DNA of 64,000 bases from positions 1 to 64,000 of the forward strand of contig CALUPL010000111.1 of assembly GCA_944322635.1 (NCBI GenBank), in the 5' to 3' direction. Under the pieces are notes generated by a model. That model was not told the DNA's origin, did no database searches, and worked only from the letters and a program-made list of their open reading frames with translations. Of this stretch, positions 1 to 64,000 are shown piece by piece (within the stretch, counting starts at the first letter, position 1; the number at the start of each line of letters is the position of its first letter). The translations under genes were made by a program, and so were the position numbers. The stretch comes from an uncultured Mailhella sp. (GTDB lineage Bacteria > Desulfobacterota > Desulfovibrionia > Desulfovibrionales > Desulfovibrionaceae).

Positions 1-1148
1 ACATGATCGCCCTGCTCGACCGCGAAACCGGCGAAGTGCTCCGCACCTGGGACTACAAGACCTTCCTGCCCCAGAACGTGGCCGGTTCCGGCTCCCAGGA
101 CGCCCACGACTGGTTCCACAACAACGCCCTGTGGTACAACGACAAGAACAAGACCATCACCATTTCCGGCCGCCATCAGGACGCCATCGTCAACTTCGAC
201 TACGAGACCAGCAAGCTCAACTGGATCATCGGCGACCCCGAAACCTGGCCCGAAGACATGCAGAAGTACTTCTTCAAGCCCGTGGGCGACGTGGAGAACT
301 TCGACTGGCAGTATGAACAGCATGCCTGCGTGGTCTGCCCCGACGGCGACATCATGTGCTTCGACAACGGCCAGTACCGCTCCAAGGTGAAGGAACGCTA
401 CATCAGAAACCGCGACAACTTCTCCCGCGGCGTGCGCTACCGCATCGATACCGACAAGATGGAAATTGAACAGGTGTGGCAGTACGGCAAGGAACTCGGA
501 CAGAGCTTCTTCTCCCCCTACATCTGCAACGTGGAATACTACGACGAAGGCCACTACCTCATCCACTCCGGCGGCATCGGCTGGAAGGACGGCTATGCCT
601 CCGACAAGCTCGGCGCCTTCATCAATCCCAAGAAGGAACCCGGCACCGACATCTGCGCCAAGACCGTGGAACAGAAGGACGGCGTTGTCATGTACTCCAT
701 GGAAGTGGACGGCAACTTCTACCGCGCCGAAAAGCTCTTCCCCTACCATGACGGCGACAACGCCGCGTTCGGCGAAGGCAAGCTGCTCGGCCATCTGGAC
801 GTGACCCCCACCTTCGACACCATTCCCGACGTGCCGGAATCTCAGGAAGTCATCGACTCCTGGCATCAGGTGAACATCGAGGAAGACGAAGACCGCATCG
901 TGTTCCACGGCCGCTTCGCCCGCGGTTCCCTGGTCATGGTGCTGCTCGAAGGCGAAAAGGAAACCCGCGGCTACTTCATCAACACCGCAGCCTCCTACCA
1001 CCTTGCCATGTGCTCCGGCGCCTACCTTGAAGACGACGATCGCGTCATCAAGCAGAACATCAGCAAGGAAGGCCTCTCCGGCAGATACGACATCAAGATC
1101 CTCGTGGAAGACACCAAGTATCAGACCGGCGTTTCCCTCTTCTGCTAA
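1..1148 (+). CDS. assT: Aryl-sulfate sulfotransferase, C-terminal part (5' end outside window)
   Basis: The last 381 residues of a PF05935-type arylsulfotransferase, a periplasmic beta-propeller enzyme that moves a sulfuryl group from one phenol to another without PAPS. Family members are about 570-600 residues, so the N-terminus and signal peptide lie upstream. Counting from the first visible Met, H39 (in DWFHNNA), H107 (EQHACVV), R126 (DNGQYR) and H188 (YLIHSGG) match E. coli AssT H252, H356, R374 and the sulfurylated nucleophile H436. The spacing R126-H188 is 62 residues, the same as R374-H436. It therefore looks catalytically complete, unlike the three short paralogues at 49.6-55.6 kb. 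A terminator follows directly. Confidence 0.88.
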   Translation, partial: MIALLDRETGEVLRTWDYKTFLPQNVAGSGSQDAHDWFHNNALWYNDKNKTITISGRHQDAIVNFDYETSKLNWIIGDPETWPEDMQKYFFKPVGDVENFDWQYEQHACVVCPDGDIMCFDNGQYRSKVKERYIRNRDNFSRGVRYRIDTDKMEIEQVWQYGKELGQSFFSPYICNVEYYDEGHYLIHSGGIGWKDGYASDKLGAFINPKKEPGTDICAKTVEQKDGVVMYSMEVDGNFYRAEKLFPYHDGDNAAFGEGKLLGHLDVTPTFDTIPDVPESQEVIDSWHQVNIEEDEDRIVFHGRFARGSLVMVLLEGEKETRGYFINTAASYHLAMCSGAYLEDDDRVIKQNISKEGLSGRYDIKILVEDTKYQTGVSLFC

Positions 1149-1159
1149 CGTCATGTAAA

Positions 1160-1189
1160 AAAAGGCCGTCACAACCGTGGCGGCCTTTT
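1160..1189 (+). terminator. Rho-independent terminator of the arylsulfotransferase gene
   Basis: An 11-bp stem (1162-1172 with 1177-1187, one G-T pair) with a 4-base loop, preceded by A residues and followed by T residues. Confidence 0.85.
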
Positions 1190-1458
1190 CCGCACCGGAC
1201 CTTCACTTTCCCTCCGGTGCTTCCCCTGCGGGAAGAGCACGGCTCTTCCCGCTCTTTTCATTGCCCGACGTGCGGGCGAAGCACATGCCGTTTCCAAGGT
1301 CGCCGGCAGACTCCGACGAACGTTCAAAACGGACGCCATGCGGCAAGCCTGCCGGAGAAGCGGACGTGCGGAGCGCGCAGAAAAACGACGCCGCAACAGC
1401 GGCGAAGTGCCCGGCCGCAGGCGGAAAGCCGCACAGGAAAAAGCACGAATCCGTCCGG

Positions 1459-1785
1459 CTACGCGGCAAAAAGCTTGCCGCATCTGCGGCAGCGGTAAAG
1501 ATGCCTGTTGTACTTGTTGTCCATGGCGTGTCCCGCCCGATTGCCCATGACGGCCCCGGAAGCCGCTCCCGTCACGGCGCCCACGAGGCCGCCCGCAAGC
1601 GCGCCTATGGCCGTGCCGAGTCCCGGAAGCACGGAACCTATGGCGGCCCCTGCTGCCGCTCCCGCACTTATGCCGGACACGCCCGCGGCCGCACCGCCCA
1701 CGCCGCCCGCCGTGGTGCCGAGCACACGGTAGCGATTATCCCTGCACACATCGGAACTCTTACAGAACGGACAGCGAACGGGCAT
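1459..1785 (-). CDS. Zinc-ribbon / glycine-zipper protein
   Basis: A 108-residue protein. It begins with CPFC and ends with CRRCGK, forming the two knuckles of a small zinc ribbon. Between them lies a Gly/Ala-rich segment of about 65 residues with GxxxG-type spacing, typical of glycine-zipper membrane segments. The start is supported by a GAGGTGA ribosome-binding site just upstream. The function is unknown; such proteins often sit in or on a membrane. It stands alone between the arylsulfotransferase and glnN. The composition of the middle could allow a chance open frame, but the paired Cys motifs at both ends and the ribosome-binding site argue that it is real. Confidence 0.7.
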   Translation of the reverse strand: MPVRCPFCKSSDVCRDNRYRVLGTTAGGVGGAAAGVSGISAGAAAGAAIGSVLPGLGTAIGALAGGLVGAVTGAASGAVMGNRAGHAMDNKYNRHLYRCRRCGKLFAA

Positions 1786-2521
1786 GACTCACCTCGCGTT
1801 TTTCATAAACGGCATGGTACGGAAAAAAATTCCGGCAGGCAAGAAAGGGCACGCCATCCTCCTTTCTCCTGCGGAACCGGCCCCGGACGCAACGGACCTC
1901 ATCACCCGTCATTCTGACGCCTTTTTTTCGACACGTCTCCGATAATCATGCCGGACGACGCCCCTCGTTTTCCGCTCTCCTTTACGGCTGACATGCCCGG
2001 AGACGCTTCGGACAAGGCTGCTGCCTTCCCGTGGGAAAGGCAGGTCTGCGGCCCCGCCGCTTTTCTCCGTGTTCGGACAACGGCGGAGAACAGGCACGGT
2101 TCATGCGTTCCGCAGCGCAACAACGAAGACGGCACGACCAAAGCGGCTTTCGCTCCGCAGGACGCCGACTCGAAACGGCGTTGAAAGCCCCAGAAGCGGA
2201 AGAGTTCTTTTCAAAAAGGACCTTCCGGACGGGTGAAAACGCCGTCCGGAATAAAACCGGTTTTCAACATGCCTCCGAGCTGTCCGCCTTTGCGCCTATC
2301 CGTCGTCCGGCAAAGGAGGTTCCGCCCGGAGCGTCTGTTCCACGACAGCGTTGTCATTGACTAATCGGCCGTCATCATTCCCTCTTTGCCGTTCGGGCCT
2401 CTTCTTTGCGCCATCCGGGTTTCTTCTTTAAAAGAATGCCTCTCCGCGCCCGGAAAGTCTCCTCCCGCCTTGCGGGTTGTTGAACAGCTCCGAGCCCTCT
2501 CTTACGACAGCCGCACATTTT

Positions 2522-2727
2522 CTACCTTTATGTCGAAAATATTCCTTTCCCGTTTCCCCTGCCGGAATGGTACCAATGTGTCACCCCTAAAATCCACCTA
2601 AATGTAGTTTTTTTCATTTTTCATGACAACCATCTGAATTTAAACGATTATTACAGAACAATCCTGAAAAATATGACAATTTTGTCCAATTCAGCCCCGG
2701 TATTTTTTCTACGTTTTGGTCGAAAAT
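2522..2727. promoter_or_regulatory. Spaced 19-bp direct repeat, candidate activator sites for glnN
   Basis: Copies at 2522-2540 and 2709-2727 agree at 16 of 19 positions; both contain CTAC-N-TTT-NN-GTCGAAAAT. They lie about 290 and 100 bp upstream of the sigma-54 promoter, the usual distance for enhancer-like sites of NtrC/NifA-type activators. The imperfect inverted arms TTT...AAAA inside each copy fit a dimeric protein. A separate GACAA-TT-TTGTC dyad sits at 2675-2686. The role is inferred; the repeat itself is plain in the sequence. Confidence 0.5.
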
Positions 2728-2808
2728 GCTGCCACCCGCTTTTTCCAGAAAAAGCAAACATAAAAATATTTCATTTTATTTTCATATGTTAAATAAAAAA
2801 TATCGAAT

Positions 2809-2825
2809 TTGGCACGCTTCTTGCT
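2809..2825 (+). promoter_or_regulatory. Sigma-54 promoter of glnN
   Basis: TTGGCAC-N5-TTGCT: an excellent match to the -24/-12 consensus, with the GG and GC dinucleotides exactly 12 bp apart. Transcription would start near 2835, which rules out the ATG at 2832 as the start and supports 2877. Confidence 0.92.
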
Positions 2826-2876
2826 TTAGGAATGTCAGAAAATGACACGAAGCCTTTCCTAAAGGAGTTAACAAAC

Positions 2877-4991
2877 ATGTCAAGTTCCAATGCGCCAAGG
2901 CATGACGACGAATATTTCGGCTGCGACGTGTTCACTCTCGACACCATGTGCCGGCATCTGCCCCACGACGTGTACATGAACCTTGAGCAGACCATTCTGA
3001 ACGGCACCCGCCTCGATCCCGCCATTGCCGGTACCGTGGCCAATGCCATGAAGGACTGGGCCGTTTCCCGCGGAGCCACCCACTACACCCACTGGTTCCA
3101 TCCCCTCACCGGCCTTACTGCGGAAAAGCACGACGCCTTCCTCCAGCCCGTGGACGGAAAGATGATCAGCTGCTTCTCCGGCAAGACCCTGCTTTCCGGC
3201 GAACCGGATGCCTCCAGCTTCCCTTCCGGCGGCCTGCGCTCCACCTTCGAGGCCCGCGGCTACACCGCCTGGGACCCCACCTCTCCGGTGTTCCTCATCG
3301 GCCACACCCTGCACGTGCCCACCATGTTCTATTCCTACACGGGCGAAGCCCTCGACCGCAAGGTTCCGCTGCTGCGCTCCGTGTCCGCGGTGTCCCGTCA
3401 GGCTCTGCGCATTCTGCGCCTGTTCGGCAACACCCGTGCCACCCGCGTGGATGCCCAGGTCGGCCCCGAACAGGAATACTTCCTCGTCGATAAGGCCCTT
3501 GCCGCCAGGCGTCCCGACCTCATCATGACCGGCCGCACCCTCTACGGCGCCACCACCCCCAAGGGTCAGGAAATGGAAGATCATTACTTCGGTTCCATTC
3601 CCTCCCGCGTGATGGCCTTCATGGAAGACCTCGAACACACGCTGTACCGTCTCGGCATTCCCGCCCAGACCCGTCACAACGAAGTGGCGCCCGCCCAGTT
3701 CGAGCTTGCTCCCCTCTATGAAAAGGTGAACATCGCCACCGACCACAACATGCTGGTCATGAACCTCATGCGCTACATCGCGCCGCGTCACGGCTTCATG
3801 TGCCTTCTGCATGAAAAGCCCTTCGAGGGCGTGAACGGTTCCGGCAAGCACAACAACTGGTCGCTTTCCGACTCCGAGGGCAACAACCTTCTCAAGCCCG
3901 GCGACACGCCTCAGGACAACGCGCAGTTCCTGGTCTTCCTGGCCGCCGTGCTGCGCGCCGTGCACAAGCACTCCGCCGTGCTGCGCCTCGGCACCATCGG
4001 CGCCGGCAACGATCACAGACTCGGCGCCAACGAAGCGCCGCCGGCCATCATTTCCGTGTACCTCGGCGATCAGCTGGCCGAAGTGGTCCGTTCCTTCACC
4101 GGCGACGGCTCCTGCACCAAGAAGGCCAAGCCCACGCTGAACATCGGCGTTGACGTGCTGCCCCCCATGCCCTGCGACTATTCCGACCGCAACAGAACCA
4201 GCCCCTTCGCCTTTACGGGCAACAAGTTCGAATTCCGCGCCGTGGGTTCCTCGCAGTCCATCGCTCCGGCCAACATCGCCATCAATGCCGCCGTGGCCTG
4301 CGCCCTTGAAGACATCGCCGACCGCCTCGAAGCCGACGTTGCCGCGGGCAAGGATTTGAACAGCGCCGTGCAGAGCCTGCTCACCGACCTGTTCACCGAA
4401 CATGCCCCCATCGTGTTCAACGGCAACGGCTACACCGAAGAATGGCCCGTGGAAGCCGCAAAGCGCGGTCTGCCCAACTACGCCAACACCGTGCAGGCCC
4501 TTGAGCACTACAGCGATCCCGACGTTCTTTCCACCTTCTCCCGCCAGGGCATTCTCACCGAACGCGAATGCCTCTCCCGCCAGGAGATTCTGTTCGAGAA
4601 CTACGCCAAGACCATAGGCATCGAAGCCGCCACCGCAAGCCGCATGGGACGCACCCTCATCGTGCCCGCCGCCATGAAGGCTCAGAGCGCGGCCGCCGAA
4701 ATGGTGAACCGCACCCGCGCCGCCATGGGCAAGGTGCCCGCCGCCCAGACCTCTTATCTGGAACTGCTCGCTTCCTCCACCGAAAGCCTCATGGTCGCCC
4801 TGCGCAAGCTGGATGAAAAGCGCATGGTGCTCGCCGAAACCTCGGAAGCGGAAAAGGCCGCCCTCATCGCCCGTGACGAAGTGCTCCCCGCCATGAACGA
4901 ATGCCGCGGCTTTGCCGACAAGCTGGAATCCATCATGTCCAGTTCCGACTGGCCCATGCCCAGCTACGCCGAACTTATGTGGACGCATTGA
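2877..4991 (+). CDS. glnN: Glutamine synthetase type III
   Basis: A 704-residue ATP-dependent glutamine synthetase of the large type III class (about 700-730 residues). It makes glutamine from glutamate and ammonia in the cytoplasm. The catalytic-core motifs NEVAPAQFELAP, GSGKHNNWS and LGANEAPPA are present. The start at 2877 has an AAAGGAG ribosome-binding site and lies downstream of the sigma-54 start site; an in-frame ATG 45 bases upstream is rejected for that reason. Glutamate synthase genes follow on the same strand, so the block forms a GS/GOGAT pathway. The sigma-54 promoter points to nitrogen control, perhaps by the activator encoded at 11698. Confidence 0.95.
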   Translation: MSSSNAPRHDDEYFGCDVFTLDTMCRHLPHDVYMNLEQTILNGTRLDPAIAGTVANAMKDWAVSRGATHYTHWFHPLTGLTAEKHDAFLQPVDGKMISCFSGKTLLSGEPDASSFPSGGLRSTFEARGYTAWDPTSPVFLIGHTLHVPTMFYSYTGEALDRKVPLLRSVSAVSRQALRILRLFGNTRATRVDAQVGPEQEYFLVDKALAARRPDLIMTGRTLYGATTPKGQEMEDHYFGSIPSRVMAFMEDLEHTLYRLGIPAQTRHNEVAPAQFELAPLYEKVNIATDHNMLVMNLMRYIAPRHGFMCLLHEKPFEGVNGSGKHNNWSLSDSEGNNLLKPGDTPQDNAQFLVFLAAVLRAVHKHSAVLRLGTIGAGNDHRLGANEAPPAIISVYLGDQLAEVVRSFTGDGSCTKKAKPTLNIGVDVLPPMPCDYSDRNRTSPFAFTGNKFEFRAVGSSQSIAPANIAINAAVACALEDIADRLEADVAAGKDLNSAVQSLLTDLFTEHAPIVFNGNGYTEEWPVEAAKRGLPNYANTVQALEHYSDPDVLSTFSRQGILTERECLSRQEILFENYAKTIGIEAATASRMGRTLIVPAAMKAQSAAAEMVNRTRAAMGKVPAAQTSYLELLASSTESLMVALRKLDEKRMVLAETSEAEKAALIARDEVLPAMNECRGFADKLESIMSSSDWPMPSYAELMWTH

Positions 4992-5000
4992 TGAAACGGC

Positions 5001-5023
5001 GCGGGAACCGGCAGGGTTCCCGC
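5001..5023 (+). terminator. Hairpin after glnN
   Basis: A perfect 9-bp GC-rich stem (5001-5009 with 5015-5023) and 5-base loop, ten bases after the stop. There is no strong T run, so it may act with the next hairpin. Confidence 0.5.
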
Positions 5024-5061
5024 CCGTTCTCCTCTCCGAAATGAAAGAGCCATGTCGCGAA

Positions 5062-5094
5062 GGGGCAGACCGCACAGGAAGGTCTGCCCCTCTT
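5062..5094 (+). terminator. Terminator between glnN and the glutamate synthase genes
   Basis: A perfect 10-bp stem (5062-5071 with 5081-5090) followed by TCTT. It probably separates glnN from the glutamate synthase operon, at least in part. Confidence 0.65.
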
Positions 5095-5173
5095 AAGCGG
5101 ATGACGCAGTACAAATACGCATCGCAGGCCGTTATCGTTCCAACGAGCGGTCGGGGATATTGAGGACAACAAC

Positions 5174-6280
5174 ATGTGCAGAATAGGGTCGATAAAGAGC
5201 TTAACGCCCATCGGGCCGCGCAGCGCGCTCGAGCTCATGCTTCCGCAGCAGGAAGGGCACGACAATTCCGGCTTTGCCATGGTCATGCAGGACCTGGCCG
5301 GGCCTTTCGCCGAGTGGAAGGACAGGCCCCTGCTTTCCGCGGCCTGCACCCGCGAGGGCATGCGCGCCGTGGACGACTACATGGCCGAGCATCATTTTTC
5401 CCTGCTTTTCAGCTGGACGCCCAAGTATGACGCGCGTCCCGGGCTGGACATCCGTCCCATGGAACGCTACCTCTTCCGCGTTTACGACTATCCGCCCCAC
5501 TACCGCTACAGCAGCGACGAGGAAAAGGCCGCTCTTCTGCTCGACACCCGTCTGGCCCTGCGTTCCATGCTCGAGGAGCACGACGAAGGCTTCGTGTACT
5601 CCTTCTGGCCCGACACCCTCACCCTCAAGGAAATAGGCGATCCCAGAGACATAGCCACCTACTTCCGCCTGTGGGACGATTCCTGCCCGCTTCTTGCCAA
5701 GAACATCGTCACCCAGTGCCGTCAGAACACCAACTACGACATCGTGCGCTACGCGGCCCATCCCTTCTTCCTTCAGGGCTACACACTCTGCGCCAACGGC
5801 GAAAACACCTTCTACACCAAGAACAGGGAATTTCAGAAATCCCTGCATCGCGGCTACACCGGTTTCGAATCCGACTCGCAGTGCCTTCTCTACACCCTGC
5901 ACTACGTGCTCAACGAGCTCAAGTGGCCCATCGAATACTACAAGCACGTCATCACGCCCCTGCCCTTTGCCGAAATCGACAAGCGTGAGGACGCCGAAGT
6001 GCTCCGCATCATCCGCGAAACGCTCGCCCACCTCGAAATCAACGGCCCCAACGCCATCATCGCCATGCTGCCCGACGGCCGCATGATGACCTGCTGCGAT
6101 TCCAAGAAGCTGCGCCCCGTAGTCGTCGGCCGCACCAAGGACATGCTGGCCATTTCCTCCGAAGTGTGCGGACTCAACGCCATCATGCCCGACCGTGACG
6201 TTTCCACGGACATCTACCCCGGCGAAAGGGAAACCATTGTCATCGACAACGACCTGAGGGTGCATATATGCAGACAGTAA
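5174..6280 (+). CDS. Glutamate synthase, class II glutamine amidotransferase subunit
   Basis: A 368-residue stand-alone Ntn-type glutaminase domain. It starts Met-Cys-Arg-Ile-Gly, placing the nucleophilic Cys at position 2 so that Met removal exposes it, as in GltB and PurF. It would hydrolyse glutamine and pass ammonia to the synthase subunit encoded next. The ATG at 5174 has GAGGA upstream. The end overlaps the next gene by 13 bases, so translation is probably coupled. In bacterial GltB this domain is fused to the synthase; here the enzyme is split as in archaea and many sulfate reducers. Confidence 0.88.
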   Translation: MCRIGSIKSLTPIGPRSALELMLPQQEGHDNSGFAMVMQDLAGPFAEWKDRPLLSAACTREGMRAVDDYMAEHHFSLLFSWTPKYDARPGLDIRPMERYLFRVYDYPPHYRYSSDEEKAALLLDTRLALRSMLEEHDEGFVYSFWPDTLTLKEIGDPRDIATYFRLWDDSCPLLAKNIVTQCRQNTNYDIVRYAAHPFFLQGYTLCANGENTFYTKNREFQKSLHRGYTGFESDSQCLLYTLHYVLNELKWPIEYYKHVITPLPFAEIDKREDAEVLRIIRETLAHLEINGPNAIIAMLPDGRMMTCCDSKKLRPVVVGRTKDMLAISSEVCGLNAIMPDRDVSTDIYPGERETIVIDNDLRVHICRQ

Positions 6281-7905
6281 AGGCTCTCGACAACTGCACG
6301 GACGATCTTCGCTGGATCATCCGCTACGATCCCACCCGCTGCACCATGTGCGGCAGCTGCGTGGCCCAGTGCATGCAGAACGCCATTGAAGTGCGCATGA
6401 TGCGGCAGGACCTCACGGTTTCCGAAAAGCCCTGGCCCGATCCGGAAAAGAAGCATCTCGCCCGGCCCGTCATCCGTCAGAAGACCGACCTCGCCCATCT
6501 GTGCGTGGGCTGCGGCTTCTGCGCCAAGGTGTGCCCCAACGACGCCATTCATCCCGAGCGCAACCCCGATCAGCGCATTCCCGTCATCGCCCGCGTGAAC
6601 GGCCCCATACGCCGCGGCGGCCGCACCAACCTGAACACGCAGCGCACCCTCGACGCCATTGTGGTGGGCCGCATCAGCCAGATGACCGACCCCGCGCTCG
6701 ATTCCGAACGCCATACCTTCGACATGCGCGCGCCCTTGGGCCGCGTGCTTCCCTCCCGCGACCTCGCCTCGGAACTGCAGGTGCGCGACGGCAAGCTCGT
6801 GAAGACCGGACACACCCCGCCCGTGAACTGGATTTATCCGCTCATCTTCAGCGACATGTCCATTGGTGCCCTTTCCACCCGCGCCTGGGAAGCCATTGCC
6901 ATGGCCGCCGCCTACCTCAACGAGGAATGCGGCCTGCCCGTGCGCATGAGCTCCGGTGAGGGCGGCATGCCCGTACGGCTCATGGAGTCCGACAAGCTCA
7001 AGTATTTCATCATTCAGATCGCCTCCGGCCACTTCGGATGGGACCGCATAGTCAAGGCTCTGCCCCGCATGAAGGTGGACCCCGCAGGCGTGCTCATCAA
7101 AATAGGCCAGGGCGCCAAGCCCGGCGACGGCGGCCTTCTGCCCGCCTCCAAGGTGGCCCCCCACATTCAGGCCATCCGCGGCGTGCCCAAGTCCACCCTG
7201 CATTCTCCGCCGAACCATCAGGGCCTCTACTCCATTGAGGAATCCGTGCAGAAAATGCACCTCTCCCTCAACGCGGCCTTCGGCTTCCGTGTGCCCGTGG
7301 CCATCAAGTGCGCGGCCTCGGCCACGTCCGTGTCCGTGTACAACAACCTTCTGCGTGATCCCTACCGCATCTGCGGCGGATTTTTCATCGACGGCATTCA
7401 GGGCGGCACCGGCGCGGCCAACGAGGTTTCCCTCGACCACACCGGACACCCCGTGGTCTCCAAACTGCGCGACTGCTACCTGGCGGCCGTGCGGCAGGGC
7501 CTTCAGGGTCAGATTCCCCTCTGGGCCGGCGGCGGCGTGGGCCTCACCGGCAACGCGGCTGCCGATGCCTTCAAGATGATATGCCTCGGCGCCAACGGCG
7601 TGTTCATCGGCAAGCTTCTCATCCAGCTTCTCGGATGCGTGGGCAACGAGAACGGCCGCTGCAACAACTGTTCCACGGGTCTGTGCCCCAACGGCATCTG
7701 TTCGCAGGATCCGCGCCTCGTGGCGCGGCTCGACGTGGACAGAGGGGCACAGGCCATTGTGGACTACGTGCTCGCCTTCGACAGCGAACTGCGCAAGCTC
7801 ATGGCCCCCATCGGAAACAGCTCCCTGCCCGTGGGCCGCTCCGACGCCCTGGTGGCCACCGACCATGCCGTGGCCGAAAAGCTCGGCATAGCCTACGCCT
7901 GCTGA
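6268..7905 (+). CDS. Glutamate synthase, FMN/Fe-S synthase subunit
   Basis: 545 residues. The N-terminus carries two 4Fe-4S ferredoxin motifs (Cys 25, 28, 31, 35 and a second set near 79-89). The rest is the FMN-binding TIM-barrel domain of glutamate synthase, which converts 2-oxoglutarate plus ammonia to glutamate. Family motifs seen include SSGEGGMP, RGVPKSTLHSPP and GGTGAAN. A Cys-rich stretch near the end (NNCSTGLCPNGIC) fits the extra iron-sulfur cluster. It overlaps the amidotransferase gene and is followed by the GXGXG/reductase gene, completing the enzyme. Confidence 0.92.
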   Translation: MQTVKALDNCTDDLRWIIRYDPTRCTMCGSCVAQCMQNAIEVRMMRQDLTVSEKPWPDPEKKHLARPVIRQKTDLAHLCVGCGFCAKVCPNDAIHPERNPDQRIPVIARVNGPIRRGGRTNLNTQRTLDAIVVGRISQMTDPALDSERHTFDMRAPLGRVLPSRDLASELQVRDGKLVKTGHTPPVNWIYPLIFSDMSIGALSTRAWEAIAMAAAYLNEECGLPVRMSSGEGGMPVRLMESDKLKYFIIQIASGHFGWDRIVKALPRMKVDPAGVLIKIGQGAKPGDGGLLPASKVAPHIQAIRGVPKSTLHSPPNHQGLYSIEESVQKMHLSLNAAFGFRVPVAIKCAASATSVSVYNNLLRDPYRICGGFFIDGIQGGTGAANEVSLDHTGHPVVSKLRDCYLAAVRQGLQGQIPLWAGGGVGLTGNAAADAFKMICLGANGVFIGKLLIQLLGCVGNENGRCNNCSTGLCPNGICSQDPRLVARLDVDRGAQAIVDYVLAFDSELRKLMAPIGNSSLPVGRSDALVATDHAVAEKLGIAYAC

Positions 7906-7970
7906 TTTCCCGCGCCGAACCGGCACATCCCGGTCCTTCACCCGGAACCTCATCCTAAAAAGGCAACGCA

Positions 7971-10292
7971 ATGTTTTCCATAGATACTCTCGTTCAGCAC
8001 GAACGCATGTCCACGCAGGATCTGCTCATGGCCATCGGTGAGGCCGTGGCCCGTGGCGAAACGCAGTTCGAGATCCATGCGTCCGGTCAGCACGACATCG
8101 GCGGCCCGCTGTGGAACGCCGAAGGCCGCACCCTGCACTTCCATGTGACCAACCCCGGTCAGCGCGTGGGCTGCATGGGTCTCGACAACACCGAAATCGT
8201 GGTGGACGGTTCCGCCCCCGCCGACGTGGGCTGGCTCAACTCCGGCGCCCGCATCACCGTAAGAGGCGATGCCGGCGACACCGCCGGTCACTGCGCCGCT
8301 TCCGGCGTCATCTACATAGGCGGCCGTGCGGGCACCCGTACCGGCTCCCTCATGAAGCACGACCCCCTCTACCCCGAACCCGAACTGTGGATTCTCGACG
8401 GAACCGGCTCCTTCCCCTGTGAATTCATGGGCGGCGGCAAAATGGTGGTCTGCGGACTCGACACCCCCGAAGGCGCTTCCGTGCTCGGCGAGAGAGCCTG
8501 CGTGGGCATGGTGGGCGGCGTGGTCTATTTCCGCGGCAATCCCGGTTCCTACGCCGAAAACGACGTGGCCGTGCGCGATCTCGACGAAAACGACGTTGCC
8601 TTCCTTTCCGACGGCATGAAGGTTTTTCTGGCCGCGGTGAAGCGCGAAGACGCCCTTGCCGCGCTCAGCAACTGGAACGAATGGCGCAAGCTCGTTCCCG
8701 CCAGAAGCAGCGACAAGAAGAACCGCATGAGCGTTTCCGCCTACCGCGCCGAAAACTGGGTGAAGGGCGGCATTTTCAGCGACGTGGTGAAGGACGACTT
8801 CCGCGTGAACGGACTTGTGGAACGCGGCGACTTCCGCCTGCGCGTGCCCGTATGGGACAACGCCGCCACGGCCGCTCCCTGCGAACACGCCTGCCCGGCG
8901 CACATTCCCACGCAGAAGCGCTACAACCTGCTGCGCGAAGGCCGCACGGAAGAAGCGCTCCGCCTCGTTCTGGATTATTCCCCCTTCCCCGGCTCGGTAT
9001 GCGGCAGCGTGTGCCCCAACCCCTGCATGGATGCCTGCACCCGCGGATGCCTCATCGACTCGCCCATTCAGATAGGTCCCCTCGGCCTTGAATCCGCCTC
9101 CCTCACCGTGGAAAAGCCTTCCGTGCGCACCGGAAAGAAGGTGGCCGTCATAGGCTCCGGCGTGGCCGGTCTTTCCGCCGCGTGGCAGCTGGCCAGAAAG
9201 GGCCACGACGTCACCGTGTACGAAGCCGATTCCGTGGTGGGCGGCAAAATAGAGCAGGTCATTCCCCGCGAACGCCTGAACCACGACCTTCTCACCTCGG
9301 AAATAGCCCGCATCGAAAAGATGGGCGTTTCCTTCGTGACCTCCTGCCGAGTGGACGGCGACAAGTTCGCCGCCCTTCGCAGGGAAAACGACGCCGTCAT
9401 CGTGGCCGTGGGCGGCACCAGGGCCAGAATGTTCAACTGGCCCGGCAAGGAACGCATCATAGGCGGCATCGACTACCTGAAGGCCGTGAACAAGGGCGAA
9501 CATCCCGCCACGGGCAAGAACGTCATCGTCATAGGCTGCGGCAACGCGGGCATGGACGCCGCGGCCGGCGCCTACGCCGAAGGCGCGGAACACGTCACGT
9601 GCGTGGACGTGCAGAAGCCCGCCGCCTTTGAAAAGGAAATAGCCCACATCGAATCTCTGGGCGGAAAGCTCGTATGGCCCTTCATGACCAGCAGGATCAC
9701 GGAAGAAGGCATCTGGGACGACAAGGGCCGTCTTGTTCCCGGCGACATGGTCATCATCACCATCGGCGACGAACCGGAAATCGACTTCCTGCCCGAGGGC
9801 GTGCGCACCTTCCGCGGAAGCTGGGTGGTGCCGGATGAGAACATGAGCATTCTTCCCGGCGTGTTCGCCGCAGGCGACGTGGTGAAGCCCGGCCTTCTGG
9901 TTTCCGCCATCGGCTCCGGCGCCCGCGCGGCCGAAGCGGCCCACGCCTACATGACGGGACGCCCCCTGCGCGAAGCCGACAGGCGCGACACGGCATCCTC
10001 CCGCCTCAGCCTCGAATACTTCTCGCGCGTGCACAAGGAAGATCTGCCCTCCCCGGCCGAGGACTACTACCGCTGCGTGAGCTGCGGCTCCTGCCGCGAC
10101 TGCGGCATGTGTCTGCAATCCTGCCCCGAAAAGGCCATTTCCCGCGTGGAAATGGACGGACACTTCGCCTACGTGTCCGATCCCGAACGCTGCATTGGCT
10201 GCGGCGTGTGCGCGGGCGTGTGCCCCTGCGGCGTGTGGACCATGCAGAAAAACACGGAAATGACCTTCCCCGTGCCGTCTGTTACGGCCTGA
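7971..10292 (+). CDS. Glutamate synthase GXGXG domain fused to NADPH-type oxidoreductase subunit
   Basis: 773 residues. About 1-240 form the GXGXG beta-helix domain normally at the C-terminus of GltB. About 300-670 resemble the GltD small subunit: Cys-rich Fe-S entry region (HACPAHIPTQ, GSVCPNPCMDAC), FAD-binding GSGVAGLSAAW and a second nucleotide-binding GCGNAGMDAA. The C-terminus adds two 4Fe-4S motifs (CGSCRDCGMCLQSC and CIGCGVCAGVCPC). It would feed electrons to the synthase subunit. The extra clusters suggest that ferredoxin could serve as partner as well as NADPH. The domain order is a fusion relative to classical GltB/GltD. Confidence 0.88.
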   Translation: MFSIDTLVQHERMSTQDLLMAIGEAVARGETQFEIHASGQHDIGGPLWNAEGRTLHFHVTNPGQRVGCMGLDNTEIVVDGSAPADVGWLNSGARITVRGDAGDTAGHCAASGVIYIGGRAGTRTGSLMKHDPLYPEPELWILDGTGSFPCEFMGGGKMVVCGLDTPEGASVLGERACVGMVGGVVYFRGNPGSYAENDVAVRDLDENDVAFLSDGMKVFLAAVKREDALAALSNWNEWRKLVPARSSDKKNRMSVSAYRAENWVKGGIFSDVVKDDFRVNGLVERGDFRLRVPVWDNAATAAPCEHACPAHIPTQKRYNLLREGRTEEALRLVLDYSPFPGSVCGSVCPNPCMDACTRGCLIDSPIQIGPLGLESASLTVEKPSVRTGKKVAVIGSGVAGLSAAWQLARKGHDVTVYEADSVVGGKIEQVIPRERLNHDLLTSEIARIEKMGVSFVTSCRVDGDKFAALRRENDAVIVAVGGTRARMFNWPGKERIIGGIDYLKAVNKGEHPATGKNVIVIGCGNAGMDAAAGAYAEGAEHVTCVDVQKPAAFEKEIAHIESLGGKLVWPFMTSRITEEGIWDDKGRLVPGDMVIITIGDEPEIDFLPEGVRTFRGSWVVPDENMSILPGVFAAGDVVKPGLLVSAIGSGARAAEAAHAYMTGRPLREADRRDTASSRLSLEYFSRVHKEDLPSPAEDYYRCVSCGSCRDCGMCLQSCPEKAISRVEMDGHFAYVSDPERCIGCGVCAGVCPCGVWTMQKNTEMTFPVPSVTA

Positions 10293-10343
10293 TCCCCTTT
10301 CGATTGCAACCTGTCCGGCCCCGCCGGACAACTGGAGAACATA

Positions 10344-11585
10344 ATGCGCAGCATCAACAGCGCCTACGCGGGCCTTTCCGGCAGCTACCTCTTCAGCGAG
10401 GTCGCCCGCAGGGTTCGCGTGTACAAGGAAAAACACCCCGAGGCCGACGTCATCAGCCTCGGCATAGGCGACGTGTCCCAGCCGCTGGTTCCCGCCGTCA
10501 TCGAGGCCCTGCACAAGGCCGTGGACGAAATGGGCCGGGCCGAAACCTTCCGCGGCTACGGCCCGGAACAGGGCTATGCCTTCCTCCGCGAGGCCATTCT
10601 CAGGCACGACTATCTCTCCCGCGGCGTTTCGCTCGACGCCGATGAAATCTTCATCAGCGACGGCGCCAAGAGCGACGTGGGCAACTTTCAGGAGCTTTTC
10701 GGCAACGACGCCGTCATAGCCCTCACCGATCCCGTCTATCCCGTCTATGAGGATTCCAACGCCATGGCGGGCCGCGGCGGCGTGCATGAAAACGGCCGCT
10801 GGAGCTCCATAGTGTATCTTCCCTGCACCAGGGAAAACAACTTCCATCCGGCGCTTCCCGAAAAGCGCGTCGATGTGGTGTACCTGTGCAGCCCCAACAA
10901 CCCCACCGGCACGGTGCTGAACCGCGAAGAGCTTGAAAAGTGGGTGAACTACGCCCGCGAAAACGACTCGCTCATCATGTTCGACGCCGCCTACGAAGCC
11001 TTTGTGCGCGACGAGTCCATTCCCCGCAGCATCTACGAAATCCCCGGTGCTGAGGAAGTGGCCGTGGAGTTCCGCTCCCTCTCCAAGACCGCCGGCTTCA
11101 CGGGCCTTCGCTGCGGCTACGCCGTGGTGCCCAAAAAGCTTACGGCCCGCACGGCAGACGGCACCGTTCTGCACCTGCACGACATGTGGCTGCGCCGCCA
11201 GTGCACCAAATACAACGGCTGCCCCTACATCGTGCAGAGAGCCGCCGAAGCCGCCTTCATGGAACCGGCCAGAACTCAGATGAAGGACGTTCTCGCCGTT
11301 TATCAGGGCAACGCCGACATGATGCTCAAAACCTGCGCCAAGCTCGGTCTTGAAGCCTTCGGCGGCGTGCATTCCCCCTATGTGTGGCTCAGAACCCCGG
11401 GCGGCATGGATTCGTGGTCCTTCTTCGACCTGCTGCTCGAAAAGGCCGCCGTCGTGTGCACGCCGGGCGTGGGCTTCGGCGCCAGCGGCGAAGGGTACGT
11501 GCGTCTTACGGCCTTCAACACTCCTTCCCTTACCAAAGCGGCGCTCGAACGCCTCGAAAGCGTGCTTTCCGGCGTTCGGAGCTGA
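10344..11585 (+). CDS. dapL: LL-diaminopimelate aminotransferase
   Basis: A 413-residue PLP-dependent class I/II aminotransferase that makes LL-diaminopimelate directly from tetrahydrodipicolinate and glutamate, for lysine and peptidoglycan. The length fits DapL (about 410). Motifs seen: [11 protein letters not shown] near the N-terminus, [10 protein letters not shown], and the PLP lysine in [10 protein letters not shown]. It lies 51 bases after the glutamate synthase reductase gene, so it probably shares the transcript; glutamate is its amino donor. Confidence 0.9.
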
Positions 11586-11598
11586 CGCTCCGCTTCCA

Positions 11599-11627
11599 CC
11601 GGACGCGGGTGCGGCCCCCGCGTCCGG
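11599..11627 (+). terminator. Strong hairpin after dapL
   Basis: A perfect 11-bp GC stem (11599-11609 with 11617-11627) and 7-base loop. No T run follows, so it may stabilise the mRNA end rather than terminate. Confidence 0.45.
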
Positions 11628-11697
11628 CCATCCGACAGCGAACTTCGTCCTGCCGGCAACTTTTTCACGGGCGGCAAACGCCCCACGGATCACTCCC

Positions 11698-13284
11698 ATG
11701 TCCGACCACGACTTCACTCCCTCCTCGTTCGAACCTTATCTGGACAGCCTGCGTCACATCGTGCACTGCCTTGAACCGGGCCTTCCCTTCCGGGAAGTGC
11801 TGCGCCGCGTACTCGGCGCTCTTGCCGGAGACATGCCCTTCGAGCGCCCCCACATCGTGGTACAGAATCCGGAAAACGGCAGCCTTCACCTGTCCATGGC
11901 CGAGGGACAGACCTCCGTTCCCCACCTCACCTACGCCCCGGGCAAGGGCATTACGGGACAGGTGTTCGCTTCGGGCAAGCCCATCATCGTGGACTGTATG
12001 AAAAGCCACCCCGACTTTCTGAACCGCCTTTTCGAACGCAGCGAAGAACAGCTCCGCACTCTCGCCTTCATATGCGTACCCGTGACCACGCAGGAACGCT
12101 CCGGCGAACCGGGTTCCGGCCGCGTCACCGTAGGCACGCTCAGCGTGGATACCCCCATGGCCGATCACGAAATTCTGCTGCTGCGCTGCCGCCTGCTGGA
12201 AGTCGTGGCCGCACTCGTGGGGCATCAGGTGGCCTGCCTGCAGGAAGACATGGTGCGCCAGGCCACGCACTACACCAGACAGGACGACAGACCCCTGCCT
12301 TCCGTGCTTCAGGCCATGCCCTCCATCGTGGTGCTTTCCAAGTCCATGAACCATGTGCTGCATCACGTGGCGCAGGTGGCACCAAGTCAGACCACCGTGC
12401 TTCTGCGCGGCGAATCCGGTTCCGGCAAGGAACTCATGGCCTCGGCCATTCATCAGTGCAGCGCCAGAGCCTCCCGCCCGTTCATACGCCTCAACTGCGC
12501 CGCCCTTCCCGCCGATCTCGTGGAAGGCGAACTGTTCGGCTGGCAGAAGGGTGCCTTTACCGGAGCCCAGCAGGCAAGGCGCGGCGTGTTCGAACAGGCC
12601 GACACCGGCACGCTCTTTCTCGACGAAATAGGCGATCTGTCGCTTCCCGCCCAGGCCAAGGTGCTGCGCGCCATTCAGGAACGCGAAATCGTGCGGCTCG
12701 GCAGCGAACGCCCCATCAAGGTTGACGTGAGACTCATATGCGCCACGCATCAGCCTCTGGAAAAACTGGTGGAACAGGGACTGTTCCGTGAGGATCTTTA
12801 TTACCGCATCAACGTGTTTCCCCTCTTCCTGCCGCCGCTTCGCGACAGAAAGGACGACATCCTGCCCCTTGCGGAACATTTCCTGCATCTTTTCTCCCGC
12901 AGCTACGGCCGCCCGGCCAAGCGGCTTTCCCCGCAGGCCGCCGACGCCCTGCTCGCCTGGCACTGGCCCGGCAACGTGCGCGAACTGCAGAACGCCATGG
13001 AACGCGCCGTGCTGCTCTGCGAAGGCGACCTCGTATGCCCCTGCCATCTGCCCCCGTCCCTGCGCCCCGTTGACATGGACGACACTCCCCGGGAAACGGG
13101 CAGGCATCCCATGGGCTTCCATGAGGAAGTGGGACAGCTTGAAAAAAAGCGTCTGGAAGAGGCCCTCGTTCGCAGTCACGGCAACATTCATCAGGCTGCG
13201 CGCGACATCGACATCACCTACCGCATCTTCTATTACAAAATGAAGAAATACGGCATCGACTACCGGCGCTATCTTTCCCGGTAG
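11698..13284 (+). CDS. NifA-like sigma-54-dependent activator (GAF-AAA+-Fis)
   Basis: 528 residues. An N-terminal GAF-type sensory domain (about 20-190) is followed by an AAA+ domain with Walker A GESGSGKE, the sigma-54-contacting GAFTGA loop, and FLDEIGDL. A Fis-type helix-turn-helix (NIHQAARDIDITYRIFYY) closes the protein. It lacks a receiver domain, so it is not a response regulator. Its position at the end of the glutamine synthetase/glutamate synthase block and the sigma-54 promoter of glnN make it the natural candidate to activate glnN. The effector is unknown. The ATG at 11698 has no strong ribosome-binding site, but it starts the recognisable domain. Confidence 0.88.
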   Translation: MSDHDFTPSSFEPYLDSLRHIVHCLEPGLPFREVLRRVLGALAGDMPFERPHIVVQNPENGSLHLSMAEGQTSVPHLTYAPGKGITGQVFASGKPIIVDCMKSHPDFLNRLFERSEEQLRTLAFICVPVTTQERSGEPGSGRVTVGTLSVDTPMADHEILLLRCRLLEVVAALVGHQVACLQEDMVRQATHYTRQDDRPLPSVLQAMPSIVVLSKSMNHVLHHVAQVAPSQTTVLLRGESGSGKELMASAIHQCSARASRPFIRLNCAALPADLVEGELFGWQKGAFTGAQQARRGVFEQADTGTLFLDEIGDLSLPAQAKVLRAIQEREIVRLGSERPIKVDVRLICATHQPLEKLVEQGLFREDLYYRINVFPLFLPPLRDRKDDILPLAEHFLHLFSRSYGRPAKRLSPQAADALLAWHWPGNVRELQNAMERAVLLCEGDLVCPCHLPPSLRPVDMDDTPRETGRHPMGFHEEVGQLEKKRLEEALVRSHGNIHQAARDIDITYRIFYYKMKKYGIDYRRYLSR

Positions 13285-13353
13285 CGGACGCTTTCCGTCA
13301 CGCTTGTCGCAATCGCCCTGCCTTACCCGCGTTTACCCGCTTCTCTCCTTACC

Positions 13354-13396
13354 GGCGACGGCTCCTTCCCTCACAACGGGAGCCGTCGCCTCTTTT
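13354..13396 (+). terminator. Terminator after the NifA-like gene
   Basis: A perfect 12-bp stem (13354-13365 with 13379-13390), 13-base loop, then TCTTTT. Confidence 0.8.
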
Positions 13397-13450
13397 CGTT
13401 CCGGGCGCAAAGTCCGCCGTCCTTTTCCCGCCGCCTCCCCCCGACGGACA

Positions 13451-13479
13451 TTGAAAAAGCCTCTTCGCCGGGGTATAGG
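13451..13479 (+). promoter_or_regulatory. Sigma-70-type promoter upstream of the DUF1992 gene
   Basis: TTGAAA, 17-bp spacer, TATAGG; 27 bases before the ATG. Confidence 0.6.
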
Positions 13480-13505
13480 AAAACGGTATCGCAAGGGAGG
13501 ACAGC

Positions 13506-13904
13506 ATGGCGGAAAGTTTCCTGCATTTCATGGCCGATCAGGCCGAACGCCGCATTCGGGAGGCTCAGAAGCAAGGAGCCTTCGATCATCTTCCCGGCGA
13601 AGGCAAGCCCCTCAATCTCGAAGACGACAGCGCCGTGCCGGAAGAACTGCGCATGGCCTACAAGGTACTCAAAAACTCGGGGTATCTGCCTCCGGAACTG
13701 GCGGAACGCAAGGAAATAAACACCATTCTCGACCTGCTTGAGCACTGCGAGGAGGGCGCCGAAAAGGTGCGTCAGATGCAGAAGCTCGACGTCATTCTCC
13801 TGCGTATGAAAAGCCGCCGCCGCTCCGTTGCCATAGACGAACATGATCCCTATTATGAAAACGTGGTGCGCCGCGTCACCGTTCTGAAAAAGGGCCGGCG
13901 CTGA
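13506..13904 (+). CDS. DUF1992 family protein
   Basis: A 132-residue cytoplasmic protein matching the DUF1992 (DnaJ-C28-like) family: the N-terminal pattern ADQAERRIREAQKQGAFD and LPGEGKPL is characteristic. The role of the family is not established. The start has AGGGAGG upstream. It stands alone with its own promoter, 53 bases before uvrA, and may be co-transcribed with it. Confidence 0.85.
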   Translation: MAESFLHFMADQAERRIREAQKQGAFDHLPGEGKPLNLEDDSAVPEELRMAYKVLKNSGYLPPELAERKEINTILDLLEHCEEGAEKVRQMQKLDVILLRMKSRRRSVAIDEHDPYYENVVRRVTVLKKGRR

Positions 13905-13957
13905 ACCGGCGTCTTTTCGGGCGGCCTTCCGCCACGCCGAGAACAACAAGGACAACC

Positions 13958-16873
13958 ATGACCCCCAGAAAAACAGAGGGCCCCTGCATTCATATCGAAG
14001 GAGCCCGCCAGCACAATCTCAAAAACGTCAACGTCGATATTCCCCGCGACAAGCTCGTGGTGGTGTGCGGCCCCTCAGGCTCGGGCAAGTCCACTCTCGC
14101 CTTCGACATCGTATATGCCGAGGGACAGCGCCGCTACGTGGAATCGCTTTCCACCTACGCCAGAATGTTCCTGCCCAAAATGGACAAGCCTCTGGTGGAC
14201 AAGATTGAAGGACTCTCTCCGGCCATTTCCCTGGAACAGCAGACCACCGCGCACAACCCCCGTTCCACCGTGGGCACGGTGACGGAGGTTTACGACTTTC
14301 TGCGCGTGTTCTTCGCCAGGCTCGGCAAGGTGTACTGTCCGCACTGCGGCGCTCCCATAGAAGCCCGCGCTTCGGACGAAATCATTGCCGACATCATGAA
14401 CATGCCCGAAGGCGAGCGCATCATGCTCATGGCTCCCCTCGTGGAGCTGCAGAAAGGCACGCACGCCGACAGGTTCAAGAAGCTGCGCGCCGAAGGCTTC
14501 GTGCGCGTGCGCGTGGCCACGCTCGGCGAAGAGGCGCAGATATACAATCTGGACGAAGTGCCCGCCCTCGACAAGAACAAGAAGCACAGCATAGATCTCG
14601 TGGTGGACCGCCTCGTCATCAAGGACGACATGCGCACGCGCCTTGCCGACTCCGTGGAACTGGCCCTGCGCTACGGCAAGGGCCGCGTCATCGTAAGCGT
14701 GCCCGGCAGGCCCGACATCGTTCATTCCACGGAATCCGTGTGCCCGAAGTGCCATGTGACCGCGCCCATTCCCTCGCCGCAGCTTTTTTCCTTCAACAGC
14801 CCTCAGGGCGCGTGCCCCCAGTGCCTAGGCATAGGCACGGTGGTGGCCTTCGACGAGGGACTCATTGCCCCGGACGAATCGCTTTCCCTAAGAAAGGGCG
14901 CGCTTGCTCCCTTCTCCTCGCCCTACTTCATGGCCAAAATAGGCAAGGCCCTCGAAGCGCTCGGAGAGCGTCAGGGCTTTACCATGGACACGCCGCTCAA
15001 GGACTTTTCCGACAAGGCCAGAAAAGCGCTCTTCAACGGCGAGGCTGGCGGCATCACCCGCACGGGAAGCCTGCGCCGCAACTTCATGGGCGGCACGAGC
15101 CTCAACCGCGACGAAACTGCCGAACCGCTTTCCACCTCGCACTGGCCCGGAGTCATGTACCTTCTTGAGCAGCGCATGAAGAGAGGCGACGCCTGGAGCG
15201 ACATTCTCAGCCGCTACAGCTACGAGGTGGAATGTCCCACCTGTCACGGCACCCGTCTCCGCAGAGAGGCTCTTTCCGTGCGCGTGAACGGACTCAACAT
15301 CGAGGAATTCTGCAATCTTTCCATCGAACGCGCCCTCGAATGGGTGAAAGGCCTCTCCTTTACCGGCCGCCACGCCCTCATTGCCGAGCCGCTCATCAAG
15401 GAACTCACCTTCCGCCTCGGCTTCATGGTGAACGTGGGACTCGAATACCTCACGCTCGGCCGCTCCATGGTCACGCTCTCCGGCGGCGAAGCCCAGCGCA
15501 TACGTCTGGCCTCACAGCTCGGTTCCGGTCTTGTGGGCGTGACATACGTGCTCGACGAGCCTTCCATCGGTCTGCACCCGCGCGACAACGAAAGGCTCAT
15601 ACGCACCCTGCGCAGCCTTCAGCAGCGGGGCAACACCGTGCTTGTGGTGGAACACGACGAGGCCACCATATGCGAGGCCGACACCGTGCTCGAAATGGGC
15701 CCCGGCTCCGGTTCTCAGGGCGGCGAACTCGTGTTTGCCGGCACGGTGAAGGAACTCATCAAGAACTCCGACACCCTCACCGCACGCTACCTGCGCGGCG
15801 ACCTCACCATTCCCGTGCCGGAAAGCCGGAGAAAATCCGACAAGTTCCTCACAATGCGCGGCGTGACCACCAACAACCTCAAGAACATCGACTGCGCCAT
15901 TCCTCTCGGCGTTCTCACCTGCGTGACCGGCGTGTCCGGTTCGGGCAAAAGCTCCCTCGTCATAGACACGCTCTACCGGCGCGTGGCACGTCACTGCGGC
16001 CTGCGCACCGAACAGCCCGGTCCCATGAAAGGCATGGAGGGACTCGAGCAGATAGAACGCATCGTGTCCATTGATCAGACGCCCATCGGCCGCACGCCGC
16101 GTTCCAATCCGGCCACCTACACCAAGGTGTTCGACGACATACGCAAGATTTTCGCCATGACGCCGGATGCCAAAAAGCGCGGCTACACGGCAAGCCGCTT
16201 CAGCTTCAACGTGTCAGGAGGCCGCTGCGAAACCTGCAAGGGCGACGGACAGATTCGCGTGGAAATGCATTTTCTGCCCGACATCTTCGTTACCTGCGAC
16301 GTGTGCAAGGGCCGCCGCTTCAACCGGGAAACCCTGGAAGTGCGCTACAAGGATCTGAACATCTCCGAAGTGCTCGACCTCACCGTGCACGAAGCCCGGG
16401 ATTTCTTCTCAAGCTACCCCGCGCTCGAACGCAGGCTCGGCGTGCTGGAAGATGTGGGTCTCGGCTACATACGCCTCGGACAGGCGGCCACCACGCTTTC
16501 CGGAGGCGAGGCCCAGCGCATCAAGATTTCCCGTGAACTCGGCAAGAAATCCCTGCCGCGCACCCTGTACATTCTCGACGAACCCACCACCGGCCTGCAC
16601 ATGCACGAGGTGGGCAAGCTCATCAACGTGCTGCATCGTCTCGTGGACCGCGGCGCCACCGTGGGGGTCATCGAGCACAACACCGACGTCATTCTCTCCG
16701 CCGACCACATTCTGGATCTCGGTCCCGGCGGCGGCGAAAACGGCGGCACCATCATCGCTTCCGGCACGCCCGAGGAAATCATGCGGAATCCCGCGTCCAT
16801 CACCGGAGCGTTTCTCATGGAAGAGCGGAAAAAGCGCCGCGACTTTCTGAACTCCATTCTCAGCGAGGCCTGA
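13958..16873 (+). CDS. uvrA: Excinuclease ABC subunit A
   Basis: A 971-residue DNA-damage recognition ATPase of nucleotide excision repair. It has two ABC modules: Walker [10 protein letters not shown] near residue 40 and GVSGSGKSS in the second half, each with the LSGGEAQRI signature. Zinc-finger Cys pairs are visible as [13 protein letters not shown] and CETCKGDG. Length and order are normal for UvrA. The next gene begins 3 bases after the stop, so they are translationally linked. Confidence 0.97.
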
Positions 16874-16875
16874 CC

Positions 16876-18366
16876 ATGAAACTCCGTCTCCTCCTTCTGA
16901 CAGCAATGGCTCTGTTCTCTTCCATGCCGGCACAGGCCCGCCCCGTTTCCGTGGTGCTGTATCCGGCGGGAGCCCTCGTCACGGAGGAGGAGACCATACG
17001 GCCGGAAGGGGGGAACATCGTGCTCCGCCTTCCGGCCGGAGCCGATGAAGGAAGTCTGGAATTTTCCCTCGCAAAGGGCACGGCGGAGGGCTGGACTGCC
17101 GAAATGCGGAAAGGAGAACTCCCGTCCGGCGTGGACGGACTACGCCGTGAGCTGAACGCCCTGGACGACGAAGCCGCCCTTCTCAGGGCAAGACGGGAGA
17201 ATCTGACCTATGAAAGACAGTTCCAAAGCCTTCGGAAGTCTCCCGTCTCCGATGAGGCCGGTCGGGAAACACAGGAGAAAAATCTCGCGGCAAGGCTGGA
17301 AGAAATCGCCGTGAAGGATGCCTCCCTTGCCGCCTCGCTGCGCGACCTTGCCGCCAGGCGCAAGTCGCTTGAGCAGAGGCTGGAAGAACTGGGCGGCCGG
17401 AACGACGGCATGATCGAATGCACGCTTCACACGTCGGGCACGGGCACGGAACCCGTGCCCGTGCGCTGGTCGTATTATCTGAACGACGCGGGCTGGCAGC
17501 CGCGCTACCTCGTCAGGGCCGAGCAGGACGAGGGCAAAGTGGTCATCGCCATGGAAGCCGTGCTCAGGCAGGGCAGCGGCGCAGACTGGAACGACGTGGC
17601 CGTAACCCTTTCCTCCACCGAAGATTTCCGCAGCGTCACGCCGCCTCCCCTTCCCGAATGGATCATGGGCGGCGAAAACGTCAGAGCCGCAAAAAGCATG
17701 AATCTCATGGCCGCCCGGGCGGCTGCAGGCAACGACGAGGCCATGCCGGCCGGAGCTTCCGTGCTGTCCCATGCCTCGGGTCTGCGCTGGAACCTGGGCA
17801 GAGTGAACGTGCCTGCCGGAGCGCGCGCCGCAAGACCCGTGGATTCCCACGAATTCGAAGCGTCCTTCTTCCGCCTTGTCCGCCCCACGGAAGACGGCAG
17901 AGCCTGGATTACGGCCGTGCTCGACGAAGAATCCCTGCCGCTTCTGCCCGCAGGACAGGCCGCTTTCATGGTGGATGGAACGGAAAACGCGCGCGGCGTT
18001 CTGCGCACGACGCCGGGGGACCGCCGGCTTTCCTTCGGCGTGGACCAGCTTGTCACGGTAAAGAAGCACGAATTGCCCGCCGATAACACGGAAGCTCCCG
18101 CGGGAGGAAAGGTTGAAGTGCGGCACTGGAGAGCGGACATTTTCAACGGGCACGACAAGCCCGTGGAGGTTCGCGCGGAAGCAGCCGCTCCCATTCTGCG
18201 GAATGCGCGCATGAGCGCAAAAGCCAAAAGCCGTCCCGCTGCGGACTTCAATGAAGAACTTTCCCTCTATGAATGGCGTCTGGAAATTCCCGCGCGCAAA
18301 ACGTCGAGCATAACCCATGAGGTAACCGTCATCACTCCGGCCGACGCCTCCGCGGTCTCAAAGTGA
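16876..18366 (+). CDS. Secreted DUF4139 (mucoidy-inhibitor-A-like) protein
   Basis: 496 residues with a Sec signal peptide cleaved after AQA near residue 22. The region 80-175 is charged and predicted coiled coil. It is followed by a DUF4139-type beta domain starting at VRWSYYLNDAGWQPRYLVRA. Related proteins are annotated as mucoidy inhibitor A, but their biochemical role is not known. It is placed directly after uvrA with a 2-base gap, an unexpected pairing that may only reflect transcript economy. Confidence 0.75.
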   Translation: MKLRLLLLTAMALFSSMPAQARPVSVVLYPAGALVTEEETIRPEGGNIVLRLPAGADEGSLEFSLAKGTAEGWTAEMRKGELPSGVDGLRRELNALDDEAALLRARRENLTYERQFQSLRKSPVSDEAGRETQEKNLAARLEEIAVKDASLAASLRDLAARRKSLEQRLEELGGRNDGMIECTLHTSGTGTEPVPVRWSYYLNDAGWQPRYLVRAEQDEGKVVIAMEAVLRQGSGADWNDVAVTLSSTEDFRSVTPPPLPEWIMGGENVRAAKSMNLMAARAAAGNDEAMPAGASVLSHASGLRWNLGRVNVPAGARAARPVDSHEFEASFFRLVRPTEDGRAWITAVLDEESLPLLPAGQAAFMVDGTENARGVLRTTPGDRRLSFGVDQLVTVKKHELPADNTEAPAGGKVEVRHWRADIFNGHDKPVEVRAEAAAPILRNARMSAKAKSRPAADFNEELSLYEWRLEIPARKTSSITHEVTVITPADASAVSK

Positions 18367-18472
18367 CGCGCGAAACTTTTGCCCGCCGCGCCTTCAAGTC
18401 TCCTTTGCGGACACGGCGGCGAACAGGCGCCGGAGTTCGAGCGGAAGGGCTGCGTCCCCGGCTTTTCGGGCA

Positions 18473-18502
18473 TTGACAAGTGTTTTCCCGGAAGGGTATC
18501 TT
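18473..18502 (+). promoter_or_regulatory. Sigma-70-type promoter upstream of ricT
   Basis: TTGACA, 18-bp spacer, TATCTT. Confidence 0.6.
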
Positions 18503-18565
18503 TCACAGGATTCCCAGCGGGCCATGCCCGCCTTTTTTCATCCTCAAAAATTTTCTCATTCTCTT

Positions 18566-19765
18566 ATGAAACAGACGATAGGCATACGCTTCAGCCGGTA
18601 CGGACAGGTGCTCGCCTGCCTGCACGACACGGGGGACGAGGCTCCCCTCGCCGTGGGCGACAGCGCCATGGTCATGACGGAACGCGGCCTGAACTGCGGC
18701 CAGGTGGTCTGGCAGAGACCCTGGCAGGAAGACATGGAACGCGTGCTCAAGGCGGCAAACGTGGCCGTGCAGAGCATGAGCGGCCAGGAGACCGAAGACG
18801 GCGAACAGGGCGCCGAAACGTCCTCGCCCATGCCCTCGGCACGGCGCGCCACGGAAGAGGAAAAACTCGCGGCCCAGGACAACGCCGTACTCTCCAGGGA
18901 AGCCTATCAGTTCTGCCGCCGCTGCATTGCCGACCGCAGACTCGACATGAAGCTCGTGGACGTGGAAATTCTTTTCGACCGCAGCAAAATGGTGTTCTTC
19001 TTCACCGCGCCCACGCGCATCGACTTCCGCGATCTCGTGAAGGATCTCGTCCGCCAGTACCGCACCCGCATAGAACTGCGTCAGATAGGCGTGCGCCACG
19101 AAACGCAGATGCTCGGAGCTCTCGGCAACTGCGGCATGGTGTGCTGCTGCCGCCGCTACCTGCACAAGTTCGCGCCCGTGACCATAAAAATGGCCAAGGA
19201 ACAGAATCTCTTTCTCAATCCGGCAAAAATTTCCGGCATCTGCGGCAGGCTGCTGTGCTGTCTGAGCTACGAGCAGGAAAACTACGACGCCTTCCACAGA
19301 AGCTGTCCGCGCCTCGGCAAGCGTTATCAGACCTCCGAAGGCCCCATGCGCGTGCTGCGCAGCAACATGTTCCGCAATTCCGTGGTGGTGCTGCCCGACG
19401 GCGGCCAGGAAACGGAAATGAGTCTCGAAGACTGGCAGGCTCTCAAGCCCACCCGTACCGAAGGCCCCTCCTCCCCTTCCGCCAAGGAACAGAAGACGCA
19501 GGCGGCAAGCGGCATGATGGTGGTTTCCGCCGCACCGGAAACTCTCGACGACGATCTTGCGGAACTCGACCCCGGAGAAGAGGCCGCCGCGCCCGTTTCC
19601 CACGAACCGAGCATGATGAACTCCGAAGAGGCCACGCACCGCCGCAAACGCCCGCATCACCATCAGGAAGCGCACGACAAAAACCGTCGCCCCCGCCCGA
19701 TGCGCGAACCGAAAAGCCCTTCCGACTCGCCGGACGCCGTCTCCCCCGAACAGGAGAAAAACTGA
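18566..19765 (+). CDS. ricT: PSP1-domain protein RicT (YaaT)
   Basis: 399 residues. The PSP1 core includes the Cys-rich segments CGMVCCCRRYL and CGRLLCCLSYE, which in Bacillus RicT help ligate an Fe-S cluster in the RicAFT complex that affects RNA processing. No RicA or RicF partner is nearby. The last 100 residues are low-complexity, Pro/Ser-rich and basic (KRPHHHQEAH). The start at 18566 (MKQTIGIRFSRYGQ) is chosen by homology; the ribosome-binding site is weak. Genes for metG and ricT are neighbours in many delta-proteobacterial genomes. Confidence 0.85.
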   Translation: MKQTIGIRFSRYGQVLACLHDTGDEAPLAVGDSAMVMTERGLNCGQVVWQRPWQEDMERVLKAANVAVQSMSGQETEDGEQGAETSSPMPSARRATEEEKLAAQDNAVLSREAYQFCRRCIADRRLDMKLVDVEILFDRSKMVFFFTAPTRIDFRDLVKDLVRQYRTRIELRQIGVRHETQMLGALGNCGMVCCCRRYLHKFAPVTIKMAKEQNLFLNPAKISGICGRLLCCLSYEQENYDAFHRSCPRLGKRYQTSEGPMRVLRSNMFRNSVVVLPDGGQETEMSLEDWQALKPTRTEGPSSPSAKEQKTQAASGMMVVSAAPETLDDDLAELDPGEEAAAPVSHEPSMMNSEEATHRRKRPHHHQEAHDKNRRPRPMREPKSPSDSPDAVSPEQEKN

Positions 19766-19873
19766 CGGACGCACCGCACGATCGTCCCCCTCTTTCCCTC
19801 GGAGCGTCATGAAGTTCCTTCTTCCGCTCCGGCAGATCGACAAAGAATCAACGCCCTTTCCTCAGGAGTTGTC

Positions 19874-21826
19874 GTGAAAACCTACTACATCACAACGCCC
19901 ATCTACTATGTCAACGCGCGTCCTCACCTCGGTCACGCGTATTCCACCATTGTGGCCGACACGCTCAAAAGATTCCATAAAATGCTCGGCGAAGACGCCC
20001 GGATGCAGACCGGCACCGACGAACACGGCGACAAGATAGTCAAGGCCGCCACCGCCGCAGGCGTGACGCCGCAGGCCTTCGTGGACGACATTTCCAGCGT
20101 GTTCCGCAACCTGTGGCCCAAGCTCGGCATTGAAAACGACGGATTCATCCGCACCACCGATCCCGACCACATGAAGGCCGTACAGGTGCTTCTCCAGCGT
20201 CTCTACGACAAGGGCGACATCTACTTCGGCGAATACGGCGGTCACTACTGCTACGGCTGCGAACGCTTCTACACCGAAAAGGAACTGGAAAACGGCCTCT
20301 GCCCCCAGCACCTGACCAAGCCCGAATACATCAGCGAGAAGAACTACTTCTTCAAGATGTCCAAATATCAGGACGCGCTGCGCCAGTACATTCTCGATCA
20401 TCCCGACTTCATCCGTCCCGAACGCTACCGCAACGAGGCGCTTGCCATGCTCGAAGGCGGCGTGCTGGAAGATCTTTGCATCTCCCGCCCCAAGTCCCGC
20501 CTCACCTGGGGCATCGAGCTGCCCTTCGACAAGGACTACGTGAGCTACGTGTGGTTCGACGCCCTGGCCAACTACATCACGGCGCTCGGCTGGCCCGACA
20601 ATGAAAACGACGAGTCCGGCAACTACAGAAAATACTGGCCCGGCGAACATCTTGTGGCCAAGGACATTCTGAAGCCCCACGGCATTTTCTGGCCCACCAT
20701 GCTCATGGCCGCAGGCCTGCCCCTCTACAAGCATCTCAACGTGCACGGCTACTGGCTCGTCAAGGACACCAAGATGTCCAAGTCGCTCGGCAACGTGGTC
20801 GATCCGCTCAAGGCCGCCGAGCACTTCGGTCTCGACGCCTTCCGCTATTTCCTGCTGCGTGAAATGAACTTCGGCTCCGACGCCTCCTATTCTCCCGAAG
20901 CCATCATCACCCGCGTGAACGCCGATCTCGCCAACGATCTCGGCAACCTGTTCAGCCGCGTGCTTTCCATGAACGCCAAGTACTTCGAAAGCAGAATTCC
21001 CGCCCTCGGCAATCAGCTCGAGGCCGACGACATTCTTTCCGAAACCACGGACAACGCCGCGGCCAACTTCGTGCAGCTCTTCGGTGAACTGCGCTTCTCC
21101 CAGGCCCTCGACGCGCTGTGGACCGCCATTCGCGCCATGAACAAGTACGTGGACGAACAGGCTCCCTGGACTCTCGCCAAGAACGGCGACACCGAACGGC
21201 TCTCCACCGTCATCCGCACGCTGCTGGAAAACATGTACAAGGTGGCCTACCTCATCTGGCCCGTCATGCCCGCCTCCTCCGCCACCATGCAGGCCCAGCT
21301 CGGCCGCCCGCAGGGACCGCTTTCCGAAGCCGCCCTGAATGACGTGCTCCATTACAGAATGCATCTTCGCACCGGTCTTGAAATAGCCTCTTCCTCCAAC
21401 CTCTTCCCCCGCCTGGAAATGGAAAAGGAAGAAGCCCCCGCCAAGCCCAAAAAGGAAAAGAAGGCTCCTGCCCCCAAGGCGGCTCCCGCAGAATCCGGCC
21501 CCAAGGCTCCCATCGAATTTGCCGACTTCCAGAAGCTCGACCTGCGCGTGGGCACCATTCTTGCAGCCGAACAGCATCCCAACGCCGACAAGCTGCTGCG
21601 CTTCGACGTGGACCTCGGCGAAGAAAAGCCCCGGCAGATCGTCTCCGGCATTGCCGCCCACTTCAAGCCCGAAGACCTCGTGGGCAGAAAAGTCGTGGTG
21701 GTGGCCAATCTGCCGCCCCGCAAGCTGCGCGGCCTTGAATCGCAGGGCATGATTCTCACCGCCGAATTCGACGGAGGCCTCTCCCTGCTCACGGCCGAAG
21801 CGCCGAGCGGCTCCTCCATTGCCTGA
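19874..21826 (+). CDS. metG: Methionyl-tRNA synthetase
   Basis: 650 residues. HIGH-like motif PHLGHAYST, zinc knuckle CYGCERFYTEKELENGLC and KMSKS loop DTKMSKSLGN. A Lys/Ala/Pro linker leads to a C-terminal tRNA-binding (EMAP-like) domain starting FADFQKLDLRVGTI. The start codon is GTG at 19874, preceded by CAGGAG. The protein charges tRNA-Met in the cytoplasm. Confidence 0.97.
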   Translation: MKTYYITTPIYYVNARPHLGHAYSTIVADTLKRFHKMLGEDARMQTGTDEHGDKIVKAATAAGVTPQAFVDDISSVFRNLWPKLGIENDGFIRTTDPDHMKAVQVLLQRLYDKGDIYFGEYGGHYCYGCERFYTEKELENGLCPQHLTKPEYISEKNYFFKMSKYQDALRQYILDHPDFIRPERYRNEALAMLEGGVLEDLCISRPKSRLTWGIELPFDKDYVSYVWFDALANYITALGWPDNENDESGNYRKYWPGEHLVAKDILKPHGIFWPTMLMAAGLPLYKHLNVHGYWLVKDTKMSKSLGNVVDPLKAAEHFGLDAFRYFLLREMNFGSDASYSPEAIITRVNADLANDLGNLFSRVLSMNAKYFESRIPALGNQLEADDILSETTDNAAANFVQLFGELRFSQALDALWTAIRAMNKYVDEQAPWTLAKNGDTERLSTVIRTLLENMYKVAYLIWPVMPASSATMQAQLGRPQGPLSEAALNDVLHYRMHLRTGLEIASSSNLFPRLEMEKEEAPAKPKKEKKAPAPKAAPAESGPKAPIEFADFQKLDLRVGTILAAEQHPNADKLLRFDVDLGEEKPRQIVSGIAAHFKPEDLVGRKVVVVANLPPRKLRGLESQGMILTAEFDGGLSLLTAEAPSGSSIA

Positions 21827-21849
21827 TTTTGACGCTCCATAATACGCAG

Positions 21850-21882
21850 AAGGCGTCGTTCCAGCGGAACGGCGCCTTTTTT
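21850..21882 (+). terminator. Terminator of metG
   Basis: A 13-bp stem (21850-21862 with 21866-21878, one G-T), 3-base loop and a T6 tail. Confidence 0.92.
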
Positions 21883-22054
21883 GCACCCTTTTTCCGGTCT
21901 GCTTCCCTCTCCCGGCCCCGCCGCGGAAAACGCTGCAAAATGCGCGGAACGCGCCGTTCCCCAGGCCGTTTTCAAGAAACGTTTCGTGGGCTTTCCGCTC
22001 CCTGCGCCGGAGAGCAGAGAGTCTTTCATGCCGCTCAAACGGAAAAAAGGCACG

Positions 22055-22084
22055 AAAAAAGGCGGAAGAGCTCACCCTTCCGCC
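22055..22084 (-). terminator. Terminator of the DsrE-like gene
   Basis: An 8-bp stem (22061-22068 with 22077-22084), followed on the minus strand by a T6 run. Confidence 0.8.
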
Positions 22085-22111
22085 CGCAGACGACTTACCG
22101 GAAAACCGGAA

Positions 22112-22525
22112 CTACACCTTCATGTAGGCAAAGCCGGAGTTCTGCAGCTGCACGAGATCGAGCGTGGCGGAAGGCACCACTTCCACGAACGACCAGAGCA
22201 TGTCCTTTTCCACATGATAGGAGTTCATGGCGCACTGGCCTACGTGAATCTTGAGACCGTTGGCCACGGCGTTCTGAGCCTTGCCCAGAAGTTCGGTGTT
22301 CTCCTTCACGAGCTGCTGCACGGCAGGGCCGTTGACGACCATGACGAGCTTGAAGGTTTCCGGCTCTTCCAGCGCCATGAATCCGGCCTTGGCGGCAATG
22401 TCCTGAGGGGAAATCTTATGGCGCTTGAGCAGCGCTTCCTTCTTGTAGTTGGCGGCCTGACTGAACGCCAGGCTGAACACGTTGGGGTCGTTGGTGTTCA
22501 CATGGATGACCAGATCAAACTTCAT
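22112..22525 (-). CDS. DsrE-family protein (COG1416-like)
   Basis: A 137-residue small alpha/beta protein. The pattern KLVMVVNGPAVQQL ... GLKIHVGQCAMNS ... PSATLDLVQLQNSGFAYMKV fits DsrE/F-like intracellular sulfur-relay relatives. The single Cys in VGQC corresponds to the position used as sulfur carrier in some members; whether it works so here is not shown. The start has AAGGAG 6 bases upstream. It is a single-gene transcript, convergent with metG. Confidence 0.75.
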   Translation of the reverse strand: MKFDLVIHVNTNDPNVFSLAFSQAANYKKEALLKRHKISPQDIAAKAGFMALEEPETFKLVMVVNGPAVQQLVKENTELLGKAQNAVANGLKIHVGQCAMNSYHVEKDMLWSFVEVVPSATLDLVQLQNSGFAYMKV

Positions 22526-23126
22526 GACAATCTCCTTGAACCAGTGCTGTTTCAGTCCGTGGCCGGCGTCGCGCGCCGGAAGGCCGGGTCAACGAAGGCC
22601 GGAACCGTACCGCACCCTTGAAGCACAAGGGGCACTCAAAAAGAATTTCATCGGCGCAGCCTTCTGTCAATCCATTTTTCATGCCCGGCTTCGTCGGAAA
22701 CAAAAATCTCCGCTTTTTCCGATGCCGGGAAAAGCCTCCCGGCTCGTTCGGGAGGCTTTCGGCCCCTCTCATGGGGCCTTTAATTCGTACCGAACGCTTC
22801 TATTCGGCACAATGTCCAAAAATACGCAAGGAATAAAACAAAAAAGTATCAAAATGAGCAGGTTGACAATATGCCTTCACAGGAGCAAGGTTCAACACCT
22901 ACTCCGTCGCAGGGAATTGCGGTTCTCCCTGCGCGAAGCGGCAGAGGCAGGACGCTTCTGCCCGGACCTTCGCGGCGAGAAAGGCTCGCCCGCATCTTCG
23001 GCAGTCCCGTCCCGTTCCGTTTTTCCCCGAACGGAACGATATTGTTTTCTCCGCGGCCGCAGAGCGTCGCGGACAAGCCAGCCCTTTGGAGAGGGCACTG
23101 GAGGACCGGCGAAAGCCGGAACTGTT
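22526..23126. other. 600-bp region upstream of cstA with several hairpins
   Basis: No convincing gene. It contains a perfect 11-bp hairpin at 22731-22759 (flanked by AAA/TTT, terminator-like in both directions), a 9-bp hairpin at 23013-23038 and a small GAAA-loop hairpin at 23106-23119 just before cstA. I could not match it to a known riboswitch class. Confidence 0.5.
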
Positions 23127-23129
23127 ATG
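23100..23129 (+). promoter_or_regulatory. Ribosome-binding site separated from the cstA start by a hairpin
   Basis: GGAGGA at 23100-23105, then CCGGC-GAAA-GCCGG at 23106-23119, then 7 bases and ATG at 23127. Without the hairpin the spacing would be ideal; with it the site is 21 bases away. Folding would bring the two together. Confidence 0.6.
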
Positions 23130-24599
23130 TTTGGCACCCTTTATTTCTTCGGCTGCTGTGCACTGCTCATTGCAGGTTACGCTGTGTACGGCGCCTTTGT
23201 GGAACGTGTGTTCGGGGCCGATGCGTCCCGGAAAACTCCCGTCATGACCAAAAGGGACGGCGTGGACTTCGAACCCATGCCTCTCTGGAAGCTCTACATG
23301 AGCCAGATGATCAACATTGCCGGACTCGGTCCCGTCATCGGCACCATTCTCGGCGCCCTGTACGGCCCCGTGGCCCTGCTGTGGGTGGTCTTCGGCTCCA
23401 TTTTCGCCGGTGCGGTGCACGACTACATCGCCGGCATGATTTCCATACGGGAAGACGGCATCAGCTACCCCGAGATCATCGGCCGCAACCTTGGCTCGGG
23501 CGTACGAATTTTCATGGAATGCTTCACCGTCATCTTCATGGTCATGGTGGGAGCCACCTTCGTGCTGGCTCCGGCCGCCCTGCTGGCCAACCTGTTCCCG
23601 CATTTTCTCACCAATCTGTTCCCGTCGGCTCCCACGCTGGCGTGGAGCGTGCTCATATTCGCCTACTACTTCGTGGCAACCATCATTCCCTTTGACCGCA
23701 TCGTCAGCCGCTTCTATCCCATCGTGGGCGTGATGCTCATATTCATGGCCCTGGGACTCATTGTGGCTCTCTTTGCCAAGGGATACACCATACTGCCCAA
23801 CACGGACTTCTTCACCAACGTGCATCCGGCCCATACGCCGGTATGGCCCATTCTGTTCATCACCATCGCCTGCGGCGCCATTTCCGGCTTCCACGCCACA
23901 CAGTCCCCGCTGCGTGCCCGCTGCATGACCAATGAAAAGCAGGGCCGCCGCGTCTTCTACGGCGCCATGATCACCGAAGGCGTGCTCGGCCTCATCTGGG
24001 CCACTCTCGCGCTCTCCTTCTACCCCGACGCCGCCACCCTTTCCGCGGCCATGGGGCCCAAGGGCGCACCCACCGTGGTGGTGCAGCAGATAGCCATTAC
24101 CCTGCTCGGACCCGTGGGCGGTCTGCTCGCCATTCTCGGCGTGGTGCTTCTGCCCATCAGCACCGGCGATACGGCCTTCCGCGCCGCGCGCGGCATGCTG
24201 GCCGACCGCTTCCATATCGATCAGAAGAGCGTTGCAAAGCGCATTCTCACCGCCGTTCCCCTGTTCTGCGGCGGCGTGGCCCTCACCCTGCTCGATTTCC
24301 CCATCATCTGGAGATACTTCGGCTGGGCCAACCAGACCATGTCCTGCGTGAGCCTGTGGGCCTTCTCCGTATGGCTTGCCAGACACGGCCGTCTGCACTG
24401 GATCACCAGCGTTCCCGCCGTGTTCATGACCACGGTGTGCACGGCCTACATATGCTATGCTCCCATAGGCTTCAGCCTGTCCATGGAAACCTCCACCATC
24501 ATAGGCATCGTGGTTTCCCTCACCTGCCTCGCGCTGTTCCTGCACTTTGCAAGAACCGGCAGCCTGAGCGCCCCCAAGCCCGCGGCCTGCGTGAAGTAA
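23127..24599 (+). CDS. cstA: CstA-family carbon-starvation/pyruvate transporter
   Basis: A 490-residue membrane protein with about 13 hydrophobic segments. The conserved block from about residue 50 (MSQMINIAGLGPVIGTILG) and the motif GFHATQSPLRARCM are hallmarks of the CstA/BtsT family, which import pyruvate or peptides. Bacterial CstA is often about 700 residues; this is the shorter form common in anaerobes. The start is fixed by the family N-terminus (a membrane helix followed by VYGAFVERVFG). The unusual leader suggests translational control. Confidence 0.88.
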   Translation: MFGTLYFFGCCALLIAGYAVYGAFVERVFGADASRKTPVMTKRDGVDFEPMPLWKLYMSQMINIAGLGPVIGTILGALYGPVALLWVVFGSIFAGAVHDYIAGMISIREDGISYPEIIGRNLGSGVRIFMECFTVIFMVMVGATFVLAPAALLANLFPHFLTNLFPSAPTLAWSVLIFAYYFVATIIPFDRIVSRFYPIVGVMLIFMALGLIVALFAKGYTILPNTDFFTNVHPAHTPVWPILFITIACGAISGFHATQSPLRARCMTNEKQGRRVFYGAMITEGVLGLIWATLALSFYPDAATLSAAMGPKGAPTVVVQQIAITLLGPVGGLLAILGVVLLPISTGDTAFRAARGMLADRFHIDQKSVAKRILTAVPLFCGGVALTLLDFPIIWRYFGWANQTMSCVSLWAFSVWLARHGRLHWITSVPAVFMTTVCTAYICYAPIGFSLSMETSTIIGIVVSLTCLALFLHFARTGSLSAPKPAACVK

Positions 24600-24625
24600 G
24601 CGCATCCGCGTCAGCCTGACGACCG

Positions 24626-24665
24626 GAAGGCCCCCTCCGAAAAGTTTCGGAGGGGGCCTTCTTTC
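24626..24665 (+). terminator. Terminator of cstA
   Basis: A nearly perfect 17-bp stem (24626-24642 with 24645-24661), then TTTC. Confidence 0.92.
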
Positions 24666-24680
24666 ATGCCGGAACATCAA

Positions 24681-24709
24681 AAAAGGCCGGAAGAAAACAT
24701 CCTCCGGCC
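24681..24709 (-). terminator. Terminator of adk
   Basis: A 7-bp stem (24685-24691 with 24703-24709), followed on the minus strand by TTTTTT. Confidence 0.8.
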
Positions 24710-24743
24710 CGTGCGGAAAATTCCGCAGAAAATCACGCAGACG

Positions 24744-25415
24744 CTACTTCAGCTTGGAAAGCAGCTCTTCGCGGATGGCTTCAATGGTGCCGCTGCCGTC
24801 AAGCGTGATGTAGGTGGTTTCACCCCTGGCGGCAAGGTCCTTGAAATAGTGGGCCGCGGCAAGGGTGCCGTTCTTTTCATCGTAGTAGATGTCGTGACGC
24901 TTGTTGATGGCGGCCTCATCCTGGTCGTCGGCGCGGGTCTTCAGAGCACCGCCGCACACGCGGCACACGTCACCGTTCGGCTTGATGGCGTCGATGAAGA
25001 TGTTGTTGGGATGGTTGTTGTTGTTCACGCAGAGGCGGCGGCCCATGATGCGTTCACGGGCAACCTTGCGGGGCAGCAGGATTTCCACCACGTAGTCGAG
25101 CTTCATGCCTTCGGCCTTCAGAGCTTCGTCGAGCTTGCGGGCCTGTTCCATGTTGCGGGGGAATCCGTCCAGAAGCCAACCCTTGTTGCCCTGGCTCTTG
25201 AGAATATCCAGCACCATGGGAATGGTGATTTCATCCGGCACGAGCTCGCCCTTGTCGATGTAGGCCTTGGCCTTCTTGCCCAGTTCCGTGCCGTTGCCGA
25301 TGTGCTGGCGGAAAACGGCCCCGGATTCGATGTGCTGAATGCCGTACTTTTCCATGAGAAGGGCACCCTGCGTGCCCTTGCCGCTGCCGTTGGGGCCAAA
25401 AATCAGAATATTCAT
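24744..25415 (-). CDS. adk: Adenylate kinase with metal-binding LID
   Basis: 223 residues; interconverts ATP + AMP and 2 ADP. P-loop GPNGSGKGT at residues 7-15. The LID domain has Cys129, His135, Cys151 and Cys154, giving C-X5-H-X15-C-X2-C. This is the ligand set and numbering described for the Zn/Co/Fe adenylate kinase of Desulfovibrio gigas, unlike the common CxxC...CxxC/D set. An Asn-rich NNNN lies between the first two ligands. The start at 25415 has GAGGA upstream and begins directly at the P-loop strand. Confidence 0.95.
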   Translation of the reverse strand: MNILIFGPNGSGKGTQGALLMEKYGIQHIESGAVFRQHIGNGTELGKKAKAYIDKGELVPDEITIPMVLDILKSQGNKGWLLDGFPRNMEQARKLDEALKAEGMKLDYVVEILLPRKVARERIMGRRLCVNNNNHPNNIFIDAIKPNGDVCRVCGGALKTRADDQDEAAINKRHDIYYDEKNGTLAAAHYFKDLAARGETTYITLDGSGTIEAIREELLSKLK

Positions 25416-25476
25416 CAGAATCCTCTGGCGCTTGTGCGCGTGAACGTCCTCGGGCTCCCCGCCCTTCAGACTTCCT

Positions 25477-25501
25477 GCGTGAACGACAGACTCGTTCACG
25501 C
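25477..25501. other. Perfect hairpin in the adk leader
   Basis: A 10-bp inverted repeat (25477-25486 with 25492-25501), 5-base loop, no T run. The arm GCGTGAACG recurs at about 25437. Possible mRNA structure or operator; no partner protein is evident. Confidence 0.4.
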
Positions 25502-25630
25502 GGAGCGAAACCGTCATGCGACGTCCGCTCTCAGGTTACAAACCTCCGTCGCCGCGTCCCGCAGGACGCCGCGGCTACCCCTTCCATGCCGCTCCTCGGC
25601 GGCTCCCTCCGCAAGAACGGGAGAGAAAAT

Positions 25631-26515
25631 TCAGTTCTTCGCCCCGGACGGAAGCTCGCTTTCATCCACGATAAGGGCGCGTCCTTCATGAAATATGTCC
25701 CGGCCCCGCAGGTGATAGTCGTTCAAATACCGGAATCCCTCGCGGGCAAAGGCCTCGTGCGTGGCCTCGCGGCGTATGCCGGGGCAGTCCTCGCGGGCCA
25801 TGTCGAAGCTCACCCTGTCCACCAGATTGCCGCGGAAAAAAGGCCAGGCGCGGCATACGGCAGGACGGGCGGGATGAATTTCACAGCCTTTTCCGGCACG
25901 GAAAAACATGCAGAAACCGTCTTCCCCGCATTTCAGCACGGGCTTGCCGCCCATGTTTTCGGTATAGCGCGCAAGCACCTCTTCGGCCGGAAGACGGAAG
26001 TACGCGCACAGACGGGGCAGATCGCGCGGGCCCACCACAATGCCGCCGCGCCCTTCGCAGCACTTGCCGCAGCGCGTGCAGGAAAACGTTTCGGTGACAT
26101 CGTCGAAAAGAGCGGCATGCACGGTTTCCAGGCAGCGGTCTTCCACCACCTTCACGCCGGCTGCGGCCATGAGTTCGCCCGCCTCAGGACAGCGTATGCC
26201 TTCCTGCATCCAGAAAATCATGGGCAGGCGGGGGAGCGTGAGCGTTTCGCGGGCATGCGCCGCGCAGTACTGCGGCGCGCGGAAAAGGCAGATGATGTCC
26301 GGATCGAAGCCTATGGACGGAAGTTCCGTGATGCTGTGCACCGTGGGAATGCCCCACGCCTGACGGCGGACGGGATGCACGGGCTGAACGTTGAAACCGG
26401 CATTGAGCAGATAGCGCCCCACATGATCCACGGGCGAACCGGGCTTGTCCTTGGCTCCTATGATGGCAATGTTTCCGGCCCGGGCCAGAAGGGACCGCAT
26501 GTCGTCGAACAGCAT
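25631..26515 (-). CDS. CoA-binding domain fused to YkgJ-type Cys-cluster domain
   Basis: 294 residues. About 1-130 form a Rossmann-like CoA-binding domain (IAIIGAKDKPGSPVDHVGRYL, then PVHPVRRQAWGIP). About 140-270 form a YkgJ-type zinc/iron-chelating domain with TRCGKCCEGRGG, CMFF and CEIHPARPAVCRAWPF. Both families normally occur as separate small proteins of unknown role. The start at 26515 has GGAG at good spacing; an ATG seven codons upstream lacks one. It lies between trmH and adk but has its own upstream terminator. Confidence 0.8.
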   Translation of the reverse strand: MLFDDMRSLLARAGNIAIIGAKDKPGSPVDHVGRYLLNAGFNVQPVHPVRRQAWGIPTVHSITELPSIGFDPDIICLFRAPQYCAAHARETLTLPRLPMIFWMQEGIRCPEAGELMAAAGVKVVEDRCLETVHAALFDDVTETFSCTRCGKCCEGRGGIVVGPRDLPRLCAYFRLPAEEVLARYTENMGGKPVLKCGEDGFCMFFRAGKGCEIHPARPAVCRAWPFFRGNLVDRVSFDMAREDCPGIRREATHEAFAREGFRYLNDYHLRGRDIFHEGRALIVDESELPSGAKN

Positions 26516-26627
26516 GAAAACTCCGCTGAAAGGCATTCGTCACAAAACGAACATATTCTATCCCGCGCCAGCTGCGTTGGCAATGGCCTGCGGAAGGAAA
26601 AGCGTCGGAAAAAAACGCGCAGGCATG

Positions 26628-26659
26628 AAAAAGCCCGCTTCCGCAGTGCAGACGCGGGC
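26628..26659 (-). terminator. Terminator of the asnS-trmH operon
   Basis: A 6-bp stem (26633-26638 with 26654-26659), then a T5 run on the minus strand. A further 12-bp hairpin at 26667-26699, nearer the trmH stop, probably strengthens it. Confidence 0.7.
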
Positions 26660-26705
26660 ATGTGCCGCGCGAGAGGGGAAAGAAGGTCCCCTCCCGCGCG
26701 TTTTT

Positions 26706-27296
26706 CTACGCCTTTTCCAGCCAGGCGTTCAGGCGCGTTTCATATTCCTCGTCGGTCCAGAGCCGATGCTCGTACATGCCCGCCACGGCGCGCTGACGAG
26801 AGGCTTCGGCCAGCATGAGGGCCGAGGCCACGGACACGTTGAAGCTCTGCACCATGCCGTACATGGGAATATAGACTTCTCCGTCCACCAGCGGCACCAG
26901 TTCCGGGGAAACGCCGGAATGCTCGTTGCCCATGATGATGGCCGTGGGCTTTGTGAAGTCGTAGTCGGCAAGGGGGCGGGAGGCGGGCGAACAGCTCGTG
27001 GCAAGCACCTGCATGTTCTGGGCCCGCAGGGCCGCCATGAGTTCCTCTTTATTGGAATGACGCACGGTGTTCACCCATTTGAAGGCCGAGGCCGAAGTTT
27101 TGCGGCTGAGCTGAGGGAAGGCACACTGCGTATAGTAAAGGTGCACTTCCGGCACGCCGAAGGCATCGCAGCTGCGGTAGATGGCCGACACGTTGTGAGG
27201 GTCCCACACATTGTCCATGACAAGGGTGAGCCCTTTCTGACGCTGCGAAAGCACCTTTTCGATCTTCGCCCTGCGGCGTTCGGTCATGACTCTCAT
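26706..27296 (-). CDS. trmH: tRNA (guanosine-2'-O-)-methyltransferase, TrmH/SpoU family
   Basis: A 196-residue SPOUT-fold methyltransferase using S-adenosylmethionine. The conserved motifs are N(V)SAIYRSCDAFGV near the N-terminus, IIMGNEHSGVS and IPMYGMVQSFNVSVASALM in the knot. The short length and motif set fit TrmH, which methylates G18 of tRNA. The start codon overlaps the asnS stop by one base (TGATG), so the two genes are co-translated. Confidence 0.88.
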   Translation of the reverse strand: MRVMTERRRAKIEKVLSQRQKGLTLVMDNVWDPHNVSAIYRSCDAFGVPEVHLYYTQCAFPQLSRKTSASAFKWVNTVRHSNKEELMAALRAQNMQVLATSCSPASRPLADYDFTKPTAIIMGNEHSGVSPELVPLVDGEVYIPMYGMVQSFNVSVASALMLAEASRQRAVAGMYEHRLWTDEEYETRLNAWLEKA

Positions 27297-28681
27297 CAGA
27301 ACTCCAGAGATCCCGTGGTACGGGGGAACGGCAGCACGTCGCGGATGTTGGCAATGCCGGTCAGCAGCATGATCATGCGCTCAAAGCCCATGCCGAAACC
27401 GGAATGAGGCACGCTGCCGAAACGGCGCAGATCAAGATACCACCAGTAGTCCTCGGGCTTCTGGCCCAGTTCGTTGATGCGCGCAACCAGGCGGTCGAGC
27501 CGCTCCTCACGCTGGCTGCCGCCGATAAGCTCGCCTATGCGGGGCACGAGCAGATCCATGGCCGCCACGGTTTCGTTGTCGTCGTTCATGCGCATGTAGA
27601 ACGCCTTGATGTCCTTGGGATAATCATAGACCGTTACGGGAGAGCGGAAATACTCCTCGGCAAGAAAGCGTTCATGCTCGGTCTGAAGATCGGTGCCGAA
27701 GGACACGGGATATTCGAACTTCTTCCCGCTTTCCTGCAGAAGCTTGACGGCGTCGCGATAGGAAATGCGGGCATATTTCTTTTCCATCATGTCGCGTAGG
27801 CCGTCCAGAAGACCGGGGGCGACGAACTTGTCGAACAAGGCCACGTCGTCGGCGCACTTTTCCACGGTATGACGCACGACGTGACGGATGAGTCCTTCGG
27901 CCAGTTCCATGTTGTCCCATATGTCGTTGAAGGCGGCTTCGGGTTCCACCATCCAGAACTCGGCAGCATGACGCGGGGTGTAGGAATGTTCGGCACGGAA
28001 GGTGGGGCCGAAGTTGTACACGCGGCCCATGGCGCAGGCCAGGGCCTCCGCCTCAAGCTGGCCGGACACGGTAAGGCTGGCCTGCTTGCCGAAGAAGTCG
28101 TTTTCGAACACGTTGCCGGATTCGGGCTTCGGGCCGCCGTCCACGGGAAGCGTGGTCACGCGGAACATTTCGCCCGCGCCCTCGCAGTCGGAACCGGTGA
28201 GAATGGGCGCGTGAACGTAGTAGAAGCCGAGACCGCGGAAATAGTCATGCACGGCCAGCGCCGCCTCGGAACGGATGCGGAAGGCCGCCCCGTACTTGTT
28301 GGTGCGGGGACGAAGATGCGCTATGGTGCGAAGAAATTCGTCGGAATGACGCTTCTTCTGGAGAGGATAGGAAGCCGGATCGGCCAGACCGAACACCTGC
28401 ATGGACACGGCATGCACTTCCCACTTCTGTCCCTTGCCGGGAGATTCCACAAGATCGCCGCAAATGCTGACGGCCGCGCCCGTATTCACGCCTTCCAGGC
28501 TGTTCCAGGCCTGCGTGCCTTCATCTATGATGCACTGAAGATTCTTGAGGCAGGAGCCGTCGTTGAGTTCAAGAAAGACAAATCCCTTGGAATCGCGACG
28601 GGTTCTCACCCATCCGCACACGGTAATGCCGCTGCGAGGTTCGGCAGAGGCCAGAGCCTCGCTTATGCTGGTACGCTGCAT
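27296..28681 (-). CDS. asnS: Asparaginyl-tRNA synthetase
   Basis: A 461-residue class II synthetase: an N-terminal OB-fold anticodon-binding domain (VCGWVRTRRDSKGFVFLELN), then the catalytic core with motif 2 around FRAEHSYTPRHAAEFWMVEPE and motif 3 GFGMGFERM. Asn-specific by overall similarity. The start at 28681 (MQRTSISEAL) has GGAGA upstream; the open frame continues further up without family resemblance. First gene of an operon with trmH. Confidence 0.95.
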   Translation of the reverse strand: MQRTSISEALASAEPRSGITVCGWVRTRRDSKGFVFLELNDGSCLKNLQCIIDEGTQAWNSLEGVNTGAAVSICGDLVESPGKGQKWEVHAVSMQVFGLADPASYPLQKKRHSDEFLRTIAHLRPRTNKYGAAFRIRSEAALAVHDYFRGLGFYYVHAPILTGSDCEGAGEMFRVTTLPVDGGPKPESGNVFENDFFGKQASLTVSGQLEAEALACAMGRVYNFGPTFRAEHSYTPRHAAEFWMVEPEAAFNDIWDNMELAEGLIRHVVRHTVEKCADDVALFDKFVAPGLLDGLRDMMEKKYARISYRDAVKLLQESGKKFEYPVSFGTDLQTEHERFLAEEYFRSPVTVYDYPKDIKAFYMRMNDDNETVAAMDLLVPRIGELIGGSQREERLDRLVARINELGQKPEDYWWYLDLRRFGSVPHSGFGMGFERMIMLLTGIANIRDVLPFPRTTGSLEF

Positions 28682-29050
28682 AGGATTCTCTCCGAAAAGG
28701 AATGTTGAAAGAACGTGAGGCAGCATACGCCATAGAGGCGCGCTCTGCAACCGGCGACAACACGCCGTGAAGGGGCACGAAGCATGAGTCCGAAAATCCG
28801 AACCGGACCGGAATGCGGCGCCCTGTCCGGTCAATCCCGAAGGCTCCATGACTTCGAAAGTCCGTTGCCCCGCCCCTCCCGAAGCCCCCTTTCTGCGCCC
28901 CTGCCGCTCTCCCGCAGAAACAAGGCGTCACCGCTCCCATCCGTTCTTTTTCTTGCACAATATCGCCGAGTCCGCTAAAATGCTCCTTCCGCTCCGGCGC
29001 GGACCGGTCCCTTTTTCCAGGTCCGGGCACGGCGGAACATCGAGGAAAAC
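28682..29050. other. Divergent intergenic region asnS/yccF
   Basis: No gene seen. It contains the yccF promoter listed next; the asnS promoter was not recognised. Confidence 0.5.
28953..28981 (+). promoter_or_regulatory. Sigma-70-type promoter of yccF
   Basis: TTGCAC, 17-bp spacer, TAAAAT; 70 bases before the ATG. Confidence 0.7.
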
Positions 29051-29512
29051 ATGAGCGTCATCGGCAACCTTCTCTGGATCATCTGCGGCGGCTGGTTCAC
29101 GGCCCTTCTGTGGCTTTTCTTCGGCGTGCTGGCCTGTCTGTCCATCGTGGGACTGCCCTGGGGACGGGCCTGCTTCGTCATGGCGGGCTTCGCCTTCATG
29201 CCCTTCGGCTACGAATCCATTTCCCGCGAGGTTCTGTACGGAAAGGGCGACATGGGCACGGGCCTGCCCGGCATGCTGGGCAATGCCGTGTGGTTCGTTC
29301 TCGCCGGTTTCTGGATAGCGCTCGGCCATGTGGCCGCAGCCGCGGCTCTTGCCGTCACCCTGGTGGGACTGCCCTTTGCCTGGCAGCACATCAAACTTGC
29401 GGAACTTGCGCTTTTTCCCATAGGCAAGGCCGTCGTACCGTGCGAAACGGCCGCCGAGGCAAGACGACGCCACGCCGCCGAAGATTTGAACAGGAGAAGA
29501 AACAACGCATGA
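29051..29512 (+). CDS. yccF: YccF-family inner membrane protein
   Basis: A 153-residue membrane protein with the two repeated YccF-type segments (NLLWIICGGWFTALLWL ... GLPWGRACF and GNAVWFVLAGFWIALGH ... LPFAWQHIKLAELALFPIG). Function unknown. GAGGAA precedes the start. The stop overlaps the next start (ATGA). Confidence 0.85.
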   Translation: MSVIGNLLWIICGGWFTALLWLFFGVLACLSIVGLPWGRACFVMAGFAFMPFGYESISREVLYGKGDMGTGLPGMLGNAVWFVLAGFWIALGHVAAAAALAVTLVGLPFAWQHIKLAELALFPIGKAVVPCETAAEARRRHAAEDLNRRRNNA

Positions 29513-29979
29513 AATGGACCACGCATCAGGCCATGGCTCTCATGGCCTCCTTTGCCGCAGGCCTGCCCCTGGCGGGCATGGCCGCCGCCTGGTTAGGCTC
29601 CGTGGCGCCGGACATGCTGGATCAGCACGCGGCAAGGCGCGCCTTTTTCCGGCAGAAAAAATTCAATCAGGTGCACCGCCGTTCCTCGCACTGGTTCGGC
29701 TGGTGGCTTGCCATATGGGCATGGTCGCTCACGGGACAGCTCGGTCCTCTGCCCGACGCCATTGTGGGCGGCTTCGGCTTCGGCGCGCTCACCCATGTTC
29801 TGCTCGACATGTGCACCACGCACGGCGTGCCCATGCTGCCTTTCGTCAAAAAACGCTTCTCCCTTCGCCTGTGCAGCACCGGAAGCCTGGGTGAATACGC
29901 CCTTCTCATCATGTGCGTTCTTGTGTTCTGGATCATGGAAAAGCCGGAACTTCTGCATTTCAACGTTCCGCTGTACTGA
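29509..29979 (+). CDS. YdjM-like membrane-bound metal-dependent hydrolase
   Basis: 156 residues with about four membrane segments. Conserved polar positions THQA, GSVAPDMLDQ, HRRSSHWFGWW and LTHVLLDMCTTHGVPML match the YdjM/DUF457 family of predicted membrane metal-dependent hydrolases. Translation is coupled to yccF by a 4-base overlap. The substrate is unknown. Confidence 0.8.
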   Translation: MKWTTHQAMALMASFAAGLPLAGMAAAWLGSVAPDMLDQHAARRAFFRQKKFNQVHRRSSHWFGWWLAIWAWSLTGQLGPLPDAIVGGFGFGALTHVLLDMCTTHGVPMLPFVKKRFSLRLCSTGSLGEYALLIMCVLVFWIMEKPELLHFNVPLY

Positions 29980-29995
29980 CCGGAGCCGTCGATAA

Positions 29996-30031
29996 AAAAA
30001 GCGTTTCCGCCTGCACGAAAACGCTTTTTTC
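29996..30031. terminator. Bidirectional terminator
   Basis: An 11-bp stem AAAAAGCGTTT/AAACGCTTTTT at 29996-30006 and 30019-30029 with T runs on both strands, serving the YdjM-like gene and the convergent gene at 30067. Confidence 0.85.
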
Positions 30032-30066
30032 TTTTCCAAAACGGAAAAGGATGCCGTACCATCCGC

Positions 30067-30474
30067 CTACCGACCGGCGTTCCCTCCGACCGACTTCAGA
30101 GGTATGACGGGCGCGCCGGGACGCGCTGCCTCCAGCGCCGTTCCCCTGGAGGGAACCACAAGCACGAGACGCGAAAGATCGAAGCCCGCGGAAAGAGGAT
30201 CGGATGCGGGAATGATCACCCGGCAGAACACTTCCACCTCTCCGTCATCGCCTTCCGGCGACAGGCCGAGAGCCTTTCTCTCCTCTTCCGTCACGGCAAA
30301 GGATGTTCCCGGAAATACCCTGCGAACGCACCCGAGCAGAAGGGGCGGACAAGAAGATTCAAGGCTTGCAAGAAGCACGGCCGAAGACTCGGCCACGAAT
30401 CTTTTCACCCGGCACGAGCGTGCGCCGCCAAGAGCCTCCGCCCCCCCGGCAAACATGACGTCAAATTCTTCCAT
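30067..30474 (-). CDS. Divergent FliW-like protein
   Basis: 135 residues. The pattern AVLLASLESSCPPLLLGC ... FPGTSFAVTEEERKALGL ... VIIPASDPLSAGFDLSRLVLVVPSRG resembles the beta-barrel protein FliW, which binds flagellin and CsrA. No flagellar or csrA gene is near, and the N-terminal FliW signature is weak. The start is uncertain: ATG at 30474 is chosen over TTG at 30492; neither has a good ribosome-binding site. It could be another small beta protein. Confidence 0.5.
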   Translation of the reverse strand: MEEFDVMFAGGAEALGGARSCRVKRFVAESSAVLLASLESSCPPLLLGCVRRVFPGTSFAVTEEERKALGLSPEGDDGEVEVFCRVIIPASDPLSAGFDLSRLVLVVPSRGTALEAARPGAPVIPLKSVGGNAGR

Positions 30475-30510
30475 GCCCGAAATCTCGCACAAATCGGAGG
30501 CCGCGGCAAG

Positions 30511-30752
30511 CTACCTGTCCTTTTCGTGACCGTATATTCCACCCGCAAGAGCTCCCAGGCCGCCGCCTATGAGGGCGCCATGGTGCCGCTGCCTCCGGCA
30601 ATGGCCGATATGCCCGCGCCAGCCAGCGCACCTACGGCCGTACCCGAAAGCGCTCCCTGCTGCGTTCTGTTCATGCCTGTGCAACCCGCCGTCCCGAAGG
30701 ACAGCGCCGCGCACAGGGCCGCTGCCGCCGCTGCCGTGCCCAATGAAGTCAT
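30511..30752 (-). pseudogene. Glycine-zipper lipoprotein, frameshifted
   Basis: The frame starting at 30752 (AAGGAG upstream) encodes a lipoprotein signal ending AGC at Cys 24, then a Gly-zipper (QQGALSGTAVGALAGAGISA). It hits a stop at 30567. The expected continuation, GALIGGGLGALAGGIYGHEKDR in family style, is intact in another frame down to 30511. One base appears to be missing near 30575-30590. The gene is therefore broken, or the sequence has an error there. Family members are small outer-membrane or periplasmic lipoproteins of unknown role. Confidence 0.7.
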
Positions 30753-30843
30753 GGCCCACTCCTTGAAAAAATTCGTTCGAACCGGCTCCGGCCCGTCACA
30801 AAACGCGCCGGAACAATTCTCCTTCCGTCAGAAAAGGCTCCGG

Positions 30844-31272
30844 CTACTTCCGCGCGCCCGCAGATACGGCGGGAGCCACCATTTCCGTCCATATCACGTC
30901 AAAGACATGACGGTTCTTCTGATCGGGATTGCGATAATAGAACTCGTCTATCCTGTGCACGAGTTCCGGCCGCGTGGTGTCGTGAAAGGCAATCTGCCAG
31001 CCGTTGGCAAACAGCGAAAGCTGAACGGTCTCGCCCTTTTCCCTTGCCGCCTGCGCAAGAGCGGACTCCATGGCGAGCGCACACTCCACGCCGAGCAGAA
31101 AATCCAGCTTCGACTGCGGAGCCGACGTCTCTCATGCGAACCCGTCCAGCGATGCCACCGGCGTGACCGCAGGCGAGGCGGCCGTGACCGGTGCATGCTG
31201 ACAGCCCGGCAGGGCAAAGGTAAGAACGAGCGCCAGGGACATAAACGCCTGCTTCAATGATTTCACCATCAT
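30844..31272 (-). pseudogene. Lipoprotein gene with in-frame TGA
   Basis: ATG at 31272 has AAGGAG at 6 bases. The product begins with a lipoprotein signal (FALPGC, Cys 24). Codon 47 is TGA (31132-31134). The same frame then stays open for 95 codons to 30844 with protein-like content (SKLDFLLGVECALAMESALAQA ..., then IAFHDTTRPELVHRIDEFYY). A single CGA-to-TGA change would explain this. Read-through or selenocysteine is less likely: the position is in a linker just after the lipobox and I see no clear SECIS hairpin. A separate shorter gene starting at GTG 31089 is a further possibility. Confidence 0.65.
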
Positions 31273-31573
31273 GGCATTCTCCTTGTCTTCTTCCATGACA
31301 GTGAACGGGCCTTCATGAGAGGTCAATGAAATTTCCCCTCGAAGGAAACTTCCGTCGAAAAGCCGTTCGAAAGCGGCGCTTTTTAGGCCGGAGAGGGCAT
31401 GAACGGCTCCGAAAACGGCCGCACGCACGAACAAGCGCATTCCGTGCGTCCCCCTGCGCTCCGGAGCTTCCGGAAAAGGCACGCCGTACAAACGCAGAAC
31501 GACGCAGCTTCAGAAACACGGGTGCGGGCGCAGACAGCCAAACGACAACGTTGCCGCATAAGCGGCCGCAGAC
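31273..31573. other. Intergenic region, nothing recognised
   Basis: About 300 bases between two minus-strand genes; no gene or clear structure seen. Confidence 0.4.
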
Positions 31574-32185
31574 TCATGCCGTCCTGTCGTGGGAGTCCAG
31601 AGAATCATGCAGCGTCTGCAGAGCTCTCAGCACGTCGGATGCGGAAACCGCCGGCTGATAGTCACCGGGAAGCAGACGACGCATCATGAGCATGCCCATG
31701 ATGCACGAGGTAAGCATGAACCCGGAAGGCACGGCGCACTCCCCCTCGACGGCCGCCAAGTCGATGAAAAAATCCTTCATCCTTTCCTGAATGACGGGTC
31801 TGGCCTCAAGGGACTGAGACGAAAGCATGAGAATATTGAGAATGGAAAGCTCGCCGTTGTCCTCATACCTGTTTTCGCAGGACCGGACCATTCTGTCCGC
31901 CAGATCTCCGAGCATGTCTTCTCTGCGGAGCGGCGGCCTTCCGGCGGAAAGGCTGTCGAGCACGGCTCCGAACAGCTCACGCTTGGAGCCGTAGTACCGG
32001 ACAATGAGAGCCACGTTGATTTCCGCCATGGCCGCTATCTGCCTCAGGGTGACGAGTTCATAGGGATGTCCGGCAAAAAGCCGTTCGGCGCTTCTCAGAA
32101 TCCTTTCCTTCGTCTGCGCGGCGTTCCGGCACGGCCTGACCGTCTTCCCGCTCTCTGCCATGGTTTCAGCCCTTTTCTCTTCCAT
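31574..32185 (-). CDS. TetR-family transcriptional regulator
   Basis: 203 residues. The N-terminal helix-turn-helix (TKERILRSAERLFAGHPYE, TLRQIAAMAEINVALIVRYYGSKRELF) is classic TetR; the C-terminal ligand domain is not informative. It is transcribed divergently from the mipA-like gene, and a palindrome in the shared region (32253-32272) is the likely operator. The start could be 32185 or 32161. Confidence 0.88.
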   Translation of the reverse strand: MEEKRAETMAESGKTVRPCRNAAQTKERILRSAERLFAGHPYELVTLRQIAAMAEINVALIVRYYGSKRELFGAVLDSLSAGRPPLRREDMLGDLADRMVRSCENRYEDNGELSILNILMLSSQSLEARPVIQERMKDFFIDLAAVEGECAVPSGFMLTSCIMGMLMMRRLLPGDYQPAVSASDVLRALQTLHDSLDSHDRTA

Positions 32186-32252
32186 CCTGACCTGCCCTGA
32201 ACTTACATATGCTGGCGGTACGTTCGTTGTATCCTGCGGTATTTTTTAAGGC

Positions 32253-32292
32253 AAGTAAACACTCGTTGACTTAATGTCGAAAAGCATATAAC
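32253..32292. promoter_or_regulatory. TetR-type operator overlapping the mipA promoter
   Basis: AAGTAAAC-ACTC-GTTGACTT at 32253-32272 is an inverted repeat matching at 7 of 8 arm positions. Its right arm contains TTGACT (32266-32271), which with TATAAC at 32287-32292 (15-bp spacing, short) could form the mipA promoter, so binding would block it. Confidence 0.6.
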
Positions 32293-32326
32293 TCCCTCTG
32301 CAGCAACGTTCCGAAGGAGTATGATC

Positions 32327-33073
32327 ATGCGAATCCGCATTCTTTTTCTGCTGACGGCAGCCCTGCTGCTGACGGCAGGTCAAGCCTGTGCGCAGCAGCT
32401 GTCGCTGAGCGCCGGCATTTTTTCCGTGCAGTCGGAATACAGAGGTTCCGATGCCAGAGTTCTGCCCATGCCCGTCATTCAGTATGAAGGCGACCGTTTC
32501 TTCATACAAAACACGGAAGCAGGCTTCCGGCTGTGGAACGACGGCACGCAGAAGCTCTCTGTGGGAGCCACGCTTCTTCCGCAGTATTTCCGGTCGGGAA
32601 AAAGCGACGATGCGGCCATGAAGCAGCTGGACAACCGCAACGTCATCGTCATGGGCACGCTGAGCTACGAGCTGAACACGACGACGTTCGGCTCACTCAG
32701 GCTGAGCGCCTCCGGCGACATTACCGGCACGAGCGACGGCTTTCTTGCCGGCGTCAGCTATGCGTATCCCGTGCGCACGGGCCGCCTGACCATAGTTCCC
32801 AGCGGCGGACTGCTGTTTGCCAGTGCCAACTTCAACGATTACTACTACGGCGTAAGCCGCGGAGAATCGCTGCACAGCGGCCTTGCCGCCTACTCTCCCG
32901 ACTCCTCGCTGACGCCCTTTCTCGGCGTCGGCGCAACTCTGGATCTTTCCGAACACTGGAGACTCTTCGCCAGCTGGAAAGTCACGTTTCTCGACGACGA
33001 AATCAAGGACAGCCCCATGGTGGACAGAAGCACGCAGCATATTTTCGGCGGAGGCGTAACCTACATGTTCTGA
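32327..33073 (+). CDS. MipA/OmpV-family outer membrane protein
   Basis: 248 residues: Sec signal peptide (cleavage after ACA near residue 22), then an amphipathic beta-barrel pattern ending in aromatic Phe. The segments starting AGIFSVQSEYRGSD and VLPMPVIQYEGDRFFI are typical of MipA/OmpV scaffolding proteins of the outer membrane. The ATG at 32327 has GGAG at 7 bases; the ATG two codons earlier is too close. Probably repressed by the divergent TetR protein. Confidence 0.85.
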   Translation: MRIRILFLLTAALLLTAGQACAQQLSLSAGIFSVQSEYRGSDARVLPMPVIQYEGDRFFIQNTEAGFRLWNDGTQKLSVGATLLPQYFRSGKSDDAAMKQLDNRNVIVMGTLSYELNTTTFGSLRLSASGDITGTSDGFLAGVSYAYPVRTGRLTIVPSGGLLFASANFNDYYYGVSRGESLHSGLAAYSPDSSLTPFLGVGATLDLSEHWRLFASWKVTFLDDEIKDSPMVDRSTQHIFGGGVTYMF

Positions 33074-33279
33074 CGCCTCCGGCAGGAGCCATGCGCTCTC
33101 CCCAGCCTGCCTCATGCCTCATTTTTTCCGGAACGAGCCTTCCCCCGGCCTGTTCCGTTTTCCATACGTCCGCCGGCACTCTCCCGCTTCGGCTTCCGGC
33201 GGACACACGAAGACCGTCTCACGCCGGCAAACCCGAAACGGAAGCCTCCTCCGCCTGTGCAGACGGTCTTTCCGCAAGC

Positions 33280-33316
33280 AAAAGGCGGAGCCGATGACCT
33301 CGGCTCCGCCTTTTGC
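33280..33316. terminator. Bidirectional terminator
   Basis: A perfect 15-bp stem (33280-33294 with 33300-33314) with A/T ends, between the mipA-like gene and the convergent dehydrogenase. Confidence 0.92.
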
Positions 33317-33337
33317 TTTTTGTTTCAAATCCGAACG

Positions 33338-36300
33338 CTAACGCTTTCTTTCTTCCATGCAGACCACGCGCACGCCGGGATGCCCTTCCGTGCGGGAGGC
33401 CTGGGCCTTGAACACGGAAAGCCAGTTCTTGCCGAGCAGCGTTTCGGCCAGCCACTCGGCATTGTGCAGCACGGGACGGTGCGTATCGATAACGGGCGTC
33501 TCCTCAGCATTCTTATCCTTGCCGCGGGCGGGATGCTTCACGTCCATGGTCATGAGCGTGCGTGCTATGCCTATTTTGCAGGAAGGGCAGCCCACCAGAA
33601 TAGGGGCATCGGCCGTATAGCCGGCAAGGGCGCTTTCGAGCCGTTCGCGCTTGCGTTCACGCAGCACGTTGTAGATGTCCGGGCAGGTGTAGGCGCCCGC
33701 GCCGGATTCGCCGCAGCAGCCGGGATTGAGCAGAATGGACGCGCCGGTAATGCGCTCAAGGGCTCTTGCCACCTTGCCGCCGTCCTTGGTGGCCTTCACG
33801 CCAGACCATGCGGGATGGCAGGAGGAATGGTAGATGATGCGCTCATGACTCACGGCTACGTCGTGCGGCAGGCGATCGACAAGAAGCTGCACTATGTCGT
33901 TATGCGGCAGCACGGTGCCGTCAAGCCCCGTAATGCCGTGCCTCATGAGCGATTCGCGACAGGAGCCGCAGGCGGTGATGAGCATGTTGACGTCGAAACC
34001 GGCCTCGGCCGCCGCCTGAAGCGTGGCCGCAATGACCTGCCTGTTGCGCTGAAGGTTGACCTCGTACTGCTCGGCGGAACCGGCGGCCAGCAGCGGGTAG
34101 CCGCAGCACAGATGTCTTCCGGGAATGACCACGGGCACGCCCGCATACATCATGAGCGCAATCGAAGCGAGAGCTATGCGGCGATAGAACAGACTGCCGC
34201 CGCAGCCGGGGAAGTACAGCACGGCGGGCACGCGGCCTTCGAGCACGCCCTGTGCGGAAATGTCGCCGCTTACGGGAAGAAAGAGATGCGCCGCGGCGTT
34301 CTTTTCCAGATGCAGGCTCTCGTACATGCTCACCATGCCGAGCGCCGGGCCTCTGCCGGAAAAGAGCGGACTGCTCATGCGCCTGCGCCACACGCGCGGA
34401 ACCAGCGGAATGAACTGGTTCATCACGTTCTGGCCGAGGGCCGCCATTTTGGCAAAGGCCGGCACGCGGCTCGACGGATCGGAGGAAAGCACGCTGAGCA
34501 CCTGCGACTTGATGGGATGCCCTCCCTCGCCTTCGCGCTTGACGTAGGCAAGGGAGCTCAGGGCCACTTCCGGCGATTCAATCTTCACCGGGCACACCGA
34601 CGTGCAGCGGCCGCAGCCCGTGCAGTGCTCCACAAGATGCCGAAGCTCCTGAAGCAGTTCTGGAGAAGGATGCCCCGTGGTGACCTGAGAATAGTAGATG
34701 GCCTCGGTGAGCGCGCCGAGGATGAGATTCTTGTTGCGCGGGTTGTACTGGAAGGAACGCTCAGGATACACCATGGGGCACACCTGCTTGCATTTGCCGC
34801 AGCGGGTGCAGGTCTGCACCTGGGAAAGAAGCCGGATGAGGCATTCCTTGTCCGGCAGGCCCGATTCTCTGATGTCCGCAATGAGCCGGTTGAAGGAAAA
34901 GGTAAACGGACGCACCGGCAGGTTGCGCGTGACGAGCTTGCCCGGATTGAACAGATCGCGGGGATCCACGCGCATCTTGAACTCGCGCAGGCTGTCCATC
35001 TGCCGGGGATCGAGAAAGGCTATCTTGGTGATGCCTATGCCGTGTTCGCCGGAAACCGCGCCGCCGAGCTCCTGCGTTCTGGCCATGACCTGCATGGCCA
35101 CGTCCTCGGCGTGCTCCATCATGCGCGGATCGTTGGAGTTCACCGGAATGTTCACGTGACAGTTGCCGTCGCCCGCGTGCATGTGGCTTGCCACCACGAT
35201 GCGGCTGCTCTTCATGTAGTCCACAATGCCGTCGATGCGGGAAGCAAGGCGGGGAAAACGCTCCTTCTGCGCCGTGAGCCACGCTTCGGCCCGCGCGGCA
35301 ACAGCCTCGTCCACCAGCGAAGGATCAAGATTCGATTCATCGCTCGCGGCCACATGAGAGGCAAAGGAAAACTCCTCGTTGAAATCCGGGTCTTCCAGAG
35401 GAAAGCCCTGAAGCCGGGAAAGTTCCTGAAGCGCGAAACGATAGGCGTCGGCCGCGGCCACGACGTTGAGTCCTTCGAGATAGTGCGCAAACTCCGGAAT
35501 GCTCGCCATGGGCAGCACCACGTCCTCGTTCATCTTGAAGCCGGACGTGCGCTTGGCAATGGCAGAAAGACGATGCCTGTCCTCCCAGAATTCGGCGGCC
35601 TGCTTGTCGTCCTTCGCTATGGCGGCGAACACGTGGGGATCGTCGCCCGCAAGGGCGTATATGGCCTGCACGGTATCGTCGAGCACATAGGCGTCGTTGC
35701 CGTCCACCTGCACGATGATGACGGAAATGGGACTGCCCTTGTGCCTGTCGGACTTGGGCTGATAGTTTATGGCCTGCACGTACTTGGAGTTGAACTCCTC
35801 AAGCGCGGACACGTGCACGTCGCCGCCCTGATTGCGTATTCTGTCGCGCAGGTTCACGATTTTGCGCACCAGCTCCGCCGCGGGAACCATGGACGTGCCG
35901 TAGAACTCCAGCACCATCACCCGGGAAATCGAGGGCTTGGGATGAAGAACGAAGGTCGCTTCGGTGATGATGCCGTCTATGCCTTCCTTCTGCATGCCGG
36001 GAAGACCGTCGAGCAGCTTGTTGGTCACGTCCTTGCCGAGGCCAGGATGGCGCACCTCGTTGCCCTTCAGACGCACCACGTTGCGCATGCCGCCGGAAAG
36101 ATCCTTCACTTCGAACACCACATCCTCGTCGGGCATGATCTTGTGCCCCGGATGATTCACCCGCTCGATGCGGATGATTTCTCCCGTGGGCGTCACCATG
36201 GTCCAGGAGAGCAGATTGTCGATGGTGGTGCCGTACTCGAAGCAGAAGGGGCCGCCGGAGTTTTCGGACACGTTGCCGCCTATGGTGGACGCCGTCTTGG

Positions 36301-36994
36301 AGGCCGGGTCCACGGTAAAGAGCAGGCCCTTGGAAGCGGCGAAATCTATGGCGTCCTGCGTGACCACGCCCGCCTGACAGGTCATGGTGCGCGCGGCCTT
36401 GTTCACCGACTTTGCGGTAAGGCGCGTGGTGCTCACCATGACGGTGCGCTTGCGCGCGGGCACTGTGCCGCCCGTAAGGCCGGAAGCTCCGCCTCTGGGA
36501 ATGATGGCGAACTTCATTTCGTTGGCCAGGCGCACGAGCGCGCTTATCTGTTCGGGAGTATCCGGCTCCACCACGAGAAGCGGCAGCTCCATGCGGAGGT
36601 CGGTGGCGTCGGTGGCGGCGGCCACCAGCGCGCCGCGGCGGCGCAGAATGCAGTCGTCGGGCATGATGGCGGCAAGGCGGCCCTCAAGTTCGCGGCAGAA
36701 CTCCATTTCCGCCTCATGCGCGCTCCAGAACATGGTAATGCCTTCGCTTATGGCCGTGGCGTACTGATGCGCAAGAGAAGGAGACTCGGCCTGATAGTGT
36801 TCGTTGACGCTCTTCTTCACGTCCGAGGCGGAAATGAAGGGATTGTACGCCACGAGAAACAGCTCTTCGGCTATGTCTATGGCAAGCTGGCGCACGCTCT
36901 GCGGCCAGCGTTCGAATTCATCCAGATTGATGCGCAGTATGCGGTTGACCACATACTCGGCGGATATGGAAATATGGGGCCCTTTGTGGGGCAT
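33338..36994 (-). CDS. FAD/Fe-S D-lactate dehydrogenase-like oxidoreductase
   Basis: A 1218-residue fusion. About 1-110: N-terminal extension. About 120-350: FAD-binding type 4 (PCMH) domain with PRGGASGLTGGTVP. About 350-730: oxidase C-terminal domain ending with HMHAGDGNCHVNIPV and GEHGIGITK. About 760-870: two 4Fe-4S motifs (CTRCGKCKQVCP, CTGCGRCTSVCP). About 920-1180: two CCG domains (LCCGYPLL, GCCGESGAG) as in GlpC/LdhE. Similar single-chain proteins in Desulfovibrio are assigned to D-lactate or related 2-hydroxyacid oxidation at the membrane face. The substrate is not proven here. AAGGAG precedes the start. Confidence 0.85.
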   Translation of the reverse strand: MPHKGPHISISAEYVVNRILRINLDEFERWPQSVRQLAIDIAEELFLVAYNPFISASDVKKSVNEHYQAESPSLAHQYATAISEGITMFWSAHEAEMEFCRELEGRLAAIMPDDCILRRRGALVAAATDATDLRMELPLLVVEPDTPEQISALVRLANEMKFAIIPRGGASGLTGGTVPARKRTVMVSTTRLTAKSVNKAARTMTCQAGVVTQDAIDFAASKGLLFTVDPASKTASTIGGNVSENSGGPFCFEYGTTIDNLLSWTMVTPTGEIIRIERVNHPGHKIMPDEDVVFEVKDLSGGMRNVVRLKGNEVRHPGLGKDVTNKLLDGLPGMQKEGIDGIITEATFVLHPKPSISRVMVLEFYGTSMVPAAELVRKIVNLRDRIRNQGGDVHVSALEEFNSKYVQAINYQPKSDRHKGSPISVIIVQVDGNDAYVLDDTVQAIYALAGDDPHVFAAIAKDDKQAAEFWEDRHRLSAIAKRTSGFKMNEDVVLPMASIPEFAHYLEGLNVVAAADAYRFALQELSRLQGFPLEDPDFNEEFSFASHVAASDESNLDPSLVDEAVAARAEAWLTAQKERFPRLASRIDGIVDYMKSSRIVVASHMHAGDGNCHVNIPVNSNDPRMMEHAEDVAMQVMARTQELGGAVSGEHGIGITKIAFLDPRQMDSLREFKMRVDPRDLFNPGKLVTRNLPVRPFTFSFNRLIADIRESGLPDKECLIRLLSQVQTCTRCGKCKQVCPMVYPERSFQYNPRNKNLILGALTEAIYYSQVTTGHPSPELLQELRHLVEHCTGCGRCTSVCPVKIESPEVALSSLAYVKREGEGGHPIKSQVLSVLSSDPSSRVPAFAKMAALGQNVMNQFIPLVPRVWRRRMSSPLFSGRGPALGMVSMYESLHLEKNAAAHLFLPVSGDISAQGVLEGRVPAVLYFPGCGGSLFYRRIALASIALMMYAGVPVVIPGRHLCCGYPLLAAGSAEQYEVNLQRNRQVIAATLQAAAEAGFDVNMLITACGSCRESLMRHGITGLDGTVLPHNDIVQLLVDRLPHDVAVSHERIIYHSSCHPAWSGVKATKDGGKVARALERITGASILLNPGCCGESGAGAYTCPDIYNVLRERKRERLESALAGYTADAPILVGCPSCKIGIARTLMTMDVKHPARGKDKNAEETPVIDTHRPVLHNAEWLAETLLGKNWLSVFKAQASRTEGHPGVRVVCMEERKR

Positions 36995-37091
36995 GACGGT
37001 CTCCTTGGAACAGAAAAAGGGAGGGCCCGGCGGAGCGAGACCGCTCTGCGCAGGCCCGATGAGAATATCGCGCGGACAGACCGCGAAGTGC

Positions 37092-38465
37092 CTACAGGTT
37101 CAGATTGATGTTGAGGCGGGAGGTGATGTTGTTCTTCACCCACGTGGAGTCCAGCCATTCCAGAGGCTGAACGGGCACGCCGCCCACGAGCACGCCGAAG
37201 TGCAGATGATCGCCTCCGGCAAGGCCGCTCGTGCCCGTGCGGCCGATGATCTGACCGGCCTTGACATTGTCGCCCACCTTCACGCCGTACTCGCTGAGGT
37301 GGGAATACTGCGTCATGAGTCCGAGGCCGTGCTCAATGAGAATCATGTTGCCGTGTATGCCGAGGTAATCCACCCACACCACCCGGCCGCTCTGCGCGGC
37401 GGGCACTTCGGCATGGGCCACGGAGGCGAGATCGAGTCCCATGTGGGTCTGTTCGTCGATCTTCTGACGGTTGCCGTCAACATAGGTACGAAAATCGCCG
37501 AAATTGGCCTTCACCGCGGAACGGGGCAGACGCCGGAACGATCCGCTCCACAAAAAGCGCGGGGAAACGTTGGCCGGATCGGCGGCCACCTTGATGAGCG
37601 TTTCGTCGTTGCCCTCGCGCACCTTGTTGTTGGCGCACAGATACTGGGAAAGCGGCGTGCTCTCTTCGGGACAGAGCTGGGCAAGCTCGCTGGCCTTGAA
37701 GTTGAGGAAGGCCTCGGGAATGTTCAGCGTGTCGGCCCGGTAGTTGCGGTTGAGCGCGTGCACGAGAAGACGACTCGACGTTACGTTGCCCGCCAGATCG
37801 CGGGCCATGATTTCGGGCAGATAGTCGCCGGTCTTCAGGGAAATGGGGAAGGGAAACAGACAGGCGTAGGCGCCGTTGTCCTGCTTGTAGCCGGGGAAGA
37901 AGAGATTGCCCACGCGAACGCCCGTCTGATTCACGTCTTCGGAAACGGTATAGACGATCAGCCCGCTGCCGCCTCTGTACATGGCGGGAGGCCCGGTGCG
38001 CACGGCAATGCGGGGCGGCTGGGAATCGAGAACGAGAGGCAGCTCGATGCTGGTGGTGTTGCCCCGGCCGAAGCCGGCATAGGAACCGTCCACGGCTCTG
38101 ATTTCCAGTTCAAAGGCACCTTCCGGCAGTTTCGTTTCCTTCAGATTGAAAGACACCTTCTGCCTGTTCTCCAGCGTGGGAAAGGTCTGATCGAGAACGG
38201 TCATGCTCTGCTCGCCGCGCTTCACCACCACGGACACGGACTGCACGCCGGACTTGTCGGACATGTCGAGCTCAATGTTCTGCAAAAGCCCCACGCGGCC
38301 GGCGAGTTCGGGATTCATGGTCACGGAAGGACCGCTCAGATCGCGCATGAGAAAATACGCGCCGGCCCCCGCAAGCGCCAGAATCAGCAGCATGGCTATG
38401 ACGGACAGCCCGGAGGAAGAGCGCCGGGACGAGGATCGATAGGAAATTTGTCTTCTGCTAAACAA
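37092..38465 (-). CDS. M23-family metalloendopeptidase with N-terminal membrane anchor
   Basis: 457 residues from a proposed TTG start at 38465 (AAGGA 7 bases upstream). No in-frame ATG gives a sensible N-terminus; upstream Met codons add unlikely sequence. A short basic cytoplasmic stretch is followed by one membrane helix (SGLSVIAMLLILALAGAGAY), a long periplasmic region, and a C-terminal LytM domain with the Zn motifs HMGLD and HLHFG. Both are intact, so it should cleave peptidoglycan crosslinks. It is transcribed toward the dehydrogenase gene, 97 bases apart. Confidence 0.85.
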   Translation of the reverse strand: MFSRRQISYRSSSRRSSSGLSVIAMLLILALAGAGAYFLMRDLSGPSVTMNPELAGRVGLLQNIELDMSDKSGVQSVSVVVKRGEQSMTVLDQTFPTLENRQKVSFNLKETKLPEGAFELEIRAVDGSYAGFGRGNTTSIELPLVLDSQPPRIAVRTGPPAMYRGGSGLIVYTVSEDVNQTGVRVGNLFFPGYKQDNGAYACLFPFPISLKTGDYLPEIMARDLAGNVTSSRLLVHALNRNYRADTLNIPEAFLNFKASELAQLCPEESTPLSQYLCANNKVREGNDETLIKVAADPANVSPRFLWSGSFRRLPRSAVKANFGDFRTYVDGNRQKIDEQTHMGLDLASVAHAEVPAAQSGRVVWVDYLGIHGNMILIEHGLGLMTQYSHLSEYGVKVGDNVKAGQIIGRTGTSGLAGGDHLHFGVLVGGVPVQPLEWLDSTWVKNNITSRLNINLNL

Positions 38466-38739
38466 GGCTGCATCCTTTTCCGGGCAAAAGGCCCAAATGA
38501 TATAGGGCCGCGCCACGCGCTGGCACGGCAGAACGTATTTTCTCGCACACTGCGCCAACAAGTCAAGGAACTTCGAAAAACATTTTTCTTGCGGGGCTTC
38601 CGACAGGGGCGCGACATATCTTATATTCTTCGGATGGATGAAGTTTTTTCCCTTTTCCCGGCCTCCTTCCGCCTTGCCGCAACGGCCCTCTTTATGATAA
38701 GCCCTACCCAATGATATGACCTTGCGGGGGAGAAGAGGT

Positions 38740-39327
38740 ATGTTTCTTTCAGACGTCGCGCAGATATTCAAAAACATGGGCTGGGCCAACCGCATCACCA
38801 TGATGCGCATAGGGGCGGTGCTGCCCATTCTTCTGCTCATCCACTTTCCCAATGTCTATACCTGCTGGATAGCCATGATTCTCTTCGTGGCCGCGGCCGT
38901 CACCGACTTTCTCGACGGCTACATCGCCCGACGCGAAAAGCAGGTGACCAATTTCGGAAAGTTCCTCGATCCTCTGGCCGACAAGCTGCTCATCTGCTCC
39001 ATTCTCATTGAAATGGTGGGACTCGGCTGGGTTCCGGCGTGGATAGTCATTATCATCATCATCCGCGAACTCGCCGTCACGGGTCTGCGTGCCGTGGCCG
39101 CCGACAAGGGCGTGGTCATCGCCGCCGACTGGTACGGCAAGTGGAAAACCGTGTTTCAGATCATCGCCATGGTGCCGCTGCTCATCCACTTCCCGGTCAT
39201 GGGTCTGCCCGTGCATCTCATAGGTACCGTGGTGCTCTACATCGCGCTCATCCTGACCATCTTCTCAGGCTGCAACTACTTTTATCTGTTCTACCGCCAG
39301 TGGCGCGATCATCTGGCGAACAACTAG
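38740..39327 (+). CDS. pgsA: CDP-diacylglycerol-glycerol-3-phosphate 3-phosphatidyltransferase
   Basis: A 195-residue membrane enzyme making phosphatidylglycerol phosphate. The CDP-alcohol phosphotransferase motif D-x2-DG-x2-AR-x8-G-x3-D-x3-D is complete in DFLDGYIAR...GKFLDPLAD. Several membrane helices follow. The start at 38740 (GGAG at 7 bases) is preferred to ATG 38716. First of a run of plus-strand genes. Confidence 0.92.
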   Translation: MFLSDVAQIFKNMGWANRITMMRIGAVLPILLLIHFPNVYTCWIAMILFVAAAVTDFLDGYIARREKQVTNFGKFLDPLADKLLICSILIEMVGLGWVPAWIVIIIIIRELAVTGLRAVAADKGVVIAADWYGKWKTVFQIIAMVPLLIHFPVMGLPVHLIGTVVLYIALILTIFSGCNYFYLFYRQWRDHLANN

Positions 39328-39351
39328 CCTTCCGCGCGTGTTGCCGTGTCC

Positions 39352-39711
39352 ATGAATCACCGCATATCCTCAAACAGAGCCTTCTGGTGGAAGCTGTCGC
39401 TGCTCGTTCTTGCCGTCATGCTCAACGTCGCTCTGGCCAGCCGCATCATATGGGGTTCCCACAGCCTCTATACCTGGCGGGTTCTCAAGGAAAAACAAAG
39501 CGAACTTTCCGAGGAGCTGGCGGCCCTCGATGAAAAGCGCGCCGCCCTCTCCCGTGAGATACGTCTTTTGAAGACCGATCCCGCCTATGTGGAAAAAGTG
39601 ATACGGCAGCGTCTCAACTACGTGAGAAAAAACGAGATTCTCTACCTCTTCGACAAGAGCAGAAGCGATTCGGCATGGCCCGGCGCAAACTCGGACGGCA
39701 AGCATGACTGA
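39352..39711 (+). CDS. FtsB/DivIC-like septum protein
   Basis: 119 residues: a short cytoplasmic N-terminus, one membrane helix (about 13-35) and a coiled coil (EKQSELSEELAALDEKRAAL...) ending in the DivIC-type segment DPAYVEKVIRQRLNYVRKNE. Members link the divisome proteins FtsL and FtsQ. The ribosome-binding site is weak; an upstream GTG at 39346 is also possible. Overlaps the next gene by 8 bases. Confidence 0.85.
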   Translation: MNHRISSNRAFWWKLSLLVLAVMLNVALASRIIWGSHSLYTWRVLKEKQSELSEELAALDEKRAALSREIRLLKTDPAYVEKVIRQRLNYVRKNEILYLFDKSRSDSAWPGANSDGKHD

Positions 39712-40855
39712 AGGCTCATCGTCCATGAATTCCCCTTTTAACGAAGACTCCCGCCCGGAAAAGGCGCTCTGGTATCAGGAAGTTCTCTCCCTTGATCCCG
39801 CCTCCCGCATCTTTCTTCCCTACGCCCGCCTTCTGGCCCGTACTGGCCGCCGCATGGAGGCCGTGGAGGTGCTGCGCTCCGGCCTTGCCCGGCACCCTGA
39901 ATTTCTCGATGCGCGTCTTCTGCTCATCGACCTGCTTCACGACTGCGGACAGGACGCCGCCGCAGGACTTGAGGCGTCGGGCATCATAGAATCGCTTTCC
40001 CGCTGTTCCGCGCTCTGGGAAATCTGGAGCAGGCTGCCCGGCGTGCGCGCCGATCAGTCCGCCATGCTGCTCTTTTTCGGAGCCACCTTCCGCGAGGGCG
40101 GCCCCAGCCTTGCCGACGTGTTCGAGGCCGGCATGAAAGCCCTGCGGGAAGAGGACAGAAAAAACGCCGACGCCTCCCGCGAACACGGTGAAGACACGGC
40201 AGATGCCTGCGCCGACGACGCGGAAAAGGAACCTTCCCTCCCCAAAGGCGCGCCGGAAACGCCGCCGGACTCAGAGCGAAAGACCGAAGCGGAAAACGCC
40301 CCGTCCGGAAACGCCGCCTCCTGTGCCGCACCGAACGGGCAGGCGGACGCAAACGACTCTGAAACTCCCGCAGCACGGGCCTTCGTCATGGACGAAAACG
40401 CCCCCTGGTACAGCCTCGACGCCGTACCCGATGACGACGACATCTACAACGACGAAGAAGGCGAAGAACAACAGACTCCCGCCGCGCCCCCCGTTCCTCC
40501 TTCCGCCATGCAGCTGTTCTTCCCCGAAAGCCGCGCCGACTCCCCGGAGGAGGAGCAGAACGCTCCCGCCGAAAGGAGCATTCCCCGTGCTTCATCGGAA
40601 GGAAAGAGTTCCCTGTGCACGCGCTCCATGGCGCGCATACTCGAAGAGCAGGGAGCCACGGGCGAAGCCGCCGACATTTATCGGGAACTTCTCGAAGTAA
40701 GCTCCTCCGACGAGGAGCGGGCCGAACTGAACGCGAAGCTGGACAGTCTCATGCAGGGCACGGAGACCGCAGCGCCCGACCAGTCAGCCGATTCCGGCCT
40801 GCTGGACATGCTGGAAACTCTGGCCGTCAGGCTGGAAAACAAAGCTCGCGCCTGA
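39704..40855 (+). CDS. TPR-like protein with acidic low-complexity middle
   Basis: 383 residues. The N-terminal 30-140 look like two or three tetratricopeptide helices pairs (YQEVLSLDPASRIFLPYARLLARTGR). Residues about 150-290 are Glu/Asp/Pro/Ala-rich and probably disordered. A final short TPR-like unit (SMARILEEQGATGEAADIYRELLE) is near the end. No known orthologue was recognised. Overlaps the FtsB-like gene and is followed by a lipoprotein, suggesting an envelope-associated role, but this is only context. Confidence 0.7.
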   Translation: MTEGSSSMNSPFNEDSRPEKALWYQEVLSLDPASRIFLPYARLLARTGRRMEAVEVLRSGLARHPEFLDARLLLIDLLHDCGQDAAAGLEASGIIESLSRCSALWEIWSRLPGVRADQSAMLLFFGATFREGGPSLADVFEAGMKALREEDRKNADASREHGEDTADACADDAEKEPSLPKGAPETPPDSERKTEAENAPSGNAASCAAPNGQADANDSETPAARAFVMDENAPWYSLDAVPDDDDIYNDEEGEEQQTPAAPPVPPSAMQLFFPESRADSPEEEQNAPAERSIPRASSEGKSSLCTRSMARILEEQGATGEAADIYRELLEVSSSDEERAELNAKLDSLMQGTETAAPDQSADSGLLDMLETLAVRLENKARA

Positions 40856-40873
40856 GGCGCGACAGGAGATATC

Positions 40874-41644
40874 ATGCGCAGTCGCATACTCCCCCTTTCC
40901 CTCTTCCTTCTGCTTGTCTCTCTTCTGCCGAATCTTTCCGGCTGCGCGCAGATGAAGGGCGCCTACAAGGAAACCAAGACCTTCTATCATACGCACATCA
41001 ACCGCCCCTCCACCCTGAACACCGAGGAGCGCACCGTGCTCGACAAGTCCCAGCGCGATCTCGTGCAGAGCATCATGCCCATTGATGAGGAACTGACCAA
41101 GCTGGAAAAGGCGCTCGACGCCCTCGCCACTCCGCCCGACGCTCAGGGTGCGGCGGATCTGCTGCGCCGCTTCCCGTGGCTGTCCGGCCTTGCCATGGTG
41201 GCCCCCGACGGCACGCTCGGCGCCTCCATTCCCGGCACGCCCATAAAGCAGCTCGACTATGCGCCGCTCCTGGAGCTTGCGCCCAAGGCCCTGCCCCGCG
41301 ATCTGCGCGCATCCATACAGGACACCCCCCTCGGACCGGAAATTCTTCTCGCCCGTCCCTTCCTGCAGGAAGACCGTCTGCAGCTTCTGCTCGTGGCAAC
41401 CTTCGACTTCCGCGCGCTGCTGCCCTTCGCCTCTTCTCCGGGCGACTTCATCGTGCGTTCCGGCGACGTTCTCATATGGAGCGGCGACATGGACTATTCC
41501 GCAACGCCTCTTGCCTCCATCAACTGGACGGAATATCTCAAGGAACATTCGGACGGTATTTTGAGCAACGAAAACGGTTCCATGATGTGGATTTCCCGCT
41601 ATATAGGTGGAAAGCCTGTAGTTTTCGCCGCGCCCATGCATTAA
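40874..41644 (+). CDS. Lipoprotein of unknown function
   Basis: 256 residues with a lipoprotein signal (LSGC at about residue 24). The mature part has an N-terminal helix pair and then a domain (LSGLAMVAPDGTLGASIPG ... PLGPEILLARPFLQ) whose pattern resembles periplasmic Cache/PDC-like sensory folds; that is a guess. GACAGGAGAT precedes the start, 18 bases after the TPR-like gene. Confidence 0.7.
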   Translation: MRSRILPLSLFLLLVSLLPNLSGCAQMKGAYKETKTFYHTHINRPSTLNTEERTVLDKSQRDLVQSIMPIDEELTKLEKALDALATPPDAQGAADLLRRFPWLSGLAMVAPDGTLGASIPGTPIKQLDYAPLLELAPKALPRDLRASIQDTPLGPEILLARPFLQEDRLQLLLVATFDFRALLPFASSPGDFIVRSGDVLIWSGDMDYSATPLASINWTEYLKEHSDGILSNENGSMMWISRYIGGKPVVFAAPMH

Positions 41645-41685
41645 TGTCCGCTATGCGATGATTTCAATTCACATATTGACCCTTA

Positions 41686-41715
41686 TTGCACATTCATCCT
41701 TGTTTATGGTATAGG
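41686..41715 (+). promoter_or_regulatory. Possible sigma-70-type promoter of fbp
   Basis: TTGCAC, 18-bp spacer, TATAGG; 86 bases before the fbp start in an AT-rich stretch. Confidence 0.45.
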
Positions 41716-41800
41716 TACTGGCAAGTAACAGAAGCTCCGACTCTTGCGCAGAGCCTATGACCGATGCGACGGACCGGAGCCGACACCAAGGAGCCTGGAT

Positions 41801-42808
41801 ATGTCTGAAGTCACTGCAATTGAACACCTTATCGCATCACAACGCAGATGGTCGCCTCACGCAACGGGTCAGTTCACCTCGCTGATGCACGACCTTATTC
41901 TTTCGGCCAAAATTATTTCCAGAAACGTCAACCAGGCCGGTCTGGTCGATATTCTGGGCGCGACCGGTACCGTCAATGTGCAGGGCGAACAGGTGCAGAA
42001 ACTCGACACCTTCGCCAACAACACGCTGGTTTACAGAATGCAGAGCTCCGGTGCCGTGTGTGCCGTCGGCTCCGAAGAAATGGCCGAACCCTTCTTCGTG
42101 CCCGAAAACGAACCCCACGGACACTACGTCATCTTCTTCGATCCGCTGGACGGATCCTCCAACATCGACGTGGGCGTGAGCATCGGCACGATCTTCTCCA
42201 TCTATCGCCGTTCCGACACGCAGAACTACTGGGAACTCAATGCCGAGGCCCTCATGCGTCCCGGCATCGAACAGGTGGCGGCGGGCTACTTCCTTTACGG
42301 CTCCTCGACCATGCTTGTGTATTCCACCGGGCACGGCGTCAACGGCTTCACTCTGGACTCCTCCATAGGCGAATTCCTGCTCACGCATCCCAACATCCAG
42401 ATTCCGCGTGTGGGCAAGTACTACTCCGCCAACCACGGTTATTACAACTACTGGGATGAAGCCACGCAGAAAGCCGTTCACGCCTTCTCCCGTCCCGAAG
42501 GCATGCCGCCCCGTTCCACCCGTTATGTAGGCTCTCTCGTGGCCGACTTCCACCGCACCCTGCTCAAGGGCGGCATTTTCTTCTACACCGAAGACCTCAA
42601 GCATCCGAACGGCAAGCTGCGTCTCATGTACGAAGCCGCGCCCATGGCGTTTCTCGCCGAACAGGCCGGAGGCAAGGCCACGGACGGCAGAATGCGCATT
42701 CTCGAAAAGGTTCCTACCGCCATTCATGAGCGCACGCCCCTCATCATCGGTTCCGCCGACGATGTGGATCAGGTTCTCGAAGTCTATCGGGAGAACGGCA
42801 AGGTTTAG
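41801..42808 (+). CDS. fbp: Fructose-1,6-bisphosphatase class I
   Basis: A 335-residue gluconeogenic phosphatase. The metal/substrate motif [23 protein letters not shown] is read directly (DPLDGSSN) and the C-terminal [19 protein letters not shown] is typical. The start at 41801 has AAGGAG 8 bases upstream; an earlier in-frame ATG at 41744 has no family resemblance. Confidence 0.96.
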
Positions 42809-42836
42809 GCGCCGTCCTCTCTGAAACCGTCATCAA

Positions 42837-42872
42837 GCCGCGCGTCGGACTTTCCGGCGCGCGGCCTGTTCT
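42837..42872 (+). terminator. Probable terminator of fbp
   Basis: A 10-bp GC stem (42837-42846 with 42856-42865, one G-T) followed by CTGTTCTT. Confidence 0.6.
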
Positions 42873-42970
42873 TCCCCGGGCGTTTTCATTCCGCCCGCAA
42901 CGCCCCGGCCTTTGCCGGGCAAGCTTACGATTCACGGCGGACGCCCGCCAAGACATCTTCCGGGTCAAAC

Positions 42971-44041
42971 ATGCTGGTTCTGGGAATAGAAAGCTCTTGT
43001 GATGAAACCGCCCTCGCGCTCGTGGACGACAACGGCGTCCGCGCTTCCGTCATATCCAGTCAGGCCGACATCCACGCCCTGTTCGGCGGCGTGGTGCCGG
43101 AACTCGCCTCGCGCGAGCACGCCCGTCTCATAGGTCCCCTGCTCGACAGTCTGCTTCGCCAGGCCGATCTTGGAAGCGATCCCTGGAAGGCCATAGACCG
43201 CATTGCCGTCACGCGCGGGCCCGGACTCATGGGAAGCCTGCTCGTAGGCGTGGCCTTTGCCAAATCTCTGGCCATGGCTCACGACATTCCCCTCATAGGC
43301 ATAGATCACCTGCAGGGGCATCTGCTTGCCGCAGAGCTGGAAAACGACATCACCTGGCCCGCGCTCGGCGTGCTCATTTCCGGCGGACACACGCACCTTT
43401 ACCGCATGGACGGCCCCGTGGACATGACGGTGCTCGGCAAAACCATCGACGATGCCGCGGGCGAGGCCTGCGACAAGTTCGCCAAGGCCGCGGGCCTGCC
43501 CTACCCCGGCGGCGCCCTGCTCGACGCCCTCGGCAAGAAGGGAACGGCCGATCCGCACCTCTTTCCCCGCCCCTACACGCACAACGACAACCTGGACTTC
43601 AGCTTCAGCGGCCTCAAAACCGCCGGCGCACTCTGGCTCTCGCAGCATCCCGAAGCGCGTTTTCCCGGCGGCGACACTCCGGCCAGAGAAAGGCTCGATC
43701 TGGCAAGCCGGGAACTGTGCGACGCCGCGGCATCCTATCTTCTCGCCATAGCGGAAACGCTCGTCATCAAGGCCACACGCGCCATGCAGCTGTTCCGGCC
43801 GAAGAGCATAGTCGTGGCCGGAGGTGTGGCCGCCAACAGCGTGGTTCGCAGCGAATTTGCAAAGCTTGCGGAAAAACGACACATTCCTCTCATCATTCCC
43901 CGACTTTCGCTGTGCGGCGACAACGCCGTCATGATAGCCAAAGCCGGATGGCACATGGCAAAGGCCGGAAGAGTCCATGATCTCTCGCTTTCCACCATTC
44001 CCCGGGGACAGGTCATACCGCAGGACTGGAAGACTCTCTGA
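42971..44041 (+). CDS. tsaD: tRNA threonylcarbamoyladenosine transferase subunit TsaD
   Basis: A 356-residue ASKHA-fold protein that transfers the threonylcarbamoyl group to A37 of ANN-decoding tRNAs, working with TsaB and TsaE. The metal-binding H-x3-H motif REHARLIGP is present together with GIDHLQGHL, ISGGHTHLY and the nucleotide-binding VVAGGVAANS. The start gives the standard N-terminus MLVLGIESSCDETA. Confidence 0.96.
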   Translation: MLVLGIESSCDETALALVDDNGVRASVISSQADIHALFGGVVPELASREHARLIGPLLDSLLRQADLGSDPWKAIDRIAVTRGPGLMGSLLVGVAFAKSLAMAHDIPLIGIDHLQGHLLAAELENDITWPALGVLISGGHTHLYRMDGPVDMTVLGKTIDDAAGEACDKFAKAAGLPYPGGALLDALGKKGTADPHLFPRPYTHNDNLDFSFSGLKTAGALWLSQHPEARFPGGDTPARERLDLASRELCDAAASYLLAIAETLVIKATRAMQLFRPKSIVVAGGVAANSVVRSEFAKLAEKRHIPLIIPRLSLCGDNAVMIAKAGWHMAKAGRVHDLSLSTIPRGQVIPQDWKTL

Positions 44042-44052
44042 GCTTCTCCGCC

Positions 44053-44081
44053 TTGACAGCGGCATACCCTGTACCTACAAT
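44053..44081 (+). promoter_or_regulatory. Sigma-70-type promoter of trxA
   Basis: TTGACA, exactly 17 bp, TACAAT; the best match to consensus in the window. Confidence 0.8.
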
Positions 44082-44171
44082 CATTCCGCATCATTTTTTT
44101 TCGTGATACGACAAAGATGCGCCGGAGGCATCTCCGGAGTTCCCCATAATCCATTTTAAGGAGTTCAACCA

Positions 44172-44489
44172 ATGTCCACCGCAGTTACTGATGCCACCTT
44201 TGAAAGCGTCGTCATCAAATCCTCCATTCCGGTTCTCGTTGACTTCTGGGCTCCCTGGTGCGGTCCCTGCCGCGGCATCGGCCCCATCGTGGAAGAACTG
44301 GCCGCCGAATACGAAGGCCGCGTCCTCGTGTGCAAGGTCAACGTGGATGAAAATACCCGCATTCCCAGCATGTTCGGCATTCGTGCCATTCCTACCCTCA
44401 TCGTCTTCAAGGACGGCGAAGTCGTCGATCAGGTGACCGGAGCCGTGGCCAAGTCCCATCTCGTGGGCATGATCGAAAAGGCTCTGTAA
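44172..44489 (+). CDS. trxA: Thioredoxin
   Basis: A 105-residue thioredoxin with active site WAPWCGPCRG and the cis-Pro segment IRAIPTLIVFKDGE. TAAGGAG precedes the start. The stop overlaps the trxB start (TAATG), so reductant and reductase are co-translated. Confidence 0.96.
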   Translation: MSTAVTDATFESVVIKSSIPVLVDFWAPWCGPCRGIGPIVEELAAEYEGRVLVCKVNVDENTRIPSMFGIRAIPTLIVFKDGEVVDQVTGAVAKSHLVGMIEKAL

Positions 44490-45418
44490 TGCTGTACGAT
44501 GCCGTAGTCATCGGCGCAGGGCCTGCGGGCATCACCGCGGCCCTGTATCTTGTCCGCTCCGGAGTCAGCGTTGCGCTCGTCGAAAACGCCGCCCCCGGAG
44601 GACAGATACTCAGCACCGCCGAAATCGAAAACTATCCGGGCTTTCCAAAAAGCATAAAAGGCTGGGAACTGGCCGACCTTTTCGACGCCCATCTCGCCGG
44701 ATATCCGGTCGAGCGTGTGCGCGGACTGGTTCTTTCCATGGAAAAGGCCGAAGGCAACATCTTCCGGCTTGCTCTCGATGAAGGCAGAACGCTGGAAGCC
44801 AAGGCCGTAGTGGCCTGCACCGGAGCCCATCACCGCAAGCTGGGCGCTCCCGGCGAAGATGCCTTCAGCGGAAAGGGCGTTTCCTACTGCGCCGTGTGCG
44901 ACGGCAACTTCTACCGCGGTCGCGATGTGGCCGTGGTGGGCGGCGGCAACTCCGCCCTGGAAGAAGCGCTCTATCTCTCGCGCATAGTCAACAAGGTCTA
45001 TCTCATTCACCGACGCGACGCCTTCCGCGGTGCGATGGTCTATCAGAACAAGGTTCGCGAAACCGGAAACATCGAGCTCGTGACGAGCAGCGTCGTGGAT
45101 GAAATCCGCGGCGGCAGCGCGGGCGTGGATTCCGTGGCCGTGCGCAACGTGACGAACGGAGAAACCCGCGTCATTCCCGTGGACGGCATTTTCCTCTATG
45201 TGGGCATGGAGCCTGTGAGCGGCTACCTGCCCGAGGGAACGGGTCGCGACGCTGCGGGCTTCGTGCTTACGGATGCCGAAATGTGCACCGGCATTCCCGG
45301 CCTTTTTGCCGCAGGCGACATACGTGCCAAGCGCTGCCGTCAGGTGAGCAGCGCCGTGGGCGACGGAGCCACGGCGGCAACTGCGGCCTCGTCTTATCTG
45401 GAGCAATGGAATGCGTAA
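44489..45418 (+). CDS. trxB: Thioredoxin reductase
   Basis: A 309-residue FAD/NADPH disulfide reductase. FAD motif GAGPAGITAA, redox pair CAVC (in YCAVCDGNF), second nucleotide site GGGNSALEEAL and C-terminal FAAGDIRAK. Reduces the thioredoxin encoded just upstream. Overlaps bamD by 8 bases. Confidence 0.95.
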   Translation: MLYDAVVIGAGPAGITAALYLVRSGVSVALVENAAPGGQILSTAEIENYPGFPKSIKGWELADLFDAHLAGYPVERVRGLVLSMEKAEGNIFRLALDEGRTLEAKAVVACTGAHHRKLGAPGEDAFSGKGVSYCAVCDGNFYRGRDVAVVGGGNSALEEALYLSRIVNKVYLIHRRDAFRGAMVYQNKVRETGNIELVTSSVVDEIRGGSAGVDSVAVRNVTNGETRVIPVDGIFLYVGMEPVSGYLPEGTGRDAAGFVLTDAEMCTGIPGLFAAGDIRAKRCRQVSSAVGDGATAATAASSYLEQWNA

Positions 45419-46136
45419 ACTGCTTCTTCTGGGAATGCTTGCCTGCACCATCTTCCTGAGCGGCTGTTCCCTTGTAGACGAATATTTCATTCCCCCCGCC
45501 GACGACACGGTGCAGGAAATATTCGAGGCCGGCAACGACGCCATGCGTGAAAAGAACTATTCGCAGGCCATTGTCTACTATACCCGCATCAAGGATGAAT
45601 ACCCCTTCAGCCCCTATGTCATAGAGTCTGAACTGGCGCTGGCCGACGCTCATTACCTTGACGGCGAATATCTGCTTGCGGCAGACGCCTACAAGGATTT
45701 CGAGACGCTGCATCCCCGCCATGAAGCCATTCCCTATGTGCTTTATCAGACAGGCATGTCTCTGAAGAATTCCTACACGTCCATCGACCACTCGGCCACT
45801 CCTGTGAGCGAGGCTCTGGAATACTTCACCAGACTCCAGCAGGAATACCCCGATACGGAATACGGAAAGAACGCCGCCGAACAGATCGCCGCCTGCCGCA
45901 AGACGCTGGCACAGCGAGAACTGTTCATCGCCAACGTGTTCTGGGGCATGGAAAACTATCAGGCCGCCTGGACGCGCTATGAGTATGTGGTGCGCACCTA
46001 TCCCGACGTGAAGGAAGAAGCGGAATACGCCCGTACCAAGGGTGAAGCCGCCTACCTGAAATACCGCAAGGAAGAGGCCCAGAGCATGAGGGAACACCAG
46101 CAGGGTTCCTGGAAGGACTGGTTCCGCTGGCTGTAG
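45411..46136 (+). CDS. bamD: Outer-membrane assembly lipoprotein BamD
   Basis: A 241-residue lipoprotein (FLSGC, Cys 19) with TPR repeats of BamD/YfiO type (AGNDAMREKNYSQAIVYYTR..., DGEYLLAADAYKDFETLHP, YFTRLQQEYPDTEYGKNA). Part of the BAM complex that inserts beta-barrels. Translationally coupled to trxB. Confidence 0.9.
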   Translation: MRKLLLLGMLACTIFLSGCSLVDEYFIPPADDTVQEIFEAGNDAMREKNYSQAIVYYTRIKDEYPFSPYVIESELALADAHYLDGEYLLAADAYKDFETLHPRHEAIPYVLYQTGMSLKNSYTSIDHSATPVSEALEYFTRLQQEYPDTEYGKNAAEQIAACRKTLAQRELFIANVFWGMENYQAAWTRYEYVVRTYPDVKEEAEYARTKGEAAYLKYRKEEAQSMREHQQGSWKDWFRWL

Positions 46137-46180
46137 TCACGCCTGTCGAAACGCGCAAAAACCATCTGAAATCCCATGAC

Positions 46181-46213
46181 AAACGCGCCGGTTTCATACC
46201 GGCGCGTTTTTTG
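46181..46213 (+). terminator. Terminator of the trxA-trxB-bamD operon
   Basis: A perfect 11-bp stem with 5-base loop and T6 tail. Confidence 0.95.
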
Positions 46214-46581
46214 TGTATTCTTGCCAGTGATCTTCCGCCGTCCGTTTCCGTGGCCAAAGTGCCGTCTTGACGACTGCGATCTTCCGGAGCTTTTTTCTTA
46301 CACTCCGATAACCAAAATGACAAAAACGTATGACGTCAGACCGCTTTTTCCGTCATCTCCGTCTTTATCGGAAAAATCCGCCCTTTTCTCAAAAAACAGC
46401 GTCGATTCCGAATAACGGCGAGTGACGGCCTTTTTTGGGCTTTTTCCTTCCGTCTTTGGGGGGCACGGCATTTCGAAAACATCATTTTCCGGGAAAAAGC
46501 CGCCTGAACTCTGGACAGCGCACGACTAACGCCGTAGCGTGTAGAAGTATTTTTTAACATTCCTGTCAGGAGGAACAAAAC
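46214..46581. other. Intergenic region upstream of the PheC-like gene
   Basis: No gene seen. T-rich, with no convincing promoter consensus; no copy of the GTGC-N8-GCAC dyad. Confidence 0.4.
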
Positions 46582-47361
46582 ATGTTCAAGAAAATCCTTA
46601 TGACCTCGCTGGTTCTTGCCGCCGTTACCGGTATGATGGCACAGGACGCTCAGGCCAGAAGCCTTGCGGAAATCAAGTCCAGCGGCAAGCTGCTCGTAGG
46701 CACCACGGGCGACTACAAGCCCATGAGCTATCTCAACAAGGAAACCGGCAAATATGAAGGCTTCGATGCCGAAATGGCCGCTTCCCTGGCCAAAAAACTC
46801 GGCGTGAAGCTCGAATACGTGCCCACCACCTGGAAAACCCTGCAGGAAGACACCATGTCCGGCAAGTTCGACGTTGCCATGTGCGGCATTACCGTCACCG
46901 ACGCCCGCAAGAAGGTCATGGCCATGTCCGATCCTTATCTCACCTTCGGCAAGACCGTTCTCGTCACCAAGAGCAAGGCCGGTCAGTTCAAGTCTCTCGA
47001 CGACGTGAACCAGCCTTCCGTCCGTGTGATGTACAATCCCGGCGGCACCAATGAAAAGTTCGCCAAGGAATCCACTCCCAAGGCCCAGCTCATCATGCAC
47101 GAGCACAATGCCGAAATTCCCGGTCTCGTGGGCGAAGGCAAGGCCGACGTCATGATCACCGAAACCATGGAAGCCGTCCGCTACGTCAAGGACAATCCCA
47201 AGGTTGCCGCGCCCCTGGTGGACAAGCCCTTTACCGAAAACCACTTCGGCGTGCTCATGAAGCAGGGCGAACCCGACCTGCTCAAGGCCGTGAACGACTG
47301 GATGGCCGGCATCAAGGCCGACGGCACCATGACCAAGTGGGAAAACCAGTACATCAAGTAA
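46582..47361 (+). CDS. Periplasmic solute-binding / cyclohexadienyl-dehydratase-like protein
   Basis: 259 residues, Sec signal cleaved near AQA (residue 25), SBP_bac_3 fold. The segments GTTGDYKPMSYL, NPGGTNEKFAKE and EGKADVMITETMEA are closer to PheC (periplasmic cyclohexadienyl/arogenate dehydratase) than to usual amino-acid binding proteins. No ABC permease or ATPase gene is adjacent, which also favours an enzyme or a receptor protein. It lies convergent to a sensor kinase whose input domain has the same fold. AGGAGGAAC gives a strong start. Confidence 0.75.
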   Translation: MFKKILMTSLVLAAVTGMMAQDAQARSLAEIKSSGKLLVGTTGDYKPMSYLNKETGKYEGFDAEMAASLAKKLGVKLEYVPTTWKTLQEDTMSGKFDVAMCGITVTDARKKVMAMSDPYLTFGKTVLVTKSKAGQFKSLDDVNQPSVRVMYNPGGTNEKFAKESTPKAQLIMHEHNAEIPGLVGEGKADVMITETMEAVRYVKDNPKVAAPLVDKPFTENHFGVLMKQGEPDLLKAVNDWMAGIKADGTMTKWENQYIK

Positions 47362-47432
47362 GTTCGTAACGAGGGAACTCCCCGCGTTTCCACGGCGGCT
47401 GCGCCTTTTCCCATGCAGCCTGCCTACCTTTT

Positions 47433-47467
47433 CCGCCCCGTGCATTCTTCTCCGATGCGCGGGGCGG
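47433..47467. other. Hairpin between convergent genes
   Basis: A 13-bp stem (47433-47445 with 47455-47467, one G-T) between the PheC-like gene and the kinase gene; no T run on either strand. Confidence 0.5.
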
Positions 47468-47474
47468 ACATCGT

Positions 47475-49427
47475 TTAATCGCTTTCGGACTCATTCGAAA
47501 GGGGAAAAGAGAGCGCCATGGTGGAACCTTCACCCACCTGCGAAAATACGGCAATCTCTCCTTCGTGCATTTCCACGATATGCCGGGAAATATACAGCCC
47601 GAGGCCGAAGCCCTTGCTTCCCTTGGTGGAGAAGAAGGGATCGAAAATCTTTTTTCTGTTCTCCTCGCTTATGCCGCTGCCACAGTCGGTAAGGGCAAGC
47701 TCCACACGCCCTCCGACACAACGCCCCTCCAGAACAAGAGCCCTCTGCTCCGTCGCCTCCATGCTGTCGAGCGCGTTTATGAGCAGGTTCAGCACCAGCT
47801 GTTCCAGAAGTATTCTGTTGCCCTTCATGGGCAGGTCTTCGGGCAGAAAACTTTCGTCCACTCTCACGGAACGCAGCCGGGGCTTGAGAAAGAACAGAGC
47901 CTCTCGCGCTATCCGGGCAAGATTCTGCCGCTCATACTGCACGGAATTCGGCAAAGCTATGTTCAGAAGGCGCCTCGTGGTGTTCACGGCGCGTTCGCCG
48001 TTTCTATGTATGGCATTCAGCATGGGCCGCATGGGGCTTTCCTCCGGGCAGTCTTCCAGCGCAATTTCCGCATTGGCCATGATTATGCCTATGGGATTGT
48101 TGATTTCGTGCGCCACGCCCGCCGCCAGCTTGCCGAGCACGGCAAGCCTCTCCATTTCCATGACCTGCTTATCCAGTCTTCTGCGTTCGGTCATGTCGCG
48201 GCCTATGAGACATATGGCATAGGGAGAACTTTCAAGATCGGCCATGAACAGGCTCACTTCCAGCACAAGCTCCTCTTCCGTTCCCTGCCCCAGCACTATT
48301 TCCCTCCGCAGCGCTCCGTTGCGGGGAATCAGCTGAACAAAACGTTCAAGGCATCCGCTCGTTCCGCTGCACAGGGCATCCATGAGCAGGGAACTGTAGC
48401 CGGACTCGGCAATGTGCAGTACGCTTCTCGCCGCGCGGTTGGAAAGGGTTATCCTGCCGTTCTCGTCGAGCAGAAGAATGATGTCCGGCGATTCCTCGAT
48501 GAGCTCCCTGTATTTTCTTTCCGAGCGTATGAGTCTGCGCGAAACCTTGCGCACCTGACGCTTCAAGGCATAAATCCACGTGACGGTGGCCAGAAGCACG
48601 CACGCCAGCAGCGCCACCGCGCACAGAATGTGATAATGGTACAGCTCCCACAGACTGGGCACGTACAGGGAACGCCCGAGCCAGAGCGCACGCAGTTTCT
48701 CAACCTCGCCGTTTTCCTCAAGGCGTACAAGAGCACTCGTCATGCGCTCCAGAAGCCCCGACCGTCGCCCCACCATCATCACCATGGGAATACGCTCCAG
48801 AGAGCCGCCCATGACGCGTATATCCTTGTACTTTTTGCTCTGTACAATATGGAATGCCATCTCCACGGAACTGGCGATGTAGGCGTCGGCCTGACCGTCC
48901 ACAAGACGGTTGAGCGCATTGGTCATGGAATCCGCCTGCACCACGGTGCAGCCCATGGAAAGCATTTTGGGAATGTAGGTGTCGCCTCGCTGCAGAATGA
49001 CCTTCCGGCCGGCAAGGTCGCTTTCCATGGAAAACTGATGTTCCGGCCCCGCCACGAGAATCGCCCGGTTCAGGGCCAGAGGCGTGACCAGAACGTCGGA
49101 AAAATCGTTCTTGAGGTTCACGGGCAGAAGCCCCACCATGGCGTCTATTTCTCCGCGCTGCAGCTTCTGCTCCAGCTTGCGGGCGTTGCTCTGCACGAAC
49201 ACGATGTTCTTGCCGAGTTCCTCCGACATCTTTACGCTGAGGTCCACGGCCAGCCCCAGAACCCCGGTTCTGTCTTCATTAAGAAAGGACAGCGGCGCGG
49301 AATGAGGCGGCACCCCTATGATCAGCGTGTTTCCCCGGTCCGGCACGACGGCCGAGGCGGCTTTCGACGCCGGCAGAAGGCTCATCCAGAAAAGACTCAG
49401 AAAAAGCAGCACGAACAGACGACGCAT
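47475..49427 (-). CDS. Sensor histidine kinase with periplasmic SBP_bac_3 domain
   Basis: 650 residues. Signal peptide 1-24; periplasmic solute-binding domain about 28-255 (TLIIGVPPHSAPLSFLN ... GLAVDLSVKMSEELG); membrane helix about 265-287; PAS about 300-415; dimerisation/phosphoacceptor domain with H440 in AAGVAHEINNPIG; HATPase about 535-645 with NLLINALDS, DCGSGIS and GFGLGLYI. The start at 49427 has GAGGAG; the open frame upstream lacks sense. Transcribed divergently from the first short arylsulfotransferase-like gene. No response regulator is adjacent; the likely partner is at 55666. Confidence 0.9.
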   Translation of the reverse strand: MRRLFVLLFLSLFWMSLLPASKAASAVVPDRGNTLIIGVPPHSAPLSFLNEDRTGVLGLAVDLSVKMSEELGKNIVFVQSNARKLEQKLQRGEIDAMVGLLPVNLKNDFSDVLVTPLALNRAILVAGPEHQFSMESDLAGRKVILQRGDTYIPKMLSMGCTVVQADSMTNALNRLVDGQADAYIASSVEMAFHIVQSKKYKDIRVMGGSLERIPMVMMVGRRSGLLERMTSALVRLEENGEVEKLRALWLGRSLYVPSLWELYHYHILCAVALLACVLLATVTWIYALKRQVRKVSRRLIRSERKYRELIEESPDIILLLDENGRITLSNRAARSVLHIAESGYSSLLMDALCSGTSGCLERFVQLIPRNGALRREIVLGQGTEEELVLEVSLFMADLESSPYAICLIGRDMTERRRLDKQVMEMERLAVLGKLAAGVAHEINNPIGIIMANAEIALEDCPEESPMRPMLNAIHRNGERAVNTTRRLLNIALPNSVQYERQNLARIAREALFFLKPRLRSVRVDESFLPEDLPMKGNRILLEQLVLNLLINALDSMEATEQRALVLEGRCVGGRVELALTDCGSGISEENRKKIFDPFFSTKGSKGFGLGLYISRHIVEMHEGEIAVFSQVGEGSTMALSFPLSNESESD

Positions 49428-49485
49428 ACGAGACTCCTCATCATGATAAAACACCATGATCCGTTGTGCCGCAAGCAAAAAAAAC

Positions 49486-49501
49486 GTGCGGCTTTTCGCA
49501 C
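49486..49501. promoter_or_regulatory. Dyad GTGC-N8-GCAC, candidate activator site (copy 1)
   Basis: GTGC at 49486-49489 and GCAC at 49498-49501. Centre about 94 bp upstream of the sigma-54 -24 element and about 66 bp upstream of the divergent kinase start. The same dyad recurs at 51934 and 57161. Confidence 0.6.
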
Positions 49502-49585
49502 ACACGCCCCGGCCATGTGCGGAATTTCTCACGAAGCCTCACGGCAATAAAAATGATCTCACTGATATAACTGGAAAAAACAAAA

Positions 49586-49601
49586 TGGCACGCTCTTTGC
49601 T
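49586..49601 (+). promoter_or_regulatory. Sigma-54 promoter of arylsulfotransferase-like gene 1
   Basis: TGGCAC-GCTCT-TTGCT: consensus -24/-12 with correct 12-bp GG-to-GC spacing, 46 bases before the ATG. Confidence 0.9.
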
Positions 49602-49646
49602 AGCACTGTTGATGACCATTGCCTTCAACCTCACAAAGGAAGAAAC

Positions 49647-51113
49647 ATGAACCGTCGTCAATTTCTCATGGGACTGTCCGCGGCCGCAGCGGCCACGGCG
49701 GCGCCTTCCCTGAGCTGGGCATTCCCTTCCGTCTTTCCCCACGGAACCACCATCTACAAGCCGGAAAAGTGCTGGAACGGCTATACCGTGTTCGGCGTGG
49801 AAACCGCAGGGCAAGGCTGCGTGCTCATCGACATGAACGGCAACATCGTTCACGAATGGAAAAACGTGAGCGAACTTGAACATCCCACCAAGCTGCTCAA
49901 GGGCGGCTACGTCATGGGCGCCACCCGGCAGAAGCCGGAAATGAAGGGCCGCACCTTCGGCGATCCCATGTCCGCCGACCTCTCCATCTGCGACTGGAAC
50001 GGCAAGATAGTGCGCAACATTCCGCTCGCCGGCATGCATCACGACTTTCAGGTGGAAGGCAGCCCCACCGGCTACTTCTCCCCCAGCATGGGCGTGGAGT
50101 ACAAGCCCGACGGCAGAATTCTCGTGCTTTCTCATCTGTTCACCGAAAATCCCGCCATCACGAAGAAAAAGCCTCTCGACGACGACTACATCTTCGAGGT
50201 GGACAAGGACAACAACATTCTCTGGGACTGGAAGGCCTTTGAACATTTCGACGAGCTGAATCTGCCCGAAGACATGAAGAAGACCATGTACAAGTTCCCC
50301 TCCTGGCAGATGACCCGCACGCCCGGCGTGAAGGCCGCAGACTGGATGCACATGAACTCCGCCTCCTACCTCGGCCCCAACCACTGGTACGACGAGGATC
50401 CCGTCAAGTACGCGGCCTTCAATCCCGAAAACATCATCTGCTCCTGCCGGCAGCTCAACACCTGCTTCATCATCGACAAGGCCTCCAAGAAGATCGTGTG
50501 GCAGATAGGCCCCACCTTCTATCCTGAGGACAAGTGGGTGTTCGCGGGCAAGGAATACAAGCGCGCCCTCTACCGCCTCGGACAGATAGTGGGTCAGCAT
50601 CACTGCCACATGATTCCTGCCGGTCTTCCGGGTGCGGGCAACATTCTGGTGTACGACAACGGCGGCTATGCCGGCTACGGCGACAGAAACCCCACTTCTC
50701 CCATGGGCTGGAGCAACGCCCGCCGCGACTACTCGCGCGTTCTGGAATTCGACCCGGTCACCCTCAAGAAGGTGTGGGAACATTCCGCCGCCACCATGGG
50801 TCTGCGCGAAACCTACAAGTTCTACAGCGACTACGTAAGCTCCGCCCAGCGTCTGCCCAACGGCAACACCCTCATCACCAACGGCGCCGTGGGTCAGTTC
50901 CAGGAAGTCACTCCCGAACATGAAATCGTGTGGGAATACATAAGCCCCTGGTACAACCCCAACGGCAAGTTCAACCTGGTGTATCGCGCCTACCGCGTGC
51001 CCTACGACTACGTTCCCCAGCTCAAAAAGCCGCAGGAATTCGCCGTCATTCCGCCCGAAAACACCTCCTTCACCATTCCCGCCAGCAAAACGCCCTATCA
51101 GGCGAAAAGCTGA
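49647..51113 (+). CDS. Arylsulfotransferase-like beta-propeller protein 1 (Tat-exported)
   Basis: 488 residues with a twin-arginine signal (NRRQFLMGLSAAAA, cleavage near SWA-FP). The mature protein starts with the shared signature PxGTTIYKPEK and repeats of the type VLIDMNGNIVHEWK. Arylsulfotransferase landmarks are kept: DWMHMNS, GQHHCHMI, LVYDNGG. The position of the AssT nucleophile His is Thr411 (NGNTLITNG). Export by Tat suggests it folds or binds a cofactor before export. It may be an enzyme with altered chemistry or a binding propeller. Two helix-hairpin-helix genes follow. Confidence 0.85.
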   Translation: MNRRQFLMGLSAAAAATAAPSLSWAFPSVFPHGTTIYKPEKCWNGYTVFGVETAGQGCVLIDMNGNIVHEWKNVSELEHPTKLLKGGYVMGATRQKPEMKGRTFGDPMSADLSICDWNGKIVRNIPLAGMHHDFQVEGSPTGYFSPSMGVEYKPDGRILVLSHLFTENPAITKKKPLDDDYIFEVDKDNNILWDWKAFEHFDELNLPEDMKKTMYKFPSWQMTRTPGVKAADWMHMNSASYLGPNHWYDEDPVKYAAFNPENIICSCRQLNTCFIIDKASKKIVWQIGPTFYPEDKWVFAGKEYKRALYRLGQIVGQHHCHMIPAGLPGAGNILVYDNGGYAGYGDRNPTSPMGWSNARRDYSRVLEFDPVTLKKVWEHSAATMGLRETYKFYSDYVSSAQRLPNGNTLITNGAVGQFQEVTPEHEIVWEYISPWYNPNGKFNLVYRAYRVPYDYVPQLKKPQEFAVIPPENTSFTIPASKTPYQAKS

Positions 51114-51231
51114 GGCCGTTCCCTGAACGGGATACGGAAGGCCTCTTCTCTCTTCCCCGGCCGGAAGAAACGAAAGGCCGGCCTCATGAACGATGGAACG
51201 CTTCCATCACAAACGCTCTTATGGAGCAGAC

Positions 51232-51567
51232 ATGAAAACATCTCTTGCAACACTTCTTCTCGGCGCGTTTCTCTGCGTATCCTCCCCGGCCCTGGCCGAG
51301 GACGTGGAACTCGGCCCCGACGCCTTCGACCTGAACAAGGCCACGGCCGAGCAGCTCATGGAGATACCCGACGCCAACATCACTCCGGAAATGGCCAACG
51401 AAATAGTACAGATGGCCAAGACCAAGCCCTTCGAACTGCCCGAGGACTTCCTGAAGGTTCCGGGACTGGACAACCACACGCTGCAGGCCATCAATCCCAT
51501 TGAGCATGGCGGAACCCTGTGGTACGATCCCGACGCCGAGCTTACGCTGGCCCCTTCAAAGTGCTGA
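51232..51567 (+). CDS. Secreted helix-hairpin-helix (ComEA-like) protein 1
   Basis: 111 residues: signal peptide to about residue 23 (SSPALA-ED), then one ComEA-type HhH unit pair (DLNKATAEQLMEIPDANI ... LPEDFLKVPGLDNHTLQAI). The usual Gly of the first hairpin is replaced (IPDAN). The C-terminal tail NPIEHGGTLWYDPDAEL resembles the tail of the next gene product. It ends in Cys. ComEA domains bind DNA in competence proteins, but HhH units in other secreted proteins may serve as small scaffolds. GGAG precedes the start. Probably co-transcribed with the gene at 49647. Confidence 0.75.
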   Translation: MKTSLATLLLGAFLCVSSPALAEDVELGPDAFDLNKATAEQLMEIPDANITPEMANEIVQMAKTKPFELPEDFLKVPGLDNHTLQAINPIEHGGTLWYDPDAELTLAPSKC

Positions 51568-51584
51568 TTTCATCGGAGAACAGT

Positions 51585-51902
51585 ATGCATATGACCCGTA
51601 TTGCCATACCGCTGCTTGCAGTCTGCCTGACGGCTGCTCCTGCGTATGCCGGGTCTTTCAGCTTCAACAGGGCCAGTGCAGAAAAAATGGTGCGGGACTG
51701 CGCGGAAGAAGGCGTGAACCTGCCCATGAAAACGGCGCTGGCCATTGTCGAGGCCCGTTCCGACAGGCGCTTCACCAGCATCGGCGACCTTACCGACATT
51801 CCTGGCATGACCGAAGAGCTTCTCCGGGATCTTGATCCCATTGAAGAAGAAAACGATCTCGTTTTCAATCCCAATGCTCTGCCCGGCATGAAGTCGTACT
51901 GA
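51585..51902 (+). CDS. Secreted helix-hairpin-helix protein 2
   Basis: 105 residues, signal peptide ending PAYA-GS, then SFNRASAEKMVRDCAEEG ... TSIGDLTDIPGMTEELL, a diverged ComEA-like HhH pair, and a tail DPIEEENDLVFNPNAL. It is a paralogue of the preceding protein, 17 bases downstream. GGAG lies 6 bases before the ATG at 51585; another ATG follows at 51591. No DNA-uptake genes are near. Confidence 0.75.
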   Translation: MHMTRIAIPLLAVCLTAAPAYAGSFSFNRASAEKMVRDCAEEGVNLPMKTALAIVEARSDRRFTSIGDLTDIPGMTEELLRDLDPIEEENDLVFNPNALPGMKSY

Positions 51903-51931
51903 AAGACTGCTCTCCCATTCTATGCCGTTCT

Positions 51932-51951
51932 CTGTGCGTCCTGCTGCACAG
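51932..51951. promoter_or_regulatory. Dyad CTGTGC-N8-GCACAG, candidate activator site (copy 2)
   Basis: Perfect 6-bp arms; core GTGC-N8-GCAC at 51934-51949. Centre about 74 bp upstream of the -24 element of the next sigma-54 promoter. Confidence 0.65.
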
Positions 51952-52012
51952 CGCAGGCTTGTCTTCGGTCTTTTTCTGATCCAACCGACATGATTTAAAA
52001 CAAAAAATGTCG

Positions 52013-52029
52013 TCGGCACACATCTTGCA
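52013..52029 (+). promoter_or_regulatory. Sigma-54 promoter of arylsulfotransferase-like gene 2
   Basis: TCGGCAC-ACATC-TTGCA: GG and GC 12 bp apart; one base off consensus in the -24 box. Confidence 0.85.
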
Positions 52030-52099
52030 TAACGACATTTCAAAAGCCTTTCCAAGAAGAACGTGGCACTTTCCCTTTACCTCAACCAAGGAGAATCGT

Positions 52100-53386
52100 A
52101 TGAACTTTCTGAAAGCGACCTGCACGGCCTGCGGACTTGCTGCACTGCTGATAGCTTCCTCCGCCGATGCCAGACCTACCGTCTATCCTACCGGTACGAC
52201 GATCTTCAATCCTGAAAAGGCGCAGAGCGACGTATTCATCATGGTTGTTCATCCGACTCGTGTCGCTATCATGGATCGAAACGGCAACGAGTACCACAAT
52301 TGGAAAATACCTGCCAACTGGACAAACATCCGTGCTCGTCTGGATAAGGAAGGTAATCTTTTACTTGCTGGTGCCGTCAAGGAAATTGGCAACACTACCA
52401 AGGAAGAATATCCTGCATATATTGCAGAATTCGGATGGGACGGTAAGCAAAACTGGCGTCACGAAGTACCTAAAGGACTGGACTGGCACAACGACGTGAC
52501 CAAGCTGAAGAACGGCAACATCGTCTATACCGCCTACTCCGTCATTCCTGAAGAATATCAGAAAAAGCTCAAGGACGTGGAGCTGCCCTGGGGAACCTTC
52601 AAGCGCAGCGGCGTGAACATGCGCGGCGACGTACTGGTTGAAGTGAACCCCAAAAACAACAAGATTGTCTGGAAATGGAACACCTGGGAACATCTCGACC
52701 TCAACAAGTTCTCTCCCGTGTGCCCCAACTCCGACTGGACGCACATGAACAGCATTCAGGAACTGCCCGAAAACAAGTGGTATGACGGCGGCGACAAGCG
52801 CTTCAAGCCCGGTAATCTTCTCATCAACCCCCGCAACCTCGATGAATTCTACATCATCGAAAAGGAAACCGGAAAGGTCGTCTGGGCCGGCAACCACTCC
52901 TACAAGACCGGTCTTGCCCACTGCCACGAACCTCAGATGATTGAAAAGGGTCTTCCCGGAGCCGGCAACATCATCTTCTTCGACAACGGCCTTTTTGCCA
53001 AGACCAGAGACCGCGTGGGCATGACTCTCCTCGGCGAACTCAACCCCGTGACCGGCGAACTGGAATGGCAGTATGAAAGCAAGGGCTATTCCAACATGCA
53101 CTTCTTCAGCAAGACCATGGGTTCCGAATCCCGTCTGCCCAACGGCAACACCTTCATTTCCGAAGACAACACCGGCCGTCTGTTCGAAGTCACGCACGAC
53201 CTGAAGAATCCCGAAGGCGGCGAGATAGTCTGGGAATACATGATGCCCACCTACTCTCAGCGCAGCCGCATCTACCTTGCCGACTACTGCCCGCAGTTCA
53301 AGCAGATCAAGCGCGTGACCAAGCCCTTCGCCGTCAATCCTCCCAAGAATGAAGACTTCCACATCGCTCCCACCATCCAGAAGTAA
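52100..53386 (+). CDS. Arylsulfotransferase-like beta-propeller protein 2
   Basis: 428 residues, Sec signal to about residue 22 (SSADA-RP). Shares the opening YPTGTTIFNPEKAQ, DWTHMNS, LAHCHEPQMI and IFFDNGLF with the other short paralogues; the nucleophile position is Ser (NGNTFISED). The ATG at 52100 has AAGGAG and follows the sigma-54 promoter, so the longer open frame is excluded. The first 400 bases use T-ending and rarer codons (for example TTA, CCT, GGT) while the rest uses the usual GC-rich set, a sharp change near 52490. Confidence 0.83.
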   Translation: MNFLKATCTACGLAALLIASSADARPTVYPTGTTIFNPEKAQSDVFIMVVHPTRVAIMDRNGNEYHNWKIPANWTNIRARLDKEGNLLLAGAVKEIGNTTKEEYPAYIAEFGWDGKQNWRHEVPKGLDWHNDVTKLKNGNIVYTAYSVIPEEYQKKLKDVELPWGTFKRSGVNMRGDVLVEVNPKNNKIVWKWNTWEHLDLNKFSPVCPNSDWTHMNSIQELPENKWYDGGDKRFKPGNLLINPRNLDEFYIIEKETGKVVWAGNHSYKTGLAHCHEPQMIEKGLPGAGNIIFFDNGLFAKTRDRVGMTLLGELNPVTGELEWQYESKGYSNMHFFSKTMGSESRLPNGNTFISEDNTGRLFEVTHDLKNPEGGEIVWEYMMPTYSQRSRIYLADYCPQFKQIKRVTKPFAVNPPKNEDFHIAPTIQK

Positions 53387-53395
53387 ATAAAAGAC

Positions 53396-53419
53396 GGGGG
53401 ACGGATTGTTCCGTCCCCC
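53396..53419 (+). terminator. Strong hairpin after arylsulfotransferase-like gene 2
   Basis: A perfect 9-bp stem (53396-53404 with 53411-53419), 6-base loop, no T run. Probably lowers but does not stop transcription into the next gene. Confidence 0.55.
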
Positions 53420-53436
53420 TCATCGAGGTTTCTAGC

Positions 53437-53922
53437 ATGAAGCTGCTTGCTGTCATCAAAACGTTTGTGTTGTTTCTCGCCGTATGCTGCATGACGACTC
53501 CCGCCGTTGCCGAAGAAGAAAATGAAGACATCACGGCCTATGTCGTCGCCTCCGATGCCGTGTTCAACAGCCTTACCGGCATGAAGAGCTACTGCGAGAA
53601 TGAAGGCGTGCCCTTCGTTCAGATAAAGAACAAGGATCAGCTCAAGAACGTGGAAAAATGCCTCGTCATAGGCAATCCCTCCGACGAATCCCTGGCCGGC
53701 GACATCATCCGCGCCTGCCTGGATGAAAAGGAAATGAAGAACGCCAACACCATGGGCAAGGGCGTGCTGGCGGAAAAGACCTACGAGGGAAAACAGGTGC
53801 TCATTTTCGCCACGGCCTACAGCGTCAACACCTTCGTCAAGAGCCATGCCGACGAATGGAAGGACATCTTTGAATCGTGGTACTACATTTCCCGTTCCAT
53901 CACGAGCATCATCGGTTACTGA
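53437..53922 (+). CDS. Small secreted protein of unknown function
   Basis: 161 residues with signal peptide (TPAVA-EE near 25). The mature part is a small alpha/beta domain: ITAYVVASDAVFNSL ... EKCLVIGNPSDESLAGDIIRACL ... KQVLIFATAYSVNTF. I do not recognise a family. Two Cys residues (YCENEG, EKCL, plus ACL) could form a disulfide. It is 50 bases downstream of the second propeller gene and ahead of a strong terminator, so it likely belongs to that transcript. Confidence 0.75.
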   Translation: MKLLAVIKTFVLFLAVCCMTTPAVAEEENEDITAYVVASDAVFNSLTGMKSYCENEGVPFVQIKNKDQLKNVEKCLVIGNPSDESLAGDIIRACLDEKEMKNANTMGKGVLAEKTYEGKQVLIFATAYSVNTFVKSHADEWKDIFESWYYISRSITSIIGY

Positions 53923-53947
53923 TTTTCCTCCGCACGATATTTTCGGC

Positions 53948-53987
53948 AGAACAGGCAGTCACGGCATCGCGGCTGCCTGTTCTGTTT
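53948..53987 (+). terminator. Terminator after the small secreted protein gene
   Basis: A perfect 11-bp stem (53948-53958 with 53973-53983) with 14-base loop and a T-rich tail. Confidence 0.85.
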
Positions 53988-54110
53988 CTCCCCTGTTTTC
54001 CGGAGGAGCGATTCCGTTTTTTCCGACGAACGGCTCCGTGGCAACGCGCCGGAACTTCTGCGCCCCGGCCGGGAAAATCTCTTCCCTTACGTCATGATTT
54101 CTGCAACACT

Positions 54111-54126
54111 GTGCCCGCTTCCGTAC
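54111..54126. promoter_or_regulatory. Degenerate copy of the dyad (GTGC-N8-GTAC)
   Basis: One base differs from GTGC-N8-GCAC. It lies 67 bases before the third propeller gene, but I see no sigma-54 promoter with correct spacing between them. Confidence 0.3.
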
Positions 54127-54192
54127 GGGGCGGACTGTGCGTTCCGTTCCTAAAAGAAGCAACCATTTCAACTTCTTTGAAGGATGGCACTC

Positions 54193-55605
54193 ATGAGCAG
54201 TCTTGTTTTTTCCGCACTTGCGGCCGCATCCTTTCTCGGCACGGCGCTTCTGCTCTTTCCACGCAGGGCAAAAGCCGTGGAAACCATGTCCACGCCTACC
54301 GGCGTTCTGATCTATGACAAGGAAAAGGCTCAGGCAGGCTATACGCTGATCTCTCCCATGCAGTCCACGTCGAGCTACCTTCTCGACATGGAAGGCAACG
54401 TGGTGCACGAGTGGAAAACCGCCGGTCTGCCCGGTCTCTATGCCGAACTTCTGCCGAACGGCAATCTGCTGCGAGGCATACGCTACGAAAAAAAGGTGCC
54501 CTTCGGCGGAGTTTCCGGCGGGCTTCAGGAAATCGACTGGGACGGCAACGTGGTGTGGGAACACAACATCTACGACGACGGCAGGCTGAGCCATCATGCC
54601 TTCGACCGCATGCCGAACGGCAACACCCTCATCGTGGCCTGGGAACACAAGACCTGCGAAGAAGCCGAGGCCAAAGGCCGCAAACCGGGAACACTGCCCA
54701 GGCCCGGTGAAGATACCGGTCACACTCCCGCCTACGACGGCCTGTGGGCCGACTACATCGTGGAGGTGGACAGAGAAGGCAACGAAGTATGGTCCTGGCA
54801 CGCCTGGGACCACATAGGCACGGGCAGAAATGAATTCGACATCAACTACCGCCTTCCCATCAAAAATTATTACGGCGACTCCGACTGGATGCACATAAAC
54901 AGCGTCCGGTACAACCCGGAAACCGACAGCGTTCTCATAAGCTCCCGCAACTTCTGCGAAGTGTTCATAGTCAGCCACGACGCCGAAGGAAGGGTTCTGT
55001 GGCGCTTCGGCAATCCCGGCAGCCACGGCGAAGGCGCTCTGCCCTCCTTCTGCGACGACGGCAGCCAGACACTCTTCGGCAATCACGACGCCACATGGCT
55101 CGGCAACGACAGAATATCGCTGTTCGACAACGGCTGGCAGCGCCCGCAGGCCAATCGTTCCCGCGCCGTGGTGGTGAACGTGGAAACAAGACGCGTAGAA
55201 TGGGAATACGCGGCCAACAACCTCAATTCCTTCTACAGCGCCTATCAGGGGTCCGCCCAGCATCTTCCGAACGGCAACGTGCTCATCACCTCCACGGCTA
55301 CGGGACACATTTTTGAGGTGACGCAGGACAAGCGCGTCGTGTGGGAATACGTGAGTCCCTTCATGAGCGAAGGCAGAGCAAAAGCCGTGCTTACGGAAGA
55401 CGACGCCACGGCCGATCCCGACGGCGTGAAGGACATCAATCTTACCGCCAACGTGGTGCACCGTGCCTTCCGCTACGCCCCCGACCATCCCGGTCTGGTG
55501 GGCAGGGATCTGTCACGGAAGACGGAGGTTTTTCCCGGCGCGCCCAAATGGCATGAGCTGTTCGCCAGAGCCGCCGCCCTCACCTCTCCCCTGAACGACC
55601 GATAA
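54193..55605 (+). CDS. Arylsulfotransferase-like beta-propeller protein 3
   Basis: 470 residues with a Sec signal (FPRRAKA-VE near 31). It keeps TPTGVLIYDKEKAQ, repeated YLLDMEGNVVHEWK-type blades, DWMHINS, GNHDATWL, LFDNGWQRP; the nucleophile position is Thr (NGNVLITST). The ATG at 54193 has AAGGA at good spacing; ATG 54184 is too close to it. A separate transcript from the genes before it. Confidence 0.83.
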   Translation: MSSLVFSALAAASFLGTALLLFPRRAKAVETMSTPTGVLIYDKEKAQAGYTLISPMQSTSSYLLDMEGNVVHEWKTAGLPGLYAELLPNGNLLRGIRYEKKVPFGGVSGGLQEIDWDGNVVWEHNIYDDGRLSHHAFDRMPNGNTLIVAWEHKTCEEAEAKGRKPGTLPRPGEDTGHTPAYDGLWADYIVEVDREGNEVWSWHAWDHIGTGRNEFDINYRLPIKNYYGDSDWMHINSVRYNPETDSVLISSRNFCEVFIVSHDAEGRVLWRFGNPGSHGEGALPSFCDDGSQTLFGNHDATWLGNDRISLFDNGWQRPQANRSRAVVVNVETRRVEWEYAANNLNSFYSAYQGSAQHLPNGNVLITSTATGHIFEVTQDKRVVWEYVSPFMSEGRAKAVLTEDDATADPDGVKDINLTANVVHRAFRYAPDHPGLVGRDLSRKTEVFPGAPKWHELFARAAALTSPLNDR

Positions 55606-55633
55606 CTGCCGCGCGGATGTTCTTCCGCCTTCA

Positions 55634-55667
55634 GGCCCCTGCGGCTTTTCCACACGGGGCCTTTTTC
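55634..55667 (+). terminator. Terminator of arylsulfotransferase-like gene 3
   Basis: A 7-bp stem AGGCCCC/GGGGCCT (55634-55640, 55657-55663) with T tail, at the end of the convergent regulator gene. Confidence 0.75.
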
Positions 55668-57057
55668 ATCCCTTTCTGTCCATGAGTCCGAACTGCTCAA
55701 GCTTGTCGTAGAGCGTCCTTCTGCCTATGCCGAGAAGCTCGGCGGCCTGCGTCTTGTTGCCGCCGCACAGGGAAAGTGCCTGCTGAAGTGCCTGAATTTC
55801 GGCATTGCGCACCGCGTCGGAAAGCGACAGCGGCGTATCGGACACGGGAACCTCGCCGGAAGACGATGCGCCGGGCACAAGTTCGTTCATGGTTCCCAGA
55901 GATTCCGGCATGAGTCTGTCGCCTTCGGTCAGAAGAAAGGCGCGCTCAAGCACGTTTTCCAGTTCTCGTATGTTCCCCTTCCATGGCTGCTGATACAGAA
56001 TGTTCATGGCCGCGGGACTTATCTGCGTGACGTTGCGTCCGTACCGCTCGTTGAATCGGCTGATGAAAAACCCTATGAGCGCCGCCAGATCCTCACGGCG
56101 TTCCCGAAGCGGCGGCAGATACAGCGGAATGACGGAAAGCCGGTAGAAAAGATCCTCCCGGAAACGTCCGGTCTTTACGTCCTCCTCAAGATTGCGGTGC
56201 GTGGCGGCAATGAAGCGCACGTCTATGCTCACGCTTCTGTTGCTGCCCACCGGGCGTATTTCATGCTCCTGAATGGCTCGCAGCAGCTTTGCCTGCGTGG
56301 AAGGCGAAAGCTCGCCTATTTCGTCCAGAAACACCGTACCGCCCTGCGCCTCTTCCAAAAGGCCGCGGCGCGTGCTCACCGCTCCGGTGAAGGCTCCCTT
56401 CACGTGGCCGAAAAGCTCGCTTTCCAGCAAAGATTCCGGCAGCGCCGCACAGTCTATGGTAAGAAACGGCCTGTCCCTGAGAGGGCTTGCGCGGTGAATG
56501 TACTCGGCAAGACGGCTCTTGCCCGTGCCTGTTTCACCGGTAATGAGAATGGGCACACGCGTGCCCGCCACCTTGCCTATGGTCCTGAGCACCTGCTTCA
56601 TGGACGGGCTGTTGTATATGAGGGATACCGGCGTCTTATTCTCGCGCGGCCGGTCCAGAAGCTGACTGTGCAGCCTTGCGTGCTCGGCCGCCCTCTGCAC
56701 GAGAGCGGCAAGCTCGGCATTGTTCACCGGCTTTGTAAGATAGCTGTAGGCCCCGAGCTGCACGGCTTCCACCGCGCTTTCAATGGTGCCCACGCCCGTC
56801 ATCATGATGAAGGGAAGCGAGGCGTCCATGGCGCGCACGCGGCGCAGCACCTCAAGACCGCTCATGCCGGGCATGGAAAGGTCGCACACCACCACGTCTA
56901 TGCCGCCTGCGGCAATGCGGGCCAGAGCGCGTTCCCCGTTCAGCGCCGTTTCCGTCTTCCAGCCCTTGCGGGAAAAAAGCAGCGCCAGAATTTCATGCCA
57001 TTCCGGATCGTCGTCCACCACCAGAATCTGATAACCGCTCTTTCTGCTTTCGCTCAT
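55666..57057 (-). CDS. NtrC-type sigma-54 response regulator
   Basis: 463 residues. Receiver domain 1-125 with phosphoacceptor D59 ([10 protein letters not shown]); AAA+ domain with Walker A GETGTGKS, sigma-54-contact loop GAFTGA and FLDEIGEL; Fis-type helix-turn-helix at the end ([20 protein letters not shown]). The start at 57057 has GGGGAG. Its position among three sigma-54 promoters with a shared dyad makes it the likely activator; the kinase at 47475 is the likely partner, though 6 kb away. Confidence 0.92.
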
Positions 57058-57160
57058 ATTCTCCCCTGGAGCTTTTTCTTGCGGAACACACTGTAACGGC
57101 AACGGATGCCCTCGTAAAGAAGCCTTCCCTGCGCGAAACGAAGCACACCTTTGCCCCCGT

Positions 57161-57176
57161 GTGCAGCCCTTCGCAC
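57161..57176. promoter_or_regulatory. Dyad GTGC-N8-GCAC, candidate activator site (copy 3)
   Basis: GTGC at 57161-57164 and GCAC at 57173-57176, flanked by T/A to give 5-bp arms. Centre about 87 bp upstream of the -24 element of the next promoter. A second dyad, ATTGC-CC-GCAAT, is at 57224-57235. Confidence 0.62.
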
Positions 57177-57253
57177 ATTCTTCTTTGGCCTTTTCACGCA
57201 ACAATGCGGCATGTTTTTGCATAATTGCCCGCAATCATTTCCAATCATGTTTT

Positions 57254-57269
57254 TGGAACGATTCCTGCA
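57254..57269 (+). promoter_or_regulatory. Sigma-54 promoter of the large duplicated protein gene
   Basis: TGGAAC-GATTC-CTGCA: GG and GC 12 bp apart; two bases off consensus. Confidence 0.7.
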
Positions 57270-57375
57270 TATCTACGGAGCAGCGGAATTTTCCCGTTTC
57301 GTCCGGCGCACACGCCCGCACAAAACGGCCGATCCGTTCTTTCGGCCAGACCATTCAAACCACAAGGAAGTCTTG

Positions 57376-60273
57376 ATGAACAAACTTCTCGCTTCCGGCG
57401 CCGCCGCAGCTCTTCTCTGCCTTCTCTTTTCCGGCGCCCCGGCCGCGGAAAGTCCGCATGGCCTTGCCCCGGCTGGCGACATGCCCTTCATTCCCGACCT
57501 GGGAGGCCTGCGACACAAGGCCTTCAAAAATCAGTACGGACAGCAGCGCGAGCTCTCTGAAGCCGTTCTCGTGCGGAAAAGCTCCGTCAAAAACGGCAAG
57601 GCCACCGTTCCCGCGGGCGGCCTGTGCTACATTTCGGAAACGCAGGAGGATGCCGCCCCCTTCCGGCGCGATCCCTTCCTTCTGCTCGGTGAGCACGCCT
57701 ATCTTGTGGACAGCAAGACAAGCGTGCGCTCGGTAAGGGACGTCAGCCTGAAAAAGGGCGAAAAGGTACTGGTGGACAATGCCGGCTACCGTCTCTGGTT
57801 CGACTATGCCACCGATCACTACGACCTGCCCTACATTCAGATGGCGCTCATCGCTCCTTCGGGCCACTGGCCCATGGAGTTTTCCGTATCCTCCAAGTTC
57901 CCGGCCATCAAGGATCTGCCCGACCGCAGCCACATGGAAGGCGACGTGGAACAGCTCGACGAGTTCTTTCTCGATCCCGTGTTCGAATACGGCGCAAGCC
58001 GTTTCGAAGTGAAGGACCACGACTTTCAGAAGGCCACCTTCTCCTCGCTCTCCTACCCCGTGATCGACGAAGCCACGTTTTCGCTTTCCCGCCCCGTGGT
58101 TCTGGATCTTCGCCAGGAGGAATACCGCCTTTACGGCACGAAGCGCATCTACGCCTTCCGCGAAAGCAGCGGATTCCGCGTCAGCGTGACTAACCTCGGC
58201 GGCGACAAGATACTCGCCGAAAAGCTGCTGCGTCCCATAAGCTCCCAGGGATACAAGGATGCGGAAAACGAAAAGGATGCCTACAGCCTCACCGTGCCCG
58301 GCGAGGACATGCGCGTGGAAATAGCCGTTCAGCCCGAATGGCTGCGTCATTCCGACTTCATGCCGTGGTCCGACGCCGTGCCTCACGACTGGAGCGACGG
58401 CATGCTGAGCCTCGTGGTCTATCGCGACCTCGTCACCGTGAAAAACGGCGAGCCCTGGCCGCTCGATCCCCGCTACACCGTGGGACTCGAAGCCAGCCTG
58501 CTCACCGGCAAGCTCCAGCGCCTTACCCTGGAAAACGCCGAACCCTTCACCCTCGACGACAAAAACGACAGCTACGACGGCCCCGTCAAATATTCCGACG
58601 TGTGGAACCGCCCGGCCTTCCGTCTTGTGGCCGACGACATCGAAGGCGACAAGGTGAAGAGCTACTACGTGCGCGACGCCTTTTTCCAGCGTACCGACAA
58701 TCTTTCCTTCACGGACAGGGGACGCAGGGACATAGACTGCTTCATCGGTCGTGCTCCCACCTTTGTTTCCATTCTGGAAGACAGTTTCCTTACCCGCCTT
58801 GCCACGCCGAAATTCGGCACCGAGGTGGAAGGCTCGCATTTCACCTCCTTCCCGAGCGTCATGCCGAACATGGCCTTCCACTCGCCCGATCCCACGGCCC
58901 CCTTCGGAGGGCTCATGCGCGGTTTCGGTCGCGAGCAGGTGACCAACCGCCGAGGGGAAAGACTCACCTCGTCCGAAGGACTCGTCATCCGCGGCAGCTA
59001 TGTGGACTGGAAGAACAACCGCATAGTCATTCCGCCTGCCGGCCTGTTCTACACCTCGCGCAACGCCCGCAACGTGCGCGCCCTGAACGGCGAAACCTTC
59101 TACATGCTCGGCCGGCGCGCCTACATAGCCACCTTCGAATCCACCACCTTCACGCGCCGCAACTTCGACATAGACTTCTGGCGCGTGCAGCCAGACGCCA
59201 GCCTGCACCCCATCTACTGGCAGGATCAGCCTCTCGGCGTGAACAACAAGGTGCTGCGCTTCACCGAAAAGCACCTGCTCGACGACAGACCCATGGCCCA
59301 GATCAACGTGGTGAAGTATTCGGGCAACAACTTCGGCGCGCCCTTCGAACTTGCCCAGGGACTCAGCCGCGAACAGGGCGACCGCTACTACCTGCACGAC
59401 CGCTTTGCCGAAGGCGCCACCTGGATTGAGCCGGAATTCGTGGGCGAAGACTACGTTCGCGTGAAAAGCTTCGGCACTCCCGCCATCAAAAGCGTGGAAT
59501 ACACCTACGAAAAGCCCGTACGCGCCCTGCTTGCTCCCGGCGAGGAAAAGGCTCTCGGCAAAAACCACACGCTCAGACTCGTCTCCTTCGACGAGGCGGC
59601 CGGAACCGCCACGGTGGAAATACGCAGAAACGACGGTTCTCTTGCAAAAACCCGAACCCTCGGCCCCCTCAATGCCAAAACCCGTGCCTTCCTGCCCCAG
59701 CATCAGCGCGTAGTGAACTCCCTGCAGTTTGCCTTCGATGAGGGCAAAAACAAGGTTCTTGCCGAAATGGACGTGAAAACGCCCTTCGAAAAGGGCAAAG
59801 CCGCCTTCTATACCTACACGGATCTCAAAAAGCTGGAAGGCGACACCCCCTTCGAAGGCGATCCGCGCTTCATGGTTCGTCCCGACGTGTGCGGCCACTG
59901 CTATCAGCTCAACGAAGTGCTGCTGGACAACCCGGAGCCCATCATTCTGGACAGGGAACATCCCCGCTTCGACGGCCCCCGCATGGCCGACGGCAAGCCG
60001 CAGTTCAGCATAGTCATCGACAGCTTCGACGGCGAGATGATTCACGCCTGGCACATCGAAACCAACTACCGCAAGCGCGTGTTCAAAAGCGCCAATCTGG
60101 CCTTCCAGCCGCGCAACAACGTAGGCGTGCTCATGGGCGTGAACGGCACCATCGAAGGTTTTCTGCGCGCGTCGCTCATGGAGCGTTCCGCCTGGCAGGA
60201 ATACTGGCGCACCGGAGCGCATCCCCATTCTGAACGTGGGCTCGACGCATGGCTGGCCCACAAGTTCCAATAG
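57376..60273 (+). CDS. Large secreted protein with two tandem copies of one module
   Basis: 965 residues, Sec signal to about 24. No known family recognised. Two halves are clearly related at an offset of about 465-472 residues: near 66 (VRKSSVKNGKATVPAGGLCY) and 538 (IRGSYVDWKNNRIVIPPAGL); near 364 (DPRYTVGLEAS ... ENAEPFTLDD) and 829 (DPRFMVRPDV ... DNPEPIILDR). Only the second copy has a CGHC pair (Cys839, Cys842). Mostly beta-strand and aromatic-rich, which suggests a soluble periplasmic or surface protein. AAGGAAG precedes the ATG at 57376. A transporter and small envelope protein genes follow closely. Confidence 0.8.
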   Translation: MNKLLASGAAAALLCLLFSGAPAAESPHGLAPAGDMPFIPDLGGLRHKAFKNQYGQQRELSEAVLVRKSSVKNGKATVPAGGLCYISETQEDAAPFRRDPFLLLGEHAYLVDSKTSVRSVRDVSLKKGEKVLVDNAGYRLWFDYATDHYDLPYIQMALIAPSGHWPMEFSVSSKFPAIKDLPDRSHMEGDVEQLDEFFLDPVFEYGASRFEVKDHDFQKATFSSLSYPVIDEATFSLSRPVVLDLRQEEYRLYGTKRIYAFRESSGFRVSVTNLGGDKILAEKLLRPISSQGYKDAENEKDAYSLTVPGEDMRVEIAVQPEWLRHSDFMPWSDAVPHDWSDGMLSLVVYRDLVTVKNGEPWPLDPRYTVGLEASLLTGKLQRLTLENAEPFTLDDKNDSYDGPVKYSDVWNRPAFRLVADDIEGDKVKSYYVRDAFFQRTDNLSFTDRGRRDIDCFIGRAPTFVSILEDSFLTRLATPKFGTEVEGSHFTSFPSVMPNMAFHSPDPTAPFGGLMRGFGREQVTNRRGERLTSSEGLVIRGSYVDWKNNRIVIPPAGLFYTSRNARNVRALNGETFYMLGRRAYIATFESTTFTRRNFDIDFWRVQPDASLHPIYWQDQPLGVNNKVLRFTEKHLLDDRPMAQINVVKYSGNNFGAPFELAQGLSREQGDRYYLHDRFAEGATWIEPEFVGEDYVRVKSFGTPAIKSVEYTYEKPVRALLAPGEEKALGKNHTLRLVSFDEAAGTATVEIRRNDGSLAKTRTLGPLNAKTRAFLPQHQRVVNSLQFAFDEGKNKVLAEMDVKTPFEKGKAAFYTYTDLKKLEGDTPFEGDPRFMVRPDVCGHCYQLNEVLLDNPEPIILDREHPRFDGPRMADGKPQFSIVIDSFDGEMIHAWHIETNYRKRVFKSANLAFQPRNNVGVLMGVNGTIEGFLRASLMERSAWQEYWRTGAHPHSERGLDAWLAHKFQ

Positions 60274-60284
60274 GCAGGTACATC

Positions 60285-61430
60285 ATGAACATTCCCTATG
60301 AGGAGCGCCGCCGCTCTTTCCTCAGCTGTCTCTACAGCACGCAGGAGATCCTGCCCGGTCTGCTGGCCATGTTCTTCATTGCGCTGTTCTCCAACAATCT
60401 GGCGGGAAGCCCCAACCCCCTCACGCTGGAGAACCTGTTCTCCTGGCTCGATGCCGTCATCGGCCCCGTGAACCATCAGCCTCTCTTTCAGATTCTCAAC
60501 TCCAACTTCGTGTGGAATCCCTTTCTGATGGGCCTTGTCATCGGCAACGTCTTCGGCGTGCCGGATTCGTGGAAGCGAGGGCTTTCCCTCATTCACGTTC
60601 TCATGCCGCTCGGCATCATCATGCTGGCGCCGCACTTCATCTTCAGTCACGCGGAAAAGGCGGGAATGCCCCTCATTCTCTTCGCGTTTGCCGTCATGGT
60701 GTTCACCGCCGTCGTCACCCTCGTTCTCGGCAGGGCTCTCGGCATGGACGACCGCCACTACTCCACCATTGCCGGTGCGCTTTCCACGGGCGACCCCCAT
60801 GTGGTGGCCATTCTCATGCCCATGCTGAAATCCAAGGGCGGACAGGTCATCAATGCGCTCGGCTGCATTCTGCTGTTCGGGCTTGTCGCATCCTTCCTGC
60901 TGCCTCTTCTCGGACACGCACTCGACATGGATGACAAGGCCTTTGCCGTGCTCTCCGTGTTCGGCATAGGCAACACGGGGCAGACGTTCAACGCGGCCTT
61001 CGGCTTCAGCTACGAGGCCGGACACTGGGCACATTACTTCGACAGCGTGCGCAACGCGCTCATGCCCGCGGGATTCCTGTTCGTGTTCTTCGTCATGTTC
61101 CTGCGCGCCAGAATGTTCCCCGACGATGCTGCCGTCACGGCCACCCGCGCCCACAAAAAACTTCCTCTGTTCATCGTGGTCTTCATCATCGCATGGATCG
61201 TGGTGCAGTTCCATGTCATGAAGGAGCCTGCCCGCATCGCCGTCTTCGAACTGGTGAAGTGGGACTTCTCCCTGGCCGCGGCCGCACTTGGGCTTTCGCT
61301 TCCCCTGAGCGAAATAACCCGGTGCGGACTGCGCGGCGTGATTCTCACCTTTGCCTCCGGCCTGGTGCGCATAGCCGTTCTCGCCGCCTGTCTTCTGGCT
61401 GCGGCCCACTTCAACTTCCCGCTCGTCTAA
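60285..61430 (+). CDS. YeiH/UPF0324-like membrane transporter (putative sulfate exporter)
   Basis: 381 residues with about ten membrane helices. Segments FLMGLVIGNVFGVPDSWKRG, the paired half-helix region at AGALSTGDPHVVAI, GNTGQTFNAAFGFSYEAG and AAAALGLSLPLSEITRCG line up with YeiH-type proteins, which are annotated as putative sulfate exporters on limited evidence. The usual Gly/Ser-rich core motif is changed here (ALSTGDP). It starts 12 bases after the large secreted protein gene. Within an arylsulfotransferase-like locus, handling of sulfate or an organic sulfate is a reasonable but unproven idea. Confidence 0.72.
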   Translation: MNIPYEERRRSFLSCLYSTQEILPGLLAMFFIALFSNNLAGSPNPLTLENLFSWLDAVIGPVNHQPLFQILNSNFVWNPFLMGLVIGNVFGVPDSWKRGLSLIHVLMPLGIIMLAPHFIFSHAEKAGMPLILFAFAVMVFTAVVTLVLGRALGMDDRHYSTIAGALSTGDPHVVAILMPMLKSKGGQVINALGCILLFGLVASFLLPLLGHALDMDDKAFAVLSVFGIGNTGQTFNAAFGFSYEAGHWAHYFDSVRNALMPAGFLFVFFVMFLRARMFPDDAAVTATRAHKKLPLFIVVFIIAWIVVQFHVMKEPARIAVFELVKWDFSLAAAALGLSLPLSEITRCGLRGVILTFASGLVRIAVLAACLLAAAHFNFPLV

Positions 61431-61440
61431 GGAGTATCGA

Positions 61441-61590
61441 ATGCGCCATTCCCACACAACCGACGATACCGGCTTCAACTACATGGACAACTCCGGGGAG
61501 GAGGAACGCGACCGCGACTTGGTGGGCATTGTTCTTGCCGTGCTCTTCATGCTGCTCGCCACGCTCTTCCAGCGTGCGGGACTTCTCTGA
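61441..61590 (+). CDS. 49-residue single-helix membrane protein
   Basis: A short open frame with AAGGAG 6 bases upstream, 10 bases after the transporter stop. A hydrophilic, acidic N-terminus (residues 1-24) is followed by one hydrophobic helix (LVGIVLAVLFMLLATLF). The size, spacing and topology fit a small accessory subunit of the transporter. No family recognised. Confidence 0.7.
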   Translation: MRHSHTTDDTGFNYMDNSGEEERDRDLVGIVLAVLFMLLATLFQRAGLL

Positions 61591-61640
61591 ACAACCCATG
61601 ACATCCCGACCGATTCCACTCCGGTCAGGAACTCCCGAAC

Positions 61641-61666
61641 CCGGCCGGGGTACCAGACCCGGCCGG
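61641..61666 (+). other. Hairpin between the two small membrane protein genes
   Basis: A perfect 9-bp stem CCGGCCGGG/CCCGGCCGG with 8-base loop; no T run. It may adjust the levels of the upstream and downstream parts of the transcript. Confidence 0.55.
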
Positions 61667-61732
61667 TTACGCCCCGACAATCCCGGCCCCTCATGCAAGG
61701 GTGCTCCGGGTACACCCTTCCGAGGAACCACC

Positions 61733-61936
61733 ATGACAGGCATCACCTTCCATCTTCAGATACTGTTCGCCCTGCTGCTCTTCTGGGCCACGGCAACGGC
61801 CATCTACATGGGCGTGTTCCACGCCCACAGTCCCCGGTGCGGCACGGGGCGCAGGCACCTGTGCCTTGCCGCATCCTCGCTGCTTTCCCTCGTCATCTGC
61901 TTTTTCATGTATTCCTGGTCCTATCTCAGCTGGTAA
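61733..61936 (+). CDS. 67-residue two-helix membrane protein
   Basis: GAGGAA precedes the ATG. Two hydrophobic helices (about 7-26 and 45-63) are joined by a short basic loop with Cys and His (HSPRCGTGRRHLC). No family recognised. It lies between the transporter group and the third helix-hairpin-helix gene, in the same direction. Confidence 0.68.
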   Translation: MTGITFHLQILFALLLFWATATAIYMGVFHAHSPRCGTGRRHLCLAASSLLSLVICFFMYSWSYLSW

Positions 61937-61954
61937 CACGCAAAGGAGCTTTTC

Positions 61955-62251
61955 ATGAAACGTTCTCTCATTTCCGCTCTTGCCCTCGCCCTCTGCCTTT
62001 CCTTTTCCGCCGTCGCCTCTGCCGAGGACGGAGGCGTCAATGTGAACACCGCCACACAGCAGGAACTTTCCTCCGTGCCCGGCCTGAATGCCGACCTCGC
62101 CAAGGCCATTGTGAAGTACCGCGAAGAAATGGGCGATTTCATGTCCATCGACGAGCTTGCCGACGTTCCCGGCATGAACAGGGACGCTCTTGAGCAGGCA
62201 AAGCAGACTCTGCGCGTGGATGCCATTTCCGGCGCCGAGTGCAACTGCTGA
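61955..62251 (+). CDS. Secreted helix-hairpin-helix (ComEA-like) protein 3
   Basis: 98 residues: signal peptide to about residue 23 (SAVASA-ED), then a canonical ComEA-type domain (VNVNTATQQELSSVPGLNADLAKAIVKYREE ..., MSIDELADVPGMN, quoted in parts). Unlike the two proteins near 51.5 kb it keeps the standard PGL and PGM hairpins and lacks their tail; it ends in CNC. AAAGGAG precedes the start; a strong terminator follows. Confidence 0.82.
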   Translation: MKRSLISALALALCLSFSAVASAEDGGVNVNTATQQELSSVPGLNADLAKAIVKYREEMGDFMSIDELADVPGMNRDALEQAKQTLRVDAISGAECNC

Positions 62252-62281
62252 CAATACTCCTCCTCAGAACCGTACGAGAAA

Positions 62282-62311
62282 GGCGGCGGAACCTGCGTTC
62301 CGCCGCCTTTT
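62282..62311. terminator. Bidirectional terminator
   Basis: A perfect 11-bp stem (62282-62292 with 62297-62307) with A/T ends, closing the envelope locus and the convergent miaB gene. Confidence 0.93.
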
Positions 62312-62328
62312 CTTTCAAAACGTCGCTT

Positions 62329-63690
62329 CTAGGCCTTCCGCCCGAGGGGCGAAGCCTTGAGCGAATGCTTGAGGGCCTTTTCTATCTTCACGTCCACGAA
62401 TTCGCCGGGACGCCCCGCGCCTTCGGGCATGGAAACGTTGACCATGTCGCCCCACGGATCACGCCCCTGCCATTCGTTGTTCTCCTCCGTTCTTCTCTGG
62501 CTCGGCCCTTCAAGAAGCACGTCGGTCACAAGTCCCACGCGGCTCTTGAGCCACGCTTCGGCCCTGTCGTTCTGAAGGCTCTGGAGCCTCTCCAGCCTTT
62601 CGAGCTGAACCTCGTGGGGAATCTTGAACGGCATGGCCGAAGCCCGCGTGCCCGGCCTGTCGGAATAGCAGAAGGAAAAGCTCGACATGAAGCCGCAGCT
62701 GTCTATGGCCTTCAACGTATCCTCAAATTCCTCCTCAGTTTCCGAGGGGAACCCCACAATGAGATCCGTGGAAAGCGCAATGTCGGGACGCGCCCTGCGC
62801 AGTCCCTCCACCACGGAAAGGTAACGCTCCATGTCGTAGCCGCGCCCCATTTTCTTCAGCATGGAATCCGAGCCGGACTGAAGAGGCAGATGCAGACGGG
62901 GGCAGAGCTGCGGCAGCTCGGCGAACATGTCAATGGTTTCCTGCGAAAAATCGCGCGGATGGGCGGAAACGAAACGTATGCGCCTCAATCCCGGAATGGC
63001 CGCCACCTGACGCAGCAGCTCGGGGAACGTGGTGCCGTCGCCGCTTTTGTCGTTGCCGAACACGTTGACGTTCTGCCCGAGCAGGGTGATGTCTCCCGCG
63101 CCACGCGCCACCCAGGAGCGGCATTCGTCGAGCACGGCCTTCGTGGAGCGCGACTTGCGCGGCCCGCGCGTGTAGGGCACGATGCAGTAGGCGCAGAAGT
63201 TGTCGCAGCCCTGCATGATGTTCACATAGGCCACGGGCGTCACGCCCTCCTGTTCCGGTCTGCCCGCCTCATCTACAAGGCAGGGATCGCGGTCGGGGAA
63301 AATGTCGGTAAAGTCGAGAAAGGAAAGTTTCAGTTTCGGCTCGTTCAAAAGACGCACGAAGGCCTCGGGCACGGAAGACACGCCGTCGGTTCCCGCCACG
63401 AGACGCACCTGCGGATGACGGCGCATGAGTTCCTCGCCGAGCTGCTGAGCCACGCAGCCCGCCACGCCCACCACGGCGCGGGGATTGGCCCTCTGCACGC
63501 GGCCGAGCGCGCTGTACACCTTCTGTTCCGGCTTCTCGCGCACGGAACAGGTGTTGAGAAAAACCACGTCGGCCTCTTCCAGCGGCTTTTCTTCAAAGCC
63601 CAGGCGCATGAGCGCACGCTCCACCCACTGGGAGTCGTTGACGTTCATCTGACAGCCGAACGTAATGCAGTGAAATCCGGGCTTGCCCAT
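62329..63690 (-). CDS. miaB: tRNA-2-methylthio-N6-dimethylallyladenosine synthase
   Basis: A 453-residue radical-SAM methylthiotransferase. N-terminal UPF0004 domain with Cys in TFGCQMN, NTCSVRE and GCVAQQ; radical-SAM triad CDNFCAYC; C-terminal TRAM domain. The start at 63690 (MGKPGFHCITFG) has AGGAGA upstream; the open frame extends 17 codons further without family resemblance. Confidence 0.95.
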   Translation of the reverse strand: MGKPGFHCITFGCQMNVNDSQWVERALMRLGFEEKPLEEADVVFLNTCSVREKPEQKVYSALGRVQRANPRAVVGVAGCVAQQLGEELMRRHPQVRLVAGTDGVSSVPEAFVRLLNEPKLKLSFLDFTDIFPDRDPCLVDEAGRPEQEGVTPVAYVNIMQGCDNFCAYCIVPYTRGPRKSRSTKAVLDECRSWVARGAGDITLLGQNVNVFGNDKSGDGTTFPELLRQVAAIPGLRRIRFVSAHPRDFSQETIDMFAELPQLCPRLHLPLQSGSDSMLKKMGRGYDMERYLSVVEGLRRARPDIALSTDLIVGFPSETEEEFEDTLKAIDSCGFMSSFSFCYSDRPGTRASAMPFKIPHEVQLERLERLQSLQNDRAEAWLKSRVGLVTDVLLEGPSQRRTEENNEWQGRDPWGDMVNVSMPEGAGRPGEFVDVKIEKALKHSLKASPLGRKA

Positions 63691-63774
63691 TTCATCTCCT
63701 GAATATTGCTGTCGCTCCCTGAAGAGCGTTGTCCATTTCACGTCGGACGGCCTTGCGCCGAACCGGAATCTCCG

Positions 63775-64000
<226 letters not shown>

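Follow-up and report, generated by a model that had tools for sequence, protein, structure and literature searches.

DUP, a secreted two-module protein of an uncultured Mailhella, looks like the cysteine form of an undescribed selenoprotein family

Results

Genes at the DUP locus

The window analysed here is the whole stretch of 64,000 nucleotides from an uncultured Mailhella sp., and it contains a gene for a secreted protein composed of two modules, which we designated DUP. The features of the locus are listed in Table 1. The N-terminus of DUP, as judged from the translated ORF, resembles a signal peptide (MNKLLASGAAAALLCLLFSGAPAAES). The neighbouring YeiH-type membrane protein scored 107 bits with PF03601 (cut-off 24.5) and stayed under the cut-off of the subfamily model TIGR00698 (54 bits vs 232.6); by its sequence, it is a divergent relative of YeiH. 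The three sulfotransferase-like proteins exceeded the PF05935/PF14269 cut-offs. The catalytic residues of AssT described previously (PMC13426309) are His252, His356, Asn358, Arg374 and His436, and in the profile alignment to 3elq, the equivalent places are occupied by His, HxN, Arg and QH. The sigma-54 type site, which rests on a pattern match only, lies 61 bases ahead of the first sulfotransferase gene. No molybdenum operon was found beside DUP in the window assembly.

Two further regions of the window are recorded as separate observations. A secreted 161-aa protein without a family is encoded at 53437-53922, between the sulfotransferases, and its C-terminal part (DEW..F..W) is resembled at L104:11670-11945, beside another sulfotransferase/DUP locus. 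The region 33257-38714 contains long overlapping ORFs of 1283 and 636 aa on the + strand and of 1218 and 586 aa on the - strand, and the coding strand is ambiguous there because the + strand ORFs have no Pfam match.

Table 1. Features of the DUP locus in the window
Feature	Position	Strand	Basis or remark
Sensor histidine kinase, periplasmic SBP_bac_3 and PAS domains	47475..49532	-	
Sigma-54 type site TGGCACGCTCTTTGCT, upstream of sulfotransferase operon	49586..49601	+	Pattern match only
Arylsulfate sulfotransferase-like protein 1, TAT-type leader	49647..51113	+	PF05935
Small secreted helix-hairpin-helix protein ending APSKC	51193..51567	+	
Second small secreted helix-hairpin-helix-like protein, end MKSY	51582..51902	+	
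Arylsulfate sulfotransferase-like protein 2	52007..53386	+	
Arylsulfate sulfotransferase-like protein 3	54184..55605	+	
Sigma-54 response regulator, divergent from DUP	55666..57234	-	Likely start near 57057
DUP, 965-aa secreted two-module protein	57376..60273	+	ORF translation, self-comparison
DUP module 1, residues ~27-490	57454..58845	+	CxxC and WHxE lost
DUP module 2, residues ~497-950, putative catalytic copy	58864..60225	+	
CGHC of DUP, residues 839-842	59890..59901	+	C839 is the Sec (TGA) position of single-module relatives
WHIE of DUP, residues 892-895	60049..60060	+	H893 invariant in 15/15 modules retaining C/U
YeiH-type membrane protein	60249..61430	+	PF03601, divergent; likely start near 60285
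Conserved 49-aa one-helix membrane protein (TTDxxGFxYM...)	61441..61590	+	
Conserved 67-aa membrane protein	61733..61936	+	
Small secreted helix-hairpin-helix protein ending CNC	61955..62251	+	PF12836

Internal duplication of DUP and divergence of the two copies

The sequence-only reading had described DUP as an internal duplication, with matching blocks offset by 465-472 residues, and predicted a strong off-diagonal signal in a self-alignment, which was obtained. Residues 25-480 aligned with residues 481-965 in BLASTP at 87 bits (E=9e-23, 21% identity, 476 columns). The Smith-Waterman score of the same halves was 226, as compared with 37.6 +/- 5.5 for shuffled sequences (~34 standard deviations), and 0/300 shuffles reached it. 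The best four ungapped 25-residue diagonals had offsets of 465, 462, 474 and 472, in agreement with the blocks noticed earlier. Profiles of the two copies, each built on 9-10 orthologues, matched each other with a probability of 99.9 (E=2.3e-35, 413 columns). A four-fold repeat, with diagonals near 236-242, was also considered and ruled out, as the N-half and C-half profiles gave E values of only 0.2-0.5.

The module had also been called unknown, and it remains so after the database searches. DUP had no match in Pfam, NCBIfam, PHROGs or the PDB sequences, its single-module relatives (described below) had none in the curated family libraries, the PDB profile searches gave chance matches only, and no relative of DUP was found in the viral sequence collection. 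Orthologues of DUP at 89-92% are present in uncultured Mailhella (Desulfovibrionaceae), and those at 52-66% in Candidatus Mailhella excrementigallinarum, a Desulfobacteraceae MAG, strain NaphS2 and an Acidobacteria MAG. A DUP relative was contained in 29/247 genomes of Desulfovibrionaceae, and additional two-module copies are present in other families of Desulfobacterota. A single-module paralogue was not found in the window's own genome, of which the assembly is 87.8% complete.

The CGHC motif was originally noticed in the second copy only, and this restriction holds beyond the window: CGHC is retained in all ten copy-2 sequences from divergent orthologues, and the corresponding residues of copy 1 are E-[AP]-x-L. 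Neither the Cys pair nor the WHxE His survives in any of the nine copy-1 sequences compared. Judged by profile score, copy 2 lies nearer to the single-module proteins (E=9e-68) than to copy 1, while the tree groups copies 1 and 2 against the single-module proteins with weak support (84/82) and places copy 1 on a long branch. From these scores and placements, the two-module form is therefore old. The data do not decide between a tandem duplication and a fusion of two paralogues as the origin of DUP.

Single-module relatives with an in-frame TGA at the first cysteine

Secreted single-module relatives of ~480 aa were found in other Desulfobacterota, and some of them contain exactly one in-frame TGA. 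In 21 relatives, spread over Desulfovibrionaceae and two families coded f16 and f10, the TGA lies precisely at the first Cys of CGHC, and the other relatives have Cys there. With the TGA read as U, the motifs are UATC, UASC, USTC and UPQC. The sequence contexts of the Sec forms are RPETUATCTYPHE, RPDTUASCSELNE and RPETUATCTFIHE, to which RPDVCGHCYQLNE is the counterpart in the window protein, and two Cys forms show RPEICAECSFIHE at the Sec site. The Sec forms of another family read RPDTUSTCSMFIE, and one distant form reads HYLUPQCYMM. Cys occupies the TGA column in DUP, L037, L040, L100 and the Paracoccus relative. The second Cys is absent from the last two, which are distant relatives (CPQG and CPTG, respectively), and a simple CxxC disulfide cycle is therefore not valid family-wide. 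Two positions do not vary across 15 diverse members, namely the first C/U and the WHxE His. As a side observation, the L100 relative (5828-7315) is encoded near an HdrA-like/MvhD-like gene pair, possibly a further sulfur-redox context.

On either side of the TGA, dN was far below dS in 10 Sec pairs and one Cys pair, and downstream of it dN/dS was well below 1 in 10/10 Sec pairs tested. No family listed in the 2026 catalogue of prokaryotic selenoproteins (Table 1 of PMC13188914) fits the single-module relatives, and no model of NCBIfam, in which many of the catalogued selenoprotein families are represented, matches the DUP family. From sequence evidence alone, without biochemical data on any member, the single-module relatives look like an undescribed selenoprotein family. 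DUP itself has Cys codons at positions 839 and 842 and no TGA-coded Sec, and is thus a Cys homologue; it looks like the two-module Cys form of the proposed family. The two copies had been suspected to differ in function, one structural and the other redox or metal-binding. Divergence of the copies with a redox copy 2 is now supported far more strongly than by the sequence of DUP alone, because single-module relatives have TGA or Cys exactly at the C839 position, which all copy-1 sequences have lost. The structural role of copy 1 is an inference only.

Selenocysteine machinery and SECIS elements

The window genome contains selB and encodes a TGA-containing formate dehydrogenase, and tRNA-Sec was above the cut-off in 16/19 genomes, including that of the window. 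A strong bSECIS hairpin was detected in L102 (8 bp, loop GGUCU, spacing 21 nt, -12.3 kcal/mol, 0/200 synonymous shuffles), and weak ones in L097 and L101. No canonical bSECIS was found beside the TGA of the Mailhella single-module genes; the formate dehydrogenase of those genomes has one. This shortfall is the main gap in the selenoprotein case. Codon conservation after the TGA in Mailhella was reduced, but a Cys control gave a similar result, which the TGA genes did not clearly exceed. One candidate element in the Mailhella UATC group, a 7-bp stem at columns 31-37/50-56 with one compensatory change, was rejected as not significant (65/500 shuffles).

Predicted structure of module 2

The AlphaFold2 model of full-length DUP had a pLDDT of only 49 and was set aside. 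A model of residues 690-950, for which the alignment included both copies of orthologues, had a pLDDT of 75.8. In Foldseek, its top structural match (probability 0.99, E 0.004) was the DUF1608 domain of the Methanosarcina S-layer, and VIA-align gave Z 9.3 over 97 residues at 3.5 A; this covers half of the domain and rests on one predicted model. The match spans residues ~705-816 only, leaving the CGHC part outside, and TIGR01567 matched the same stretch of DUP weakly (E 0.07-0.12; 12 bits vs the cut-off of 121.9). The model thus suggests a beta-sandwich scaffold for part of module 2, not covering the CGHC region. Around the CxxC motif the model is all-beta. The structure matches listed included no thioredoxin-fold chain, although such a fold is not thereby ruled out, and no family member matched the thioredoxin-superfamily models in Pfam and NCBIfam.

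Conserved gene context

In every locus that extends far enough, the YeiH-type gene comes next after DUP. Further along, most DUP loci contain membrane proteins of 49-50 and 65-67 aa, together with a helix-hairpin-helix protein that is small and secreted and has CNC, CTC or a similar tail. DUP loci also hold a second small protein ending APSKC or SPSKC, a sigma-54 response regulator and an SBP-PAS kinase. Arylsulfate sulfotransferases, one to five within the flanks examined, are found in the region of most of them. Separately, it was observed that the number of sulfotransferase paralogues by DUP varies among Mailhella species (L002-L006 and L012), with up to five in the available flank, and that many of these enzymes are just 38-44% identical to the window copies, indicating rapid turnover.

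Several Sec forms are encoded in an operon of their own, which comprises the CNC-tailed protein, the selenoprotein, a TAT molybdenum oxidoreductase, an Fe-S protein and cytochrome b. In L107, from a genus within Desulfovibrionaceae, DUP, YeiH and both tiny membrane proteins lie in a single array with a molybdenum oxidoreductase, the same one that accompanies the selenoproteins, and this array further contains a CNC-type protein, an Fe-S protein, cytochrome b and a regulator. The molybdenum gene is also near DUP in L104 and L105. At several single-module loci, neither a sulfotransferase nor the molybdenum operon is adjacent.

The USTC selenoprotein genes are directly preceded by an unannotated and unrelated small secreted protein ending APDEGC (L097:6452-6766, L098:5873-6130, L099:9165-9449 and L101:6503-6790). 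In these loci, a C-terminal Cys was present in 29/108 small secreted ORFs vs 13/385 other genes; these counts come from a crude gene finder, and related loci are not independent. The Paracoccus relative is in an operon with cysteine desulfurase, TusA, DsrE, selA and trxB, and selB is also nearby. As a side observation, 848-17449 of L108 (Paracoccus ferrooxidans pFER4) is a selenium/sulfur island on a large plasmid, with selB, selA, trxB, TusA, DsrE and a TusA-MetE fusion, and its ORF pair 7026-7268 and 7308-7595 resembles a selenoprotein gene split at its TGA.

Discussion

We consider it probable, in the absence of biochemical data, that DUP belongs, as a two-module protein, to an unrecognised secreted thiol/selenol redox family. 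In module 2, which would be the periplasmic enzyme, C839 would act as the nucleophile and C842 as the resolving Cys; R831, H893 and E895 are close to them in the sequence. Candidate reactions at this site are disulfide, persulfide and S-sulfonate exchange, with the helix-hairpin-helix proteins taking part through their C-terminal Cys, both partner and substrate being inferred. Where the molybdenum/Fe-S/cytochrome b complex is present, it would deliver electrons from the quinone pool. Module 1, inferred from its lost residues to be catalytically dead, would preserve the two-module shape.

The gene cluster as a whole, so far uncharacterised, seems to deal with sulfate esters and sulfite on the outer side of the inner membrane. 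A link to organosulfates is inferred from the sulfotransferases with conserved catalytic residues that neighbour DUP, and one to sulfite from the YeiH-type neighbour, as YeiH is required for sulfite resistance in Salmonella (PMC12880088). The pathway would most likely move or reduce organosulfate-derived sulfur groups, with the YeiH-type protein handling sulfite. An undescribed extracytoplasmic route from organosulfate to sulfite can be imagined, which we put forward as a speculative hypothesis with little confidence. In this route, the sulfotransferases would transfer SO3 from aryl sulfates to the C-terminal Cys of the small carriers to form S-sulfocysteine, the UxxC/CxxC protein and the molybdenum complex would free sulfite reductively, and the YeiH-type protein would take it over the membrane to dissimilatory sulfite reduction; ATP-dependent sulfate activation would therefore not be needed. 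Among the Mailhella genomes, aprA was above the cut-off in 0/11 and dsrA in 8/11, which fits sulfite rather than sulfate use. The three DUP-bearing Mailhella assemblies in which dsrA was not found are that of the window (G000), G163, which is listed as 100% complete, and G170; close relatives have dsrA. The lack of dsrA in these three assemblies and the presence of aprA in other DUP carriers count against the route.

The loci would also allow DUP to be a dedicated periplasmic disulfide oxidase/isomerase for the adjoining sulfotransferases, a counterpart of DsbL/DsbI in uropathogenic E. coli without being related to them. The sulfotransferase genes in the region of most DUP loci and the CxxC/UxxC motif are compatible with such a folding helper, and E. 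coli AssT depends on its disulfide and on DsbL/DsbI (PMC13426309), the only enzyme for which the disulfide was confirmed there. We regard this as unlikely, since the selenoprotein forms are linked to the molybdenum operon and the CNC-tailed protein instead of sulfotransferases, and the constant neighbour is a YeiH-type transporter and not a DsbB/DsbI-like quinone reductase. The invariant Cys, His and Glu, close together in sequence, might alternatively ligate copper, zinc or Fe-S and so serve to transfer electrons or deliver metal. A metal site of this kind is quite doubtful: Sec stands first in many members and the second Cys is lost in others, which suits redox or nucleophile chemistry better, and there was no match to a metal-binding family or fold.

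The structural match raises the question of whether DUP is a surface or scaffold beta-sandwich protein of the S-layer DUF1608 type, with CGHC having only an incidental or a structural role. DUF1608 proteins are likewise often tandem (PMC3361143), and DUF1608 is the best match of the model (Foldseek E 0.004; Z 9.3), accompanied by the weak TIGR01567 hit. However, the matched part, ~705-816, excludes CGHC, the TIGR01567 score is 12 bits vs a cut-off of 121.9, and C/U839 and H893 are kept in 15/15 diverse members, making a mere scaffold improbable. That the in-frame TGAs are plain stops yielding shortened proteins, or codons recoded to something other than Sec, can be held only with great difficulty. 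Most TGA relatives do lack a canonical SECIS, but the TGA aligns with the Cys of homologues in unrelated families, ~100 residues beyond it are conserved under purifying selection, TGA terminates other genes of the same loci, and the Sec machinery is present (selB, tRNA-Sec, TGA-containing formate dehydrogenase).

If the thiol/selenol redox reading is true, the relatives of DUP constitute a new selenoprotein family, cut at the TGA by automatic annotation and missing from curated libraries, on an apparently non-thioredoxin beta scaffold. Sulfotransferases, a sulfite-linked transporter, C-terminal-Cys proteins and a quinone-linked molybdoenzyme would then form one periplasmic system in gut and marine sulfidogens, which bears on their use of host and dietary sulfate esters.

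Comparison with known systems

The beta-sandwich predicted for DUP at ~705-816 has its best structural match in Methanosarcina S-layer DUF1608 (PDB 3u2g, 3u2h; TIGR01567), and tandem domains and secretion are common to both. The DUF1608 domain is, however, ~260 aa as compared with ~460 aa for the DUP module, the DUP sequence is far under the TIGR01567 cut-off, and the DUP family has a conserved Cys/Sec site and a bacterial periplasmic context. Thioredoxin and DsbA/DsbL, together with their selenoprotein forms, likewise have a CxxC whose first Cys may be Sec, but the DUP family has no match to any model of this superfamily, its modelled region is all-beta around the motif, and some members do without the second Cys. 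DsrC and SoxYZ are sulfur-carrier systems with a C-terminal Cys arm. The small Cys-ending proteins of the DUP loci are similarly encoded beside sulfur-metabolism redox enzymes; unlike DsrC and SoxYZ, they have helix-hairpin-helix or unrelated scaffolds and are exported. The AssT-DsbL-DsbI operon of uropathogenic E. coli also links a periplasmic arylsulfate sulfotransferase to a CxxC protein. DUP is unrelated to DsbL, its membrane partner is YeiH-type, and its cluster adds C-terminal-Cys proteins, sigma-54 control and several sulfotransferase copies. With the catalogued prokaryotic selenoprotein families (PMC13188914), the DUP family has in common the UxxC motif, the Cys homologues and the patchy use of Sec.
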